Below, in pieces: positions 1 through 57,906 of a stretch of 57,906 nt of DNA; the stretch's first letter is position 1; every line of letters begins with the position of its first letter. This DNA comes from Scytonema sp. RU_4_4. Lineage in GTDB: Bacteria; Cyanobacteriota; Cyanobacteriia; Cyanobacteriales; Nostocaceae. The stretch is from NCBI GenBank assembly GCA_012031965.1, contig JAAUSC010000014.1:1-57906 (forward strand), given 5' to 3'. Both the position numbers and the translations under genes were made by a program. The notes below the pieces were generated by a model, which saw nothing but the letters and a program-made list of their open reading frames with translations, ran no database searches and was not told where the DNA came from.

Positions 1-166
1 AGGGCTGGCTTGCGACTTGTATATCGTTAGGGGTAGGATGACTAGATTGTTCACCTTCAGAGGAACAAGAGCGATCGCCAAAGCCAGAATACCTACTATT
101 ACAATTTTTGAATTTCTGCTGGAATTTCTGCCCATGAGTTGTTCTCAAAAAAATCTGTTAGCGTAG

Positions 167-199
167 CGGGGCGTAGCGGGGCGTAGCCCGTTCTGTGTT
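167..199. repeat. Short GC-rich tandem repeat 3' of sigF
   Basis: The unit GCGTAGCGGG is repeated in tandem and ends in GCGTAGCCCG. It lies just beyond the 3' end of sigF. It resembles the small dispersed GC-rich repeats common between cyanobacterial genes. No function is evident. Confidence 0.5.
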
Positions 200-219
200 C
201 TTCTTAGTCAGTTTTGCTG

Positions 220-996
220 TTAATCTTCTGGCACGTACATTAAGTGTTTCAGCAAGTCTAGCCCTTTCTTAAGCCTACGAGAGACCGTGACGACACTGAT
301 ACCAAGACGTTCTGCTACTTGTTTTTGCGTCAAATCATGCAAAAAAACAAATTCCAAGACTTCACGAGTACGTTGTTCTAGCTGCACCAGTGCTTGTTGG
401 ATACGAATTTGGTCTTCTTGCGCTAGTTGAAAGCTGTGGTAGCGGTTGTCCGGAACAAGATCTCCCAATGCAGTAGCACCTTCATCTCCATCCTGCACTG
501 GTATATCAAGGCTTAAGGGGGCGCGGTTAACCCACGCTAATTTAATTTCTTGCCATTCATCAGGGGAAATTTTCAATGCTGCTGCTAATTCAGAGTCAGT
601 CGGTTGGCGATTGTATTTTTCCCGCAGAGAACACGACACTCTTATTGCTTGCTGTTGCAGTGCTAACCAGCGTCGAGGAATTCGCACGGTGACTCCTTTA
701 TCTCGAAGATAGTGTCGTATTTCACCGCGAATATAGGGAATAGCAAAAGAACTGAAGGCGTACCCCTTGGAAATTTCAAATCTTTCTATCGCTCGAATCA
801 AACCCAAACAACCGACTTGGAGCAAGTCCTCGTAGCTTTCATGGCATTGATTCATCCAGTAATGAGCTTCTTTTCTGACAAGTCCAAAATTAAGTTTCAC
901 CAATTGATTACGAAAATCAGCTGAGCGATATTGGTGATATTCTCGCAACAACTGCCAAATCTCATGCTTCAGTTCGTTGGTGACTGTGGTTGGCAT
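220..996 (-). CDS. sigF: RNA polymerase sigma factor, SigF-type (group 3)
   Basis: This is an alternative sigma factor of 258 residues. Region 2 covers about residues 30-100 and includes the core-binding helix DLLQVGCLGLIRAIERF at 57-73. Region 3 follows at about 105-160. Region 4 has a helix-turn-helix near 222-246 (LTQKQVAERLGISVVTVSRR). There is no region 1.1, which fits the short group 3 SigF/SigB-like class. In cyanobacteria SigF is linked to pilus, motility and stress genes; that is family knowledge, not visible here. Start ATG at 996. The adjacent psbO is co-oriented but about 830 bases away, so a shared operon is unlikely. Confidence 0.9.
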   Translation of the reverse strand: MPTTVTNELKHEIWQLLREYHQYRSADFRNQLVKLNFGLVRKEAHYWMNQCHESYEDLLQVGCLGLIRAIERFEISKGYAFSSFAIPYIRGEIRHYLRDKGVTVRIPRRWLALQQQAIRVSCSLREKYNRQPTDSELAAALKISPDEWQEIKLAWVNRAPLSLDIPVQDGDEGATALGDLVPDNRYHSFQLAQEDQIRIQQALVQLEQRTREVLEFVFLHDLTQKQVAERLGISVVTVSRRLKKGLDLLKHLMYVPED

Positions 997-1825
997 AGTA
1001 TCGCATTTCTTGGTCGAATAAACAAAGAAATACTCATCTTTAAAGCAAGCTACGATTGCACTTATGAGTCAGATTTTTGCAGCATATCCGTTGGACGATG
1101 AGCGCCAGGGTCGTAGACACAAAAACGCTCTTTAGACACCTTTGTACACAGTAGCGGACTTACACCATCTCTTTACGAAAATGCGCCTAATTAGCCTGCA
1201 AAGGCAGACTACTCTCCGGGAAGCTACCTCCCGGGAAGCTACCAAGGAGCGTCTATGTTTGTATAGCCCTAGCCTTTAGCCTGAGGGTGAATACAGCGCA
1301 GTCTCACATAGAATTAGTATTACCCGAGAACAAGCAGTATCCGATACCTAAATAACAAAGAGGTTCCTATGACAGATAAAGAATTATGTGCTGGAAATAG
1401 CCACCACAACTGAATTGACAATGCAGCTTAATTTAAATTGGAGGGGTTCTTTTGTTTTTGAGTTAACTTTTTTTGTTTTTATAAAATTACATAGGAATAA
1501 AATAAAAATTTATTACTAAATAATAAACCGTAATTCTACTGAATTAGACTCCTTAATACATCAAGAATTGAGGGAAAATCTAAAATACATAGCATAAATA
1601 AAAACCGATTTGAATAGGTAAAATACTTAAAAATGCAAAACCTTCTATAAACTTGCTTTATAATTTATAATTTAAACTTCAAAAAACTAAATACGGACAG
1701 AGGTAACTCCAAAACCTCCTTCCAGAAATTCTCCTGTTAAGAGGGCAAGAAGTTACCCCTTAGGTTTAACTGAATAAACGCAATAGACGCTCTAAGTGCC
1801 GGTCAGTTGCAATCTTTAGAACAAT
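997..1825. other. Intergenic region between psbO and sigF
   Basis: About 830 bases, AT-rich in its second half, with no convincing gene. The 11-mer GGGAAGCTACC occurs twice in tandem near 1219-1241. GGTAACT (about 1702) and AGTTACC (about 1752) could form a long-loop hairpin downstream of psbO. A sigF promoter must lie here but I could not identify one. Confidence 0.4.
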
Positions 1826-2659
1826 CTAGACTCCATGCGGTTCTACACGACCGTAGAACAAACCACGAATCTTAACTTCTTCTGGCTCTTTAGCGCCTAA
1901 GTCGGTATCTGAAGGCTGTTCACTCTCGAAGGTACCTGCAATTTCACCAGTAGAGCTATCTACTTTTGCTATTTGCAGAGAAATTTTGCCCTTGAGAACA
2001 TCAGCTCGCTTAACGTTAGAGTTAGTCAGTTCTTCATCATCAGCTTGAGCCGGGAGAGCCACCGCGTTATCATACCCGGTAACGACACCGCGACCTTTGG
2101 GATCGAGGAAGGCAGCACCTCGATAAGATGGGACTTTGAAGGAACCTTCAAAGTCAGTGGAGGTGTTGATACTAGTCAAGCCAGGTTCTGTTTGAGCCAC
2201 CAAGCCTTTGATGGTAAATAGGAAAGGAATGCTTTCACCACCAGGGAGTTTGACTGTAATGGCTTGGAAGTCAAAGCCATCTCGTTCCACAAAGGTGAGG
2301 CTACTATCTGGATTGACCTTGAGATCGCCACTCACTTGATCCAAGGAGTAGGTGCGACGAGTCAACAATTTGCCAGAAATATATTCTGCTTTTTGCCGTT
2401 TATTAAGGGGTTCTTCTTTCACAAAGAATTGGGTTGGCTCTAAGCAGAGTTCTTTTAAGGTGTAGGACTGGCTACTATCTATGGGGATGAAGCCACGACT
2501 CGTTTCTGCCAGTTGAGGGCATCTAACAGCCAAGCCAGTACCTTTAATTTGGTCGTAGGTCAGGAACTCTGTACTCGTCGATGATGGACCTTCACTACAA
2601 GCAGTTAGTAACCCAAAGCATAAAGCCAAGAATGCAACAATTAAAGCGCGAAACCTCAT
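1826..2659 (-). CDS. psbO: Photosystem II manganese-stabilizing protein PsbO
   Basis: Extrinsic 33-kDa subunit that stabilises the Mn4CaO5 cluster on the lumenal side of photosystem II. The protein is 277 residues. It has the conserved segments KEEPLNKRQKAEYISGK, LPGGESIPF, PSYRGAAFLDPKGRG and GYDNAVALP, and ends in FYGRVEPHGV. The two disulfide cysteines are C47 and C72. I start at the ATG (2659), which has a GAGG-type site just upstream and matches the family's MRFRA beginning; a TTG six codons earlier is possible but less likely. The signal peptide ends LLTAC at 17-21, which also reads as a lipobox, so the protein may be lipid-anchored rather than cut at an AxA site. Confidence 0.97.
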   Translation of the reverse strand: MRFRALIVAFLALCFGLLTACSEGPSSTSTEFLTYDQIKGTGLAVRCPQLAETSRGFIPIDSSQSYTLKELCLEPTQFFVKEEPLNKRQKAEYISGKLLTRRTYSLDQVSGDLKVNPDSSLTFVERDGFDFQAITVKLPGGESIPFLFTIKGLVAQTEPGLTSINTSTDFEGSFKVPSYRGAAFLDPKGRGVVTGYDNAVALPAQADDEELTNSNVKRADVLKGKISLQIAKVDSSTGEIAGTFESEQPSDTDLGAKEPEEVKIRGLFYGRVEPHGV

Positions 2660-3484
2660 GGTTAACCTCAATGTCAAAAATTAATATTTAACTTGTAAAA
2701 CCGCACCTAAGCTTTGATAAGCACAAAGCCGCAACTTAAACTTACCAGGAGCTATACGTTTCTTAACGTTTTCCTTCCTCTTGCCCAGGCTTTAAACCTT
2801 AAACTACCCGAACCACTGCATCAGTTGGGATGCGTGCTTTAAGGGTGGTAAAAGAATTAGCAGTTTTACATACAGCCCATTGTTTTATGGGGAAATCAAA
2901 GCGATCATCAGCCAGATCATACGATTTTTTTTAACTCAAAATCAAAACGTTCTGATGTTTACCAACAAAGCCGGGATCACAAATAGCTATCTCAGAGGCT
3001 TTAACGATGCGTCGTAGCTTTTTTCTGTCAGTCGTCAGAGCTTCAACTGTTGTCGGAGCAGGTAGTTTTCTCAGAAACTGCAGTTTTATGTATTTTAAAC
3101 TACTTTTTATTTAAAGAAATAAATGTTAGCTACATATTTTTTTTTCTAAAAAATGCTTAAATAAAGCTGTCAGCACTTACTGGCACAGGAAAATGTAGTA
3201 TTTAACACATTTAAGTACAGGAACTCAAATTTAGAACTTTGCTTTCAGTAAGATAATTACTGGCGGGAGGCTAGCAGGATAGTGAGTTTTTGTATCTATC
3301 AGGCTATTCACTAAAGTCAGAAACTCGCAAAAACCTCTTTCTCCAAGATATGCAAAGAAAATTTGTCATAGCAACACCTCAGAAATCAATTAAGCTTTTC
3401 AACGTAAGGTTGACTGGTAACAAGTGAAAGCACAAAATCTCCAGTAAATTTGATTAGGCTTGATTTATAGGGACACGGGGGTGT
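2660..3484. other. Intergenic region upstream of psbO
   Basis: About 825 bases between the divergent psbO and the small ORF at 3485. It should hold the psbO promoter, but I see no sequence I can call with confidence. It contains AT-rich tracts around 3080-3160 and no RNA gene I recognise. Confidence 0.35.
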
Positions 3485-3835
3485 ATGAGCAACGCTAAAA
3501 AGTCAGAGTTAATGAAATTGTCTTGTAAACTGCAAGCAATTGCATCAGCAGCATATGATGCAGCTCAAGATTGTCAAGGGAATGCTAAGGCTCTTTTAGC
3601 CTTACTAAGACAGTTGGAGCAGTTACACCGACAGATCCGAGATGGGGCTTTTCAACAGAGTTTGCCTGATAATCGTCAAGCCCTCTACTCACTGCTTCGC
3701 GATATTGAGGCTGAGGGAGGCTGGCCCTATATTGAACGTATGAGGCTACAAGCCTTCTTAACAAATGTAGAACAAGAGGCGGCTGTTGAAAACAGCACTG
3801 AGGTTTTGGAAAACGATAGCTCCTTGAACTGGTAG
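3485..3835 (+). CDS. Small conserved-looking protein of unknown function
   Basis: A 116-residue soluble, helical-looking protein with no signal peptide or membrane segment. The N-terminal half is rich in Ala, Leu and Gln (SKLQAIASAAYDAAQD-like, about residues 13-50). A helical middle, RQALYSLLRDIEAEGGWPYIERMRLQAFL, spans about 64-92. The C-terminus is acidic and probably disordered. No catalytic motif is visible. Codon use and composition look like a real gene, and it sits in a core block between psbO and ftsQ. The start ATG follows a G-rich stretch, not a standard Shine-Dalgarno. I do not recognise a characterised family. Confidence 0.75.
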   Translation: MSNAKKSELMKLSCKLQAIASAAYDAAQDCQGNAKALLALLRQLEQLHRQIRDGAFQQSLPDNRQALYSLLRDIEAEGGWPYIERMRLQAFLTNVEQEAAVENSTEVLENDSSLNW

Positions 3836-4463
3836 TCCCAATTTTGGATTGTGGATTTGAGATTGGTAAATGTTAGTTATTTTTTGTTGGTTGTTCTGGT
3901 AAGACAAACCTCTGATCAATCCCTATGACCATCTCTAACGCTTGATAGTCATGCCATCATCACAGTTGCCATTGCCCGTAAGGGCAGTGCATTCCGCACA
4001 AAGCGCGCTACTTATGGTAGTATTATAGTTTTACCTTGTTTATCTCTCTTTGTGCTAAAAATTTGACAGCCTGTATGTTTTGGTTAAATTTTTCCGATTA
4101 TCAACAAATTTTATCTGCCTGGGAGCGTTCGTCAGAAGTTAAAAGGCAGAGGGTTTAAATTCTCTTCCAATCGCTCCCTTCAGCTCCCGCTGCTTTTCTT
4201 CAACCGTTTAATTCCTCTTGTCTTGTGAATTCTAGCGCCTGAGTTTTTAGTTAGATAACGAAAAAGCAGTATGCAGATATAAAATAGTTTGTCAATACTA
4301 TTTTTGTTTTTGTAGCTTTTTTTCAGTAAAAACGGTTGCCACAAAAAAATCAAAAGGCTACATTCAACTGAAAAGCAGGTCTCCCTGGCTAATAGCGTTT
4401 ACTAAAATTACACAATAGTACGAGCGCAACAACGAGTTGGACTGAAAGTGTGGAAGGGTTTGC
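3836..4463. other. Intergenic region upstream of ftsQ
   Basis: About 630 bases with no supported gene. It is AT-rich with several T runs (about 4300-4330). It presumably carries the ftsQ promoter. No RNA gene is recognised. Confidence 0.35.
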
Positions 4464-5339
4464 ATGGCTGGCATTGTATCGGTTTCCCGCTCAGATTTAG
4501 AAGGTCGCCGTAAGAAATTACGTCAAAAGCGGCAAATGAAAATTATCCAGACTATTTGGCAAACCATTGCTGTGAGTTCATTGGCGGGAGGTTTGCTGTG
4601 GATGACTACTCAACCGATTTGGGTACTAACAACACCCAAAGACATTGAGGTTTACGGGAATCACTTACTATCTCGTGAGACTATTCAGTCATTACTCGTG
4701 CTTGCTTATCCTCAGTCTTTATGGCGCATAGAACCTCATAGGATTGCCGAATCTTTGAAACAGCAACCGACCATAGCACAAGCAACCGTCAGTCGTCGTC
4801 TGTTTCCACCAGGGTTAATCGTTCAGATTAAAGAGCGGGTTCCTGTAGCGATCGCACATAGCGCGGCTCCCTCTGGGAGCATCGCCCAAAGTCATCAGGA
4901 GCAAGGAAACACTGATGATGGTCACAAAAAAGTATCTGTAGGGTTACTAGACGCTAATGGCGTTTGGATACCTATAGAAAAATACACATCTGGTGATCCC
5001 AAATTGCGATTGCCTAGTCTCAAAGTTTTTGGCTCACCAGAACAGTATCGTCCCTATTGGACTCAACTTTATCAAGCTCTCAGCCAGAGTTCTGTAAACG
5101 TCAAAGAAATTGATTTGCGAGACCCAACAAATTTAATTTTGGAAACAGAACTGGGAAATATACATCTTGGGGCACCAAGTTCCTTGTTACCTGAAAAAAT
5201 TAGGGTAATAGCACAAATGCGCAATTTACCTGCACAACTCAATCCTAGTCAAATAGAGTATATTGATCTAAAAAATCCAGAGCTTCCGTTAGTACAAATG
5301 AACCAAAAAAAACAACAACCATTATCCTCAACTCTCTAA
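4464..5339 (+). CDS. ftsQ: Cell division protein FtsQ (POTRA domain)
   Basis: A bitopic divisome protein that links early and late division proteins at the septum. It has 291 residues. A basic cytoplasmic N-terminus (RRKKLRQKRQMK) is followed by one membrane segment at about 31-52 and a POTRA domain at about 58-128 (IEVYGNHLLSRETIQSLL ... IVQIKERVPVAI). The remaining beta domain is the FtsQ/DivIB part. The start ATG has GGAAGGG upstream. A palindromic repeat (4863-4887) has been read into the protein right after the POTRA domain, adding an Ala/Ser-rich loop of about 14 residues near residue 130. It precedes ftsZ, as in other cyanobacteria, but with an unusually long gap. Confidence 0.9.
   Translation: MAGIVSVSRSDLEGRRKKLRQKRQMKIIQTIWQTIAVSSLAGGLLWMTTQPIWVLTTPKDIEVYGNHLLSRETIQSLLVLAYPQSLWRIEPHRIAESLKQQPTIAQATVSRRLFPPGLIVQIKERVPVAIAHSAAPSGSIAQSHQEQGNTDDGHKKVSVGLLDANGVWIPIEKYTSGDPKLRLPSLKVFGSPEQYRPYWTQLYQALSQSSVNVKEIDLRDPTNLILETELGNIHLGAPSSLLPEKIRVIAQMRNLPAQLNPSQIEYIDLKNPELPLVQMNQKKQQPLSSTL
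4863..4887. repeat. Palindromic repeat inside ftsQ
   Basis: A hairpin-forming 25-mer (GGCTCCC / GGGAGC arms) next to a GCGATCGC octamer. Its reverse complement begins GGGCGATGCTCC and ends GGAGCCGC, the same arms as the tandem repeat inside nagA at 26419-26478. It is read in frame by ftsQ. Confidence 0.7.
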
Positions 5340-6737
5340 GAAAAATTTGGTGTGTTCGATGTGTAAAGCACACTTAATTGATAAAGAAGTTTTATGCTGA
5401 GTCAATATACAATTTTCGATATTGCAGTAACCTACGATATTGCAGTAACCCAAGTTAAAACCAGCGTTAACTTCTAATGACAATCGGAGGAATAATCATT
5501 AAAACTTCTATTTTGGAGTAGAAGTAAAGCTTGTTATTGCCCTAACATCTAAGTAATAGGGTGCAAACGTTAGACAAACTAGCGTTAGATAAATTTAATG
5601 GTGGGGTCTAGGCTGAGAAACGCCTATCGCCTACTTAGTATTCGACAGAACGCATCACGTTATCGGGTTGAGTTCATGAACTTTTTATTTCCTGCTAACT
5701 CACAAGGGAAAACCAGTATTGTCTTTGAGGAAAACTGTTGTTTACAGCAGCTACCCGTAAGGGTGGGCAGTTTGTTCTACGATCTAGTGTGCTTTGAAAA
5801 CAGTTGTATTCAGACATCCAAAGGTGGATTTCCGTAAGTAACACTTTGTAGCAACGAGAGTGAAGCATACTGAAAGAGACACGCAAAAGCTGCTTCCCTT
5901 AGATTCCTCTAAATACCCTCAGATTTTCTTACAAGTTAGAAGGGGAACTCTTCCAAAGCAAAGGTAGAATTTCTTTATTGCAAGTTTTCCTCGTATAAAG
6001 GCGAACTAACAGCAAAAAGACTAGGGTGTTCCATTACCTCACAAGTAACTTCTCGGTTATGTCCAGTTCAGGAATAGATAAGTAGAACATAAATTTTGTG
6101 TCTTAAATGGTAAATCCTATTGTTCAAATCTTGATGACAAACGAGACTCACCACGATCTGCCTTTACAAGTTACGCAGTTACTTCAGGGTTTTGTGTACA
6201 AAATTTCCTATGCTCCAAGATTGTGTATAGGCAATCACATAAGAGTACCCAGAGAAGACTCTTTTGAAGAGAAGAAGAGTTGGTTGTACCAATGGTTGAG
6301 ATACTTATATTCTATAAATTTATACCATAAAACATCTGCATGCGGTGCGGACCGTGAAAAAAAAACCTGTCGCTCCACTTGCAAAATGAATGTCCCATGT
6401 CAGTCACAAACTCAAACACGGAGATATTATAGGGGATACCAAGGGTATACTGAGCCAAATCGGCTAAATAGCAGTGAATATATTAATGTCTGGTGGAAGT
6501 TATACAGGTCAATTTTCGGTGAATATAGGTATACTTCACTAGAATTAGCTATGCGACTGGGTGCCTTAATGGCTTACCCAATAGCAAACTTTCGACCTCC
6601 AATCCTATCAAGGCTGGAAGCAGAAAGAACAATAAACAAAAATGCCATAGATTATGGCAACCTCAGCGTCAAACTATAGTTGACTCCCAGGTGAATAACA
6701 CCTTAAAAAGTCGTTTATCTACATGCTCGCAACTCCG
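5340..6737. other. Long ftsQ-ftsZ intergenic region
   Basis: About 1.4 kb separates ftsQ from ftsZ. An imperfect tandem duplication of about 18 bases (CGATATTGCAGTAACC twice) lies at about 5418-5451. A small ORF at 5598-5837 has no gene-like features. The only ORF worth listing is at 6107-6679. The region probably holds ftsZ promoters, which I could not locate. Confidence 0.4.
6107..6679 (+). CDS. Doubtful ORF of 190 residues upstream of ftsZ
   Basis: An open frame of 190 codons ending about 60 bases before ftsZ. The predicted protein is rich in Tyr, Arg and Asn, has several Cys (CGADREKKTCRSTCKMNVPC, about residues 78-97) and matches no family I know. No good ribosome binding site precedes the ATG. 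Composition is only weakly protein-like, so it may be a chance ORF in the ftsZ leader. If real, the Cys cluster could bind metal; that is speculation. Confidence 0.25.
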   Translation: MVNPIVQILMTNETHHDLPLQVTQLLQGFVYKISYAPRLCIGNHIRVPREDSFEEKKSWLYQWLRYLYSINLYHKTSACGADREKKTCRSTCKMNVPCQSQTQTRRYYRGYQGYTEPNRLNSSEYINVWWKLYRSIFGEYRYTSLELAMRLGALMAYPIANFRPPILSRLEAERTINKNAIDYGNLSVKL

Positions 6738-8027
6738 ATGACACTTGATAATAACCAAGGGTTTACCTATAAAAACTCCCAATCTCCTGGACCGCAGGGG
6801 TTCTCGCTGGCAATCAACTCCACCAATCCCTTTAATAATACTGGGGTAAACTACGGGCAAAATCATGACAGCAAGAAGATTCCCGGTGAAGAAACACGAA
6901 TGGGTGATATTGTTCCTGGTCGAGTCGCCAATATCAAAGTAATTGGTGTGGGTGGTGGCGGTAGCAATGCTGTTAACCGCATGATTGCGTCTGATGTGAG
7001 TGGAGTGGAGTTTTGGTCAATTAACACCGATGCACAGGCTCTGACCTTAGCATCTGCTCCCTCTCGCTTGCAAATTGGACAGAAACTGACGCGAGGTTTA
7101 GGAGCAGGTGGTAATCCTGCTATTGGTCAAAAGGCAGCTGAGGAATCACGGGACGAGATTGCCAAAGCTTTAGAGGGTGCCGACTTAGTGTTTATCACCG
7201 CTGGTATGGGAGGGGGTACTGGTACTGGTGCAGCTCCGATTGTTGCTGAAGTCGCAAAAGAAATGGGTGCTCTCACTGTCGGCGTGGTTACGCGTCCATT
7301 TATCTTTGAGGGACGTCGCCGCACAAGTCAAGCAGAACAAGGCATTGAAGGTCTAAAAAGTAGGGTGGATACGCTCATCATTATTCCTAATAATAAGCTG
7401 TTGGAAGTGATCCCGGAGCAGACACCCATGCAAGAAGCTTTTCGCTATGCAGATGATGTGTTGCGTCAAGGGGTACAAGGTATTTCGGATATCATCACAA
7501 TCCCTGGTTTAATCAACGTTGACTTTGCCGATGTGCGAGCTGTCATGGCAGATGCGGGCTCGGCGCTGATGGGTATCGGCATTGGTTCAGGAAAATCAAG
7601 AGCCAGAGAAGCAGCAATTGCTGCCATTTCTTCACCCTTACTAGAGTCTTCGATTGAAGGAGCCAGAGGTGTTGTCTTTAACATTACTGGTGGTAGTGAC
7701 CTTACCCTGCATGAAGTGAACGCCGCAGCAGAAACAATTTATGAAGTTGTTGATCCCAACGCCAATATTATTTTTGGAGCAGTGATTGATGACAGACTCC
7801 AAGGTGAAGTAAGACTTACCGTAATTGCCACAGGATTTACAGGTGAAGCACAAGCCGTACCACAACAAAACGCCAATCAACCACGGGTTGTCTCCCCACA
7901 AACAACAAAAAGACCAATACCACAGCCACCAGCAGCTAATCCTCCAACTCCTATTGCGGAACCTAAAGAAAAACCAGGATTAGATATACCAGATTTTCTC
8001 CGCAACCGACGCACACCCCGTAATTAA
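6738..8027 (+). CDS. ftsZ: Cell division protein FtsZ
   Basis: Tubulin-like GTPase that assembles the Z ring. The protein is 429 residues from the chosen ATG. I prefer the ATG at 6738 over one five codons earlier (6723) because the MTLDNNQG... beginning is the one I know from Nostoc-type FtsZ. A variable N-terminal tail (about 1-64) precedes the GTPase domain. The tubulin signature GGGTGTG is at about 158-164. The region [12 protein letters not shown] and the T7-loop region [10 protein letters not shown] are intact. A Pro/Gln-rich linker (about 370-415) leads to the C-terminal peptide [12 protein letters not shown], which recruits partners such as FtsA or ZipN/Ftn2-type anchors in the family. 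Confidence 0.98.
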
Positions 8028-8299
8028 GAACTGATGAATTATCAATGGGATCAGGCTGAAAAATTTTTTATGACTCCTCATCCATAGGTCTTATTTGGAG
8101 GGTTTTGCAATCTGCTGGGGTGAGCAACTCTATTGCCATCCCTGATAATGCATATAGTTAATTGATTAAACTCGTCTATCCTACCTACAAACCAAATTCA
8201 TTTGGATATGTGTTCGCTCATGCGGATGTTTATCACAGCATTTGGTAGAAAAAAGCAAGGGCTGGATATTTTACCATATCTACCTAACCAGGCGAAATT

Positions 8300-9394
8300 T
8301 CAGAACCTGGTACTTCTATAATTTCCAATATAATTTTCAACTGGCTTGGAACCATGTAAATTTGCAACGGGTGCGAGGGAATAACCCCAATTTCTAACTG
8401 AGTGGGGTTTATGCCAATGATTGTCATTCATCATTTTTGCCTGCTCAATCCATTGAATGACCTGATGACCAAGGCGAGTACCATCTAATCGGTCTATCTC
8501 GCGCACTCCCGTAGGACTAGTGACGTTAACTTCGGTAAGATAACCACCGATAACATCAATACCGACAAAAATTAAGCCGTCTTTGCGTAAGGTTTCAGCG
8601 AGTTGGGCGCAAATTTCATACTCTCTTGGAGAGATATCAGTTTGGGCAACTGTACCACCTGTCGCCATATTATTACGAAAGTCGCTGCCAGATGAAAGGC
8701 GATTGAGAGCACCAATCGGTTCACCATTGAGCAGGATAATCCGCTTGTCTCCGTCTTTTGCCTCTGGTAAGTAGGTTTGTACCATGATTGGGACTCGACC
8801 TTGGAGGGTACTGAGTTCGATCATAGAATTGAAGTTGCGATCGCCTAGTTCTAAAAATAAAATCCCTTCTCCTGCTTTGTTTCCCAGTGGTTTAAGTACC
8901 GCCCTTCCCTGAGCCTCTACAAATTGCCTGATTAACTGCTTCTGTGCGGTGACAATGGTTTCTGGAATAGCTTTGGTAAACTGGAGAGCATACATTTTTT
9001 CGTTTGCCGCTCGGATTCCCGAAGGACTATTAATAACCAAAGTTTTGTGTTGGTCTACGTAGTCCAGAATATACGTAGCATAAAGATAAGGAACTGTGAC
9101 AGGTGGATCTGTCCGCATGAAGACGGCATCTAGTGTTTCCAAACAAACAAGGGTACGGCTGCTCAACTTGTACCAAGGATTCGCTGCTTGATAACGTCCC
9201 TCAACTAACTGCACTGGTACAAGTTCTACTTTTTCTAAAAGAGCCCAAGCTTTGCCTTGGACTACACTGAGTTGATTGGCTTGAGTTACCCAAACTTCAT
9301 GTCCCAGAATTTGCGCTGCTTCCATCAGAGCAACGCTTGTGTCGTGACATGGGTCAAGCTGATGGATGGGGTCAATAATAAAAGCCAGTTTCAC
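8300..9394 (-). CDS. gshB: Glutathione synthetase
   Basis: ATP-grasp ligase that joins gamma-glutamylcysteine and glycine in the last step of glutathione synthesis. It has 364 residues, slightly longer than the usual 315-330 because of a C-terminal tail of about 40 residues. The N-terminal substrate domain starts MKLAFIIDPI. The ATP-grasp core includes KPLGNKAGEGI, GDKRIILLNGEPIGALNR, a small-residue loop (NNMATGG) and EVNVTSPTG near the end. Start ATG at 9394. It lies 116 bases downstream of grxC on the same strand, so glutathione synthesis and glutathione-dependent reduction are probably co-expressed. Confidence 0.96.
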   Translation of the reverse strand: MKLAFIIDPIHQLDPCHDTSVALMEAAQILGHEVWVTQANQLSVVQGKAWALLEKVELVPVQLVEGRYQAANPWYKLSSRTLVCLETLDAVFMRTDPPVTVPYLYATYILDYVDQHKTLVINSPSGIRAANEKMYALQFTKAIPETIVTAQKQLIRQFVEAQGRAVLKPLGNKAGEGILFLELGDRNFNSMIELSTLQGRVPIMVQTYLPEAKDGDKRIILLNGEPIGALNRLSSGSDFRNNMATGGTVAQTDISPREYEICAQLAETLRKDGLIFVGIDVIGGYLTEVNVTSPTGVREIDRLDGTRLGHQVIQWIEQAKMMNDNHWHKPHSVRNWGYSLAPVANLHGSKPVENYIGNYRSTRF

Positions 9395-9510
9395 GCTTTG
9401 TGCCTCAATTACCAGGAAATTCCAAGGTTGTTCAATTTTGATTATCCCTTTAAGAGTTATGAGTGACCCTTCCTAATTCCTCACTTTTCACTCTTGACTT
9501 TTCTGTCAAC

Positions 9511-9783
9511 TTATACATATTTAGCAGATGCTAATAGCTCATCCAGTTTGCCTTGAGATTCTAGAGCATAAATATCGTCACAACCACCAATATGATGGTC
9601 GTTGATGAAAATTTGCGGTACGGAACGCCTGCCATTTGCTCTTCCAGCCATGAGATTGCGTGCAGCTTCATCTCCATCAATACTGTATTCAATGTAATTC
9701 ACGCCTTTTTTCACCAGCAAATTTTTGGCACGAATACAAAATGGGCAAGTTCTCCAAGTGTAAATTTCTACTTTCGCTGCCAT
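9511..9783 (-). CDS. grxC: Glutaredoxin 3 (dithiol)
   Basis: Small thiol-disulfide oxidoreductase of 90 residues, the full length for the family. The active site CPFC is at residues 13-16. The cis-Pro loop SVPQIFIN and the glutathione-binding GGCDDIYAL motif follow. It uses glutathione to reduce disulfides or mixed disulfides in the cytosol. It sits upstream of gshB on the same strand. Confidence 0.96.
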   Translation of the reverse strand: MAAKVEIYTWRTCPFCIRAKNLLVKKGVNYIEYSIDGDEAARNLMAGRANGRRSVPQIFINDHHIGGCDDIYALESQGKLDELLASAKYV

Positions 9784-9958
9784 AACATCCTCAACTTTTA
9801 TTAATGTTTCTTAATTTTAAGATAATAATGTTGTTGTAGCTGTGAGTGCTTTATCTATTCAACATTCAAAAATGAATTTTGAATTTAAGACTTCTCAAGT
9901 TTGTGTAAAGTAAAGCTTTAGAATATCTTATTTTCTTAGTTAATAAACTGCTCTTAAT

Positions 9959-11152
9959 ATGACCTCCCTATCTCCTCACAAAAAAGCCAAAGCCCTCAAA
10001 CCCAGTAGCCGTCGCCCTGCTAAAGAACTCTGTAGCGAGTGCGGTCTGTGTGATACATATTATATTCACTATGTCAAGGAAGCGTGCGCTTTTATTAATC
10101 AACAAATAGACAAACTCGAAGAACAAACGCACACTCGCTCTCGGAATTTTGACAACTCTGATGAATTGTACTTTGGTGTGCATCAAGACATGATGGCGGC
10201 GCGGAAAAAAGAGCCTGTTCTTGGTGCTCAATGGACGGGAATTGTGAGTACCATCGCCATTGAAATGCTGAATCGCGGTATTGTTGAGGGTGTCGTGTGC
10301 GTGCAAAACACCAAAGAAGACCGCTTTCAACCGATGCCCATCATAGCCCGTACTCCAGAGGAAATACTGGCAGCACGAGTTAATAAACCAACACTGTCAC
10401 CAAATTTATCAGTATTGGAACAAGTCGAAAAATCAGGAATGAAGCGGCTGTTGGTGATTGGTGTTGGTTGCCAAATTCAGGCATTACGAGCCGTCGAAAA
10501 ACAACTAGGCTTAGAAAAACTTTACGTTTTAGGTACGCCTTGTGTCGATAATGTTAACCGCGCTGGATTGCAAAAATTCTTAGAAACGACCAGCAAATCA
10601 CCTGATACGGTGGTGCATTACGAATTTATGCAAGATTTCCGGGTTCATTTCAAACACGAGGATGGCTCAATTGAAACAGTACCTTTCTTTGGACTAAAGA
10701 CCAATAAACTGAAAGATGTGTTTGCCCCCTCCTGCATGAGTTGCTTTGATTACGTCAATTCTCTGGCGGATTTGGTCGTAGGTTACATGGGCGCCCCTTT
10801 TGGGTGGCAATGGATTGTCGTTAGAAATGAACAAGGTCAACAGATGCTGGACTTAGCCAAAGACCAACTAGAAACTCAGCCAGTGATGTCAAGCGGCGAT
10901 CGCACAGCCGCAGTTCAACAAAGTATACCCGCCTACGACAAAGGTGTTACCCTCCCCATGTGGGCGGCAAAATTAATGGGTGTCGTCATCGAAAAAATTG
11001 GTCCTAAAGGTTTAGAATACGCCCGTTTTTCAATTGATTCTCACTTTACCCGCAATTATTTGTATGTGAAGCGGAATCATCCGGAGAAATTAGAAGAGCA
11101 CGTTCCAGAGTTTGCCAAGCGTATCGTTGGGCAGTATAAACTGCCGGAATAG
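9959..11152 (+). CDS. bciB: Divinyl chlorophyllide a 8-vinyl reductase, BciB type
   Basis: Ferredoxin-dependent Fe-S flavoprotein of the coenzyme F420 hydrogenase beta-subunit family, 397 residues. In cyanobacteria this family (Synechocystis Slr1923) reduces the 8-vinyl group of divinyl (proto)chlorophyllide; the plant relative is 7-hydroxymethyl chlorophyll a reductase. The N-terminal cluster motif CSECGLC is at 25-31, with C43 nearby. A second Cys group, FAPSCMSCFDYVNSLADLVVGYMG, lies near the middle of the C-terminal half. These features match the two Fe-S cluster arrangement of the family. ATG start at 9959, with no strong Shine-Dalgarno. Apparently monocistronic and divergent from grxC. 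Confidence 0.9.
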   Translation: MTSLSPHKKAKALKPSSRRPAKELCSECGLCDTYYIHYVKEACAFINQQIDKLEEQTHTRSRNFDNSDELYFGVHQDMMAARKKEPVLGAQWTGIVSTIAIEMLNRGIVEGVVCVQNTKEDRFQPMPIIARTPEEILAARVNKPTLSPNLSVLEQVEKSGMKRLLVIGVGCQIQALRAVEKQLGLEKLYVLGTPCVDNVNRAGLQKFLETTSKSPDTVVHYEFMQDFRVHFKHEDGSIETVPFFGLKTNKLKDVFAPSCMSCFDYVNSLADLVVGYMGAPFGWQWIVVRNEQGQQMLDLAKDQLETQPVMSSGDRTAAVQQSIPAYDKGVTLPMWAAKLMGVVIEKIGPKGLEYARFSIDSHFTRNYLYVKRNHPEKLEEHVPEFAKRIVGQYKLPE

Positions 11153-11166
11153 CAAGCGGATTTGGT

Positions 11167-11215
11167 AACGGATGAAACGGGTCAATTGCCTGGAGGTCCA
11201 ACAAAGTCATCCGTT
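11167..11215. terminator. Hairpin between convergent genes
   Basis: Inverted repeat AACGGATGA / TCATCCGTT with further partial pairing outside it, located between the converging bciB and the gene at 11303. It could terminate both. There is no clear T run. Confidence 0.35.
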
Positions 11216-11302
11216 ACATCCGTTTTGAATCCGTAGCTAACTGCCCATCGAATTCACGCTATTCTATTTGGGGGTGTATAAAGTGGATATTTTTATTTTC
11301 CT

Positions 11303-12334
11303 CTACACTTTGGGCTTAGGTTTGGGTTTGGCTATTTTCTCAGCCGGTTTCTCAGCCGGTTTCTCAGCCTGTACTGGAGGTTTATCCCTCTTAGCTGCTT
11401 TCTTGGCTGCTTGTGCAGAAGCCTTATCTTGTTTAGATGCTTTAAGAAATTTCGGTGCAGTCTCAGTGGGTTCTGCCAATTGCTCAACGAAACCGAAGAC
11501 ATCTCGTTGGGGTAAAAATCTTGCTTTGATTTGAACAAAAGCAGGATGTCCCTGTTCTTCTTTAGTTGCTTTAGGATTGAATCTAAATGGTCTGACTGGT
11601 CCATCCCGCCAAATCACAGGAAGATGGCTTGCCTTCATGAATTTCACCTTCTTTGCTAACTCAGCCTGCTTGATATATTCCAGCCGCTCTTTATTGAAAT
11701 TCCGAAACACAGAGATACACGGAGTCTGGCAGACGGGAATGAACTGCCACAAACCACAGAGTTTGAATTCTAGGTCTTGAAGCTCCCCTGAGACAGCCTC
11801 TGCTTGGCGTCCCCTGTCAAAGCCAACGAGTTGAAAAGTAATCTGAGCAGGCTGTTCTCTTTTGGGAAAGTGAATGATTTTTGGATAGACAATCAGTCGC
11901 TGAGTGTGTTCGCCAGTCGCCTCTATTTCTTTCTTGAGTGCCTCAAAAGCTTTTTGTTTGCGTGGAGCATAGAAAAGTGGGTATTCTCTGCGACCTATGG
12001 TAACACTGCTTTTACCCTCATCAGTAAATTTAATTTCCCCAGTAATCACCCCAACAGCTTGAAAAATTGCTCCAGACTGTTCCGAGTCGTCTCTTTTGAC
12101 CTCAGTATCTGCTGGTTTTTCTTCGGTATTAGATATTGCTTCAGAATTAACCGTATCTTCTGTTAGCTCTTGTGTGTCGGCTATGACTGGTTCTGGTTCT
12201 GGTGCTGGTGCTGGTTCTGGTGCTGGTTCTGGTGCTGGTGCTGGTGCTGGTTCTGGCGTTGATTCTGAGTTGGGTTTAGATTTTGGTGGAAGAATCTTGA
12301 TCAATTCGTTACGAGTGGGTTTTCCAGGTGTCAT
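11303..12334 (-). CDS. Unknown protein with Pro/Ala/Glu-rich N-terminus and Lys/Ala-rich C-terminus
   Basis: 343 residues in three parts. Residues about 20-50 are a low-complexity PEPAPAP tract encoded by a GGTGCT/GGTTCT-type microsatellite. Residues about 85-265 form a folded-looking core with beta-rich segments (VITGEIKF, SSVTIGRREYPLFY, RLIVYPKIIHF, ITFQLVGFD) and a Cys-containing loop. Residues about 295-343 are a KKAAKRDKPP / EKPAEKPAEK tail. No signal peptide, membrane segment or catalytic motif is visible. The basic tail could bind nucleic acid, but that is a guess. The family is unknown to me. Confidence 0.75.
   Translation of the reverse strand: MTPGKPTRNELIKILPPKSKPNSESTPEPAPAPAPEPAPEPAPAPEPEPVIADTQELTEDTVNSEAISNTEEKPADTEVKRDDSEQSGAIFQAVGVITGEIKFTDEGKSSVTIGRREYPLFYAPRKQKAFEALKKEIEATGEHTQRLIVYPKIIHFPKREQPAQITFQLVGFDRGRQAEAVSGELQDLEFKLCGLWQFIPVCQTPCISVFRNFNKERLEYIKQAELAKKVKFMKASHLPVIWRDGPVRPFRFNPKATKEEQGHPAFVQIKARFLPQRDVFGFVEQLAEPTETAPKFLKASKQDKASAQAAKKAAKRDKPPVQAEKPAEKPAEKIAKPKPKPKV
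12188..12255. repeat. Hexanucleotide-like microsatellite coding for a Pro/Ala/Glu tract
   Basis: On the plus strand GGTTCT and GGTGCT units alternate about ten times. On the coding (minus) strand they give the PAPAPEPAPEP tract of the gene at 11303-12334. Such a tract is prone to slippage and probably length-variable between strains. Confidence 0.7.
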
Positions 12335-12786
12335 AATTGGTGTTTAAAGCAAAAGTTGAATGTTTGTCTCATTATGATACAAGGCACTGGAAAACTTGAC
12401 TTCTTCCAGTGCTTTTTAATTATCTATTATTTGAATTCCCACTCTAAATCATCAATCAAGTCAAAGACAATCTTTTTGCAAGCGACATCAAGGCAAGAGT
12501 TGAACGACTGCACGATACCAAGGCAAGTAAGGATTGATTTCAATAAGACTTACGCACCATCTGCGATAAATCCGGTTTATTCGTTCGTATTTGTTGCAAA
12601 ACAGACGATTTCTGGTAGAAACCGGGTTTATTTGCATCAGTCCTGTTCAACAAAAAATAGACAAAATTCTCAAAGACATCACAGAAACACTTATTTGACA
12701 AGGAATCTCTCAAGAACCGTTCTGAACTTTTCTTGAGGCTTACAGACTTTCTCTTTCCCATCCCCCTTCACCCCGATACTCCTGTT
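12335..12786. other. Intergenic region with dispersed repeat copy A
   Basis: About 450 bases between two minus-strand genes. No credible gene. It contains copy A of the dispersed repeat (12553-12632) and a short hairpin-like AAAACTTGAC / AGTGCTTTT area near 12390-12420. Confidence 0.45.
12553..12632 (-). repeat. Dispersed palindromic element, copy A
   Basis: An element of about 80 bases flanked by AAACCGGGTTT-like and TCCGGTTTAT-like ends. It contains TTGCAAAACAGACGATTT. It is the near reverse complement of 32844-32929, so two copies lie about 20 kb apart in opposite orientation. Confidence 0.75.
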
Positions 12787-14016
12787 CTACACTTCTTTGA
12801 GAGCTTCTATGACTGCTTCTAAAGCTATTGCTACGTGAGTCCAGTGAGTTCCGCCTTGGCAATATACCACGTATGGTTCCCGCAAGGGACCATCAGCAGA
12901 AAATTCAGAGGTGCTTCCCTCAATAAATGTCCCACCAGCCATCACGACCTTACTTTCATAACCAGGCATTTCATCCGGGATGGGGTCGAGGTAGGAACCG
13001 ATGGGTGAATGCTGCTGAATTGCTCGACAAAAGGCAATCAGTTTTTGGGCAGAACCTAGTTTGATTGCCTGAATGACATCCCGACGCTTGTCAAACGGTG
13101 CTGGATTGACTGGGTAACCGAGTTTGTCAAATACATAACCAGTGAGGTGAGTGCCCTTCATTGCCTCTCCTACCATTTGTGGGGCAAGAAACAGCCCTTG
13201 AAACAGCAGGCGATTTTGGTCAAAGGTCGCGCCTCCATAACTGCCAATTCCCGGTGCTGTGAGGCGACAAGTAGCGGCTTCTACCAAATCAGCGCGACCG
13301 GCAACATAACCGCCCGCAGTCACAATGGTACCACCAGGGTTTTTAATCAAAGACCCTGCGATTAAATCAGCACCAACGTGGGTGGGTTCCTGAGTTTCTA
13401 TAAATTCGCCATAGCAGTTATCGACAAAGCAAACGGTGTTGGGGTTTTGCTGCTTGACCAAGTGGATAATTTTTTCAATTTCGGCTATAGATAGGCTAGG
13501 ACGCCAAGAATAGCCACAGGAACGCTGAATAAGCACGCTTCGGGTTTTGTCCTCCACTGCATGGCTTAAAGCTTCCCAATTTACGGTTCCTTCTGGAGTA
13601 AGATCTAATTGTCGATAGCGGATGCCAAACTCAATGAGTGAGCCTTGACCCTCACCTCGTAATCCAATGACTTCTTCAAGGGTATCGTAGGGTGCATCTA
13701 CCACAGCAAGCATTTCATCACCAGGACGGAGAACACCAAATAAAGCACAAGCAATTGCGTGGGTTCCTGAAACAAACTGCACTCGTACAGCAGCCGCCTC
13801 AGCGCCCACCACCTCGGCAAAAACTTTATCTAAAGTTTCTCTCCCCAAGTCATCGTGTCCGTATCCTGAAACACCCGCAAAGTGGTGTGCCCCTACGCGA
13901 TAATGGCGAAAGGCATTTAACACTCGTTGAAGATTTTGCTTGACCTGAGCGTCAATACCAGAAAAAATTTGTAACAGTGCCTGTTCTGCTTCACGCAGCT
14001 GTTCCAAGCTATTCAT
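12787..14016 (-). CDS. PLP-dependent methionine gamma-lyase-like protein
   Basis: Fold-type I PLP enzyme of 409 residues in the family annotated as methionine gamma-lyase-like or aluminium resistance protein. Motifs are HHFAGVSGYGHDD near 44-56, FVSGTHAIACALFG at 81-94, and the Schiff-base lysine K225 in GSLIKNPGG. FVDNCYGEF at 197-205 carries the Asp that contacts the pyridine nitrogen. The substrate is not established for this branch. I start at ATG 14016, which has GAGGAA 4-5 bases upstream, rather than a GTG five codons earlier. It is divergent from the desaturase cluster. Confidence 0.88.
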   Translation of the reverse strand: MNSLEQLREAEQALLQIFSGIDAQVKQNLQRVLNAFRHYRVGAHHFAGVSGYGHDDLGRETLDKVFAEVVGAEAAAVRVQFVSGTHAIACALFGVLRPGDEMLAVVDAPYDTLEEVIGLRGEGQGSLIEFGIRYRQLDLTPEGTVNWEALSHAVEDKTRSVLIQRSCGYSWRPSLSIAEIEKIIHLVKQQNPNTVCFVDNCYGEFIETQEPTHVGADLIAGSLIKNPGGTIVTAGGYVAGRADLVEAATCRLTAPGIGSYGGATFDQNRLLFQGLFLAPQMVGEAMKGTHLTGYVFDKLGYPVNPAPFDKRRDVIQAIKLGSAQKLIAFCRAIQQHSPIGSYLDPIPDEMPGYESKVVMAGGTFIEGSTSEFSADGPLREPYVVYCQGGTHWTHVAIALEAVIEALKEV

Positions 14017-14100
14017 GAGTTCCTCTTTCACAAAAACTTAAAATTTGCGGATTTTTAAATCACGCAGACTAGGCTAAACAATTCCTATTCAGGTTACTGC

Positions 14101-14918
14101 ATGACAATTGCTACATCAACCAAATCCCAACTCAATTGGCTTCATATCACATTTTTCGCCGGTTTGCATATCGGTATTTTGTTTGCCCTGTTTCCTAGTA
14201 ACTTTAGCTGGAAAGCAATCGGTGTATTCTTGTTTCTCTACTGGGTGACTGGTGGCTTGGGTATTACCCTAGGATTTCACCGCCTCATAACTCACCGCAG
14301 TTTTCAAACTCCCAAGTGGCTGGAGTATTTCTTGGCTTTTTGTGGGACACTTTCCTGCCAAGGAGGACCAATCGATTGGGTAGGAATGCATCGTATACAC
14401 CATTTACACTCCGACCAAGAGTTAGACCCCCACGATTCCAACAAGGGCTTTTGGTGGAGTCACATGGCTTGGATGTTTTATCATTCACCTGCTTTCGCGG
14501 ACGTGCCTCGCTTTACTAAAGATATTGGCGACGACCCATTCTATCAGTTTTGCAAAAGAATATGATTTTCATCCAGGTCGCTCTGGGTATGGTGCTGTTG
14601 CTACTGGGTGGTTGGTCGTTCGTCGTTTGGGGGGTTTTTGTTCGCCTGATCTTTGTGTGGCACTGCACTTGGTTTGTCAACAGTGCTACCCATAAATTTG
14701 GTTATCGTATTTATGATACAGATGATCGCTCTACAAATTGCTGGTGGGTGGCTCTACTAACTTATGGTGAAGGCTGGCACAATAATCACCATGCCTTTCA
14801 GTACTCAGCTCGTCACGGGTTGAAATGGTGGGAATTTGACCTCACCTGGATGACCATTCAATTGCTACAAGTACTGGGTCTAGCTACAAATGTGAAGCTG
14901 GCACCAGAAAAGCAGTAA
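14101..14918 (+). pseudogene. desC: Acyl-lipid delta-9 desaturase (desC) with a one-base frameshift
   Basis: Stearoyl-type desaturase that puts the first double bond into membrane lipid acyl chains. All three histidine boxes are present but in two frames: HRLITH and HRIHH in the first (14101 onward), HNNHH in the second (to 14918). The first frame runs into TGA at 14563-14565 just after DDPFYQFC. The second continues QK..IFIQVALG as expected for DesC. Adding one base within 14551-14556 (TGCAAAAG) restores a full protein of about 272 residues. Apart from this base the sequence looks fully conserved, so the lesion is very recent or an assembly error. An intact paralogue lies at 40736-41584. Confidence 0.85.
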
Positions 14919-15166
14919 GCGGTCAGTTGCTAGCAATGCTTATCTTAGTTGAATGTTCAATTTTGAATGTGTTAGCAGCGTGGCGAATTTTGACTTGTCT
15001 ATGCTCCCCCGCTTCTAAAAGAGGACTCAAGCATCAGCGGGGGTTTATTGCAGGTGCGCTGGGGTACCTTAGATTGCTATAATCCAAAACGCTAATATTA
15101 CAGAACTTTGCGACAGCCACTTGTTTAGTGATTTGGTAGTGAGGTTTGTTGTCTTTTCAGGTATTC

Positions 15167-16218
15167 ATGACTACATCAACAATCGAAAGCCACAAGTCAG
15201 CTCATGACCTTGGTAATTCCCACTTTAAGCTAAAAGATATTATCAAAAGCCTGCCACGGGAATGTTTTGAGCAGAATCGCCGCAAAGCCTGGACAAAAGT
15301 CCTGATCAGTGTCTTGATGGTTTGCCTAGGCTACTTCAGCTTGATCATTGCTCCTTGGTTTCTCTTGCCCGTAGCGTGGATTTTTACGGGTACTGCGTTG
15401 ACCGGTTTTTTTGTCATCGGGCATGATTGCGGTCACCGTTCATTTGCTAAACGTCGCTGGGTAAACGATTTAGTGGGGCATTTGATGATGATGCCGTTAA
15501 TTTACCCATTCCACAGTTGGCGCATTCAGCACAATTATCACCACGCTCACACTAACAAGCTGGATGAGGACAACGCTTGGCACCCAATCACCACAGAACT
15601 TTATGAAAGTTGCAGAAAAATCTCGCAGTGGGGCTTCGAGGCGTTTCTGCGCTATCGATTATGGTGGATAGGCTCAATCGTTCATTGCGGAGTTTTGCAC
15701 TTTGATTGGTCTCAATTCCGAAAAAAAGACCAAGCAAGTGTGAAGTTTTCTGTGGCTGTCGTCGTACTTTTTGCTGCGATCGCTTTCCCCATCCTTATCG
15801 CCACAACTGGAGTCTGGGGATTTGTGAAATTTTGGCTGCTTCCGTGGCTGGTCTACCATTTTGGATGAGTACCTTTACTCTGGTTCACCATACTGCTCCA
15901 GACGTCCCTTTTGTGTCAGAATCTAAGTGGAACCAGGCCATAGCACAGCTATCTGGCACAGTTCATTGCGATTACCCCTCTTGGGTAGAAATCCTTTGCC
16001 ACGATATTAATGTCCACGTCCCCCATCACATTTCAACTGCCATTCCTTCTTATAATTTGCGGATGGCTTATCGCAGTATCAAAGAAAATTGGGGAGCGTA
16101 TCTGCATGATGAATGTCAGTTTTCTGTGTCTTTAATGAAGCGAATTACAGACCAGTGTCACCTGTATACAAGCGATAGTGCTTATCAGTCTTTTAAAGAC
16201 TATTACGCAGGGCGATAA
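15167..16218 (+). pseudogene. desA: Acyl-lipid delta-12 desaturase (desA) with a one-base frameshift
   Basis: Desaturase that makes the second double bond in C18 membrane lipids. Histidine boxes HDCGH and HNYHH lie in the first frame, and HVPHH lies in the second. The first frame stops at 15866-15868 after LPWLVYHF. The second resumes at [17 protein letters not shown], the usual continuation. One T missing from the run at 15859-15862 explains it. Start ATG at 15167 has CAGG upstream; a TTG seven codons earlier is possible. Reconstructed length is about 350 residues, normal for DesA. It lies between desC and desB, the usual cluster order. Confidence 0.87.
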
Positions 16219-16435
16219 GCTAAGAGTTCATAGCTCTAGCAAATAGATTCTGGCAATTCTCTCAACGCGAGCCTTGTTAAGGAAATTGCCAGGTATTATC
16301 CAGCTGCGCACACTTGCGAAACTTAATATTAGGGATACCCAAAATCAAAGTAGTGTGATTGCTCATAAGGGCAATTGCAGAATTTTGATGACTTTGCCTC
16401 AAAAATATCCAGTTTAGCTCCCGTCAAAAAATCAA

Positions 16436-17515
16436 GTGCAATCAAATACTATTAAGTTAGATGGTCCTCATGGCTCTGAATCATTTGAGGATACAACCAA
16501 GCTGCCCTTCACCCTTCAAGAATTGAAAGCTGCAATCCCACCTGAATGTTTTCAGCCCAATGTCGGGAAATCACTCTTCTACTTTTTCCGTGACATCCTG
16601 ATTATTGGTTTACTTTATGCAGTTGCTCATTCCCTAAATTCTTGGTTCTTCTGGCCGATTTTCTGGGTTATGCAAGGAACGATGTTTTGGGCTTTGTTTG
16701 TCGTTGGACATGACTGCGGACACCAATCTTTTTCTAAGAAGAAATGGCTGAATGATTTGATTGGACATCTTTGCCATACACCGATACTTGTTCCCTATCA
16801 CGGTTGGCGAATTAGCCATAGAACTCATCATCTAAATACTGGTAACATCGATAATGATGAAAGCTGGTATCCTGTGAGTGAATCACAATACAACGTGATG
16901 GATTGGGTGCAAAAAGCAGGTCGATATTACGTGTTTTTATTGGCTTATCCGGTGTATTTGTTTATGCGTTCTCCTAACAAGGAGGGCTCCCACTTTTCCC
17001 CCAGTAGTCCTCTTTTCAAACCATCGGAAAAATGGGATGTCATTACCAGCACCACACTCTGGATTTTAATGGTTGCTTTGTTGGGTTTTTTCACCTATCA
17101 GTGGGGTTGGATGTGGTTGTTGAAATACTACGCTGGACCTTATCTTGTCTTTATCATTTGGCTAGACTTGGTAACATATTTGCACCATACTGAGCCGGAT
17201 ATCCCTTGGTATCGTGGAGAAGATTGGACTTTCCTCAAAGGTGCTATTTCTAGCATTGACCGCGATTACGGTTTTATCAATCACATCCATCATGATATCG
17301 GTACTCATGTTGCTCACCACATATTCCTGAACATCCCTCACTACAATTTGAAGAAGGCAACTGAGGCAATTAAACCGATTATGGGTGATTATTTCCATCA
17401 ATCTGATGAACCCATTTTGACTGCATTACGCCATTCGTGCAATACCTGTCATTTTGTACCAGATACTGGAGGAAAAGTTTACTACACATGCAACAAAAAA
17501 TTAGCTAAAGGCTAA
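16436..17515 (+). CDS. desB: Acyl-lipid omega-3 (delta-15) desaturase
   Basis: Intact membrane desaturase of 359 residues that introduces the omega-3 double bond into polyunsaturated lipids, typically induced by cold. Histidine boxes are HDCGH (near 98-102), HRTHH (near 134-138) and HVAHH (near 293-297). Hydrophobic segments lie at about 46-85, 160-178 and 205-245. The best start is GTG at 16436; no ATG fits better. It ends the desC-desA-desB cluster and is followed by a strong hairpin at 17523-17561. Function depends on delta-12 substrates made by DesA, whose gene here is frameshifted. Confidence 0.93.
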   Translation: MQSNTIKLDGPHGSESFEDTTKLPFTLQELKAAIPPECFQPNVGKSLFYFFRDILIIGLLYAVAHSLNSWFFWPIFWVMQGTMFWALFVVGHDCGHQSFSKKKWLNDLIGHLCHTPILVPYHGWRISHRTHHLNTGNIDNDESWYPVSESQYNVMDWVQKAGRYYVFLLAYPVYLFMRSPNKEGSHFSPSSPLFKPSEKWDVITSTTLWILMVALLGFFTYQWGWMWLLKYYAGPYLVFIIWLDLVTYLHHTEPDIPWYRGEDWTFLKGAISSIDRDYGFINHIHHDIGTHVAHHIFLNIPHYNLKKATEAIKPIMGDYFHQSDEPILTALRHSCNTCHFVPDTGGKVYYTCNKKLAKG

Positions 17516-17522
17516 TATAAAG

Positions 17523-17561
17523 TCAAGAGTGAGGAGTTCATGAAAAACTCCTCACTCTTGA
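17523..17561 (+). terminator. Perfect 16-bp inverted repeat after desB
   Basis: Arms TCAAGAGTGAGGAGTT (17523-17538) and AACTCCTCACTCTTGA (17546-17561) with a 7-base loop, 8 bases after the desB stop and followed by a short T-rich stretch. A strong terminator or 3'-end stabiliser for the desaturase cluster. Confidence 0.8.
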
Positions 17562-17712
17562 TTTCATAACTTTGGTTCTTCTGCATTCAGCAGCTAAATC
17601 AATAGAAAATCAAAAGAATATTCTTAACAAGAAATCATATTAATTTAGCTATAGCAGTCCTAGATGATTCGTAAGAGTCTCTATCAGAACAAAGATATTC
17701 ATACAAAAAATA

Positions 17713-18690
17713 TTATGTTGGGTCAGAGTGAGAAGTTGCTTGTTGTATGACATCAGCTATTTTCTGCGCGATTTCTTTACTTTGCCAGTAGCTATAGTGA
17801 GCCTTACCACCATGTACTATTGAAAATGTTGTCTGATTGAATGTGTTGGTCACAAAGTCGTAGAAGGTTTTATTCTTAGTGACGATATCTTCAATCTGAA
17901 TGAACTGACGTCTCCCATCCACTAGTTCCGGAAGTAGGGGATTCAACGGAAAGGCAAGAGGATCGCCTGGATGAATAAAGTTGCGCCAAGGCAATTTTGC
18001 TCCTAGCCTTTTGTATAAGCTATCCAGAAGTTTCTCCAAACGTGGTGTGATATCATGGCTATTAAGGACAACTCCCTGGCTGTTCTTTTTCTCTTCCACA
18101 CTCTGATCTACGTCCATCCGGTAAAACAGAGCAATAGGAGAACCCATTGTGTGAATACTAGCCAATGATAGACCTTGACCCGCATTTGGTTCTATCCCGA
18201 AGAAATTCTCTCGTATCTTCTTGACAGAATCATAACCTGGTTTGTTCTCATCGTCCCAACGCTCGGCAAATAAGACATCGAACAGGATGATTGTCCCCCA
18301 GCTATGTGTAACCAAGTGCAGCCGATCAACTTGCGGATTATAGTCCTTTAAATCATGCAAGGCTTGTTCTGCTAGAGTTGCGACGACAGCAGCTCCTTCA
18401 TAACGGGTCGTGTAGAGAGCACCATCACCAATAAACGGTAGTATAGTTTGGCAACGCAATTGCCTAAACCAAAGTTTGTTCCAATCTGTTGATTTCTCTA
18501 GGGTCTCCAGTAGTGCTTTATCCCTTTTTGCTCCGACTTCGCCCCAGTAGAGAACGACAGGTTTAATTGTGCGGGTGGTACCTAACTGGTTTTTGATTGA
18601 GTTAAAGAGTTCATTGGCGTAGTAGGGTTTAATAATGCCCTCGTATCGGGTATTAACACCATGAATGAACATGATATAGTCAGTAGCCAT
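17713..18690 (-). CDS. Alpha/beta hydrolase, lipase/esterase-like
   Basis: A 325-residue soluble protein with an alpha/beta-hydrolase look. The oxyanion motif MFIHGVN is at 7-13. The nucleophile elbow LVTHSWGT places Ser130 in an H-S-W-G context instead of the usual G-x-S-x-G. Later candidates for the acid and base are in FIHPGDPLAFP and VHGGKAHYSYW (His near residue 300). No signal peptide is seen. The substrate cannot be told. It is convergent with desB and separated from proA by a region holding a transposon-end remnant. Confidence 0.75.
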   Translation of the reverse strand: MATDYIMFIHGVNTRYEGIIKPYYANELFNSIKNQLGTTRTIKPVVLYWGEVGAKRDKALLETLEKSTDWNKLWFRQLRCQTILPFIGDGALYTTRYEGAAVVATLAEQALHDLKDYNPQVDRLHLVTHSWGTIILFDVLFAERWDDENKPGYDSVKKIRENFFGIEPNAGQGLSLASIHTMGSPIALFYRMDVDQSVEEKKNSQGVVLNSHDITPRLEKLLDSLYKRLGAKLPWRNFIHPGDPLAFPLNPLLPELVDGRRQFIQIEDIVTKNKTFYDFVTNTFNQTTFSIVHGGKAHYSYWQSKEIAQKIADVIQQATSHSDPT

Positions 18691-19142
18691 AGCACCACCT
18701 TTGAAGTTTTTGGTATATTAAGAAGCTACCCAACTGCTTCTTTGAAAACTTGAGTAAAGTCTAACGGAAGCTCATCGCTTAATGACATTTCGCTTTTGTA
18801 AGCATGCTCTGCTTTACAAACTGAAGTCATAGCTTTCCGCATACTCCTACGATATTATGCCCAACTCATATTCTGGTTGGTTAAGTAAAAATATTTATAG
18901 GTTGTCCAGCTTTTACGCCCGACGGTTCCCTGTGAGATAAGAAGCCCACGCCATAAACTCAGAGAAGACGAACGGTACTTCACTATTGACCACTGACCAC
19001 TGACTAATATTGACATCCTCACCGAGCTAAAGCCTATGTCTCCATTGTTCGGGTGGGTCATTGAGCTATGCTTATTCTACCAGTAAAGCCGTCCTAAAAG
19101 GACAGGGTTTTAGACCCAAATCTTCGATAACTTAATTCATAA
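18691..19142. other. Intergenic region with an orphan IS200/IS605-like end
   Basis: About 450 bases. On the minus strand, GTCCTTTTAGGAC forms a hairpin (about 19090-19103), and the sequence runs to GGTGAGGATGTCAATA, ending near 19009. The IS605-type element at 27.4 kb ends in the very similar GGGGAGAATGTCAAT. No transposase is present, so this is probably a solo end or a non-autonomous derivative. A 68-codon ORF here is not supported. Confidence 0.45.
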
Positions 19143-20408
19143 CTAAAACCGCCCATTTCCCTGAACAATGTGCTTAACAGTCGTCAGACTCTCTAAGCTA
19201 ATCAATCCGCGTCTATGACCTTTTTGATTGGACATGCCTAGAAATACCGAATCTCCTCGCGACGGGTTCCGGGAAAAACGCGGTGAAGCGTTGATGTAGC
19301 TAGAGGCGCTGTTCACTCCTAAGGCAAACTGCCGACTTTCCTGGTAGGATTCGGTGACAATACAGTCAGCATGACCGCTGCTGTGCTGATTAATCCAGGC
19401 GATCGCAGCCTCTAGACTATCCACTAATTTAAAAGCGACTGTCTTAGTTAAATAAGCACTTCCCCAATCTCCTTCTTTTGCCAGCTGTAACTGAGGAAAG
19501 GCTTCTACCAGTTCGGTATCTCCTTTAATCTCAAAGCCTTTTTCCTTTAAGCTATTCCATAATGTCAGCAAAGAAGATGGTAAGGCTTGTCGGTGAATAA
19601 GTACTTTTTCAATTGCGTTCACTGGGTCTGGTTCACTTTGATGGCTATCTATAATAATCCACCTTACCATTTCTAGGCTACCATTTGGCGACCAGTAAAG
19701 GTAACAGTTGCCCATAGCTGATTTTAGAACTGGGGCAGTGGAGTGACGCACGACTTGTTGTACCAAGCTAGAGCGTCCATAGGGAATCACTAAATTCAAG
19801 CATTGGTCTTGTGTCACTAAATCCCGAATAGAAGTTCCATGTTCTGATGTTATAAGCTGTAAACAACCCACTGGTAAACCAACTTCAGTCACAGCAGCCA
19901 GAAGTACGTTGGCGATCGCCGCGTTAGAATGACTGGCTTCAGTACCACCTCTGAGGATAAGACTGTTGCCCGTTTTGATACACAATGCTGCGGCGATCGC
20001 TCCCAACTCTGGAAACGCCTCATAAATAAACGCAATCACACCCAAAGGCATTAACTGTGTATAAGTCTGAGAGTCGTCTAGTTGATAGTCAGCATGTCTG
20101 ACTCGCCGCAGCGGATCTGATAGTTCCCCCAACCGTTGCAAAATATCCACTGCCATCTCCAGCCGTTTTGGAGTTAGCTTCAGCCAATCTAGAATTAAAT
20201 CTGGTACTGCCATTTCCCGACTCGCTTCTAGATCCAAAGTATTTGCTTCTAGAATGTCGTCAAATGAGCGTGTCATCGCCTTTGCCATTGCTAACACCGC
20301 ACGACTTCTATCTGCTCCTTTTGTGGTTCCTAGCTTTAGGGCAGCTTGATGAGCGCGTCTCGCGCTTGCAATTGGTTCGGGGCTTACATCAAAAGCATCC
20401 ACTGTCAT
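19143..20408 (-). CDS. proA: Gamma-glutamyl phosphate reductase
   Basis: NADPH-dependent aldehyde-dehydrogenase-fold enzyme of 421 residues. It reduces gamma-glutamyl phosphate to glutamate semialdehyde in proline synthesis. Conserved stretches are PLGVIAFIYEAFPELGAIAAALCIKTGNSLILRGG (about 121-155) and the catalytic Cys235 in MGNCYLYW. The GNC context differs from the commoner G-x-CH; I recall this form from cyanobacterial ProA but cannot check. ASSYINASPRFS and the GLISLESLTTVKHIVQGNG end are typical. It starts 4 bases after the stop of the gene at 20413, so the two are co-transcribed. Confidence 0.93.
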   Translation of the reverse strand: MTVDAFDVSPEPIASARRAHQAALKLGTTKGADRSRAVLAMAKAMTRSFDDILEANTLDLEASREMAVPDLILDWLKLTPKRLEMAVDILQRLGELSDPLRRVRHADYQLDDSQTYTQLMPLGVIAFIYEAFPELGAIAAALCIKTGNSLILRGGTEASHSNAAIANVLLAAVTEVGLPVGCLQLITSEHGTSIRDLVTQDQCLNLVIPYGRSSLVQQVVRHSTAPVLKSAMGNCYLYWSPNGSLEMVRWIIIDSHQSEPDPVNAIEKVLIHRQALPSSLLTLWNSLKEKGFEIKGDTELVEAFPQLQLAKEGDWGSAYLTKTVAFKLVDSLEAAIAWINQHSSGHADCIVTESYQESRQFALGVNSASSYINASPRFSRNPSRGDSVFLGMSNQKGHRRGLISLESLTTVKHIVQGNGRF

Positions 20409-20412
20409 TCAA

Positions 20413-20820
20413 TTATCGCCTGTAGGTGAGCCATACCATCAGTGCTGGCAAAATAGCCAACAGCACCGCCACCATTGCCCAAGCAATAATGCTGTAACCA
20501 TTTGCCAATCTTAGTGCCAATGGTAACCATATGATCACTAGCACAAAAATAATGCCAAGCGCTACAGGCAAATAGCTTTCTCCTAATCGAGGATGGACAA
20601 CTTGCCAACTATTCCCTGTCCAGCGCCAAGCCCGCTTGTAGGGATAGGTGGTGGAAAGTTGCTCCAGTACGTAACCATTATCTTCCACCACAAATATTTG
20701 CTGACAGCGATCGCAACCAAATGCTTCTGTCAGCGTAATCGGAATTAACCGCCCCCGCCGACGACAGGGACACGGATATTCGCTATTAAAGTCAATTTTG
20801 TCTGCTTTTTGAGGTTGCAC
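20413..20820 (-). CDS. Membrane protein with an N-terminal Cys-pair motif, unknown function
   Basis: A 135-residue protein. The N-terminal soluble part has CPCRRRG (about 17-23) and CDRCQQIF (about 36-43), which together could bind zinc. Two hydrophobic segments follow at about 84-104 and 110-131. Start is GTG at 20820; no earlier ATG fits. It is 4 bases upstream of proA on the same strand. I do not recognise a named family. Confidence 0.75.
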   Translation of the reverse strand: MQPQKADKIDFNSEYPCPCRRRGRLIPITLTEAFGCDRCQQIFVVEDNGYVLEQLSTTYPYKRAWRWTGNSWQVVHPRLGESYLPVALGIIFVLVIIWLPLALRLANGYSIIAWAMVAVLLAILPALMVWLTYRR

Positions 20821-21222
20821 AAGCGAACTTTTATTACTTGAGCGTGTTTGCTAATAGTTGTGAAAATAGTTTCCCCTTGTCTACGCCTTCGGGGCTAGCT
20901 ATCCTCCCATGAACTTTCTTTATAACACTAGCCAGTCTGAGTTACTCTTTTCCCTGGACAGATTTTTTTTAAATTCAGTGGCAATATAATTTTATCACTG
21001 AACTACATTGATAATAGCCAGCTATTATAGCTTTGAAGCATAAAACCTGAAGTGAATTTTTTCTCGCTTCAACCTTTATTCTTCATTTCTTATTTGTCAC
21101 CCTTTATCCAGTGTAGTGCATTTTACAGAAAATTATTTTGAATCATGAGGCATATGTCTTGCCATCTTGATAAGAGCAATCTAAGAAAAGCTTTACGTCT
21201 ATTTCTTAACTTTTTACCTCTA
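20821..21222. other. Intergenic region before tRNA-Gly
   Basis: About 400 bases. A short dispersed-repeat fragment (ACGCCTTCGGGGC) lies near 20882. Nothing else is recognised. Confidence 0.35.
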
Positions 21223-21294
21223 AGCGGGTAACGCGATTCGAACGCGCGACATTCACCTTGGCAAGGTGACGCTCTACCACTGAGCTATACCCGC
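21223..21294 (-). tRNA. tRNA-Gly(GCC)
   Basis: The minus strand folds as a 72-nt cloverleaf. The acceptor stem is GCGGGTA/TACCCGC and the D arm begins with GCTCAGTGGTAGAGC. The anticodon stem TCACC/GGTGA has loop TTGCCAA (anticodon GCC), and the T arm is CGCGCGTTCGAATCGCG. CCA is not encoded. Confidence 0.97.
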
Positions 21295-21402
21295 AAATCA
21301 TACTTATACTAATATGTCAGATTATCCATTATTTGTCAATACCTTTTTAATTATTTGTTTAGTAGTTAGTGGTTTCTTATTCCACTAACTACCAACTACT
21401 GA

Positions 21403-21963
21403 CTATTCTGCAGACAACTCTCCTACGCTGGCACTTTTGAGCGATGCCGGTGAGAGAGAATTGCCTGAAAATGGCTCTGCGAGGTTTGAACGTAATTGCC
21501 GCATGAGACTAGCCATTTCTAAAGCACTCATGGCGTAGTCCCAACCATGGTTGCTTTTAATGCCAGCGCGTTCTAAGGCTTGCTGCATGGAGTCTACTGT
21601 TAGAATGCCGAAAATGACAGGTACACCTGTTTGAAAGGCAGCAGCAGCAATACCTTTGGCTACCTCAGAAGATACGTAATCAAAATGAGGCGTTTGCCCT
21701 CGGATAACAGCACCCAGACAAATGACCGCATCATAACGACCAGAGACTGCCAATTGACGAGCCACTATTGGAACTTCAAAACTGCCTGGTACGTAAATGT
21801 AATCCACCTGGGAGCCATGAGGGTTGACATCAACACCGTGGCGTTTCAAGCAATCTTGACAACCTTCCACCAGCTTGTTAGTCACAAGGTCATTGAATCG
21901 ACCAATAACAATTCCAAACCGCAAAGGTTCTGTCTGAGTAAAAGTTCCCTCAAAAACTGCCAT
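21403..21963 (-). CDS. ribH: 6,7-dimethyl-8-ribityllumazine synthase
   Basis: Penultimate enzyme of riboflavin synthesis, condensing the pyrimidinedione with dihydroxybutanone phosphate. It has 186 residues. The substrate-binding region [20 protein letters not shown] and catalytic loop [16 protein letters not shown] (general-base His) are intact, as is [14 protein letters not shown]. Start ATG 21963 has GAGG 5 bases upstream; an ATG six codons earlier is less likely. A C-terminal extension of about 25 residues, Ser-rich, goes beyond the usual end. Confidence 0.96.
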
Positions 21964-22142
21964 AACCGCCTCTAAGATCATCTATACTTCTTGCCAATAT
22001 ACATTTGTTCTCCAAAAAGTATAGGATCACAGGAAGCAACAGACCGTTTACCAAGACCGGAGATAGGCACCTCCAGCTCCTCTGCACGCTACGAGCGTAA
22101 GTCCCAAAGGGACATACTGTCTAGTCTTTTGACACTCCCACA

Positions 22143-22180
22143 CCCGTCCCTGTATCAGAAGCAAAAGTCAAAGGGACGGG
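22143..22180. terminator. Inverted repeat downstream of amt
   Basis: Arms CCCGTCCCT (22143-22151) and AGGGACGGG (22172-22180), loop 20 bases, between the amt stop and ribH start on the minus strand. No T run follows, so termination is uncertain. Confidence 0.4.
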
Positions 22181-22220
22181 TATTTAGTAAATTAATTAGG
22201 AGAATTTGACAACTAAAGCC

Positions 22221-23852
22221 TTATGAAATTGTTGGTAAATCTCCCGCACGCGCAACTCCTCCACTATGGCTACTTGATTCGCTAAATCCATTGGCACTCG
22301 CTTCTTTGAGAAATCCGCTGTAAGCCTCCATACCGTGTTCGCCGATATCCAAACCTTCAATTTCCTCTTGTGTTGAGACTCTAATACCTAGAGTAGATTT
22401 GAGTGCTAACCAAAAGATAGTGCTTAGCACAACAGTCATACCGCCAACTGAGAGGATACCAATGATTTGAGGAATGAGTGTTCCCAAACCACCGCCAAAG
22501 AATAACCCGTGTGGTCCTACTGGTTTACCAGCCAAATCAACCATCCACGGATATCCACCAGGACCGACAGAAAACAAACCAACTGCCAAAGTACCCCAGA
22601 TACCACATACGAGGTGAACTGAAATTGCTCCCACTGGGTCATCAATACGGATTTTATCAAAGAAGGTGACAGCGAAAACCACCAAAATTCCGGCGACCAA
22701 ACCAATAATGAAAGCACTGTTGAGATTGACGTAGGCACAAGATGCTGTAACGCCAACCAAGCCAGCCAAAATACCATTAATAATCATGGAAAGGTCTGGC
22801 TTACCTAAATACAACCAAGCTGTGATTGTGGCAGTAATACCACCAACAGCACCTGCTAAGTTGGTCGTCAAGGCAATGTGAGTAATCGCATTCGGATCGG
22901 CAGCCATCACAGAGCCAGGGTTGAAACCAAACCAACCCAACCACAGAATTAAACAGCCCAAGGTGGCAATGCTCATGTTGTGCCCAGGTAAGGCAACAGT
23001 TTGCCCATCTTGATATTTTCCAATCCGTGGTCCAAGGAATGCGGCTCCCATTAAAGCTGCCCAGCCACCGACAGAGTGAACGACTGTGGAACCAGCAAAA
23101 TCGAAGAAACCCATGTCTGCTAGCCAGCCACCGCCCCAAATCCAGTGTCCGGTAATTGCGTAGGCAATACCTACAAGTAAGAGGCTGAAGATTAAGAAGT
23201 CAACAAACTTAATCCGTTCAGCAACTGCGCCAGAAACAATCGTTGCTGCTGTTCCAGCAAACACGAGCTGGAACAAGAACTTCGCGGCTAAAGGAACACC
23301 AGTCCAATTAAGAGCGCCAAATATGCCTTTGTAAGCATCTCCTATCGCGGGACTATTATCTCCACCTTGCAGGAAGAAGCCACTCAAGCCAATGAAGTCA
23401 TTCCCATCACCAAACATCAAGCCAAAGCCAATCACCCAAAAAGCAACAGTAGCCAGGGCAAACACAACCAAGTTTTTTGCAAGAACGTTGACAGCGTTTT
23501 TCTGACGACACAAGCCAGTTTCCAACATACAAAAACCAGCATTCATGAAGAACACCAAAAAAGCGGCGATCGCCACCCAAAGAGTGTCAATGGCGACTTT
23601 GAGTTCTGCGGTGGTTGGTCCTGCTGGGGCAGGGGTTTGGGCAACTGCTGCATAACCCCATGCCAGGACAATCAGACAAGCTAGAGGAATGCAGGCTTGC
23701 CAGCTAGGAGACAACTGCTTAATAACAACAATCACTCTATTGACAATTGAGTTATATTGTGCATTGATACGTGGTGACTTTGCGGCTCGCCACCTATTTT
23801 TTCTTCTCGATTTGTTTTTGTTTGTGATTTTTACCATCATTCTTTCAAGCAT
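22221..23852 (-). CDS. amt: Ammonium transporter, Amt family
   Basis: Inner-membrane ammonium channel of 543 residues, at the long end for the family. A long N-terminal leader with a hydrophobic stretch at about 56-70 ending AVAQ looks like a signal peptide. Amt core segments follow: [58 protein letters not shown] with the first pore His, and [22 protein letters not shown] with the second. About 11 membrane helices are expected. The C-terminal tail [17 protein letters not shown] is where PII proteins usually act. Start is given as ATG 23852; a double ATG four codons later is equally possible. No GTA-N8-TAC NtcA site was found upstream. Confidence 0.95.
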
Positions 23853-24603
23853 CCTGAATCAGAAAAACACGTTGAGTATCAACCGCTAACGCTCGACGCT
23901 AAACAAGCTATTTGTGATATTTGGTATTTAGGCAAGCTGTCTGCTTAGCTTAAAGTCACTATTTTTTATCCCCAGTAAGCGGTTGTTTGACAAATCAGGC
24001 AGTTATAAAGCTGATGTTACCTCTGTAGCTATTACGAATATTCTTAAAAAATTATTATGTAGTTTCTGAAACCGTCAAGTCCACTTACTTAAATCTTTAA
24101 GAATAATTCTTTGGTCTTGATAGGTAAATATTCTAATCAGTCCATTTTTCCCAATTTATTAAGATAACCTCTGGAGTGACGAATCATCTCTACAACAGTT
24201 CAAAATGAAACATAGTGAGTGTTTTTAGAGGGAAAACTCAAATTCTCAGGGAAAAAAATAAATTTTATCCTTTTTCCTTGTGCATTCTTGTTTTTACTTT
24301 TTCTTATTTGTTTATAGGTGCCAAACAGGAAGACTTTGTACTGAGCCTTCATTGGTGTTCAAGCATATTCCGAAGCATCTATAAGCATTACTTTTGAATC
24401 AAAAAACATCACAAAAGTCAATACAATGATGAAAATTGTGATATTAACATTCTGTAATTTTCAATACAGTTTTTTCTGAACCCTCAAGCCAAGCACTTGT
24501 ATGACACTCTTGCAATTTCTCAACAAGAATGTAGAACAGTTAAAGATAACTATTAATTTTTATAAAAATAATGAACAAATTGTTGCTGACACAAGATTTT
24601 CTA
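23853..24603. other. Intergenic region between amt and purE
   Basis: About 750 AT-rich bases. Short ORFs here have no protein-like features. I looked for a palindromic GTA-N8-TAC site in about 300 bases upstream of amt and found none. Nothing else is recognised. Confidence 0.4.
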
Positions 24604-25128
24604 TTATTCTGCTGATTGCATTTGTCTTAAATATTGCTCGTAGCCAAGTTGTTCTAACTTTACTTGCTTTTCCAGAACTGATTCAGACAAAGTTTGGCGG
24701 TATTGCTGTACCTTCTTGAGTAATTCGCTTTGGTGAGTTGCAAGAATTTGTACCGCCAAAAGTCCAGCATTTTTAGCATTGCCTATAGCAACAGTTGCGA
24801 CTGGTATACCTGCTGGCATTTGTACGATAGAATACAATGAATCAACCCCTTGTAAATGACGGCTAGGAACAGGAACACCGATAACAGGCAAAGGAGTTAA
24901 AGATGCTACCATTCCTGGAAGATGAGCAGCACCACCCGCCCCAGCAATAATGACCTTAATGCCCCGCTCGTGAGCAGATTTGGCATATTCCACCATGCGT
25001 TCAGGAGTACGATGAGCACTGATAATTGCTACCTCTGTGGGAACACCAAATTCTTCACAAACAGCGATCGCACCTTGCATAGTTGGCAAATCAGAATCGC
25101 TACCCATAATAATGCCGACAAGAGTCAT
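24604..25128 (-). CDS. purE: N5-carboxyaminoimidazole ribonucleotide mutase (PurE)
   Basis: Purine biosynthesis enzyme of 174 residues that rearranges N5-CAIR to CAIR. The N-terminus [14 protein letters not shown], the active-site SAHRTPERM and [15 protein letters not shown], and GVPVPS are all typical. The frame is open 90 codons further upstream, but the conserved protein starts at the ATG at 25128; the extra stretch lies over the nagA start and is not coding. It is divergent from nagA with about 150 bases between. Confidence 0.96.
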
Positions 25129-25176
25129 AGGAGTGGAAAATTGAGGGGAGTAGAAGAAGTAGGGGAAGTGTATGTA

Positions 25177-25191
25177 GTTGACACTCCCCGG
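25177..25191 (-). repeat. Transposon-end-like motif (TTGACACTCCCC)
   Basis: The motif GTTGACACTCCCCGG recurs at 32733 and, in variant form, at 27423, 35451 and 19009. The intact IS605-type element uses it as its end. Confidence 0.4.
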
Positions 25192-25281
25192 ATTAGTGTA
25201 CACCTGCGACAGGATTTTTGATTCATCGTTGCCTATTACCTCTAAAATCAGGTCAGATTTCACTCTCTTTTTGCTGACGTG

Positions 25282-26622
25282 ATGACCGAAGCAACACAAA
25301 GCTCCACAGGTACTTCTGTAGACATTATCAACGCTAGAGTACCTGGTTACACAGATTTGCAGATGCTCTGCGTTAACTCGCAGGGCATAGTTGAACAAAT
25401 CCTACCAATGTCTAAAGTCCTTAAACGTGTTCCGCCAATTGACTTACGGGTGTTGGATATTGGTGGCGACTGGATTTCACTTGGCGGTGTAGATTTACAG
25501 ATTAACGGTGCGTTAGGATTAGCATTTCCTGATTTATCAACAGAAAATTCTCACCAACTACCAGACATCTGTCAATTTTTGTGGGATACAGGGGTAGACG
25601 CTTTTTTACCTACCTTAGTCACAACTTCGGTAGACAAGATTCAGCGTGCGCTTTCTGTCATCGCTGATTATATGAACCTCACCCAACCTACGGTACCCTT
25701 GTGTGCAACTCCCCTTCCCCTGAGTAAGGGGGAGTTGAGAGTGAACTCATCAGGTGCGAAAATTCTAGGAGTGCATTTAGAAGGACCATTTTTAAATCCT
25801 CAAAAACGTGGCGCACACCCAGCAGAGTACTTGCTACCACTTAATCTTGAGGGAGTAAAAAGGGTTTTGGGAAATTACGCTCATCTTGTGAAAGTCATAA
25901 CCCTAGCACCGGAGTTAGATCCAACAGGTGAGGTGATTCCATATTTGCGTTCTTTGGGTATCACTGTCAGTTTAGGACATTCCCAAGCGACAGCAACAGA
26001 GGCGCAACGTGCATTTGAACTAGGTGCAACAATGGTGACTCATGCTTTTAATGCTATGCCATCATTACACCACCGCGAACCAGGATTGTTAGGAGCGGCA
26101 ATTGTCCATCCTCATGTTATGTGTGGTTTTATTGCGGATGGTCAGCACGTTTCACCAACTATGCTGCAAATTCTACTACGCGCCAGCACTCCCCCTGTTT
26201 CTCAAGACAGGGAAGGGGAGATACGCGAACAAAAACTTTTCCTTGTGAGTGATGCTCTTGCCCCTCTGGGATTGCCTGATGGGGTGTATCCTTGGGATAA
26301 TCGACAAATTGAAGTGAAAAACTCAACTGCACGACTTCCAGATGGAACTTTATCAGGGACGACTCTACCTTTGTTGAGAGGTGTGCAAAATTTGGTCAAG
26401 TGGGGAATTTGTGATGTCCAAAGGGCGATGCTCCAGCAGGGAGCCGCCCAAAGGGCGATGCTCCAGCAGGGAGCCGCCCAAAGGGCTATCGCACTCTCAA
26501 CCATGACACCACGAAGTGCGATTGGTTTATCAGCAATTCTGTGTGGTGCTTGTGCTAGTCAATTACTGCGTTGGCATTTGGATGAATCTACACAAGAACT
26601 TTCATGGCAACGGATTCTGTAG
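25282..26622 (+). CDS. nagA: N-acetylglucosamine-6-phosphate deacetylase
   Basis: Amidohydrolase that removes acetate from GlcNAc-6-P in amino-sugar recycling, 446 residues. The metal-site motif is [17 protein letters not shown], followed by [39 protein letters not shown], then IADGQHVSP and the catalytic Asp in [10 protein letters not shown]. Core motifs are intact, but three repeat-derived insertions are read in frame: one near residue 145 (PLPLSKGEL), one near 305 ([11 protein letters not shown]), and two 10-residue copies of [10 protein letters not shown] near 380-399. Start ATG 25282; a GTG one codon earlier is possible. It is probably still functional because the insertions sit in loops. 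Confidence 0.9.
25707..25736. repeat. Palindromic insertion 1 in nagA
   Basis: AACTCCCC and GGGGAGTT arms around a 14-base loop, in frame within nagA. It looks like a hairpin repeat of the CTCCCC type inserted into coding sequence. Confidence 0.65.
26189..26220. repeat. Palindromic insertion 2 in nagA
   Basis: CTCCCCCTGT pairs with ACAGGGAAGGGGAG around an 8-base loop, with a small bulge. It is in frame and adds about 10 residues ([11 protein letters not shown]). Confidence 0.65.
26419..26478 (+). repeat. Two tandem 30-bp palindromic repeats in nagA
   Basis: Two identical 30-base units, each containing GGGCGATGCTCC and GGAGCCGCC arms, followed by a partial third unit. Each adds exactly 10 residues. 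The arms match the single repeat in ftsQ at 4863-4887. Confidence 0.85.
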
Positions 26623-26740
26623 CGGATGTGTGTAGCGGCTTATCTCATTGTCCCACAGATAACTCATCCGTTACATCTGTTACCCATTGGTTGCCTCACA
26701 TGGTACTTTTATGCTTTGGAATGGATAAATATTGAGTTTC

Positions 26741-27427
26741 ATGAACGTAACTGACGATAAGACGATTGTTAAAGAATATTTCAATTCTACAGGCTTTGAC
26801 CGTTGGAGACGTATCTACGGTGACGGTGAAGTCAACAAAGTCCAGTTAGATATCCGCACTGGACACCAACAAACAGTAGATACGGTACTAAACTGGCTCA
26901 AAGCTGATGATAATTTGCATGGTCTATCTATCTGCGATGCTGGATGTGGTACAGGTAGTCTGAGCATACCCCTTGCGGAAGCTGGAGCAAAAGTCTATGC
27001 CAGCGATATTTCTGAAAAAATGGTAGGAGAAGCCAAGGAAAAAGCCTTACAAATTGTAGGAAAAGCTGAAAATCCTACATTTGCTGTACAGGATTTAGAA
27101 ACATTAAGCGGTAGTTACCATACAGTGATTTGCTTAGATGTTCTCATTCACTACCCTCAGCAAAAAGCAGATGAGATGATTTCTCACCTCTGTTCTTTGG
27201 CGCAGTCACGGCTTATTCTCAGTTTTGCGCCGAAAACTTTCGCCCTGAGTTTATTGAAGAAAATAGGTAGTTTCTTTCCGGGTGCAAGTAAAGCGACTCG
27301 CGCTTATCTGCATCGTGAAGCTGATGTGGTAAAAATTTTGGCAAAGAATGGCTTTTGTATTCAACGCCAGTCTATGACTCGAACTCGCTTCTATTTCTCT
27401 CGTCTATTAGAAGCAACACGTCATTGA
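26741..27427 (+). CDS. chlM: Magnesium protoporphyrin IX methyltransferase
   Basis: SAM-dependent methyltransferase of 228 residues that makes Mg-protoporphyrin IX monomethyl ester in chlorophyll synthesis. The N-terminus KEYFNSTGFDRWRRIYGDG is typical, and the SAM motif ICDAGCGTGSLSIPLAEAG is at about 67-85. I start at ATG 26741; a TTG three codons earlier is possible. The TGA stop (27425-27427) is part of the CATTGACATTCTCC end of the downstream transposon, so the last codons may have been set by the insertion. The protein end (FSRLLEATRH) looks complete. Confidence 0.95.
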   Translation: MNVTDDKTIVKEYFNSTGFDRWRRIYGDGEVNKVQLDIRTGHQQTVDTVLNWLKADDNLHGLSICDAGCGTGSLSIPLAEAGAKVYASDISEKMVGEAKEKALQIVGKAENPTFAVQDLETLSGSYHTVICLDVLIHYPQQKADEMISHLCSLAQSRLILSFAPKTFALSLLKKIGSFFPGASKATRAYLHREADVVKILAKNGFCIQRQSMTRTRFYFSRLLEATRH

Positions 27428-27464
27428 CATTCTCCCCACCCTGCCTAAAGGCTGAGGGTGGGGA
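27423..27464 (-). repeat. Right end of the IS200/IS605-type element
   Basis: ATTGAC is followed by an imperfect hairpin with arms TCCCCACCCT (27433-27442) and AGGGTGGGGA (27455-27464). This is the subterminal hairpin expected at the end following tnpB. Together with the 3' part of tnpB it is where a guide (omega) RNA would be encoded. Confidence 0.65.
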
Positions 27465-27473
27465 TTCTAGGAA

Positions 27474-28733
27474 TCACTTCCCAGGTTTCCTCTTTCCGCG
27501 AGTTGACTTGCTTGGAGGAGTTTCCTCTCCCAAGTATTGGTCAATCTCTCCAGAGGCGTTAGTTCCGACGTGACCCGCCGTACGTAGTGCCTTTTCTAAT
27601 ATGTTTCGTGCAGCGTTCCAATCCCTGTCTTGAGTATGTCCGCAATGAGGGCAGGTGTGCGTTCTAGTACTTAGTGTCTTCTTGACAACTTTCCCGCAAT
27701 GCGAGCAGTTCTGACTTGTGTAGTGGGGTGGAACAGCAACTGTGACCACGCCAAACACTTTCCCAAAGTACTCAACCCAAGAACGAAACTGAGTCCACGC
27801 TGCATCAGATATTGACTTGGCAAGATGTCTATTTCTCACCCTTACGGGTTCGCCAGTCGCTTCAAGTCGGGGAACCCGCCCAACGCGCTGGCTCACCATA
27901 TTCCGCACCTTTAAGTCCTCATACGCCACGAGGTCGTTAGACATCACTACGCATCTTGCCGTCTTTGTGGCAAAATCTTTACGCTGGCGACTTACCTTAA
28001 GATGCTTGCGAGCTAGTTTGTTCCTAAACTTGGCTCGATTCTTGGAGCCTTTTTTGGTCTTAGAGAAACGACGTTGTAGCCGCTTCAACGACTTTTCCGA
28101 CTTGCGCAGATGACGTGGGTTAGCGATGGTCTGCCCGTCCGAGTCGGTATAAAAATGGTTCAACCCTACATCAATTCCAACTGTCTTAAGCGTTGGTTCC
28201 CGTTTCTCCAGTCTTTCCTGATCAATGCAGAATTGTACGTAGTACCCATCGGCACGGCGTACAACACGAACACGCTTAAATTGTTTTTTCTGGTAGAAAT
28301 GCAGGTCGCGAGTTCCCCACATCTTGAAAGTTCCAGCTTCAAAGCCATCGGAGAAAGTGATGTATCGTCGGTCAGCAGAGAGTTTCCACCCACTAGTCTT
28401 GTACTCCACACTGCCGTGGGTTTGCTCTTTCCGAAACCTGGGATATCCCTTTTTACCTAAAACTTTCTTTTTGCAGTTATCGTAAAACCGTGATATTGCA
28501 GACCATGCTCTTTCTGCACTAGCTTGTCTCGCCATAGAGTTGAGCTTGTCTGCCCATTCAAATTCTTTGGCTAGAACAGCGCAATAAGCCGAAAGCTCAT
28601 AACGTCCTATATCGCGATTATCCATCCAGTACCTAATGCAGCTGTTACGGACGAAGCGAGCAGTACGAATCGCTTCATCTAGCTTTTCGTACTGCTCCTT
28701 TCTTCCTTCCAGTTTCGCCTCAAGTACTAGCAT
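27474..28733 (-). CDS. tnpB: RNA-guided nuclease TnpB (IS605/IS1341 type)
   Basis: 419 residues, full length. The RuvC-like catalytic residues are all present: Asp in GIDVGLNHF (about 190), Glu in LVAYEDLKVRNM (about 272) and Asp in DRDWNAARN (about 375). Between the last two is a zinc finger CSHCGK ... CPHCGHT. A basic helical stretch (EKSLKRLQRRFSKTKKGSKNRAKFRNKLA) lies near 215-245. TnpB proteins of this family cut DNA guided by an RNA from the element's right end and help retain the transposon. The C-terminal tail is basic. It appears functional. Start ATG at 28733. Confidence 0.95.
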   Translation of the reverse strand: MLVLEAKLEGRKEQYEKLDEAIRTARFVRNSCIRYWMDNRDIGRYELSAYCAVLAKEFEWADKLNSMARQASAERAWSAISRFYDNCKKKVLGKKGYPRFRKEQTHGSVEYKTSGWKLSADRRYITFSDGFEAGTFKMWGTRDLHFYQKKQFKRVRVVRRADGYYVQFCIDQERLEKREPTLKTVGIDVGLNHFYTDSDGQTIANPRHLRKSEKSLKRLQRRFSKTKKGSKNRAKFRNKLARKHLKVSRQRKDFATKTARCVVMSNDLVAYEDLKVRNMVSQRVGRVPRLEATGEPVRVRNRHLAKSISDAAWTQFRSWVEYFGKVFGVVTVAVPPHYTSQNCSHCGKVVKKTLSTRTHTCPHCGHTQDRDWNAARNILEKALRTAGHVGTNASGEIDQYLGEETPPSKSTRGKRKPGK

Positions 28734-29181
28734 TTTTACGTTGAACTTGCTGACGTAATTATAGCGTAGAGATTGTTAAAACCACCACTGTTCTACTCCC
28801 CCGCTTTGCATCGGTCGCAGAACGTGGTGGTTTTAACCCGCTATCCATCCCCACCCTGTAGAGGGGCATTTCGCGGAATTCAAGTAAATTTAAAATCGCG
28901 GTAAGTTGATACTCCCACGGCTATGTGAATATCGCGCGTAGCGCTCGCTACCTACGGTACGCTGCGCTAACATTCTCACAAAAAGCTGTGGGTGTTGAGT
29001 ATAGTTTAGGAAAGACCTAGAGGGCATCTATCTGTCCCTAAGCTTTTAGGTATTCGAGAGTGTCCTATTGTCAAATAAAGTTATTGCCACTTCTATTGTT
29101 ACTGTTTCTACTAATGAGTGGAAGCTTATAGAAACTGAGGTTAGAATCACAAGCAAGGTTTGAATCGGAAAGATAACAACT
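28734..29181. other. Intergenic region with transposon left end and a large stem-loop
   Basis: About 450 bases. It holds the 14-bp inverted repeat of the transposon (28774-28837), a CCCCACCCTGTAGAGGGG stretch near 28849, and a long imperfect palindrome at 28907-29003. No gene. Confidence 0.5.
28907..29003. repeat. Long imperfect palindrome (MITE-like)
   Basis: The left arm TTGATACTCCCACGGCTATG pairs imperfectly with the right arm AGCTGTGGGTGTTGAGTATA. Inside is a GC-rich CGCGTAGCGCTCGCTACC-type repeat. It would form a cruciform or RNA hairpin and looks like a dispersed non-autonomous repeat. Confidence 0.55.
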
Positions 29182-29676
29182 ATGAAGACTGCTGAAAAAT
29201 TGGCTGCAGGTTGGCTGCTTACACTCGGATTCATGTTTTTGTCGCTCTCAGCCTCTGCAGTCATGCAGAAAAATACCATGCAGAAGCCAATCCTACCAGG
29301 TTTAAGAACAGTTGTAGAGTCTTCTGATGATTTTCGTAATGAAGCAGCAATTCCTGTACTTGACAATACTGCGTTTAATGGTCTAATTTTTGGCGTTCCA
29401 ACATCAGTATTGGGAGTATGGCTAGCTTTGGGAGTATACCGCCAAAGTCAGCACGAAAGAAAGGCGATTAAGGCGCAGACAAGCGATCAGCTGCAATCTA
29501 CGTTTTATCGTATGATTCAAGATAATAATGGGCGCATTACTCTTATCAGCTTTGCAATGCAGTCACAATTGCCACCAGCTACCGCGAAGCAATATCTAGA
29601 TGAGCAAGCTAAACTATTTAATGCTAATTTTAAAGTAAGTGAAGAAGGGGGAATCTCTTACCATTTTGATGTTTAA
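29182..29676 (+). CDS. Unknown membrane-anchored protein
   Basis: 164 residues. A hydrophobic signal-like segment is at about 9-28 and a second one at about 70-86 (GLIFGVPTSVLGVWLALGVY), giving one or two membrane passes. The C-terminal soluble domain (about 100-164) has HERKAIKAQTSDQLQSTFYRMIQDNNGRITLISFAMQSQLPPATAKQYLDE. This reads like a small winged-helix or helical domain: strand, two helices, and a wing at ISYHFDV. No catalytic motif. It is 27 bases upstream of the DUF423 gene on the same strand, so probably co-transcribed. Confidence 0.7.
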   Translation: MKTAEKLAAGWLLTLGFMFLSLSASAVMQKNTMQKPILPGLRTVVESSDDFRNEAAIPVLDNTAFNGLIFGVPTSVLGVWLALGVYRQSQHERKAIKAQTSDQLQSTFYRMIQDNNGRITLISFAMQSQLPPATAKQYLDEQAKLFNANFKVSEEGGISYHFDV

Positions 29677-29703
29677 AGAACAAATTGGCTAAATAGTTAC
29701 CCC

Positions 29704-30081
29704 ATGACACAATTTTTTTTGAGTTTAGCAGCTATTTTAGGTGGTTTGTCTGTTGCTGCGGGCGCATTTGCTTCCCATGCTTTGCGGGAAAGAATCAGCG
29801 ATCGCTCTCTGGAAATTTTTGAAGTCGGCGCTCGTTATCAAATGTATCATGCCTTAGCACTGCTAGTAGTAGCATTACTCCTCAGTCGCATCGAGTCACC
29901 TCCTGCGACTCTTGTTGCAAGCGGATGGCTGTTCATTATTGGTATTGCCATCTTCTCAGGGAGTTTATATGCTCTGAGCTTAAGCGGTGTTAAATCTTTA
30001 GGAGCGATCGCTCCATTGGGAGGAGCAGCGTTTATTGCAGGTTGGGGTGCTTTAGCTTTTGCCGCTTGGAGTTTGAAATAA
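29704..30081 (+). CDS. DUF423 family membrane protein
   Basis: A 125-residue integral membrane protein with four predicted helices. It has the family's GAFASHALRERISDRSLEIFEVGARYQMYHALALL region near 21-55 and a second conserved end (GVKSLGAIAPLGGAAFIAGW). The biochemical role of DUF423 (YwdK-like) proteins is not known. A terminator hairpin follows at 30121. Confidence 0.9.
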   Translation: MTQFFLSLAAILGGLSVAAGAFASHALRERISDRSLEIFEVGARYQMYHALALLVVALLLSRIESPPATLVASGWLFIIGIAIFSGSLYALSLSGVKSLGAIAPLGGAAFIAGWGALAFAAWSLK

Positions 30082-30120
30082 TTCACACCTCACAACTTGT
30101 GCCACAATAATTGCAACACA

Positions 30121-30149
30121 AAACTCTTGCTATGCAAGAGTTTTGTTTG
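30121..30149 (+). terminator. Rho-independent terminator after the DUF423 gene
   Basis: Arms AAACTCTTGC (30121-30130) and GCAAGAGTTT (30134-30143) with a 3-base loop, followed by TGTTTGT. It closes the two-gene unit at 29182-30081. Confidence 0.75.
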
Positions 30150-30259
30150 TATCAAAAACTGCTATAGTACATTTGCGATCGCATGCAGGGCAACTAAGAA
30201 CTGGAGCAGCGCCCTTTTTATAGGCGCACCTTCTTGTCTATCCAAGTTTTACCCAACCC

Positions 30260-30288
30260 AGAAAATGTCATTTTTCAGACATTTTCTG
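30260..30288. other. Hairpin upstream of the ethylene-receptor-like kinase
   Basis: Arms CAGAAAATGTC and GACATTTTCTG, 7-base loop, about 90 bases before the kinase start. It could be a terminator or part of the kinase leader. Confidence 0.4.
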
Positions 30289-30379
30289 AAAGAAGAATAC
30301 AATTGCTCAGTAGATATGATTTATACCTAAACTCAAGATATCTCTTTGAGATGATATTTGAAGTGAAATCGGCGACGCC

Positions 30380-32737
30380 ATGCTGTATATAAAATTACAA
30401 AGTCTTGTGACTTTATTTGCATTTATTCCTCATGGACATTGCTATCTCTGGAAGACAGAATTAGTTTCGGTTCATGTCATATCCGATGCTTTGATTGCGC
30501 TTGCCTATTATTCAATTCCAATCTCGCTAATGTATTTTATCAACAAGCGTAACGATTTTCCCTTTATCGGGATAGTTTGGCTTTTCGGGGCATTCATCTT
30601 CGCTTGCGGTACCAATCATGTGATGGAAATTTGGACGCTTTGGTATCCCACTTATTGGCTATCAGGAACGTTGAAAGCTATCACCGCTATTATCTCATTA
30701 TACACAGCGCTGGCACTTGTGCCATTGATTCCAAAAGCACTTGCTCTCCCCAGTCCAGCACAGCTAGAGGCGGTTAACCGCGAGCTACAACAACAAATTG
30801 TAGAGCGCCTCTTTGCAGAAGATGCTCTGCAAAAAGCTAACGAGGAATTACTCAAAAGAAGCCAGTCACGGCTAGAGTTAGCTCAAAAAGTTGGAAGAAT
30901 TGGAACCTTTGAATGGAATATTCAAAAGCTGGAGGCGATGTGGACGGAAGAATTTGAAGCTTTGTACGGACTCGCCCCTGGTGGCTTTGGCAACAGATAT
31001 GACAACTGGGTGCAAGTACTTCATCCTAGTGACTTGGCTAGAACAGAACAAGAAATTCAACGTGCTATCAATGAAAGCTCAGAATTAGATACTGAGTTTC
31101 GCATTGTTTGGCGAGATGGTACTGAACGCTGGATTGCAGCTAAAGCTCAAGTATTTAGTGATGACACCGGAAAGCCTTTGCGGATGATTGGTGTCAATAT
31201 GGATATTACAGAACGCAAACGAGCAGAGCAGAAAATCCGCGAACAAGCTGCTCTGTTAGATATCACAAAAGACGCTATCATAGTCCATTCTCTAAAGGAT
31301 AATAAAATTCTATTTTGGAACAAAGGTGCCGAGAGTCTCTATGGATGGAAGGCAGAACAGGTATTAGGTAAGGATGCTAATGTTCTGTTATATGATGAGG
31401 AAATTTTACCGAATTTTGAAGATGCTAAAAGAACAGTTACAATAACAGGTGAGTGGCATGGGGAACTGCATCACTTCACGCAGTCCAACAAGAAAATTAT
31501 TGTTTCAAGTCGATGGACTCTCATGTGTGACTGGTCAGAGCAATCAACATCAATTCTGACTGTAAATACTGATATCACAGAGAAGAAAGAACTTGAAGCG
31601 CAATTTCTGCGCGCACAGCGCTTAGAGAGTATTGGTACACTTGCCAGTGGTATTGCCCATGATTTAAATAATGTGTTAACACCAATTATTGCTTCTGCTC
31701 AACTCCTTCTACATATAGAATTCTCTGAACAGAAGAGGCAGAGATATTTGACAATAGTAGAATCAAGCGCAAAACGAGCGGCTGCTTTAGTAAAGCAAGT
31801 TCTACAGTTTGCACGAGGATTTGAAAGTCAGCGCACCATTGTTCAACTTGAGCATTTACTTGAGGAATTTAAGCAAGTAACCCTTGAGACATTTCCCAAA
31901 TCTATTGAAATTTGCATGAATATAGCACCCGAACTTTGGACAGTTTTAGGAGATGTCACTCAACTGCAACAGATTTTCATGAATCTTTGCGTTAATGCTC
32001 GCGATGCAATGCCAAATGGCGGTATCTTGAGTATCTCTGCAGAGAACCTTCTCATTGATGAAAATTTTGTCAGGATGAATCCTGATGCCAAAGTTGGTTC
32101 CTACATTGTAGTTACTGTCTGTGATACGGGGATTGGTATTCCTCCGGAAATAATAGATAGAATTTTTGAGCCATTTTTTACAACTAAAGAGGTCAGTAGA
32201 GGTACAGGATTAGGTCTTTCAACAGTGTTTGGTATCACCAAAAACCACGGCGGGTTTGTTAAAGTGTATAGCGAATTTGGACAAGGAACCGAATTTAAGG
32301 TGTACTTACCAGCACTAGAAGGAACCATTTCTCAGCCAGTAGAAGAGACTAAGCTACTGACAGGCAATGGAGAATTAATTCTGTTTGTAGATGACGAACT
32401 TGCTATTCAAGAGATTAGCAAGACTTTACTCTCAACACATAACTATGAGGTTCTTACTGCTAGTGATGGGATTGAGGCGATCGCGCTGTACGTCCAACAT
32501 CAAAAACAAATTCAAGCAGTCGTGACGGATATAATGATGCCATCTCTAGATGGTATAAATACCATTCGTACTTTACAAAAAGTTAACCCATCTATAAAAA
32601 TCGTTGCCATTAGCGGACTGTCATCAAACAAAAGGATGGCTGAAATGTCTGGGATTGGTGTGAAAGCGTTTTTGTCTAAGCCCTACACAATACAGGAATT
32701 ACTGAAAACCTTACACTCGGTATTGAACGTTAATTGA
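30380..32737 (+). CDS. Ethylene-receptor-like hybrid histidine kinase
   Basis: 785 residues. The N-terminal three-helix membrane domain (about 25-125) carries the ethylene-binding residues known from plant ETR1. Asp36 and Tyr43 to Pro47 lie in SDALIALAYYSIP, and Cys76 and His80 in FACGTNHVMEIWT, with the ETR1 spacing for copper binding. Then come a coiled coil (about 128-155), two PAS/PAC units (VNMDITERK and VNTDITEKK ends), and HisKA with phospho-acceptor GIAHDLNNVLTP near 421. A HATPase follows (NLCVNARDAMP, CDTGIGIP, GTGLGLSTV), then a receiver with Asp in VVTDIMMPSLDG and Lys in LSKPY. All catalytic residues are intact. The last codon's TGA is inside an ATTGACACTCCCC transposon-end motif. 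Confidence 0.92.
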   Translation: MLYIKLQSLVTLFAFIPHGHCYLWKTELVSVHVISDALIALAYYSIPISLMYFINKRNDFPFIGIVWLFGAFIFACGTNHVMEIWTLWYPTYWLSGTLKAITAIISLYTALALVPLIPKALALPSPAQLEAVNRELQQQIVERLFAEDALQKANEELLKRSQSRLELAQKVGRIGTFEWNIQKLEAMWTEEFEALYGLAPGGFGNRYDNWVQVLHPSDLARTEQEIQRAINESSELDTEFRIVWRDGTERWIAAKAQVFSDDTGKPLRMIGVNMDITERKRAEQKIREQAALLDITKDAIIVHSLKDNKILFWNKGAESLYGWKAEQVLGKDANVLLYDEEILPNFEDAKRTVTITGEWHGELHHFTQSNKKIIVSSRWTLMCDWSEQSTSILTVNTDITEKKELEAQFLRAQRLESIGTLASGIAHDLNNVLTPIIASAQLLLHIEFSEQKRQRYLTIVESSAKRAAALVKQVLQFARGFESQRTIVQLEHLLEEFKQVTLETFPKSIEICMNIAPELWTVLGDVTQLQQIFMNLCVNARDAMPNGGILSISAENLLIDENFVRMNPDAKVGSYIVVTVCDTGIGIPPEIIDRIFEPFFTTKEVSRGTGLGLSTVFGITKNHGGFVKVYSEFGQGTEFKVYLPALEGTISQPVEETKLLTGNGELILFVDDELAIQEISKTLLSTHNYEVLTASDGIEAIALYVQHQKQIQAVVTDIMMPSLDGINTIRTLQKVNPSIKIVAISGLSSNKRMAEMSGIGVKAFLSKPYTIQELLKTLHSVLNVN

Positions 32738-32747
32738 CACTCCCCGG
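32733..32747 (-). repeat. Transposon-end-like motif at the kinase stop codon
   Basis: ATTGACACTCCCCGG, whose TGA is the kinase stop codon. It is followed by the hairpin-forming GTAAG ... CTTAC. Same arrangement as at the end of chlM. Confidence 0.45.
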
Positions 32748-32814
32748 AGTGCGTAAGTATCGCTATGCTTACTTACACAAAAAGTTCAAGGATTCTTGGT
32801 TCGACAAGCTCATT

Positions 32815-32959
32815 ATTCTCCTGTGATGGGATGCTTCAGTACGCAAACAAACCCGGTTTCCACCAAAAATCGTCTGTTTTGCAACCTAATACGAACGAAG
32901 AAACCGGGTTTCTAGCAGATGGTGCGAAGCCCTAATTCTCCTGTGATGGGATGGTTCAG
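32815..32959. repeat. 25-base direct repeats flanking element copy B
   Basis: ATTCTCCTGTGATGGGATG followed by C/G and TTCAG occurs at 32815-32839 and 32935-32959, exactly 120 bases apart. Copy B of the dispersed element lies between them. The repeats may be a long target duplication or part of a tandem unit. Confidence 0.7.
32844..32929 (+). repeat. Dispersed palindromic element, copy B
   Basis: Has AAACCCGGTTTC and GAAACCGGGTTTC near its ends and AATCGTCTGTTTTGCAACC inside. Near reverse complement of copy A at 12553-12632. Confidence 0.75.
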
Positions 32960-33094
32960 AGAGAAACCAGGTTCTTCATAGGCAAATTTGCACTCTGAGG
33001 AAGAAAATCGCGACCATAGCAGAAATTCATCTGCCATTCAGAAAATTCTCACCATAAAAGCTTAATCTTTTTTACAGTAGCAAATACCTCAATT

Positions 33095-33883
33095 ATGTGC
33101 CGATTACTTGCCTACCTCGGTTCACCTGTTTCTTTAGAACCTCTGTTGTACAAGCCTGAACACTCACTTGTTGTTCAAAGCTACCAACCCCGCGAAATGC
33201 TCTCAGGGGTGGTAAATGCTGATGGCTTTGGTGTTGGTTGGTATCATCCTCAAAAAGAAACTGAACCGTTTACTTATAAAAATACACTGCCGATTTGGAA
33301 TGACATTAATCTGCCAAGCCTTAGTCGTTACGTTGAGTCCGGTTGTGTGCTAGCCTATGTTCGCAGCGCTACACCAGGTCAAGCACTCGATTTAAGTAAC
33401 TGTCAGCCTTATCAGTATCAGCGTCTGCTATTCATTCATAATGGTCGAATAAACAAGTTTCGGCAGACACTCTACAGACCAATACGCAACTTGTTAAGCG
33501 ATGAAATTTACCAATGGATAGGGGGAACAACAGATTCAGAACATATTTTTGCCTTGCTACTAAACCAATGGCAAGCTAACCCTGGTAAAAGTCTAGAGCA
33601 GGCTTTACAAAAAACGCTGCTTCAGCTTCAAGAGTTAGCGCAAAGTTATCAAACTTATGTTTTAGCGAACGTAGTCATCAGTGACGGACATCGCCTCATT
33701 GCTTCTCGCTTTAGCACAAAATCACCTGCTCCTTCTGTGTACTGGATTGCTGACGATCCAAATTTTCCTCAGTCCGTGATCATTGCATCAGAACCACTGT
33801 TTGCTGGAAATTGGATTTCATGCCCTGAGAATAGCATTATCAGTGTTGGAGAAGACTGTGATATCAGAATTGAGCAAATCTAG
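33095..33883 (+). CDS. egtC: Ergothioneine biosynthesis amidohydrolase EgtC
   Basis: Class II glutamine-amidotransferase-fold enzyme of 262 residues. The N-terminal MCRLLAYLG gives the nucleophilic Cys2 after Met removal. NADGFGVGWY, YVRSATPG and FIHNGRI are the expected family segments. In mycobacteria EgtC removes the gamma-glutamyl group from the sulfoxide intermediate. Its 3' end overlaps egtB by about 26 bases. Many bacteria that use cysteine directly lack it; its presence suggests a gamma-glutamylcysteine route here. Confidence 0.92.
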   Translation: MCRLLAYLGSPVSLEPLLYKPEHSLVVQSYQPREMLSGVVNADGFGVGWYHPQKETEPFTYKNTLPIWNDINLPSLSRYVESGCVLAYVRSATPGQALDLSNCQPYQYQRLLFIHNGRINKFRQTLYRPIRNLLSDEIYQWIGGTTDSEHIFALLLNQWQANPGKSLEQALQKTLLQLQELAQSYQTYVLANVVISDGHRLIASRFSTKSPAPSVYWIADDPNFPQSVIIASEPLFAGNWISCPENSIISVGEDCDIRIEQI

Positions 33884-35234
33884 TTTAAAGGAAACAATTT
33901 TTCGTGCTTTTCAGCAGTGTCGTACCAAAACTCTCGCTTTATTTGAGGGTATTGATGAAGCTACGTTTTGCTATCAAGCTCATCCCGACTTTAGCCCAGT
34001 TGGATGGCACTTAGGGCATATTGCTTACACGGAGTCTTTGTGGTTACTAGAGCACACAGCAGGCTTACCGTGTTTGTTCACGCAATACCGCAAGCTGTTT
34101 GCAGCGGATGGTTTATCTAAGTCAGAACGCGTTAAATTGCCAAATCTTGAGGAAATTCGTTATTACTTAGATACAGTAAGAGAAAAAGTTTTTGATTACT
34201 TGGAAGTAGCAGATTTAGAGCAACAAGAGCGTCTTTGGCGCTTTATACTTCAGCACGAAAGCCAACACAGCGAAATTATTACTTTCGTGTTGGAATTAGG
34301 TAAGCAGGAGAGAGGAAAGGGGGACAGACTATTCAAAATTCAAAATCACCGAAGTTTTGATTGGAAGAAATCTCCTTACCCTTACGAGAAACCCTCCGGG
34401 GAAGACCTCCGGTCTCGCTGCGCTAACGGGAGTAGCTCTTTAAGAGGAACTTCGTTATTCAAAATTCCTATTTCCCCACTTCTGCATCACCTAAGTGATA
34501 TGATCCAAATTCCAGCAGGCGAATTTGAGATGGGCAATGACTCAGTTCATGCTTTGGATAACGAACAACCCACGCAAAAAGTCTATTTAGAGACTTACTG
34601 GATTGACCACTACCCTGTCACTTGCGCGCAGTATCGGGTATTTATGGAAGCGGGAGGTTATCAAAATCCTCGCTGGTGGTCTAAGGCTGCTTGGAAATGG
34701 TTGCAAACTGAGCAGGTCACACAACCGCTTTACTGGTATGAAAATTCTACACTGGATCATCATCCGGTTTGTGGTGTCAGTTGGTACGAAGCAGAAGCTT
34801 ACTCACGATTTATAGGTAAGCGCTTACCTACAGAAGCTGAATGGGAAAAAGCAGCAAGTTGGGATGCACAAGCTCAGCGTCGCCGCGTTTATCCTTGGGG
34901 AAACGAAGAACTAACGCTCAAACATTGTAACCATAATAATTTCATGGAAGGAACAACGCCTGTAGAGACCTTCTGTGTTGGGCAAAGCCCCTATGGTTTG
35001 TATGATGCTTTGGGAAATGTCTGGGAGTGGACAGCTTCCTGGTTTGATGGCTACCCAGGTTTCCAAAGTTACCCTTATGTGGGGTACTCGCAAGTTTATT
35101 TTGACCAACAGCACCGTGTTTTAAAAGGTGGTAGCTGGGCAACTCGTCCTTGGGCGCTGCGTTGTAGTTTTCGTAACTGGTATGATCCTGGGGTGCGCCA
35201 AATTTTAGCAGGTTTTCGCTGTGCTGCTGATTAA
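33858..35234 (+). CDS. egtB: Ergothioneine sulfoxide synthase EgtB
   Basis: Non-heme iron enzyme joining hercynine and a thiol with O2, 458 residues. The N-terminal DinB-like domain has the iron His set in SPVGWHLGH and LQHESQHSE. The C-terminal FGE-sulfatase domain has IPAGEFEMG, ERVP-like RLPTEAEWEKAA, YDALGNVWEWTASW and VLKGGSW. I choose GTG 33858, which has GGAG six bases upstream and overlaps egtC by 26 bases; earlier starts lie deep in egtC and a TTG at 33870 lacks a site. A linker of about 60 residues between the domains (34310-34500) is encoded by DNA of intergenic character. Confidence 0.93.
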   Translation: MISELSKSSLKETIFRAFQQCRTKTLALFEGIDEATFCYQAHPDFSPVGWHLGHIAYTESLWLLEHTAGLPCLFTQYRKLFAADGLSKSERVKLPNLEEIRYYLDTVREKVFDYLEVADLEQQERLWRFILQHESQHSEIITFVLELGKQERGKGDRLFKIQNHRSFDWKKSPYPYEKPSGEDLRSRCANGSSSLRGTSLFKIPISPLLHHLSDMIQIPAGEFEMGNDSVHALDNEQPTQKVYLETYWIDHYPVTCAQYRVFMEAGGYQNPRWWSKAAWKWLQTEQVTQPLYWYENSTLDHHPVCGVSWYEAEAYSRFIGKRLPTEAEWEKAASWDAQAQRRRVYPWGNEELTLKHCNHNNFMEGTTPVETFCVGQSPYGLYDALGNVWEWTASWFDGYPGFQSYPYVGYSQVYFDQQHRVLKGGSWATRPWALRCSFRNWYDPGVRQILAGFRCAAD

Positions 35235-35417
35235 CCCTCTTCTGTCAGTCTGGGAAAAGAAAAATAAGAGCCAAATTTTCAACTGTAGATAGAGCGAGCA
35301 TTTGAGCGTTTATTTTCGTTCCAGAATGGCTGAAATCAAGATTTTTGGTAAAAGTCTTATGCTGGAAGCATCCCAGATTATTCTCTTCCGAAAGTGATAA
35401 AAGAGGGTTAAGGACTC

Positions 35418-35449
35418 GTTTGTAGTAGTGTTTAAGCGCTACTACAAAC
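35418..35449 (+). terminator. Hairpin downstream of egtB
   Basis: GTTTGTAGTAG and CTACTACAAAC arms, 10-base loop, about 180 bases after the egtB stop. It may terminate the egtCB transcript. Confidence 0.45.
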
Positions 35450-35450
35450 T

Positions 35451-35488
35451 CATTGACGTACTCCCCGGCATAAATGCACGGGGATTGT
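35451..35488 (-). repeat. Orphan IS200/IS605-like end
   Basis: CATTGACGTACTCCCCG ... CGGGGATTG with an internal hairpin, the same layout as the right end of the TnpB element at 27423-27464. No transposase nearby. Confidence 0.45.
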
Positions 35489-35655
35489 TAAAGGATGTAT
35501 AAGTTGTTAATTTAATGGGAAAATCCCAAAATATAGCACAAACGCCTAATTAATCTTGCTCAGGTGTGATGTTATCGGGTATGTCTTTGTGTTTTCCTAT
35601 TTCAGGATTGTCATCTGCGAACAAAAATCACTTATCGCAAGCAAACGGAGGTTTA

Positions 35656-36702
35656 ATGACACTATCTCATGGTGCCAGCAACAAGATCAGTTCTCAAAAC
35701 ACTGTTGAAACACGCTTAAAAATTAAGCGTTTGTTAGAACCTACCTTGATTGTTTCTCCCAGTGCTGGAAATGATGTCGTTAAGGGATTAACTCAAACAC
35801 CTAAGTCCTTACCCCCTCGTTACTTCTACGATGACTTTGGTTCTGAGCTATTTGAGCAAATTTGTGCGTTAAGCGAATATTATTTGACACGGACAGAAAC
35901 GGCAATTTTGCAACAGTACGCTAGTGAAATAGCGCAGATAACAGGTTCTTGCGAACTAGTGGAACTTGGTAGTGGTAGTTCTACCAAAACACGCATTTTA
36001 CTAGATGCATATCATCAATTTGGCTACTCTCTGCGTTATCTACCAATTGACGTGAGTGCAGGTATGTTGGAAAGCAGCGCTCTTGCGCTACTAGAAGATT
36101 ACCCCACATTACAAGTTCAGGCTCTTGCAGGAACTTATGAAATGGCGCTGACACAACTCGAACCGACTCAATTACCCACCAGGATGATTTGTTTTATCGG
36201 AAGTAGTTTAGGTAATTTGAATTCCCAAGAGTGTGATGTCTTTTTCTCTCAAATGACAGATGCTCTTGAGGTGGGAGAGTATTTCTTGTTGGGAGTAGAC
36301 TTGCAAAAACCAAAACATTTGTTGGAAGCTGCCTATAATGATAGCCAGGGAGTCACAGCGGCATTTAATCTCAATATGTTGCAGCATTTAAATTGGCGAT
36401 TTGAGGGCAATTTTGATACGACACAATTTGAACATTGGGCGTTTTATAACGAAACGGAAAACCAAATCGAGATGCATCTGAAAAGTGTGCGATCGCACAC
36501 TTTTCAATTACGCTCCCTGAACCTGAATGTTCATTTTGAAGCAGGCGAAACTATCCTCACTGAAATTTCCCGCAAATTTGACGTTAATTCTATCCAACAT
36601 GAGTTAAAAGCAAAGGGTTTAGTACCACAAAGGGTATGGACTGACTCAAATCAGTGGTTTGCTTTGTTACTGTGTCAACTGCAATCATTGACAGCAGTTT
36701 GA
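35656..36702 (+). CDS. egtD: L-histidine N-alpha-methyltransferase EgtD
   Basis: SAM-dependent trimethylation of histidine to hercynine, the first ergothioneine step. It has 348 residues from ATG 35656, which has GGAGG 4 bases upstream; the frame is open 30 codons further but that stretch lacks family similarity. Motifs are PPRYFYDDFGSELFEQICALSEYYLTRTE near 53-81, SAM motif VELGSGSSTKTRILLDAY near 105-122, PIDVSAGML, and FIGSSLGNLN. It is separated from egtCB by about 420 bases, so it is probably transcribed on its own. Confidence 0.93.
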   Translation: MTLSHGASNKISSQNTVETRLKIKRLLEPTLIVSPSAGNDVVKGLTQTPKSLPPRYFYDDFGSELFEQICALSEYYLTRTETAILQQYASEIAQITGSCELVELGSGSSTKTRILLDAYHQFGYSLRYLPIDVSAGMLESSALALLEDYPTLQVQALAGTYEMALTQLEPTQLPTRMICFIGSSLGNLNSQECDVFFSQMTDALEVGEYFLLGVDLQKPKHLLEAAYNDSQGVTAAFNLNMLQHLNWRFEGNFDTTQFEHWAFYNETENQIEMHLKSVRSHTFQLRSLNLNVHFEAGETILTEISRKFDVNSIQHELKAKGLVPQRVWTDSNQWFALLLCQLQSLTAV

Positions 36703-36751
36703 TGGTTGTATATAGTCAACTGAAATTACCGCAAGCAACGTAGCTTGTCCT

Positions 36752-36799
36752 CATCCCCTGGCTCTACCAGGGGATGTATAACTTGAGGCTCTGCCTCAA
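36752..36799 (+). terminator. Two consecutive hairpins after egtD
   Basis: CATCCCCTGG/CCAGGGGATG (36752-36776) then TTGAGGC/GCCTCAA (36783-36799), about 50 bases after the egtD stop, followed by AT-rich sequence. Probable terminator. Confidence 0.6.
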
Positions 36800-36964
36800 T
36801 ATAAAAAGTCATGACTATGACGAAATATAGCAGTTCTCATTTGGATCAAGTACAAGTTCATCTGCGTCCAAAGCTCGTCGAGGGTGCGGTTCCTTAATTC
36901 TTTGATTTGGTACTATAACGAATAGTGTTTTATAATATATGTACAGAAAAATGTACAGAAACTA

Positions 36965-37270
36965 ATGCTCTCCTACAAAATCACATCCCCAACCGATGCA
37001 AGGAATGATTTTTTTAAGTTGTTAGATCTGGTCGTAGAAAATCATCAGGTATATATTATCAACCGTCGTGATAGTGAAAATGTTGCCTTGATTGCTGAGT
37101 CAGATTTGGTAAGTTTGGTTGAAACGGTTTATCTTTTGCGCTCTGGAGCTAATGCGCGTCGCTTGCTGGATGCAATAAACGAGTCGAAAACAGGACAGAT
37201 TCAACCTCAAACTATCGCAGAACTTCAGCAGGAGTTGGGGATTGAGCAAGAAGAAAAAAAAGAAAGCTGA
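36965..37270 (+). CDS. yefM: Antitoxin, Phd/YefM family
   Basis: A 101-residue DNA-binding antitoxin. The N-terminal Phd/YefM fold is MLSYKITSPTDARNDFFKLLDLVVENHQVYIINRRDSENVALI (about 1-43), followed by a flexible toxin-binding tail. It would neutralise the YoeB-like toxin encoded next and autoregulate the operon. The stop overlaps the toxin start by 29 bases. GTACAGAAAAATGTACAG (about 36941-36958), just upstream, contains a short repeat (TGTACAGAAA) that may be the operator. Confidence 0.88.
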   Translation: MLSYKITSPTDARNDFFKLLDLVVENHQVYIINRRDSENVALIAESDLVSLVETVYLLRSGANARRLLDAINESKTGQIQPQTIAELQQELGIEQEEKKES

Positions 37271-37559
37271 AGCTAATGAAATTAAGCCAGTCGTAGTTAA
37301 TCGTAGTCCAGGTTTTAGTTCTAGATTTAAAGAAGATTTAGCTTGGTGGTTCAAGCAGGATTTTAACAAAGCGTCGAAAATCTTGGATTTAGTGACAGCT
37401 ATCATGCAAGATCCCTTCGAGGGTATTGGAAAACCAGAACCATTGAAGTATCTGGATACAGATATCTGGTCACGGCGAATTGATTTAGAACATAGACTTA
37501 TCTATCGGGTGGGAAACACCCAGATTGATTTTCTAGCTTGTCGGTATCACTACGAATAA
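37242..37559 (+). CDS. yoeB: mRNA interferase toxin, YoeB family
   Basis: Ribosome-dependent RNase toxin, 105 residues. The family blocks IMQDPFEGIGKPEPLKYL, WSRRIDLEHRLIYRV and the C-terminal CRYHYE are all present, including the residues used for catalysis in E. coli YoeB (Glu, Arg, His-Tyr). No ATG fits; the start is TTG 37242, with GGAG seven bases upstream. A poly-Lys N-terminus encoded by an A-rich run precedes the domain, which begins near residue 20. The low-efficiency start and overlap with the antitoxin fit translational coupling. A hairpin follows at 37620. Confidence 0.9.
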   Translation: MSKKKKKKAEANEIKPVVVNRSPGFSSRFKEDLAWWFKQDFNKASKILDLVTAIMQDPFEGIGKPEPLKYLDTDIWSRRIDLEHRLIYRVGNTQIDFLACRYHYE

Positions 37560-37619
37560 TGGCGAGAATTTGGAGTCAGGTTGTCATCCCAATTTTCAAC
37601 AAAATTACAGGTATTGTAA

Positions 37620-37636
37620 GGTGGGCATTACCCACC
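37620..37636. terminator. Hairpin between convergent genes
   Basis: GGTGGG and CCCACC arms, loop CATTA, between yoeB and the convergent gene at 37648. Short but GC-rich. Confidence 0.45.
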
Positions 37637-37647
37637 CTACTTCTGAC

Positions 37648-38256
37648 TCAACCAATTGGAAGATTTCCTGGATTAACTGCATGAATATACTCACTTCCTG
37701 AGGTTGGAAATCCTCGTTTATAAGAGGCTTCTTCTGGTTCGCCCCATCCTAATTGTAAAATGATTTCCAAAAAGTTAGTGTTTTCCGACTTCCATAAATT
37801 TGTCCATTCTGTTCTTTGAGCAATTCTGTCCACATCAGCTGTTATAATCTTTTGATGCTGTTTGCCATGATTAAAACTTAAGTATAAGTCCATCCCTAAA
37901 GTGACTTCATTCCAAAATTCCAACATGGAATTTTTCGCTGTTTTTAAAATCTCTAGATCACTGGGTAAAGCAATTAACTGAGCATCTACTTCTGGATAGC
38001 GTAAGGTTTTCTTTTTGACAGTCACTTCACGCCAAACAATACCTGAAACTTGATGTTCTCTTTGATAGTCGTGAATGGTGGCTTTAAAATCTTGATATGC
38101 CGTAAACTTTTGTAGCCCATCGGTTCTGATAAACTGGTCTATGACAGGATTGCCAGAGACAGTAACTGCTAACTTCAGGCGTTTTCCCTTGAGGCAAGCT
38201 TGGCGTTCAGACTGCAGAATTTGGATTAACTGCTCGGTGGTGTAAACCTTTGACAT
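37648..38256 (-). CDS. Unknown soluble protein
   Basis: 202 residues without signal peptide or membrane segment. The N-terminus KVYTTEQLIQILQSERQACLKGKRLKLAV is helical, and the rest mixes strands and helices. WREVTVKKKTLRYPEV and FLEIILQLGWGEPEEASYKRGFP are distinctive but do not match a family I know. Base composition resembles neighbouring genes, so I take it as real. Start ATG 38256. Confidence 0.7.
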   Translation of the reverse strand: MSKVYTTEQLIQILQSERQACLKGKRLKLAVTVSGNPVIDQFIRTDGLQKFTAYQDFKATIHDYQREHQVSGIVWREVTVKKKTLRYPEVDAQLIALPSDLEILKTAKNSMLEFWNEVTLGMDLYLSFNHGKQHQKIITADVDRIAQRTEWTNLWKSENTNFLEIILQLGWGEPEEASYKRGFPTSGSEYIHAVNPGNLPIG

Positions 38257-38414
38257 CAGAGCACACTCTATTAGTCATTAGTCATTTGTCAATAGTCATT
38301 ATTTATTCTGTTACTAATTTGTGACTTCCTAGCTCCTTAGTTCTCAATAATTTTTAAAAATTGTTTGTGTCAATTCTCCCTTAGAGTTAATAGCTTTGCA
38401 GTATCTAATAACAC

Positions 38415-38448
38415 TAAAAAATAGGGCAGACAAATTTTGTCTGCCCTA
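38415..38448 (-). terminator. Rho-independent terminator
   Basis: On the minus strand TAGGGCAGACAAA pairs with TTTGTCTGCCCTA and is followed by ATTTTTTAG. It lies just after the stop of the gene at 38453. Confidence 0.8.
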
Positions 38449-38452
38449 CAAG

Positions 38453-39037
38453 TTACTTTGTTAACTCGCTGTTGAACTCATTAAACGATCGCCGCTTCAA
38501 TGGTACTGATTCCGAACGAGGTAATAAATCAAACACATCTCGAAACTTATCATCTATTTCCTCAAAGGGAACTTGACCCTTTTTATTCAAAACAACCTCA
38601 CCCGACTGATTAAACACGACAACTTGAGGAACACCCCCAGAGTAGTAATAACCTGGTTCTGTAGAGTTATAAGTCTTCTCACTGAGAATGCTATCAACAT
38701 TGACGGGGATAACTTCTGCGACTCGACCGTAATATTCTTGTACCGTTGAAACAACGATCGCATATTTCTTACAATCGCTACTGTCATCCACATAGAATGC
38801 CAATAGCGTCGGTTTATGCTCTGCTAAAGCCTTTGCTAGAGTTTCCTTAGGAGGAATGAGTGAACCATTCCCCGCATAAACCACAAAAATATTGCCATCG
38901 TATCTGTCGTTATTGATCTCAGCAAACGCTGATTGTACATTGAGCAATAACAAGCAAGTCAGCAGCAAGAATAAGGAAAACAACCGCCGCCAGCTTGGAA
39001 TGAAATTCAGTAAAAAGCGCCACTTTATACTATTCAT
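38453..39037 (-). CDS. Membrane-anchored thioredoxin-fold protein
   Basis: 194 residues from ATG 39037. An N-terminal hydrophobic segment (LFSLFLLLTCLLLLNVQSAFAE, about 18-40) ends in an AFA-like cleavage site, so the protein is probably thylakoid-lumenal or periplasmic, or anchored. The rest has a thioredoxin-like pattern: KPTLLAFYVDDSSDCKKYAIVVSTVQEYYG, then VIPVNVDSI, and a cis-Pro-like SGGVPQVVVFNQSGEVV. Only one Cys sits where thioredoxins have CxxC, so it is unlikely to be a standard dithiol oxidoreductase. From memory, similar cyanobacterial proteins are annotated as thylakoid photosystem I accumulation factors; I cannot confirm that. Confidence 0.78.
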   Translation of the reverse strand: MNSIKWRFLLNFIPSWRRLFSLFLLLTCLLLLNVQSAFAEINNDRYDGNIFVVYAGNGSLIPPKETLAKALAEHKPTLLAFYVDDSSDCKKYAIVVSTVQEYYGRVAEVIPVNVDSILSEKTYNSTEPGYYYSGGVPQVVVFNQSGEVVLNKKGQVPFEEIDDKFRDVFDLLPRSESVPLKRRSFNEFNSELTK

Positions 39038-39300
39038 CAAAAGGAACCTTTCAACGTCTATATTTTTTCTAGTTTGTGCTGAATGTAGCAAACTGGGGTG
39101 GAAATAAGGGGACAAGGGGACAGGTTACAGGATTTAGAGTACAAGATTTAGGGAGACAGTAGGGAATAAAATACGGAGTTTAGAGAGAAAAGGGAGGCGT
39201 TGAGCCAGTCTCAAAAGACTTAACTCTCCCGATTTACCTGAAACAGTCAGGACGTAAAAAATCTATGATTGTTGAGGCAATCCCCAATGAATTGGGAAGC

Positions 39301-40551
39301 CTACACCGTACCGTCAGGTCGGTGTAGGTAGTTCACCTGTTTCGATTTATGATCGAGGCGAATCGCTTGCTCTAAAGCTAATTTTTCTCTAGCTCTACGA
39401 GCATATGGCTGTAATTGTGTGAGATTCCAGCCTGTAATTATACTCATATTTTCTAAATTCATTCCCTTCATTAACATTTCTACACACCATGTCTGTTGGG
39501 CTTGCTTAATGATTAGCTGTTGTCCTTCAGGTGATAATAATTCCTCGGTTAATATTTGCCAACGCTGTTGTATTTCTACCTCTGAAATTGGCACTCCATT
39601 ATCGTTAATAAATAATGCAGAATGGTTATCTTTACGACTTTTGAGCCACTGAGTTAAGGGATTACGAGTATATGAGCCATATCGCCTACCCATAATCCAC
39701 TGATTAACAGGAACTTGTCGAATAGTACCCTGAGTGATTTGCAATAAGTATTGGTTAGCGTCTTTAATTTGGTGAGTTTGCTCTAAATGAGCAATTTCAT
39801 CTGGAGATAAACCTGCTGCAAACAAAACGTACATAAGAGCATAATCTCGCAGCCCTGATTTTTTAGATCTTTGCAAAATCAAGTGGACTAAATTTGCTGG
39901 TAAATCTACTACCTTTTCTGTTGAAATAGACTCATTATTAACTTGATTTGAGGATTGTGTGGCTACCTTTAAAAACAGTGCCACCAAAGTTTCTAAAAAC
40001 TCATCTCTGTCATGCCAAAGTTCATGAAATTCACTAGTAAACTCAATCACGGCATACCCTAACAACATACTATTGAGTAAACTTGCTAGCTTTTGAGGTG
40101 ACAATTGTGTATGTAATTGCTCGCGTTCCATCACTGTTGCTAAATATTCAGCAACATAGTGATTGGCTTGAGTTAAACTTCTTCCCAGTGCTTGACGATT
40201 TTCTACTGGATATTTTCCTGCTTCACCGACCATAGAACGTACCAACTCAGGAACTTGTTCTAGAGCCTCTAAGCGGTTTTTGCAATAGTCTTTGAGAGCT
40301 TGGTCAACACTGGTCGTTTGACTGACTTGGATTTTTAACGATTCACCCAGTTCTTGAAACACTGGTGATTCGGAAATAACCGCCAGAACCAATCCATGCT
40401 TATTACCAAATTGCCGAAATAGCGTCACTTCATTAACTTTTGCTAATTCTGCGACTGCCTTGGTTGTCGTTTCAGTAATTCCCTGAGCTGCAAACAACTC
40501 CATTGCTGCATTAATCAGCCTTTGTCGCGTTGGAATTATATCACCAGACAT
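39301..40551 (-). CDS. TetR regulator fused to a tyrosine-recombinase-like domain
   Basis: 416 residues. Residues about 8-55 are a TetR DNA-binding domain (RQRLINAAMELFAAQGITETTTKAVAELAKVNEVTLFRQFGNKHGL), followed by a helical TetR core to about 200. Residues about 220-395 read like a phage-integrase catalytic domain: SGLRDYALMYVLFAAGLSPDEIAHLE, then QAQQTWCVEMLMKGMNLENMSIITGW and a Tyr (383) near the end. The usual Arg, His-x-x-Arg and second His are replaced by Ser249, Lys349 with Gln352, and Trp375, so recombination is unlikely. I start at ATG 40551; a TTG at 40566 lies inside an operator palindrome. It is divergent from a desaturase it probably controls. Confidence 0.85.
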   Translation of the reverse strand: MSGDIIPTRQRLINAAMELFAAQGITETTTKAVAELAKVNEVTLFRQFGNKHGLVLAVISESPVFQELGESLKIQVSQTTSVDQALKDYCKNRLEALEQVPELVRSMVGEAGKYPVENRQALGRSLTQANHYVAEYLATVMEREQLHTQLSPQKLASLLNSMLLGYAVIEFTSEFHELWHDRDEFLETLVALFLKVATQSSNQVNNESISTEKVVDLPANLVHLILQRSKKSGLRDYALMYVLFAAGLSPDEIAHLEQTHQIKDANQYLLQITQGTIRQVPVNQWIMGRRYGSYTRNPLTQWLKSRKDNHSALFINDNGVPISEVEIQQRWQILTEELLSPEGQQLIIKQAQQTWCVEMLMKGMNLENMSIITGWNLTQLQPYARRAREKLALEQAIRLDHKSKQVNYLHRPDGTV

Positions 40552-40561
40552 AAGTCGAAAG

Positions 40562-40578
40562 TGCAAGTGGCACTTGCA
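40562..40578. promoter_or_regulatory. Perfect palindromic operator 1
   Basis: TGCAAGTGGCACTTGCA: two 8-bp half-sites around a central G, 10 bases upstream of the TetR-fusion start. TetR proteins typically bind such palindromes and autoregulate. Confidence 0.75.
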
Positions 40579-40608
40579 TTAAAATTTTATCCTTGCTAGA
40601 CTAACAGA

Positions 40609-40625
40609 TGTAAGTAGCACTTGCA
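40609..40625. promoter_or_regulatory. Imperfect palindromic operator 2
   Basis: TGTAAGTAGCACTTGCA: the right half matches operator 1 exactly and the left half has two changes. It starts 47 bases after operator 1, in the shared promoter region of the regulator and the desaturase. Confidence 0.7.
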
Positions 40626-40735
40626 TCCTCTCTTCCTACTTTAGCTGTCTTCGCCAGTTTTTAGAGGATGTGGTAACCAGTACAGTCTTGTTCTGCACTA
40701 GTTTATTTACGGCATTCACGTCAAAGGAAAGATTT

Positions 40736-41584
40736 ATGACTATAAACTCAGCTGCGGCTGTTGGTAAGCAGCCGCTTACTCTGAGCTGGATCAACGTAGT
40801 ATTTTTCGGTACATTTCATGCCTTGGCAATGCTCGCTCCCTGGTATTTTTCTTGGTCTGCACTGGGAGTCATGATATTCCTGCACTGGTTGTTTGGCAGT
40901 ATTGGTATCTGTTTGGGCTACCACCGACTTTTAACTCACCGAAGTTTATCTGTACCTAAGTGGTTGGAATATGCGATCGCCACTTTGGGAGCACTCGCCA
41001 TGCAAGGAGGACCAATGTTTTGGGTCGCTGGACATCGGCTGCATCATGCGCATACAGAAGACGTAGATAAAGATCCCTACTCTTCCCGACGTGGATTTTG
41101 GTGGAGCCATATGCTTTGGATTTTTTACCCACGTCCAGAATTTTTTGACGAACAACATTACAAAAAATTTGCCCAGGAACTATACCGTGATCCATTTTAT
41201 CGTTGGCTGAATCGCTACTTCTTGCTGCTTCAAATTCCTGTTGTTGTTCTATTGTATGTTTTGGGTGGATGGTCTTTTGTCATCTATGGAGTCTTTGTGC
41301 GAGCAGTCTTGCTTTGGCATACCACTTGGTTTATCAACTCTGCAACTCATCTGCGCGGTTATCGTCGTTTCCAGTTAAAGGATAACTCTCGTAATCTTTG
41401 GTGGGCAGCTATTTTAACTTATGGAGAAGGTTGGCATAATAATCACCATGCTCACCCAAATGTCGCCAAAGCCGGATACGATTGGTGGGAAGTGGATATG
41501 ACTTGGTGGGCAATTAAGATATTGCAAACTTTGGGTTTAGCGAAAAAAGTTGTGATGCCTCCAATATCAAAAGCAGAAGTATAG
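40736..41584 (+). CDS. desC: Acyl-CoA/acyl-lipid delta-9 desaturase (second DesC)
   Basis: Intact desaturase of 282 residues. Histidine boxes are HRLLTH (about 67-72), HRLHH (about 104-108) and HNNHH (about 236-240). Hydrophobic segments lie at about 20-60 and 165-200. Start ATG 40736 has AAGGAAAG upstream; the frame is open 22 codons earlier, but that stretch has no family similarity. It could supply delta-9 activity lost from the frameshifted desC at 14.1 kb. Its divergence from the TetR fusion, with operators between, suggests regulation by that protein, perhaps in response to a lipid or acyl ligand. Confidence 0.93.
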   Translation: MTINSAAAVGKQPLTLSWINVVFFGTFHALAMLAPWYFSWSALGVMIFLHWLFGSIGICLGYHRLLTHRSLSVPKWLEYAIATLGALAMQGGPMFWVAGHRLHHAHTEDVDKDPYSSRRGFWWSHMLWIFYPRPEFFDEQHYKKFAQELYRDPFYRWLNRYFLLLQIPVVVLLYVLGGWSFVIYGVFVRAVLLWHTTWFINSATHLRGYRRFQLKDNSRNLWWAAILTYGEGWHNNHHAHPNVAKAGYDWWEVDMTWWAIKILQTLGLAKKVVMPPISKAEV

Positions 41585-41792
41585 AATCCGATTTCCAATG
41601 AACGACTCAGATCTACTACGCCCGTGGTCTGGGTTTCTGCTCCCAGACCAGTAGATTTGGATTTTTGACGTTTCTTCTGGGTAGGATCGAGGCGTGCATT
41701 ACTGCATCACCGTTCATTGAAACAAGCGCCCAAATTGGACAGGACGTATCCCGAACAGTTAGGATACGATTACCGCGCTTGTTTTTCGCCTA

Positions 41793-42953
41793 TCACAAAT
41801 GTGAGAGCATCCCAGTTTTGCTGACATCCCTTATGGAGGAAATAGCAGAACTTTGTGGACTTGCAAAAGCAGGATGTTTCTGTTCGACATCCCTAGCTGC
41901 TAGTAGCGTACTAAGGGCATTGATGACATGAGAGCTTTCTTCTAAAGTAGAGTTAATTTCCTCTCCCAAACAGCTGTGAGCTGCTTTGAATTCACGAATC
42001 AGGGTATCGCGATCGCCTTGCATGACGAGTTGCGCCAACCGATTATAAGTATTCGCCAGTCTGCAAATGGCTTCTTGACGTTCTGGTGTAGCAAGCATAA
42101 TGTCTACTATCAAAGGTGCAGACTGAGTAAATAAGCGGCTCACAAAGCCGATTTCCATACGGAAAATAGGGCTAGAAAAATCTAAGCTCCGGCGAATATC
42201 AAGCTCTTCTTCTGCTAGAAAAGCTCCTAAACTAAACGTCGCAAAGTTGCGGATTGCTTGAATAGCGACCATAATCTCGTCGTGTTCTTCCGCACCAGAC
42301 ACGATTAGCTTCCCACCCTCGCTTGATATGAGATCCAACAGCCATTGAAATGCCTCATCTTGACGACCTGAACAGACCACAACATTTTGAGACAAGAACG
42401 ATTGGACGCCTGGACCAAACATTGGATGCAAGCCCATGACAGGACCACTATGGTGCTCAAGCATCGCTTGTAAGATTGGAGCCTTAATGCTCGCAATATC
42501 AGCTAAAGCAGTATTTGGACCAAGGTATTTAGCAATCTTGCCAATGACCTCTATCGTAGATTCGATAGGAACACAGAGTAATACTAAATCGACTCCTTTA
42601 AGGAGTGACTCTGCTTGCTCCCAGTCACTTCGTGCGAGAATACTGACGTCGTGACCTGCTGCGGATAACCGAGAATTGAAGAAGCGTCCCATCAAACCAC
42701 TTCCACCAATGAGAGTGACTCGTCGTGGCTTGACCTTAGCCGGAAGTGAAGATGCAGTACCAACCGCAGCAGCACAACCTGTGACAACGTTTTTCCAAAT
42801 TGATTCTGGAACACCAGCCTGAGCAAGGGACAATGTAGAATTAGTAAATTGTTCCTCTAGACAGATGTGTTCTAATTCAGCTAAGACTTCTATTCTTTTG
42901 CCTATTAGATTAATGAGTTGTTGATCTATTTCTTGCAGTTTGTGTTGAAACAT
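41793..42953 (-). CDS. tyrA: Prephenate dehydrogenase, E. coli T-protein type
   Basis: 386 residues from ATG 42953. It closely follows E. coli TyrA. A chorismate-mutase-like N-terminus (HKLQEIDQQLINLIGKRIEVLAEL, about 4-27) precedes an NAD(P)-binding Rossmann motif VTLIGGSGLMGRFF (79-92), VDLVLLCVPIESTIEVIGKI, and the active-site GLHPMFGPG (His176). EEHDEIMVAIQAIRNFATFSLGAFLAEE and SSPIFRMEIGFVSRLF also match. The mutase part is short and lacks the Lys/Glu-bearing loop of E. coli AroQ, so it is probably inactive. It would make 4-hydroxyphenylpyruvate from prephenate. A C-terminal tail of about 40 residues (from CLGEEINSTL) is divergent. Confidence 0.92.
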   Translation of the reverse strand: MFQHKLQEIDQQLINLIGKRIEVLAELEHICLEEQFTNSTLSLAQAGVPESIWKNVVTGCAAAVGTASSLPAKVKPRRVTLIGGSGLMGRFFNSRLSAAGHDVSILARSDWEQAESLLKGVDLVLLCVPIESTIEVIGKIAKYLGPNTALADIASIKAPILQAMLEHHSGPVMGLHPMFGPGVQSFLSQNVVVCSGRQDEAFQWLLDLISSEGGKLIVSGAEEHDEIMVAIQAIRNFATFSLGAFLAEEELDIRRSLDFSSPIFRMEIGFVSRLFTQSAPLIVDIMLATPERQEAICRLANTYNRLAQLVMQGDRDTLIREFKAAHSCLGEEINSTLEESSHVINALSTLLAARDVEQKHPAFASPQSSAISSIRDVSKTGMLSHL

Positions 42954-43155
42954 AATACGAAATCCTAAGTTTGTAGGGACGACAGGCATTCTGTCTGCTT
43001 TAACAAGAAAGAATAAAGATATTAGGAGTCAGAATGAGCGCATGAATTCTGTGCGACTGGGGAATTAGTACTGCAGTTCTTGTTTCCCGACACAGACAAC
43101 AGCCATCCAGACTTCTAGCCTGTGCGAAAAACAAGGACATTGAATCATGAATTCA

Positions 43156-43590
43156 TTACACTAACGCCAAATCTGGACGCAACTGAGCAGCACGACGCAG
43201 ATAGACAGAGCGTAATGCATTCTGGGGTAGAGGGGTGTTGAGGTGGATCAGCAGCCGAATACAACTTTCGAGGCTACCAACAACCTGCATCTGCTGTACG
43301 TCTAGCAGTAAAACTTGCTCCCAACCTGGACGACGACGCGCCACTGCTGCTGGAAATATCGCATCTAAGTCGGGAGTTACGGAAAAGATGACACTGACGA
43401 TTTCAGTAGGGTCTAAAAGATTGTTTGTTTCTAAGGTGTCCAATAACTCATCTACAGCTTCAGCAATTGCTTCTTTTGTATTTTGACTGACTGTAGTTGC
43501 ACCTCGGAGTGCGCGTACCCGCCATACTCCTGGTGTTGGTGAGACACTAGTCTGTTGGTATGTGTGTGCAGCAAATGTGAGTTTATCCAT
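43156..43590 (-). CDS. aroH: Chorismate mutase, AroH class
   Basis: Monofunctional chorismate mutase of the Bacillus trimeric fold, 144 residues. WRVRALRGATTVSQNTKEAI near 23-42 carries the substrate Arg. SVIFSVTPDLDAIFPAAVARRRPGWEQVLLLDVQQMQVVGSL and IRLLIHLNT complete the active site. It makes prephenate, the substrate of the neighbouring TyrA, about 200 bases downstream on the same strand. A 20-residue N-terminal extension precedes the domain. Confidence 0.95.
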   Translation of the reverse strand: MDKLTFAAHTYQQTSVSPTPGVWRVRALRGATTVSQNTKEAIAEAVDELLDTLETNNLLDPTEIVSVIFSVTPDLDAIFPAAVARRRPGWEQVLLLDVQQMQVVGSLESCIRLLIHLNTPLPQNALRSVYLRRAAQLRPDLALV

Positions 43591-43707
43591 CTTGGTATAA
43601 TCGTTGAATCGATTTTACAGTTGAGTACTTGATTTTTTCAAAAGCAAATTTTTGACTTTTTTGACTTTTTTGACTTTTACAGAGACTTCTAGAGAAACCT
43701 GACTCTC

Positions 43708-45207
43708 TTAAAGAATAGGCAGGTGTGTTTGAGATGAGCGTCTGACTCTGATAAACAGCAGAGCCAGGTAACTCATAATAAAAATCAAGGCGCTGTAGTA
43801 AAATAAGTTGCTATAGGCTAAAGCGACTGCTTGCTGATTGTCCTTCAAGCTAGGATTAGAAATATAAAATGCTTGCAGGCGCTGAAGCATGATGGTTAGC
43901 CCAGCAATGCCAACACTACCTCCTAACTGGTGGATCAGGTTAAATAGACCAGAGGCAGAAGCTCTTTTATCTTTGCTCACACCACCCACAGTTGCTGAAG
44001 ACATAGGCACAAATACTAATCCCAAACCAATTCCTCGCCAGATTTGCGGCCAAAATAAATCCCAGTAGCCCGATTGCATTGTTAAATGGCTCAATTGCCA
44101 GGTACCAGCACTGGCAAAAGCAATTCCTATTCCTATCGGAATCCGGGGATCTAAGCGATCAGCGAGCAGACCTGCTAATGGCATCACTAAACCCGTCGCC
44201 AAAGTTCCAGGCATCAGAGTCATACCGATTGCCAAGGCGTCATAATGCAGGATTTGACTCATAAACAAGGGCAAGATAAACAAAATGCCAAAAAGGATAA
44301 AGCCAGTCAAAACTGCGAGAATGTTGCCTGCGACAAAAGTCAGATTGCTAAATACTGATAAATCGATAATCGGATAGCGAGTGACTAGTTCCCGGTAGAC
44401 CAGATATGTGAGAGCTAAAACCCCAACTACGAGTAGGCTAATGATGAGCTTAGACTGTAACCAATCCTGCCGTTGCCCAGATTCCAAAGCATATTGTAAA
44501 CTGGACAAACCTATAACTAAAGCAATCAGACCAGGCCAATCAAATTTCCCTTGGGGTTTATTGATGTAAGGTGGATTGTAAATAAAAAGAATCGCCATCA
44601 CCGCAGCAATAATGCCAAGAGGTATATTGATAACGAAGATTGCGCGCCAGCCGAATATATCTGTTAAATAGCCTCCCAATACAGGGCTAAGAGTCGGACC
44701 AACGAGTGTCCCTACACCAAGAATACTCATGGCTTTGCCATGTTCTTCTTGAGGAAAAGTTTCCAACAAAATAGCCTGAGAACTTGGCAGCAGAACCCCA
44801 GAACTCAATCCCTGAAGAATACGAAAGAACACAAGAACCGGTAAATTCCAGGCAAGCCCACATAATAAAGAGGCAACAGTAAATAAAATGATTGCTCCTG
44901 CAACAGACTGTTTGCGACCCCACAAGGCGATAATATAGCCATTTAGGGGCATGACTATCACATTACTAATGATGTAAAAAGTGACTACCGAACTGATTTC
45001 ATCAATTGAGGCTCGAAAATCAGTTTGTATTTGAGGAATTGCAACGTTGACAATGCTGGTGTCAATCACTGCAAGTAAGCTGCCGAGTAGGATAGCTATT
45101 GTGACCAACCACTTATTAACAGGTGGTTGTGAAAGGGGCAAATTCTCTTGAGGAGATTCAAGAGAAGATTTCTTCTTCCGGCGTTGAAAAAATTTGCTTC
45201 GCACCAT
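43708..45207 (-). CDS. DHA2-family multidrug exporter (EmrB/QacA type)
   Basis: Major facilitator with 499 residues and 14 predicted membrane helices. The first helix motif LLAVIDTSIVNVAIPQIQTDF is the DHA2 signature. LWGRKQSVAGAII is motif A, and ILQGLSSGVLLPSSQAILLETF and LVGPTLSPVLGGYLTDIFGWRAIFVINIPLG contain motif C. It exports small hydrophobic compounds using the proton gradient. It is co-oriented with aroH and tyrA, and with the P450/ligase cluster further along, so it may export that cluster's product. A basic N-terminal tail precedes helix 1. Confidence 0.93.
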   Translation of the reverse strand: MVRSKFFQRRKKKSSLESPQENLPLSQPPVNKWLVTIAILLGSLLAVIDTSIVNVAIPQIQTDFRASIDEISSVVTFYIISNVIVMPLNGYIIALWGRKQSVAGAIILFTVASLLCGLAWNLPVLVFFRILQGLSSGVLLPSSQAILLETFPQEEHGKAMSILGVGTLVGPTLSPVLGGYLTDIFGWRAIFVINIPLGIIAAVMAILFIYNPPYINKPQGKFDWPGLIALVIGLSSLQYALESGQRQDWLQSKLIISLLVVGVLALTYLVYRELVTRYPIIDLSVFSNLTFVAGNILAVLTGFILFGILFILPLFMSQILHYDALAIGMTLMPGTLATGLVMPLAGLLADRLDPRIPIGIGIAFASAGTWQLSHLTMQSGYWDLFWPQIWRGIGLGLVFVPMSSATVGGVSKDKRASASGLFNLIHQLGGSVGIAGLTIMLQRLQAFYISNPSLKDNQQAVALAYSNLFYYSALIFIMSYLALLFIRVRRSSQTHLPIL

Positions 45208-45414
45208 AAGTTCTAAGAAATGTTAGCTAAAAAACTCTTAGCCTTCAACTCAATTCAAGTGGTAGATTGTGTTAATAATTTTATGGTATATGTGTTTTGG
45301 AAATGTATACTCATCCATAATTTATTGAATAATAGATTTGGTTGTTGAGTATTGTGTTTATTTTGTACACATAAGTTGCCATCTATGTATAACACAATGG
45401 TTGATGCTTTTATA

Positions 45415-45503
45415 TATAGCAATCCTATTTTAGTGGTGAAATTAGTCGTGGAGGCAGGCAATAGGCAATGGATTTTTTTCACGAATGATTTAGGATTGCT
45501 ATA
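45415..45503. mobile_element. MITE-like element 1 (89 bp)
   Basis: Perfect 13-bp terminal inverted repeats TATAGCAATCCTA / TAGGATTGCTATA, with additional partial pairing inside. No coding capacity. Confidence 0.55.
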
Positions 45504-45632
45504 TGCTCAAAGTCTAGTTAAGCACCTATGAAGCGTTGTTAGAGAGCTAGGTAATATAGTCAAAAATAAAGCAAATACTTTGTAACTAACTAGAACTGGA
45601 GAATTTAGGCAAATATTACATATCTTGATTTT

Positions 45633-45740
45633 GGCTGTATCTGAGTGGTTTAGTAATCCATTACATAGCTACACTTGAAAGTTAGCGTTTTCCTGATTTT
45701 CTCAGCAAATATTTTTTTGTTCAACCACTCAGATACAGCC
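45633..45740. mobile_element. MITE-like element 2 (108 bp)
   Basis: Perfect 18-bp terminal inverted repeats GGCTGTATCTGAGTGGTT / AACCACTCAGATACAGCC around an AT-rich core. No coding capacity. No obvious target duplication. Confidence 0.65.
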
Positions 45741-45762
45741 TAAAGACTTACGAGAAGAAAAA

Positions 45763-46413
45763 CTAGACAATTCTATGCAATCTCGAGCGGCTTGGATGTT
45801 CCAGACGACGACGACACAGAATTAACCAAGCACTTACTTGTAACAACCCAAATATCAATGCTGGTTCGGGAATTTTCTCAATTCGGGTTTGGACTGTTCC
45901 TGAAAATGCCGTTTCACCAAGAGTGGTAGGGAAGTCCACATTTGGGTAGACATCAACTGTTGCAGTGCTTGGGACTGAAGTTGGTAGTTCTCTAGATTCC
46001 TCAAACGTCCCCTTTGGATAATGAAAATAAGTTACAAAGCTATACTGAGACTCTGGCTCCCGTTGAGAAGCACGCACCTCCAACAGAAAATCGTCGGTTT
46101 CTGGTGCTGTAATACCATCTTGACCTTGACGTACTAAAAAAACAACCGCATTACCAGTTGTTCCCTCGTAAACTTCTCCATCACCCAAGTCAACTTTGTA
46201 CTCTTTCACCGCATCATAATAAATGGTAGAGATGGATGAATCCTCAGTACCCTGAGCGGAGTCGTCATAGATAAAGTAACCGTTGGCTTCCTCGCTCGAA
46301 AAGCTGTATTTGAATAAAGCAGCTTGAGCAGCATCTGTAGCAAAGCTTGCTAACGCGAGAAACGCGGCGGCGCTACTGGCTGCAGCTATCGATAATTTCT
46401 TCAACAGAGTCAT
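45763..46413 (-). CDS. PEP-CTERM protein, tandem copy 1
   Basis: 216 residues. The signal peptide (about 1-31) has sequence MTLLKKLSIAAASSAAAFLA and ends DAAQA. The domain starts ALFKYSFSSEEANGYFIYD and is beta-rich. The C-terminus IEKIPEPALIFGLLQVSAWLILCRRRL carries the PEP motif, a membrane segment and a basic end, the signal for exosortase-type processing and surface anchoring. This copy has a Cys and few Gly in the segment, unlike copies 2-5, and a different tail. Function of the mature domain is unknown. Confidence 0.9.
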   Translation of the reverse strand: MTLLKKLSIAAASSAAAFLALASFATDAAQAALFKYSFSSEEANGYFIYDDSAQGTEDSSISTIYYDAVKEYKVDLGDGEVYEGTTGNAVVFLVRQGQDGITAPETDDFLLEVRASQREPESQYSFVTYFHYPKGTFEESRELPTSVPSTATVDVYPNVDFPTTLGETAFSGTVQTRIEKIPEPALIFGLLQVSAWLILCRRRLEHPSRSRLHRIV

Positions 46414-46494
46414 TGGAGTTCTCTCTACATTGATATGGTTTGCAAATCCAGTGGCTGAGTGCTGTCACTCGAACCACAAGCAGTTAGCAAAGAA

Positions 46495-47151
46495 TTAACC
46501 CCTGCAAGTTTGAGCACATACTTTGAGTTGTGTTTTTTGGCGCTGGCGACGACGTAGGATGAACCAAGCACCCGTTCCCAACAATGCGACCGATGATGTT
46601 GGCTCAGGAATCTTCTCCAGCCGAGTTGTCACGCTTCCTCGAAACAATGATTCATTGTATTGCTGAGGAGCACTCGCAGTTCTGACATCAATATATGCAC
46701 CACTTGGGAGACTAGTCGGTAGATCGAAAGAGCCACCAAATGAATCCTTTTGGTAATAAAAATCCACTAGGAAAGTGGCTTCGGGATTATCTTCATCTCG
46801 AACCTCTAATCCAAAAACGTCAGCTTCGTATGAAGTTGGTATGCTGGTGTCTACAGTAGAACGTGAAAAATAGACGTTAGCATTAGCCGTTGTGCCTTCG
46901 TAAACTCCATACTCACCCAAGTCAATTTTGTACTCCTTAACCGCTTCTGGGTAGAGTTCTATGTTTGCTTCTGGGTAGGCTTTTTCCCCACGGGGGGTAT
47001 CGCTATCATAGATAACGTAACCGTTTGCTTCGCCGGAGAAGCTGAGTTTAAATAAAGCAGCTTGAGCAGCATCTGTAGCAAAGCTTGCTAACGCTAGAAA
47101 TGCGGCGACGCTACTGGCTGCAGCTATCGATAATTTTTTCAACAGAGTCAT
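46495..47151 (-). CDS. PEP-CTERM protein, tandem copy 2
   Basis: 218 residues. The signal peptide is nearly identical to copy 1. The middle differs: GEANGYVIYDSDTPRGEKAYPE and DVFGLEVRDEDNPEATFLVDFYYQKDSFGGS. The end RLEKIPEPTSSVALLGTGAWFILRRRQRQKTQ is a textbook PEP-CTERM. The leader GAGAGAACTCC before the ATG is shared with the other copies. Repeated signal peptide and leader point to tandem duplication. Confidence 0.92.
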   Translation of the reverse strand: MTLLKKLSIAAASSVAAFLALASFATDAAQAALFKLSFSGEANGYVIYDSDTPRGEKAYPEANIELYPEAVKEYKIDLGEYGVYEGTTANANVYFSRSTVDTSIPTSYEADVFGLEVRDEDNPEATFLVDFYYQKDSFGGSFDLPTSLPSGAYIDVRTASAPQQYNESLFRGSVTTRLEKIPEPTSSVALLGTGAWFILRRRQRQKTQLKVCAQTCRG

Positions 47152-47240
47152 GGGAGTTCTCTCTACATCAATATGGTTTGCAAATTCTTCAGTTGCTCAG
47201 TTTTGGGAAATTGAGCAGCAAGCAGCGGGCAAAGAATCAG

Positions 47241-47900
47241 CTACTGCAAATTTGGGATGCAGTTTTGCAGTTGTGCTTGTCGGCGCTGACGATATCGCAG
47301 AATGAATCCAGCGCCTACTGCTAATAATGCTGCAGATGATGTTGGCTCAGGAATCTTCTCTATCTTGGTTGTCACGCTAGATCGCAACAGTGATTCGCCC
47401 CGGTCTTCTGTGGTTTCTCCTCCAGTCACATTTGGTTTGATATCAATATATCCAGCACTAGGGACACTCGTTGGTAGCTCTACAGATTGACCAAATGAAC
47501 CCTCTTGGAAGTAAAAATCTGCCCAAAAAGCGCTGGAATCAGAAGTCTGAACAACCAAAGAGAAAACGTCTGAGTCATATTCAGCAGGTATCTCAGGGTT
47601 TATATCAGAACTTATAAGATAAATATTCGCATCAGCAGTTGTACCCTCGTAAAGACCTAAACTGCCCAAATCAACTTTGTACTCCTTAACTGCATTAGGA
47701 TAGAAAGCACGGTTTGATATCGACGCGTATTGCGGATCTGGCTCGGTGTCAGTGTCATAGATAAAGTAACCGTTCGCGTCCTCACCGGAGAAGCTGTATT
47801 TATACAGAGCAGCTTGAGCGGCATCTATACCAAAGCTTCCTAACGCCAGAAACGCCGCAGCACTGGCAGCAGCTAGTGATAATTTCTTCAACAGAGTCAT
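47241..47900 (-). CDS. PEP-CTERM protein, tandem copy 3
   Basis: 219 residues from ATG 47900; the frame is open 11 codons further, but the shared MTLLKKLS start and leader mark 47900. The domain has the repeated KYSFSGEDANGYFIYDTDTEPDPQYA and LYEGTTADANIYLI elements. The end KIEKIPEPTSSAALLAVGAGFILRYRQRRQ gives the PEP-CTERM. Mature domain of unknown function. Confidence 0.92.
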   Translation of the reverse strand: MTLLKKLSLAAASAAAFLALGSFGIDAAQAALYKYSFSGEDANGYFIYDTDTEPDPQYASISNRAFYPNAVKEYKVDLGSLGLYEGTTADANIYLISSDINPEIPAEYDSDVFSLVVQTSDSSAFWADFYFQEGSFGQSVELPTSVPSAGYIDIKPNVTGGETTEDRGESLLRSSVTTKIEKIPEPTSSAALLAVGAGFILRYRQRRQAQLQNCIPNLQ

Positions 47901-47995
47901 TGGAGTTCTCTCTACATCAATTATGGTTTGCAAATTCAGTTGCTGCTCTCAAAGAATCTGAGCAGCAGGCAGTAGTAGTCGTCGTCGGCAAAGAA

Positions 47996-48667
47996 TTAGT
48001 TACTGCATGTTTGGGTTGTCATTTTGAGTTGTGTTTTTTGGCGCTGGCGACGACGCAGGATGAACAAAGCGCCTGCTCCCAATAATGCGACTGATGATGT
48101 TGGCTCAGGAATCTTTTCTATCCGAGTTGTTGCATTTCCTTGATACACTGACTCGCCCCTAGCGTCTCTATCTGTCGCATCAGTTGAAAATGGCTTGACA
48201 TCAATGAGTGCGCCGCTACTTGGGACACTAGTCAGTAGCTCAGTAGATTCACCAAATGCACCCTTCTCATAATAAAAATCGACTATTATACTTTGCCCAG
48301 CCTCAGAACTAGGAATCAGGAATTCAAAAACATCAGAGTCGTATTCAGGAGGTATATCAGGGTTTACCTCAGAGCGTAAAAGATAAACGATCGCATCACC
48401 TGTGTTGCCCTCGTAAACCCCGTAGTCGCCCAGGTCAACTTTGTAATCAACAACCGCCCCGTTATAGACATCACTGTTTGGTGTTTCAGCGTATTGCGGG
48501 TTTGGGGCGGTGTCAGTATCATAGACAAAATAACCGTTCGCACCCTCGCTGGAGAAGCTGTATTTGAACAGAGCAGCTTGAGCAGCATCTGTAACAAAGG
48601 TGCCTAATGCCAGAAATGCTGTAGCAGTGGTTACAGCAGCCATAGATAATTTCTTCAACAAAGTCAT
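47996..48667 (-). CDS. PEP-CTERM protein, tandem copy 4
   Basis: 223 residues from ATG 48667 (MTLLKKLSMAAV). It shares ALFKYSFSSEGANGYFVYDTDTAPNPQYAET with copy 3, then YKVDLGDYGVYEGNTGDAIVYLLR. It ends IEKIPEPTSSVALLGAGALFILRRRQRQKTQ. The C-terminal segment is almost identical to copy 2, while the centre is closer to copy 3, so recombination between copies is possible. Confidence 0.92.
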   Translation of the reverse strand: MTLLKKLSMAAVTTATAFLALGTFVTDAAQAALFKYSFSSEGANGYFVYDTDTAPNPQYAETPNSDVYNGAVVDYKVDLGDYGVYEGNTGDAIVYLLRSEVNPDIPPEYDSDVFEFLIPSSEAGQSIIVDFYYEKGAFGESTELLTSVPSSGALIDVKPFSTDATDRDARGESVYQGNATTRIEKIPEPTSSVALLGAGALFILRRRQRQKTQLKMTTQTCSN

Positions 48668-48769
48668 GAGAGTTATCTCTATGTAAAGATGGGTTGTTTG
48701 GAAAAACTGGGAAAATATACGTAATTTTCCCAGCTTGTATAGAAGCATACGAAACTTTGATCAGGTTAA

Positions 48770-49477
48770 TCAATCAGAAGTTTGTACTGGTTGTACTGTT
48801 TGAACTTTTTTCTGCTGGCGACGACGCAAGATGTACCAGGTACCTACACCTAACAATGCTGCCGAGGTTGCTGGCTCAGGAATTTTCTCTAGCCTAGTTG
48901 TCACGCTTCCTTCAAACGTATAGTCTCCCGTTGAATTCGGGTAATCCCAGTATGGGTATACTCTCACTCGCGCCGAGTCCGGAAGGCTCGTTGGTAGCTC
49001 ATTCTCTCCTGTGGCTCCTTCAGAGTAAGTTCCTATGGTTCCTTCAGGGTAACTAAAGCGAATTGACAAACCATATTGGGAGTCACGAGAAGCTGGAGGT
49101 ACGTAAAGGATGAAGTTGTCTTGATTCGTACCCTCGTAGCCGCCAAAGGTATCCCAAGGACCTTCAAGATAGACGACGTTTCTTGCTTCATCATGTACAT
49201 CTGCCTGCGATCCCCTTGTGCCAGAAGCAGATGTACCATCGGCGAAACTCACAGAATACTCTAAAACTGAGCCATCGTATTCACCAAGATAGCCTTCAGA
49301 GCCAGGAGGCTCAGTTTTCGTAGTCTCTGTATCGTAGATAAAGTATCCGTTGGCTCCCTCACCTTCAAAAGTGAATTTAAACAGGGCAGCTTCAGCAGGA
49401 GTACTACCAACTGTTCCCACTACAAACGCTGCAGCACCAGCTGCAGCAGCGAGCGAAAATTTATTCAACAAACCCAT
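48770..49477 (-). CDS. PEP-CTERM protein, tandem copy 5 (most divergent)
   Basis: 235 residues from ATG 49477 (MGLLNKFSLAAAAGAAAFVV). The domain ALFKFTFEGEGANGYFIYDTETTKTEPPG is recognisably related but longer, with a Gly/Ser-rich SFADGTSASGTRGSQADVHDEA loop and Tyr-rich middle. It ends LEKIPEPATSAALLGVGTWYILRRRQQKK. As the first gene of the array on the minus strand it may be the ancestral or leading copy. Confidence 0.92.
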   Translation of the reverse strand: MGLLNKFSLAAAAGAAAFVVGTVGSTPAEAALFKFTFEGEGANGYFIYDTETTKTEPPGSEGYLGEYDGSVLEYSVSFADGTSASGTRGSQADVHDEARNVVYLEGPWDTFGGYEGTNQDNFILYVPPASRDSQYGLSIRFSYPEGTIGTYSEGATGENELPTSLPDSARVRVYPYWDYPNSTGDYTFEGSVTTRLEKIPEPATSAALLGVGTWYILRRRQQKKVQTVQPVQTSD

Positions 49478-50259
49478 TTCAGTTCTCTCCACAAACAGTT
49501 TGTATGGTCACTTTATTCTCTGACAGCACTAAATAGACTGCTGACTGATTCCCATGGTTATGGTTTTGCCCTTAAGTTGAGCGACAATGGTTGTGCTAAT
49601 TGATGATAGAGAAAGAATAATAACTTCAGTAGCAGCTGTTAAAAATTGTCTCATATTTTTTTGTGTATTCTTCTTTTAAGAAGCTTACTATAAAATTTAC
49701 TATTCGTTAGTTAAGATACATTGAAGAGATGAAACTGGGGAAGCGATATTTACCAGGATGTGACTAAGTGAGATGTTTGACTCTGCTGTGGATTTCCTCT
49801 AGTGGTTTATTCCACATCTCATTTGAGTAAGAAGTTGGAGCTACATAACACCCTTGTCTTTGCCTCTATTATCTCCATAGGAAAATACCTTTGAAGTCAT
49901 ATATTTTAAAAGAAAAGTCTCCGGTGAAAATACATATAATATAGAGTCCAAATTATAAAGTTTAGATAATGATTTCTTAAAGTTCAGACAATGATTGAAC
50001 AATTGAACATTCAACTTTCTTTCATGTTCCTGTATCACCATGTCTGTACATTAGTCTTAGTTATAGGTATTCAAGTTAAATTAATCTAACTGTCAAGAAA
50101 TGCTAAAGTGCTAATTCTTTTAAGAATTAGCACTTATACCAAATCTATGTGAGCCTGCATAGAATAATCTATTTATCTAGCAAGGGTTTCAGGCATCTTA
50201 TTCTGTGCATCTTCATACAGAATTGGTATTAGCTATAAGCAATTAGCCCTCAGGAGTCG
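49478..50259. other. Spacer between the KAS III-like gene and the PEP-CTERM array
   Basis: About 780 AT-rich bases. It contains the perfect palindrome at 50106-50135 and an imperfect inverted repeat of about 95 bases (about 50136-50232, outer parts ATACCAAATCTATGT and ATACAGAATTGGTAT). No credible gene. Confidence 0.5.
50106..50135 (-). terminator. Perfect 30-bp palindrome after the biosynthetic operon
   Basis: Half-site AAGTGCTAATTCTT and its exact complement with 2 central bases, 125 bases past the KAS III-like stop. It could terminate the operon. The T run that follows is weak. Confidence 0.5.
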
Positions 50260-51402
50260 TTAGTGGCGAACAAGAACCCTATCCTCTTCTAAAGAAAAAC
50301 TAACTGGAGGAGTGGGGGCAGATCCGAGTGCAACATCACCCCAACGCATCACGCTAGCACCTGCATTGGATGAGGAACCCATTGTGTAAACAAGAACCAG
50401 ATCGTTTTCCTTAATTTTACCGGCATGTGCGGCGTGGTAGAGATTAGCAACGGGGAATGTTGGTCCAATGTTGGCATACAGGGGGTTGAGGTTGATGGTG
50501 CGCTCTGAGTCGATACCTAATGCACGCGTGCAAACTTTTGAATACCAAGCACTGGGTGTATTAAAAACAAAAAAGTCGATATCATCCAAAGTCAGACCAG
50601 CATCGGCGATCGCCCCATGACAGCACAGACGAATAAACTTCACTGTTGTCTCGTTGAACATCTTGCTTGCACCCTTACCGCCCCGGATGAACATCTTGAC
50701 ATTGCCTTGCTCATCGGTCGTAAATTCATTGTAGAAAGCACCACACGTAGAAGCAGTATTAGCAATTTTGGTCCCGAGAATTCCTTGGTCCTCTTTGAGC
50801 GCACTCACGACAAATGCTCCTGCACCGTCACCTGATAAAAATGCGAGAGTATCATTTTCGTCAGTATAACGAGAGTAAGTTGTCGAAACGACCACTAGCA
50901 CGTTGCTGTATTGTTGTCTTTGCACTAATGCACAGGCACTTTGGAGCGAAACCAATGCACTGGTGCAGGTTGATTCAATATTCCATGCTGCACCTTCCAT
51001 CCCCAGTTTACCAGCGAGGAAGGCGGCGTTACCTGGTGTGACTTGCTCTGGGAATAGGGAGGTGACAAGTAAGAGATCGATGTCATTGGGGGTGAGCTTT
51101 GCTGCTTCAAGAGCATCGATAGCTGCGCCATACTCCAGCGACAGCGAGGTTTCTTCCGGAGCGACAACCCGCCGTTCGACGGTACCCCGGAAGGGGTCTG
51201 ACATATACGGCGCTACCTCTTGTGACCAGATGTCATCGTCGTTGCTGATTGTGGAGTTGTCAGGTACAAACAGCTTTGCCAAGGTTTTTTGCTCAGCTCG
51301 AGCAACCAACTCTGGGTAATGCTCTCTGTAGTAATCGTTGGTGCGAATGATGCTGGGAAACTTGACTGAGATTGCACGAATACCTGCTGGACATAATTTC
51401 AT
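50260..51402 (-). CDS. KAS III-like (FabH/chalcone-synthase fold) condensing enzyme
   Basis: 380 residues, longer than FabH (about 320). The nucleophile Cys146 lies in NIESTCTSALVSLQSA. LSGDGAGAFVVSALKE is the usual GDGAGA loop. At the position of FabH His (PHQAN) the sequence is FFVFNTPSAWYSK, so the His is replaced, apparently by Asn281. The other active-site Asn is kept as Asn311 in YANIGPTFP. Extra N-terminal sequence (about 20-75) carries an acidic loop. Such enzymes make or break C-C or ester bonds between acyl groups. It starts 2 bases after the ThDP gene stop, so the two are tightly coupled. Confidence 0.88.
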   Translation of the reverse strand: MKLCPAGIRAISVKFPSIIRTNDYYREHYPELVARAEQKTLAKLFVPDNSTISNDDDIWSQEVAPYMSDPFRGTVERRVVAPEETSLSLEYGAAIDALEAAKLTPNDIDLLLVTSLFPEQVTPGNAAFLAGKLGMEGAAWNIESTCTSALVSLQSACALVQRQQYSNVLVVVSTTYSRYTDENDTLAFLSGDGAGAFVVSALKEDQGILGTKIANTASTCGAFYNEFTTDEQGNVKMFIRGGKGASKMFNETTVKFIRLCCHGAIADAGLTLDDIDFFVFNTPSAWYSKVCTRALGIDSERTINLNPLYANIGPTFPVANLYHAAHAGKIKENDLVLVYTMGSSSNAGASVMRWGDVALGSAPTPPVSFSLEEDRVLVRH

Positions 51403-51404
51403 GA

Positions 51405-53216
51405 TTATTCTCCTTTTGATTCTAAAATGGCACCTTGTTTGATCAAACTCCGAATACGACCGCCAATTGGTGCAGGTCGGGAGGAGTCAATGGTCACATC
51501 AACAACAAATGGACCGGTTGATGAAATTGCTTTTTTTAACGCTAGTTCTAGGTCTGACTCTGTTTCCACACGGACGCCGTCTGCTCCCATCGCTTTGGCG
51601 TACATGGCAAAATCTGCAGTTGGGATAGTCGTATCTACGCCTTTGAATCCCTGCAACGACATCCCTTGGGCGCACATGTTGTAGCGTCCATCGTTCAGTA
51701 CAATCCACACAGCGGGAATCTGAAATCTCACAGCTGTACTGATTTCATTGTTCATTAGCATTGCTCCGTCCCCAACAATGGCGACGACTTTGCCATTTCG
51801 TGCTAATGCAGCACCCACGACTCCGGTGACAGCATGACCCATAGCCCCGACACCAGTACTGATACGGTAACGACCTGGTTGAGTAAATCGCAGCAAATTT
51901 GTTGCCCAAGCAAAGGAATTACCCGCTTCAGCCATGATTAGAGCATCGCTTCCTTCAACAATGAACCGTTGAATTGCATTCATCAGTGCATCGGGTCGTA
52001 CTAAGCCATCTGTGTGTGGAGCGATCGCATTACTTTCAGGATGAGGCAATGTTGATGTCGGTGACCAATTCAGTCGCTCTGGCAAGTGTTTCAGTAGATT
52101 TTTCAGAAACACTTTGACTTCTGAGTGGATAGAGAAAGTCGGTACTGATGGATAAGCCACTCCTGGCACTTCCGGATCGATATCCACATGAACAAATCCA
52201 CTAGCAGGAACCATTAACGGATTCCAGAATGAAGTCGGCTCACCCAGGCGGGTTCCCAGCACGAGGATGCGCTGCGGATGTTTTTCCTGCATGTACTTCA
52301 AAACAGACTCATGTCCACTAAAGCCTGTGACACCAAGATACTGGGGATGATTCTCTGGAAAGATGCCTTTACCACGGGGTGATGTCATCACCGCTGCGCC
52401 TGTTCTTTCAGCCAACTCAAGGATTTCCTGTGCGGCGTGTCGCGCACCAAAGCCAACCCAAATGGCAAAGGATTCTTCTGAGAACAACCGCACGCATTCG
52501 GCGATCGCTTCCTCACCAGCAGTTGGTACAGAATAAGAAAACTCTGGTAGTGAGAATTGTGCTTTCAGGGGGGTCATCTGAAGAGGGGTTGGGATACTAA
52601 TATGGGCGACAAAACCCCCCGGTTGTGCTAATCCAAGAGCAAGTCGGCGAGAAATTTCTGGGATTTCATCTCCAGACTCTACGGTAGTCGCATAATTGAA
52701 CAGTGCGCCTGAGGTAAAAATACCTGAGATAGGCATTGTGTGGGCACTCGTTTCCTGACAAGCCCACCGACCGCGATTTCCAGAAGGGGTTGCAGCCGAT
52801 AAAAGAATAACCTTCGCTCCTTCTCCTCGTGCGGCGAAAAGCCCAGTGAGTACGTTTGTAATGCCAGGTCCTGTGGTCGTGAACACCACGACAGGGCGAC
52901 CACTTGCAAAATGAGCTTCGCAAGCTGCAAAAGCTGCTCCTGATTCATGGCGAAAATGAAGGACTTGGATTGGGCTGCGATCCAACGTTGCCCAGAGTGG
53001 TCCAATACCGCCCCCAGAGACGCCAAAAGCATCGCGCACTCCAAGATTTTCGAGGACTTTGACAACAGCTTCTCCTACTGTCTGTTGTGCTGCTTCTAAC
53101 TGACTAGACTGTCCATTAGAGGATGGCTCAGAGGAATCTGTGGGCGGCGAGAAAATAGAAGAGCCAGCTGAATATTCAACTGAAGTATAGTTGGATTTGG
53201 TATTAGTAAGACTCAT
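51405..53216 (-). CDS. ThDP-dependent acetolactate synthase-like carboligase
   Basis: 603 residues. A Ser/Thr-rich N-terminal tail of about 45 residues precedes three ThDP domains. The PYR domain has catalytic Glu91 in HFRHESGAAFAA and TTTGPGITNVLTGL. The central domain covers about 220-390. The PP domain carries GDGAMLMNNE at 482-491 with Asn508 in VLNDGRYN for Mg-ThDP. The family decarboxylates an alpha-keto acid and adds the acyl anion to another carbonyl, as in acetolactate synthase or ScyA of scytonemin synthesis. Substrates here are unknown. Start ATG 53216 with GAGG upstream. It is 32 bases from the ligase gene. Confidence 0.92.
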   Translation of the reverse strand: MSLTNTKSNYTSVEYSAGSSIFSPPTDSSEPSSNGQSSQLEAAQQTVGEAVVKVLENLGVRDAFGVSGGGIGPLWATLDRSPIQVLHFRHESGAAFAACEAHFASGRPVVVFTTTGPGITNVLTGLFAARGEGAKVILLSAATPSGNRGRWACQETSAHTMPISGIFTSGALFNYATTVESGDEIPEISRRLALGLAQPGGFVAHISIPTPLQMTPLKAQFSLPEFSYSVPTAGEEAIAECVRLFSEESFAIWVGFGARHAAQEILELAERTGAAVMTSPRGKGIFPENHPQYLGVTGFSGHESVLKYMQEKHPQRILVLGTRLGEPTSFWNPLMVPASGFVHVDIDPEVPGVAYPSVPTFSIHSEVKVFLKNLLKHLPERLNWSPTSTLPHPESNAIAPHTDGLVRPDALMNAIQRFIVEGSDALIMAEAGNSFAWATNLLRFTQPGRYRISTGVGAMGHAVTGVVGAALARNGKVVAIVGDGAMLMNNEISTAVRFQIPAVWIVLNDGRYNMCAQGMSLQGFKGVDTTIPTADFAMYAKAMGADGVRVETESDLELALKKAISSTGPFVVDVTIDSSRPAPIGGRIRSLIKQGAILESKGE

Positions 53217-53248
53217 AAAAAAACCTCTTTTTTGTCTTAAGTTATTAA

Positions 53249-54772
53249 TCAGTTAGTGACAGCAGTAGCTAAGTGCGATATTGATTCCGCCCGTAAAACT
53301 CGCTTCAGGACTTTACCAGTTGGGTTCTTAGGGAGTGAATCTACAAAGTGAATCAGACGGGGGACTTTGTAAGTTGCCATTCTTAGAGAACAGAATTCAA
53401 TAATTTGTTCTTCTGTGAGTGCGTGACCGGGCTTAAGTACGATGTTTGCCTTGACTCTCTCTCCTTTCAAATCATCAGGTACGCCATAAACTGCACACTC
53501 AGCAACTGCTGAATTTTGGTAGATGACATTTTCAACTTCACTCGGATACACCTTAAATCCAGAAACGTTGACCATATCTTTTAAGCGATCAACGAGATAG
53601 AAAAAGCCATCTTCGTCCACGCGACCGATGTCGCCAGTATGAAACCAACCATTTTTAATCACTTCAGCAGTTTCAAACGGGCGATTCCAATAGCCAAGCA
53701 TGACATTTGGTCCGCGAATGAGTATCTCACCCGACTCGCCTGGTTGGACTTGATGACCATGACCATCAACAACTTTCATTTCCACGTTTTCAATCGGAGT
53801 CCCGATGGAGCCAACTTTATATTTTAGGTCATGGTTATAACAAGCACATGGTGATGTTTCGGTCATTCCATATCCTTCATGAATGACTTTTCCGTATTTA
53901 TCTAGCCATTTCTGTGCAACTTCAGCTGGCATGGGTGCTGCTGCTGAGAAATAATAACGTAAGCTCTGGAGATTTTCAAAAGAGGTGTCTGTATTCAGCA
54001 GTTCTATAAAAATTGTCGGTACACCAAAGAACATTGTGACCTGATGGGTGCTGATAGCCTCAAAGACCTGCTCAAGCTTAAATCTGCGCTGCATGATAAT
54101 GGTGGCACAGACGTTGAGTCCAGCGTTGAGAATAGCGTTTTGACCAAAGCAATGAAACAGCGGGAGGAAAAGCAGCAATCGGTCATCCGGTCGCATTCCA
54201 CAACAACGGTTATGGGAATACATATTGGAAATGACGTTACCGTGAGAAAGGGTTGCTCCTTTTGGGAAACCTGTTGTTCCTGATGTGTAGACGATACTCG
54301 CAGGAGCGTGGCGATCCATTTCGACAGCACGCGCTTCTGGGGAAGCACTTTCCATGACTTGTGCTAAAGTTATTCCCTTGGTTGCTTGACCTTCTGCAAT
54401 CAAAATGTGTTGCAGTTCGCTTAAGTCTCCTTCTGGCACCTGTTCGCTTTGCAACTCTGTTGTGATTATGGCTTTGGCTGCACAATCATTGAGAATGTAG
54501 CTAACTTCAGCACTTTTGAGCATCACGTTGACTGAGACAGCAACAGCACCAATTTTGAGAATCCCAAGATAAGAAATAATGAATTCTGGGATGTTTGGCA
54601 AAAATAAGGCTACGCGATCGCCTTTATTAATTCCTAATCCTCGTAAACCATTTGCCACGCGATTGGCTAGCTGGTTAAGCTCTTTGTAAGTAAAAGATTT
54701 ATTCTCAAAAATCAGAGCTGTTTTGTCGGGAAATAACAGATGACCCTGTTCTATGTGATGTGCGATGTTCAT
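53249..54772 (-). CDS. AMP-forming acyl-CoA ligase (long-chain / 4-coumarate type)
   Basis: 507-residue ANL enzyme. The P-loop is SIVYTSGTTGFPKGATLSH at about 159-177. GYGMTETSPCACYN is A5, and HTGDIGRVDEDGFFYLVDRLKDMVNVSGFKVYPSEVE spans A7-A8. The C-terminal PTGKVLKR has catalytic Lys487. It activates a carboxylic acid as acyl-AMP and transfers it to CoA. The sequence fits medium/long-chain fatty acyl or aryl-propenoyl ligases equally; it cannot be decided by eye. In the operon it probably supplies the acyl partner. Confidence 0.93.
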   Translation of the reverse strand: MNIAHHIEQGHLLFPDKTALIFENKSFTYKELNQLANRVANGLRGLGINKGDRVALFLPNIPEFIISYLGILKIGAVAVSVNVMLKSAEVSYILNDCAAKAIITTELQSEQVPEGDLSELQHILIAEGQATKGITLAQVMESASPEARAVEMDRHAPASIVYTSGTTGFPKGATLSHGNVISNMYSHNRCCGMRPDDRLLLFLPLFHCFGQNAILNAGLNVCATIIMQRRFKLEQVFEAISTHQVTMFFGVPTIFIELLNTDTSFENLQSLRYYFSAAAPMPAEVAQKWLDKYGKVIHEGYGMTETSPCACYNHDLKYKVGSIGTPIENVEMKVVDGHGHQVQPGESGEILIRGPNVMLGYWNRPFETAEVIKNGWFHTGDIGRVDEDGFFYLVDRLKDMVNVSGFKVYPSEVENVIYQNSAVAECAVYGVPDDLKGERVKANIVLKPGHALTEEQIIEFCSLRMATYKVPRLIHFVDSLPKNPTGKVLKRVLRAESISHLATAVTN

Positions 54773-54823
54773 GATAAAAAAGATTCTTTTTGTTTAATGG
54801 TATTTATTTAGTAAAACGACAAA

Positions 54824-56251
54824 TTAATTAGTTATTAATGTCTTTTGAGTATCTTGTTGATTCATTTGCCCAAGCTCTGCTCTTGGCTCCAATGTCATCA
54901 GGATGCCGTGGCGTGTTTGCAGGGTGAGCAGCGGATTTCGCTCGACTGGGTATTCAGGCACCAAGTTCAGACGAAACTGTTGAGACACCATAGCAACAAC
55001 TAACTGAATTTCAGTCAAGGCAAAGATATCGCCTAAGCACTGACGTGAGCCGCCGCCGAATGGAAAGTAAGCATAGCGTGGACGATTAGCAGATTGTTCT
55101 GGCGAAAAGCGCTCAGGATCAAAACCTTCGGGGTTATCCCAGAAAGCTGGGAGGCGGTGCGTTACAAATGGACTCAGTAAGAGCATTGAGCCAGCCGGGA
55201 TATGATAACCGCCGATTACGTCGTCTTTCAAGTTATTGCGGGCGTACACCCAAGCACCTGGGTAAAGCCGCATTGCTTCTTGGACAACCATTTTGGTATA
55301 TTTCAGGTTCGGCAGGTCTTCAAAGGTTGGGGTTCGCCCGCTCAGTACCGTAGAAAGTTCTGTTTGCACCTGGCGTTCTACACTGGGATGCTTAGAAAGC
55401 AAGTACCAGATCCAGCTCAGCACTGCACCAGAGGTCTCAAATCCAGCGGAGAATAGTCCGACTATTTGGTCGTGCAGTTGCTGATCGCTCAAACCCTCGC
55501 CTGACTCATCGCGGCTACTCATCAACATTGAGAGTATGTCATTAGGAGCGTTGTTACCTTTACCTTGCTGACGTTCCCGGATGATTCGGTTGGCGGTTGT
55601 GCGCAGTGTGTTTATTGCTTGTAGAAACTGGCGGTTTTTCGGTGTGGGGAAGCTGATAGGTGGCTTGAAGACAGCCCACAGGCGATCGCTCAGGAACTTG
55701 TATATGGTATTCCATGCTTGAATCAGCTCTGTGGTATCGCTGCTGGTGTCGATACTCAACGTCGTCTTCAGAAGCATTTTCTGCGTCAGTTCCAGCATCT
55801 CGTCATATGCATCAAGCGTTGCGCCGCGTTCCATTTGGGACCAGCGTTCCAGCATCTGGGCGATGACTGTAGTCATGTCACTAACCATTGCTGCGATTTG
55901 CTGGCGGTGAAAACTCGGCTGCATCAGGCGACGCTGGCGACGCCATGAATCGCCCTCACTAATCACCAAGCCCTCGCCGATGACCAGCTTCATTTCTTGA
56001 AAATTTTCACCTTTTGTGTAGTTCTGGGGATTTTCTTGCAGAACATGCTTCACACAATCCGGGTGAGCAATCAGGTAAAGTTGTTGCGGACCGATTGATC
56101 CCAGGTGGACAACATCGCCATACTCACGCGCAGCATTGGTCAGGAACTGAAGCGGATTTGACGCCATTTGCGGAAAGCAGCCAATAATGGGGAGACCGCG
56201 TGGACCAGGAGGAGTTTTGTGGACACTTGGGTAGATACTCTGTTTAACCAT
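54824..56251 (-). CDS. Cytochrome P450 (second of three tandem copies)
   Basis: 475 residues without a membrane anchor. It has the Pro-rich start PPGPRGLPIIGC, C-helix WRRQRRLMQP, I-helix FSAGFETSGAVLSW with the acid-alcohol pair ET, and QEAMRLYPG (ExxR). The heme loop FPFGGGSRQCLGD has thiolate Cys405. It closely resembles the cyanobacterial CYP110-type family from memory. It would use ferredoxin and O2 to hydroxylate a product of the operon. It is 15 bases from the next P450 gene, so co-transcribed. No dedicated redox partner is seen. Confidence 0.93.
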   Translation of the reverse strand: MVKQSIYPSVHKTPPGPRGLPIIGCFPQMASNPLQFLTNAAREYGDVVHLGSIGPQQLYLIAHPDCVKHVLQENPQNYTKGENFQEMKLVIGEGLVISEGDSWRRQRRLMQPSFHRQQIAAMVSDMTTVIAQMLERWSQMERGATLDAYDEMLELTQKMLLKTTLSIDTSSDTTELIQAWNTIYKFLSDRLWAVFKPPISFPTPKNRQFLQAINTLRTTANRIIRERQQGKGNNAPNDILSMLMSSRDESGEGLSDQQLHDQIVGLFSAGFETSGAVLSWIWYLLSKHPSVERQVQTELSTVLSGRTPTFEDLPNLKYTKMVVQEAMRLYPGAWVYARNNLKDDVIGGYHIPAGSMLLLSPFVTHRLPAFWDNPEGFDPERFSPEQSANRPRYAYFPFGGGSRQCLGDIFALTEIQLVVAMVSQQFRLNLVPEYPVERNPLLTLQTRHGILMTLEPRAELGQMNQQDTQKTLITN

Positions 56252-56266
56252 GATGCTTTCCTTGCT

Positions 56267-57676
56267 CTACATTTTTTGTAATGTTAGTTCACGGCTTTTT
56301 CGTGGTTCCAATGTCATCGGTAGACCGTGCAGTGCTCGTAGTACGTGTCTTGTATCAGGTTCGACCGGATGTCCAGGCACCAGATTCAAGCGCAATTGTT
56401 GAGATATCATGGCAATAATCAACTGCATTTCAGTCGTCACAAAGACTTCCCCTATGCATTGACGTGGACCACCGCCGAATGGTAAGTAGGCAAAGCGTGA
56501 GCGGTCTGCAGAGCGTTCCGGCGACCAGCGCTCAGGCTCAAATTTGTCAGGGTTTTCCCAGAAATTTGGGAGGTGTTGCGTCACATATGGACTCAGTACA
56601 ATCATGGAGCCAGCCGGGATATGATAACCGCAGATCTCATCGTCCTCTACGTTGTTCATGCTTAAGATCCAGACAGCCGGATACAGCCGCATCGTTTCCT
56701 GAATAATCATTTTGGTATATTTCAGGTTCGGCAAGTCCTCGAAGGTCGGGGTTCGCCCGCCTAGTACCGCAGTGAGTTCTTCTTGCAGCTTGGCTTCTAC
56801 GTTGGGATGTTGGGAAAGCAAGTACCAGATCCAACCAAGTGTGGTAGCCGATGTATCAAACCCAGCGACAAATAACTCCACAATCTCGTCACGCAGTAGC
56901 TCATCGCTTGAACTCTCACCAGACTCATCGTGTGCATTCATGAGCAACGAGAGTATGTCGTTATAATCGTTACTGCCTTGTTTGCGTTCGCGGATGATCC
57001 CGTACACAATTGTGTCAATTGTCTGTACTGCTTGTAGAAACTGCACGTTTCTCGGTGTGGGGATGCTCAAAGGCACTTTGAAAAAAGCCCAAATGCGCCG
57101 GGTGTGGAAGGCTAAGACAGTACGCCACGCCTGAATGATTTGGTCGGTTTCCTTGCTGTTGGTATCAAGACTCAACAACGCTTTGATGACAATCTTCTGC
57201 GACAGCTTCAGCATTTCGGCAGCAACATCAATTTGTGCATTCTCAATGCTGCGCCATTGTTCCAGCAACTCCTCAATAACATCAGTCATGAGGGTGAACA
57301 TAGCTGAGAGCTGCTGGCGGCTATGAAAGGGGGGCTGCATCACACGACGCTGGCGTCGCCAAGCCTCGCCTTGGCTGTTTATCAAGCCGTTGCCCACTAA
57401 TATGGTAAAATCTCTATCCTTAAAGTTTGCGCCTTTTACGTAGTTGTTAAAATTATCTAAAAGAACATGTTTTACACCGTCTGGATGAGCAATCAGGTAA
57501 AGCTGTTGTGGACCTATTGGTCCTAAGTGAACAACATCACCATACTCACGCGCAGCATTCGTGAGGAATTGGAGCGGCTTGGACGACATTTGCGGAAAGC
57601 AGCCAATAATTGGATAGCTGCGCGGACCAGAGGCAGTTTTTTTGTGGACGTCTGGGTAGATACTTTGTTTGACCAT
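56267..57676 (-). CDS. Cytochrome P450 (middle of three tandem copies)
   Basis: 469 residues. Same architecture as the neighbour: GPRSYPIIGC, WRRQRRVMQPPFHS, I-helix FVAGFDTSATTLGW with DT, QETMRLYPAVW, and heme loop LPFGGGPRQCIGE with Cys407. The two are clear paralogues from a tandem duplication but differ in the substrate-recognition regions. It has Asp where the neighbour has Glu in the I-helix, so the two probably oxidise different positions. The operon continues beyond the window. Confidence 0.93.
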   Translation of the reverse strand: MVKQSIYPDVHKKTASGPRSYPIIGCFPQMSSKPLQFLTNAAREYGDVVHLGPIGPQQLYLIAHPDGVKHVLLDNFNNYVKGANFKDRDFTILVGNGLINSQGEAWRRQRRVMQPPFHSRQQLSAMFTLMTDVIEELLEQWRSIENAQIDVAAEMLKLSQKIVIKALLSLDTNSKETDQIIQAWRTVLAFHTRRIWAFFKVPLSIPTPRNVQFLQAVQTIDTIVYGIIRERKQGSNDYNDILSLLMNAHDESGESSSDELLRDEIVELFVAGFDTSATTLGWIWYLLSQHPNVEAKLQEELTAVLGGRTPTFEDLPNLKYTKMIIQETMRLYPAVWILSMNNVEDDEICGYHIPAGSMIVLSPYVTQHLPNFWENPDKFEPERWSPERSADRSRFAYLPFGGGPRQCIGEVFVTTEMQLIIAMISQQLRLNLVPGHPVEPDTRHVLRALHGLPMTLEPRKSRELTLQKM

Positions 57677-57824
57677 CTTTAAAGACTCACTTGCAGATCA
57701 ATTAGATAAGGTCTAGATGTAGAGGTAAGCTCATACGTTTTTAAATTGCATCTTTTTCGTTGTGTCTGTCCAGAGTTAAGAGTCAAAAACCTCTGGACTA
57801 TCGACTTTTGACTTGCCTACCCAA

Positions 57825-57906
57825 TTAAACCCTTAACTGCTGATCCACTTTGGAGTCGTTGGCAAAACTAGAGCGTGGCTCTAATGTCATCAGAACGCCG
57901 TGGCGT
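57825..57906 (-). CDS. Third P450, C-terminal fragment cut by the window end
   Basis: The last 26 codons before the stop at 57825-57827. It reads RHGVLMTLEPRSSFAND..., matching the C-terminal RHGILMTLEPRAELG of the P450 at 54824. The rest lies outside the window. So at least three P450 paralogues are arranged in tandem. Confidence 0.85.
   Translation of the reverse strand, partial: RHGVLMTLEPRSSFANDSKVDQQLRV

What the first reader, a model, noticed from the sequence alone, without database searches (positions are those of the whole stretch)
50260..57906. Tight operon of three P450s, acyl-CoA ligase, ThDP carboligase and KAS III-like enzyme: an unassigned biosynthetic cluster
Gene spacings are 2 to 51 bases over most of the operon. 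The set lacks PKS/NRPS modules, so standard cluster finders may miss it. An acyl-CoA ligase, an alpha-keto acid-coupling ThDP enzyme and a Claisen-type enzyme could build a small ketone or lactone core, which P450s then oxidise. From memory, the cyanobacterin (furanolide) pathway uses a similar ThDP plus ketosynthase-like logic, but I cannot compare sequences and three P450s are not a feature I recall there. Product unknown.
Basis: partly seen in the sequence, partly recalled or inferred. Interest (0 to 1): 0.85.

Follow-up and report, generated by a model that had tools for sequence, protein, structure and literature searches.

The report
Cyanobacterial furanolide gene cluster with P450s
This stretch of a cyanobacterial genome most likely makes a member of the furanolide family, small lactones that include a natural plant and algal poison, and it carries oxidising enzymes and exported proteins that the papers at hand do not describe for this family.

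Summary
Real, and larger than reported. The window is a whole contig. Its right end overlaps contig C267 of the same genome by 370 bases, which supplies the complete third P450, the only aromatic ammonia-lyase found and a DAHP synthase. Downstream lie five exported paralogues, an MFS pump, a chorismate mutase and a prephenate dehydrogenase. Lyase, CoA ligase, ThDP enzyme and KAS III-like enzyme are the published furanolide core (CybB/C/E/F), 65-80% identical to a locus whose gene content and length match the maculalactone cluster. So it is assigned: a furanolide pathway, probably using coumaroyl-CoA and an arylpyruvate, with P450s as likely tailoring enzymes. No held paper has both 'furanolide' and 'P450'. 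Less expected is the exported family: no Pfam match in the three of five scanned, a confident beta-rich model without significant PDB match. Strong matches occur in 16 of 217 family genomes, exactly those whose KAS is at least 79% identical, next to KAS in 15; weaker relatives occur in seven others. Product and exported-protein function are unknown.

The parts
57825..57906 (-). 3' end of P450c; complete copy on contig C267 (L040:289-1704, minus strand)
   Evidence: 370-base contig overlap; same C-terminal residues on both contigs
56267..57676 (-). cytochrome P450 a (469 aa)
   Evidence: PF00067 309.5 bits; AGxDT, ExxR and FxxGxxxCxG motifs present
54824..56251 (-). cytochrome P450 b (475 aa), the copy found in related clusters
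   Evidence: PF00067 310.1 bits; 94% in L228, 80-82% in L068, L069, L071, L250
53249..54772 (-). acyl-CoA ligase, CybC/MacC-like (507 aa)
   Evidence: PF00501 355.8 bits; 74% to the mac-like locus; AMP-binding motifs present
51405..53216 (-). ThDP-dependent carboligase, CybE/MacE-like (603 aa)
   Evidence: NF035927 ScyA-related 1024.1 bits, cut-off 1000; below the ScyA cut-off (940.4 of 1020)
50260..51402 (-). KAS III-like furanolide synthase, CybF/MacF-like (380 aa); Cys146 and Asn311 kept, FabH His position is Asn281
48770..49477 (-). exported protein SP1 (type A), signal-like N-terminus and PEP-CTERM tail; start chosen at the MGLLNK Met
   Evidence: TIGR02595 24.3 bits, cut-off 16; AlphaFold2 pLDDT 89.1
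47996..48667 (-). exported protein SP2 (type B); start chosen at the MTLLKK Met
47241..47900 (-). exported protein SP3 (type B); start chosen at the MTLLKK Met
   Evidence: no Pfam match
46495..47151 (-). exported protein SP4 (type B)
45763..46413 (-). exported protein SP5 (type B); mature part modelled as a beta-rich domain
   Evidence: no Pfam match; AlphaFold2 pLDDT 94.9, pTM 0.89
43708..45207 (-). DHA2-type MFS efflux pump
   Evidence: TIGR00711 389 bits, cut-off 230.2; 75% homologue at the same place in L232; none matched in the sister cluster L228
43156..43590 (-). AroH-type chorismate mutase
   Evidence: TIGR01796 150 bits, cut-off 82; PF07736
41793..42989 (-). TyrA-type prephenate dehydrogenase (would supply 4-hydroxyphenylpyruvate)
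   Evidence: NF008400 292.7 bits, cut-off 273; PF02153, PF20463

Best explanation
A furanolide (gamma-alkylidene butyrolactone) biosynthetic cluster of the cyanobacterin/maculalactone family, in a P450-bearing form. DAHP synthase, AroH and TyrA push carbon into chorismate, prephenate and 4-hydroxyphenylpyruvate. The ammonia-lyase makes 4-coumarate from tyrosine (the substrate is inferred) and the CoA ligase activates it. The ThDP enzyme joins two alpha-keto acids, one of them an arylpyruvate, in an acyloin-type condensation. The KAS III-like furanolide synthase fuses that product with the cinnamoyl-type CoA thioester by O-acylation and ring-forming C-C bonding to give the lactone. P450b, and in this genus also the divergent copies P450a and P450c, then oxidise the phenolic lactone. 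The MFS pump exports it. The clade-specific exported beta-rich proteins act on or bind it outside the cytoplasm. Shown by sequence: gene content, order, core homology, motifs, conservation. Inferred from published relatives: every core reaction step. Inference without direct support: P450 targets, pump substrate, exported-protein role.
For: All four signature genes that PMC13288894 uses to define furanolide clusters are present and co-directional, counting the C267 overlap. Locus L240 has the published mac gene content (DAHPS, HAL, CoAL, ThDP, KAS, chorismate mutase, tyrosinase, two unknowns, a flavin-reductase-like and a PcyA-like gene; 11 genes from 2811 to 18360, about 15.5 kb; the paper gives 11 genes and 15.5 kb). 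The window's genes are 79, 80, 74, 65 and 66% identical to its DAHPS, HAL, CoAL, ThDP and KAS. macBCEF alone made maculalactones in E. coli (PMC13288894 section 2.2). Enhygromyxa salina SWB005, which PMC8777810 says holds cybE and cybF homologues (passage), holds the adjacent pair in L137 at 48 and 42%. In 114 KAS rows the active-site Cys is kept in 111 and Asn in 113; the FabH His column is N in 94. In the KAS tree of 66 of these rows the window sits in a supported 15-row clade, apart from FabH. A P450b-type gene lies just upstream of the CoA ligase in 8 of 15 examinable genomes of the 16 that share this clade.
Against: No product is known, and E. coli work shows that the mac core needs only four genes, so nothing here proves that the P450s act on the furanolide. 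Seven of the 15 examinable clusters of the clade show no P450, and the tree needs three changes of the P450 label, so P450s come and go. The lyase's selectivity pair (Tyr-His where A. variabilis PAL has Phe-Leu) matches neither textbook PAL nor TAL as I recall them; and some tyrosinase-bearing clusters (L049) also have Tyr-His, so the link of the pair to substrate rests on two proxies. The MFS pump has no match in the sister cluster L228. The authentic cyb sequences and the 2022 cyanobacterin paper were not available.
Confidence: 0.85

Rival explanations
1. A scytonemin-type or other ScyA pathway: the ThDP enzyme couples two aryl precursors and the KAS-like enzyme does something else.
For: ThDP is 940.4 bits to the ScyA model. 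Scytonemin also pairs a ThDP enzyme with PEP-CTERM proteins, ScyE and ScyF (PMC4870267, passages).
Against: It scores below the ScyA cut-off (1020) and above the ScyA-related cut-off. The partners are an ammonia-lyase, CoA ligase and KAS, as in furanolide clusters.
Confidence: 0.04
2. Furanolide core as stated, but the P450s serve another pathway or act on precursors (for example hydroxylating cinnamate or an aryl unit before assembly) and do not tailor the lactone.
For: P450s sit between lyase and CoA ligase, where cinnamate is made. No P450 is seen in 7 of 15 examinable clusters of the clade.
Against: Three diverging copies (55-62% identical to each other) suggest several oxidation sites. 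P450b keeps about 80% identity in the same place in L068, L069, L071 and L250. Neither point names a substrate.
Confidence: 0.2
3. The exported-protein genes are cell-surface genes that are linked to the cluster but play no part in making or handling the furanolide.
For: They start 782 bases downstream of KAS, far more than the core gaps. Weaker relatives, most of them full-length, occur in 7 of 217 genomes that lack this KAS clade. mac and macBCEF gave the same products in E. coli (PMC13288894), and the mac-like locus holds a different gene that reads like an exported protein.
Against: Exact co-occurrence of strong matches with the KAS clade in 16 of 217 genomes, 65-2248 bases from KAS in 15 of 16. 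In an order-wide set of 291, strong matches are only in the own genome and G233, which also has the cluster.
Confidence: 0.15

Closest known systems
maculalactone (mac) cluster, Nodularia sp. NIES-3585 (PMC13288894: abstract, introduction, first part of results and passages read)
   Same: DAHPS, lyase, CoA ligase, ThDP enzyme, KAS and chorismate mutase; 65-80% identity to the matching locus L240
   Different: mac has a tyrosinase, a flavin-reductase and a PcyA gene; the word P450 does not occur in that paper. The lyase pair is Phe-Leu in L240, here Tyr-His. The exported-looking gene in L240 is of another kind
cyanobacterin (cyb) cluster, Tolypothrix sp. PCC 9009 (PMC8777810 passages; 2022 paper not held)
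   Same: CybB, C, E, F logic; the lyase pair Tyr-His is shared with the cyb-like locus L247
   Different: L247 has an O-methyltransferase-like gene, an NmrA-type protein, two Rieske-type genes (one confirmed by Pfam, one by likeness) and a halogenase-like gene; no P450 and no exported-family gene matched there. PMC8777810 does not hold the word P450
nostoclide N (ncl) cluster, named in PMC13288894
   Same: Said there to hold the four core genes
   Different: Not compared: sequence not at hand
enhygrolide/deoxyenhygrolide loci of myxobacteria (PMC8777810 passages)
   Same: Adjacent ThDP and KAS genes (L137; 48 and 42%); a P450 frame lies about 2 kb after the KAS (32% to P450a)
   Different: No lyase or CoA ligase matched in the fetched 21 kb; the KAS keeps a His at the FabH His position; its P450 falls outside the P450a/b/c group
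scytonemin cluster (ScyA with PEP-CTERM proteins ScyE, ScyF; PMC4870267 passages)
   Same: ThDP enzyme of the ScyA group and exported PEP-CTERM proteins next to it
   Different: No KAS, lyase or CoA ligase logic there as I recall it; ScyE belongs to the beta-propeller clan, the proteins here model as one beta-rich domain of about 150-170 residues

Membership tests
furanolide biosynthetic clusters | aromatic ammonia-lyase (CybB) | tested here: met
   L040:1737-3440, PF00221 500.8 bits, only match found in the genome; on the overlapping contig, not in the window
furanolide biosynthetic clusters | cinnamoyl/coumaroyl-CoA ligase (CybC) | tested here: met
   53249-54772; AMP-binding family; 74% to the mac-like ligase; substrate not testable
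furanolide biosynthetic clusters | ThDP enzyme of CybE type | tested here: met
   NF035927 over cut-off; 65% to L240, 68% to L247
furanolide biosynthetic clusters | KAS III-like furanolide synthase (CybF) | tested here: met
   66% to L240, 63% to L247; tree position
furanolide biosynthetic clusters | product is a gamma-alkylidene butyrolactone | not testable with these tools
   needs expression and LC-MS/NMR
furanolide biosynthetic clusters | direct sequence comparison with authentic CybE/CybF | not tested
   record BK059219 was not looked up; proxies L240, L247 and L137 used instead
scytonemin cluster (ScyA) | ThDP enzyme over the ScyA equivalog cut-off | tested here: not met
   940.4 of 1020 bits
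FabH / beta-ketoacyl-ACP synthase III | Cys-His-Asn triad and FabH model cut-off | tested here: not met
   His replaced by Asn281; NF006829 120.5 of 249, TIGR00747 117.6 of 292.1

The most novel reading that the evidence does not exclude
The exported proteins are a new class of furanolide-dedicated extracytoplasmic proteins: secreted beta-barrel-like domains, one to five copies per cluster, that bind, display or finish the P450-oxidised lactone at the cell surface, as a carrier, a store or a coupling guide. Making the presumed allelochemical and handling it outside the cell would be encoded as one unit.
Probability: 0.3. Interest if true: 0.8.

Novelty: new variant of a known kind. Interest (0 to 1): 0.62.

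Why it matters
Furanolides include cyanobacterin, described as a potent phytotoxin (PMC13288894, introduction). The two clusters compared here are tailored otherwise: cyb has the halogenase CybI, mac carries a tyrosinase gene. Hydroxylated furanolides as such are known, but a P450 route to them was not found in the held papers; this cluster names testable enzymes for one. The closely linked exported-protein family opens the question of how cyanobacteria export, store or finish such compounds; the scytonemin system has predicted-exported partners whose exact role is also open (PMC4870267).

Tried and rejected
Scytonemin membership: rejected on the ScyA cut-off and partner genes. Ordinary FabH: rejected. 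The three tandem P450s on contig C8 as part of the operon: rejected, they match these P450s at only 22-29% and show no exact end overlap with the window or C267 (that exact test also missed the C267 overlap, which one search found by alignment). The multicopper oxidase that follows TyrA in several relatives: in the own genome the match is on C123 and I saw no cluster genes beside it, so it is left out of the parts. Fold of the exported proteins: Foldseek finds nothing at E 0.001 or better in PDB for either model, nor in viral models for the first. The top PDB rows for SP5 include avidin-type barrels at TM about 0.4, and both lists show entries of fungal cycloaddition enzymes (Fsa2, CghA; lipocalin-like as I recall); too weak to name a family. 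Dirigent or allene-oxide-cyclase idea: no support found (one search returned no papers; no such PDB row among the 50 shown). Papers: furanolide with P450 gives 0, furanolide synthase 2, furanolide with genome mining and cyanobacteria 2. These cover only the open-licence library.

Rows dropped or unseen: 34 of 36 exported sequences listed went into A3 and 32 into A4. The P450 tree leaves out frames of 350 aa or less, so L230 and L231 are missing. The lyase dipeptide was read in 31 of 35 rows, some of them one locus fetched twice; 4 did not match the search pattern. The searches for the exported family scored at most 10 or 13 candidates per genome. One of the 16 genomes (G383) has a contig too short to judge for P450s; in L238 (G402) no lyase was matched in the fetched stretch. 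Three of the five exported proteins were scanned against Pfam and two against NCBIfam (the second at a strict cut). No signal-peptide predictor was run.
Full report
Observation. The third P450 is present only as its end. The window is the whole of contig C61. Contig C267 overlaps the window's right end by 370 bases with one mismatch and three one-base homopolymer differences. It carries the whole third P450 (P450c), an aromatic ammonia-lyase, the only PF00221 match found in the genome, and a DAHP synthase.

Downstream of KAS the same strand holds five paralogous exported proteins (45763-49477), a DHA2-type MFS pump, an AroH-type chorismate mutase and a TyrA-type prephenate dehydrogenase. Another genome of the same genus (G313, L228) has DAHPS 95, lyase 95, P450c 59, P450a 79, P450b 94, CoA ligase 94, ThDP 95 and KAS 92% in the same order, then a flavin-dependent halogenase-type gene, four exported proteins, chorismate mutase and TyrA, and no MFS match. 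This supports the contig join.

What it is. PMC13288894 (abstract, introduction, first part of the results and passages read) defines furanolide clusters by an ammonia-lyase, a CoA ligase, a ThDP enzyme and a furanolide synthase, and shows that macBCEF alone give maculalactones in E. coli. All four are here. The paper gives 11 genes and 15.5 kb. Chorismate mutase and tyrosinase there rest on BLAST to other loci; the flavin-reductase-like and PcyA-like names are my reading of the sequence. Window against L240: DAHPS 79, HAL 80, CoAL 74, ThDP 65, KAS 66%. Locus L247, in G313 itself, looks like the cyanobacterin cluster (O-methyltransferase-like, NmrA-type, two Rieske-type genes, halogenase-like; description of cyb in PMC8777810 passages). 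A named control, Enhygromyxa salina SWB005, said in PMC8777810 to hold cybE and cybF homologues, was found by the KAS profile and has the adjacent ThDP gene. It also has a P450 frame about 2 kb on, of another group than P450a/b/c.

Enzyme details. The KAS aligns with FabH structures with the Cys and Asn kept and Asn where FabH has His. Over the 114 KAS rows gathered, some of them one gene fetched twice, the counts are Cys 111, Asn 113, and at the His column N 94, H 9, Y 7, other 4. Of the nine H rows four are FabH-like (L146, L147, L244_3725, L245_15249); the other five are L062_8051, L100, L118, L128 and the Enhygromyxa enzyme L137. The lyase carries Tyr-His where A. variabilis PAL (2nyn; that name and numbering recalled) has Phe-Leu. 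Among 31 readable lyases of 35 rows, 22 are Tyr-His and 9 Phe-Leu. L240 is Phe-Leu, and mac products favour cinnamoyl-CoA; L247 is Tyr-His, and CybB uses tyrosine. I therefore infer a tyrosine-using lyase here. Against a simple rule, the tyrosinase-bearing locus L049 is Tyr-His. The ThDP, AMP-binding, MIO and P450 motifs are present.

P450s. Of the 16 genomes with a KAS at 79% or more, 15 could be examined. Eight have a P450b-type gene just upstream of the CoA ligase: three P450 copies each in the own genome and G313, one elsewhere, with one split by an insertion (L230) and one cut by a contig end (L231). Seven show none; five of these seven have an O-methyltransferase-type gene. A 58% homologue is also in a more distant cluster (L051). 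P450a and P450c were seen only in this genus among the fetched loci. Between the two genomes of the genus the core genes have dN 0.03-0.05, P450b 0.04, P450a 0.12 and P450c 0.30, with dS also raised in the last two (0.60 and 0.80 against 0.22-0.40). So the extra copies are diverging, or have been exchanged, while the core is stable; omega stays below 0.4.

Exported proteins. Each of the five has an N-terminus that reads as a signal sequence, an A-x-A site at residue 30 or 31 and a PEP-CTERM-like tail; only SP1 was matched to the PEP-CTERM model. Two exosortase-family genes exist in the genome. Copies in L072 and L073 lack the tail. No Pfam match was found for the three scanned. In 291 genomes of the order, strong matches occur only in the own genome and G233, and both have the cluster; 13 more genomes give weak, mostly short matches, the best E 4.5e-10 over positions 14-165. 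In 217 genomes of the family, strong matches (E below 1e-50) are in 16 genomes; weaker ones (E 7e-23 to 2e-18), most covering nearly the whole profile, are in 7 others, so distant relatives exist away from this KAS clade. The 16 are exactly the 16 whose KAS is 79% or more identical; the next is 68%. The first copy lies 65-2248 bases after KAS in 15 of 16; in the 16th the two are on different contigs. Common descent makes these counts not independent, but the 16 span seven genera. AlphaFold2 gives a beta-rich domain, pLDDT 94.9 (SP5) and 89.1 (SP1). Foldseek finds no significant PDB match for either.

Literature. 0 papers hold both furanolide and P450. Nine papers hold furanolide, cyanobacterin and biosynthesis. 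Passages only were seen of PMC8777810, PMC12395478, PMC12481558 and PMC4870267. The 2022 cyanobacterin paper is not held, so whether it lists P450-bearing clusters is unknown to me.

Verdict. A furanolide cluster by the sequence tests that could be run; a P450-bearing form with a clade-linked exported protein family. Product, P450 targets and the role of the exported proteins remain inferences.

Noticed in passing
L047:2300-5371 (contig C292 of the window's genome): A second ThDP + KAS pair (66 and 59% identical) with no lyase or CoA ligase matched on its 7.6-kb contig; the ThDP reading frame seems to depart from its relatives near the C-terminus.
   Followed up: partly
42 loci between L079 and L144: A widespread ThDP + KAS pair with no lyase matched, followed by an SGNH-hydrolase-like gene in 25 of 42 (the hydrolase name is my reading); those in the tree form a separate clade. 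Function unknown.
   Followed up: partly
18 loci such as L078, L084, L085, L139: KAS homologues without ThDP or lyase, many in open frames of about 500 aa, beside adenylating-enzyme matches (18 of 18) and, in 15 of 18, a gene that reads like a chorismate-binding enzyme; those in the tree form a distinct clade.
   Followed up: partly
L137:13150-14712 (Enhygromyxa salina SWB005): A P450 frame about 2 kb after the CybE/CybF-like pair in this myxobacterium, on the same strand (32% to P450a).
   Followed up: partly
L068:16562-19308, L069, L071, L250; own genome L199:6130-8602: A multicopper oxidase and a small exported-looking protein follow TyrA in several relatives; in the window's genome the pair is on another contig, away from the cluster.
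   Followed up: partly
L230:4816-5682 and 16107-17917: The P450 and the multicopper oxidase frames are each split by inserted genes that read like transposases in one relative's cluster.
   Followed up: no
L042 (contig C8, 4655 bases): Three tandem P450s of a different kind (22-29% identical to those here).
   Followed up: no
L076:12559-14775: A tyrosinase-bearing furanolide-type cluster carries two exported-looking proteins; the one scanned matches beta-propeller models, recalling the ScyD/E/F proteins.
   Followed up: partly
window 33095-36702: Three genes that read like EgtC, EgtB and EgtD (ergothioneine synthesis); by eye only.
   Followed up: no
window 27474-28733: An ORF that reads like an IS200/IS605-type TnpB; by eye only.
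   Followed up: no
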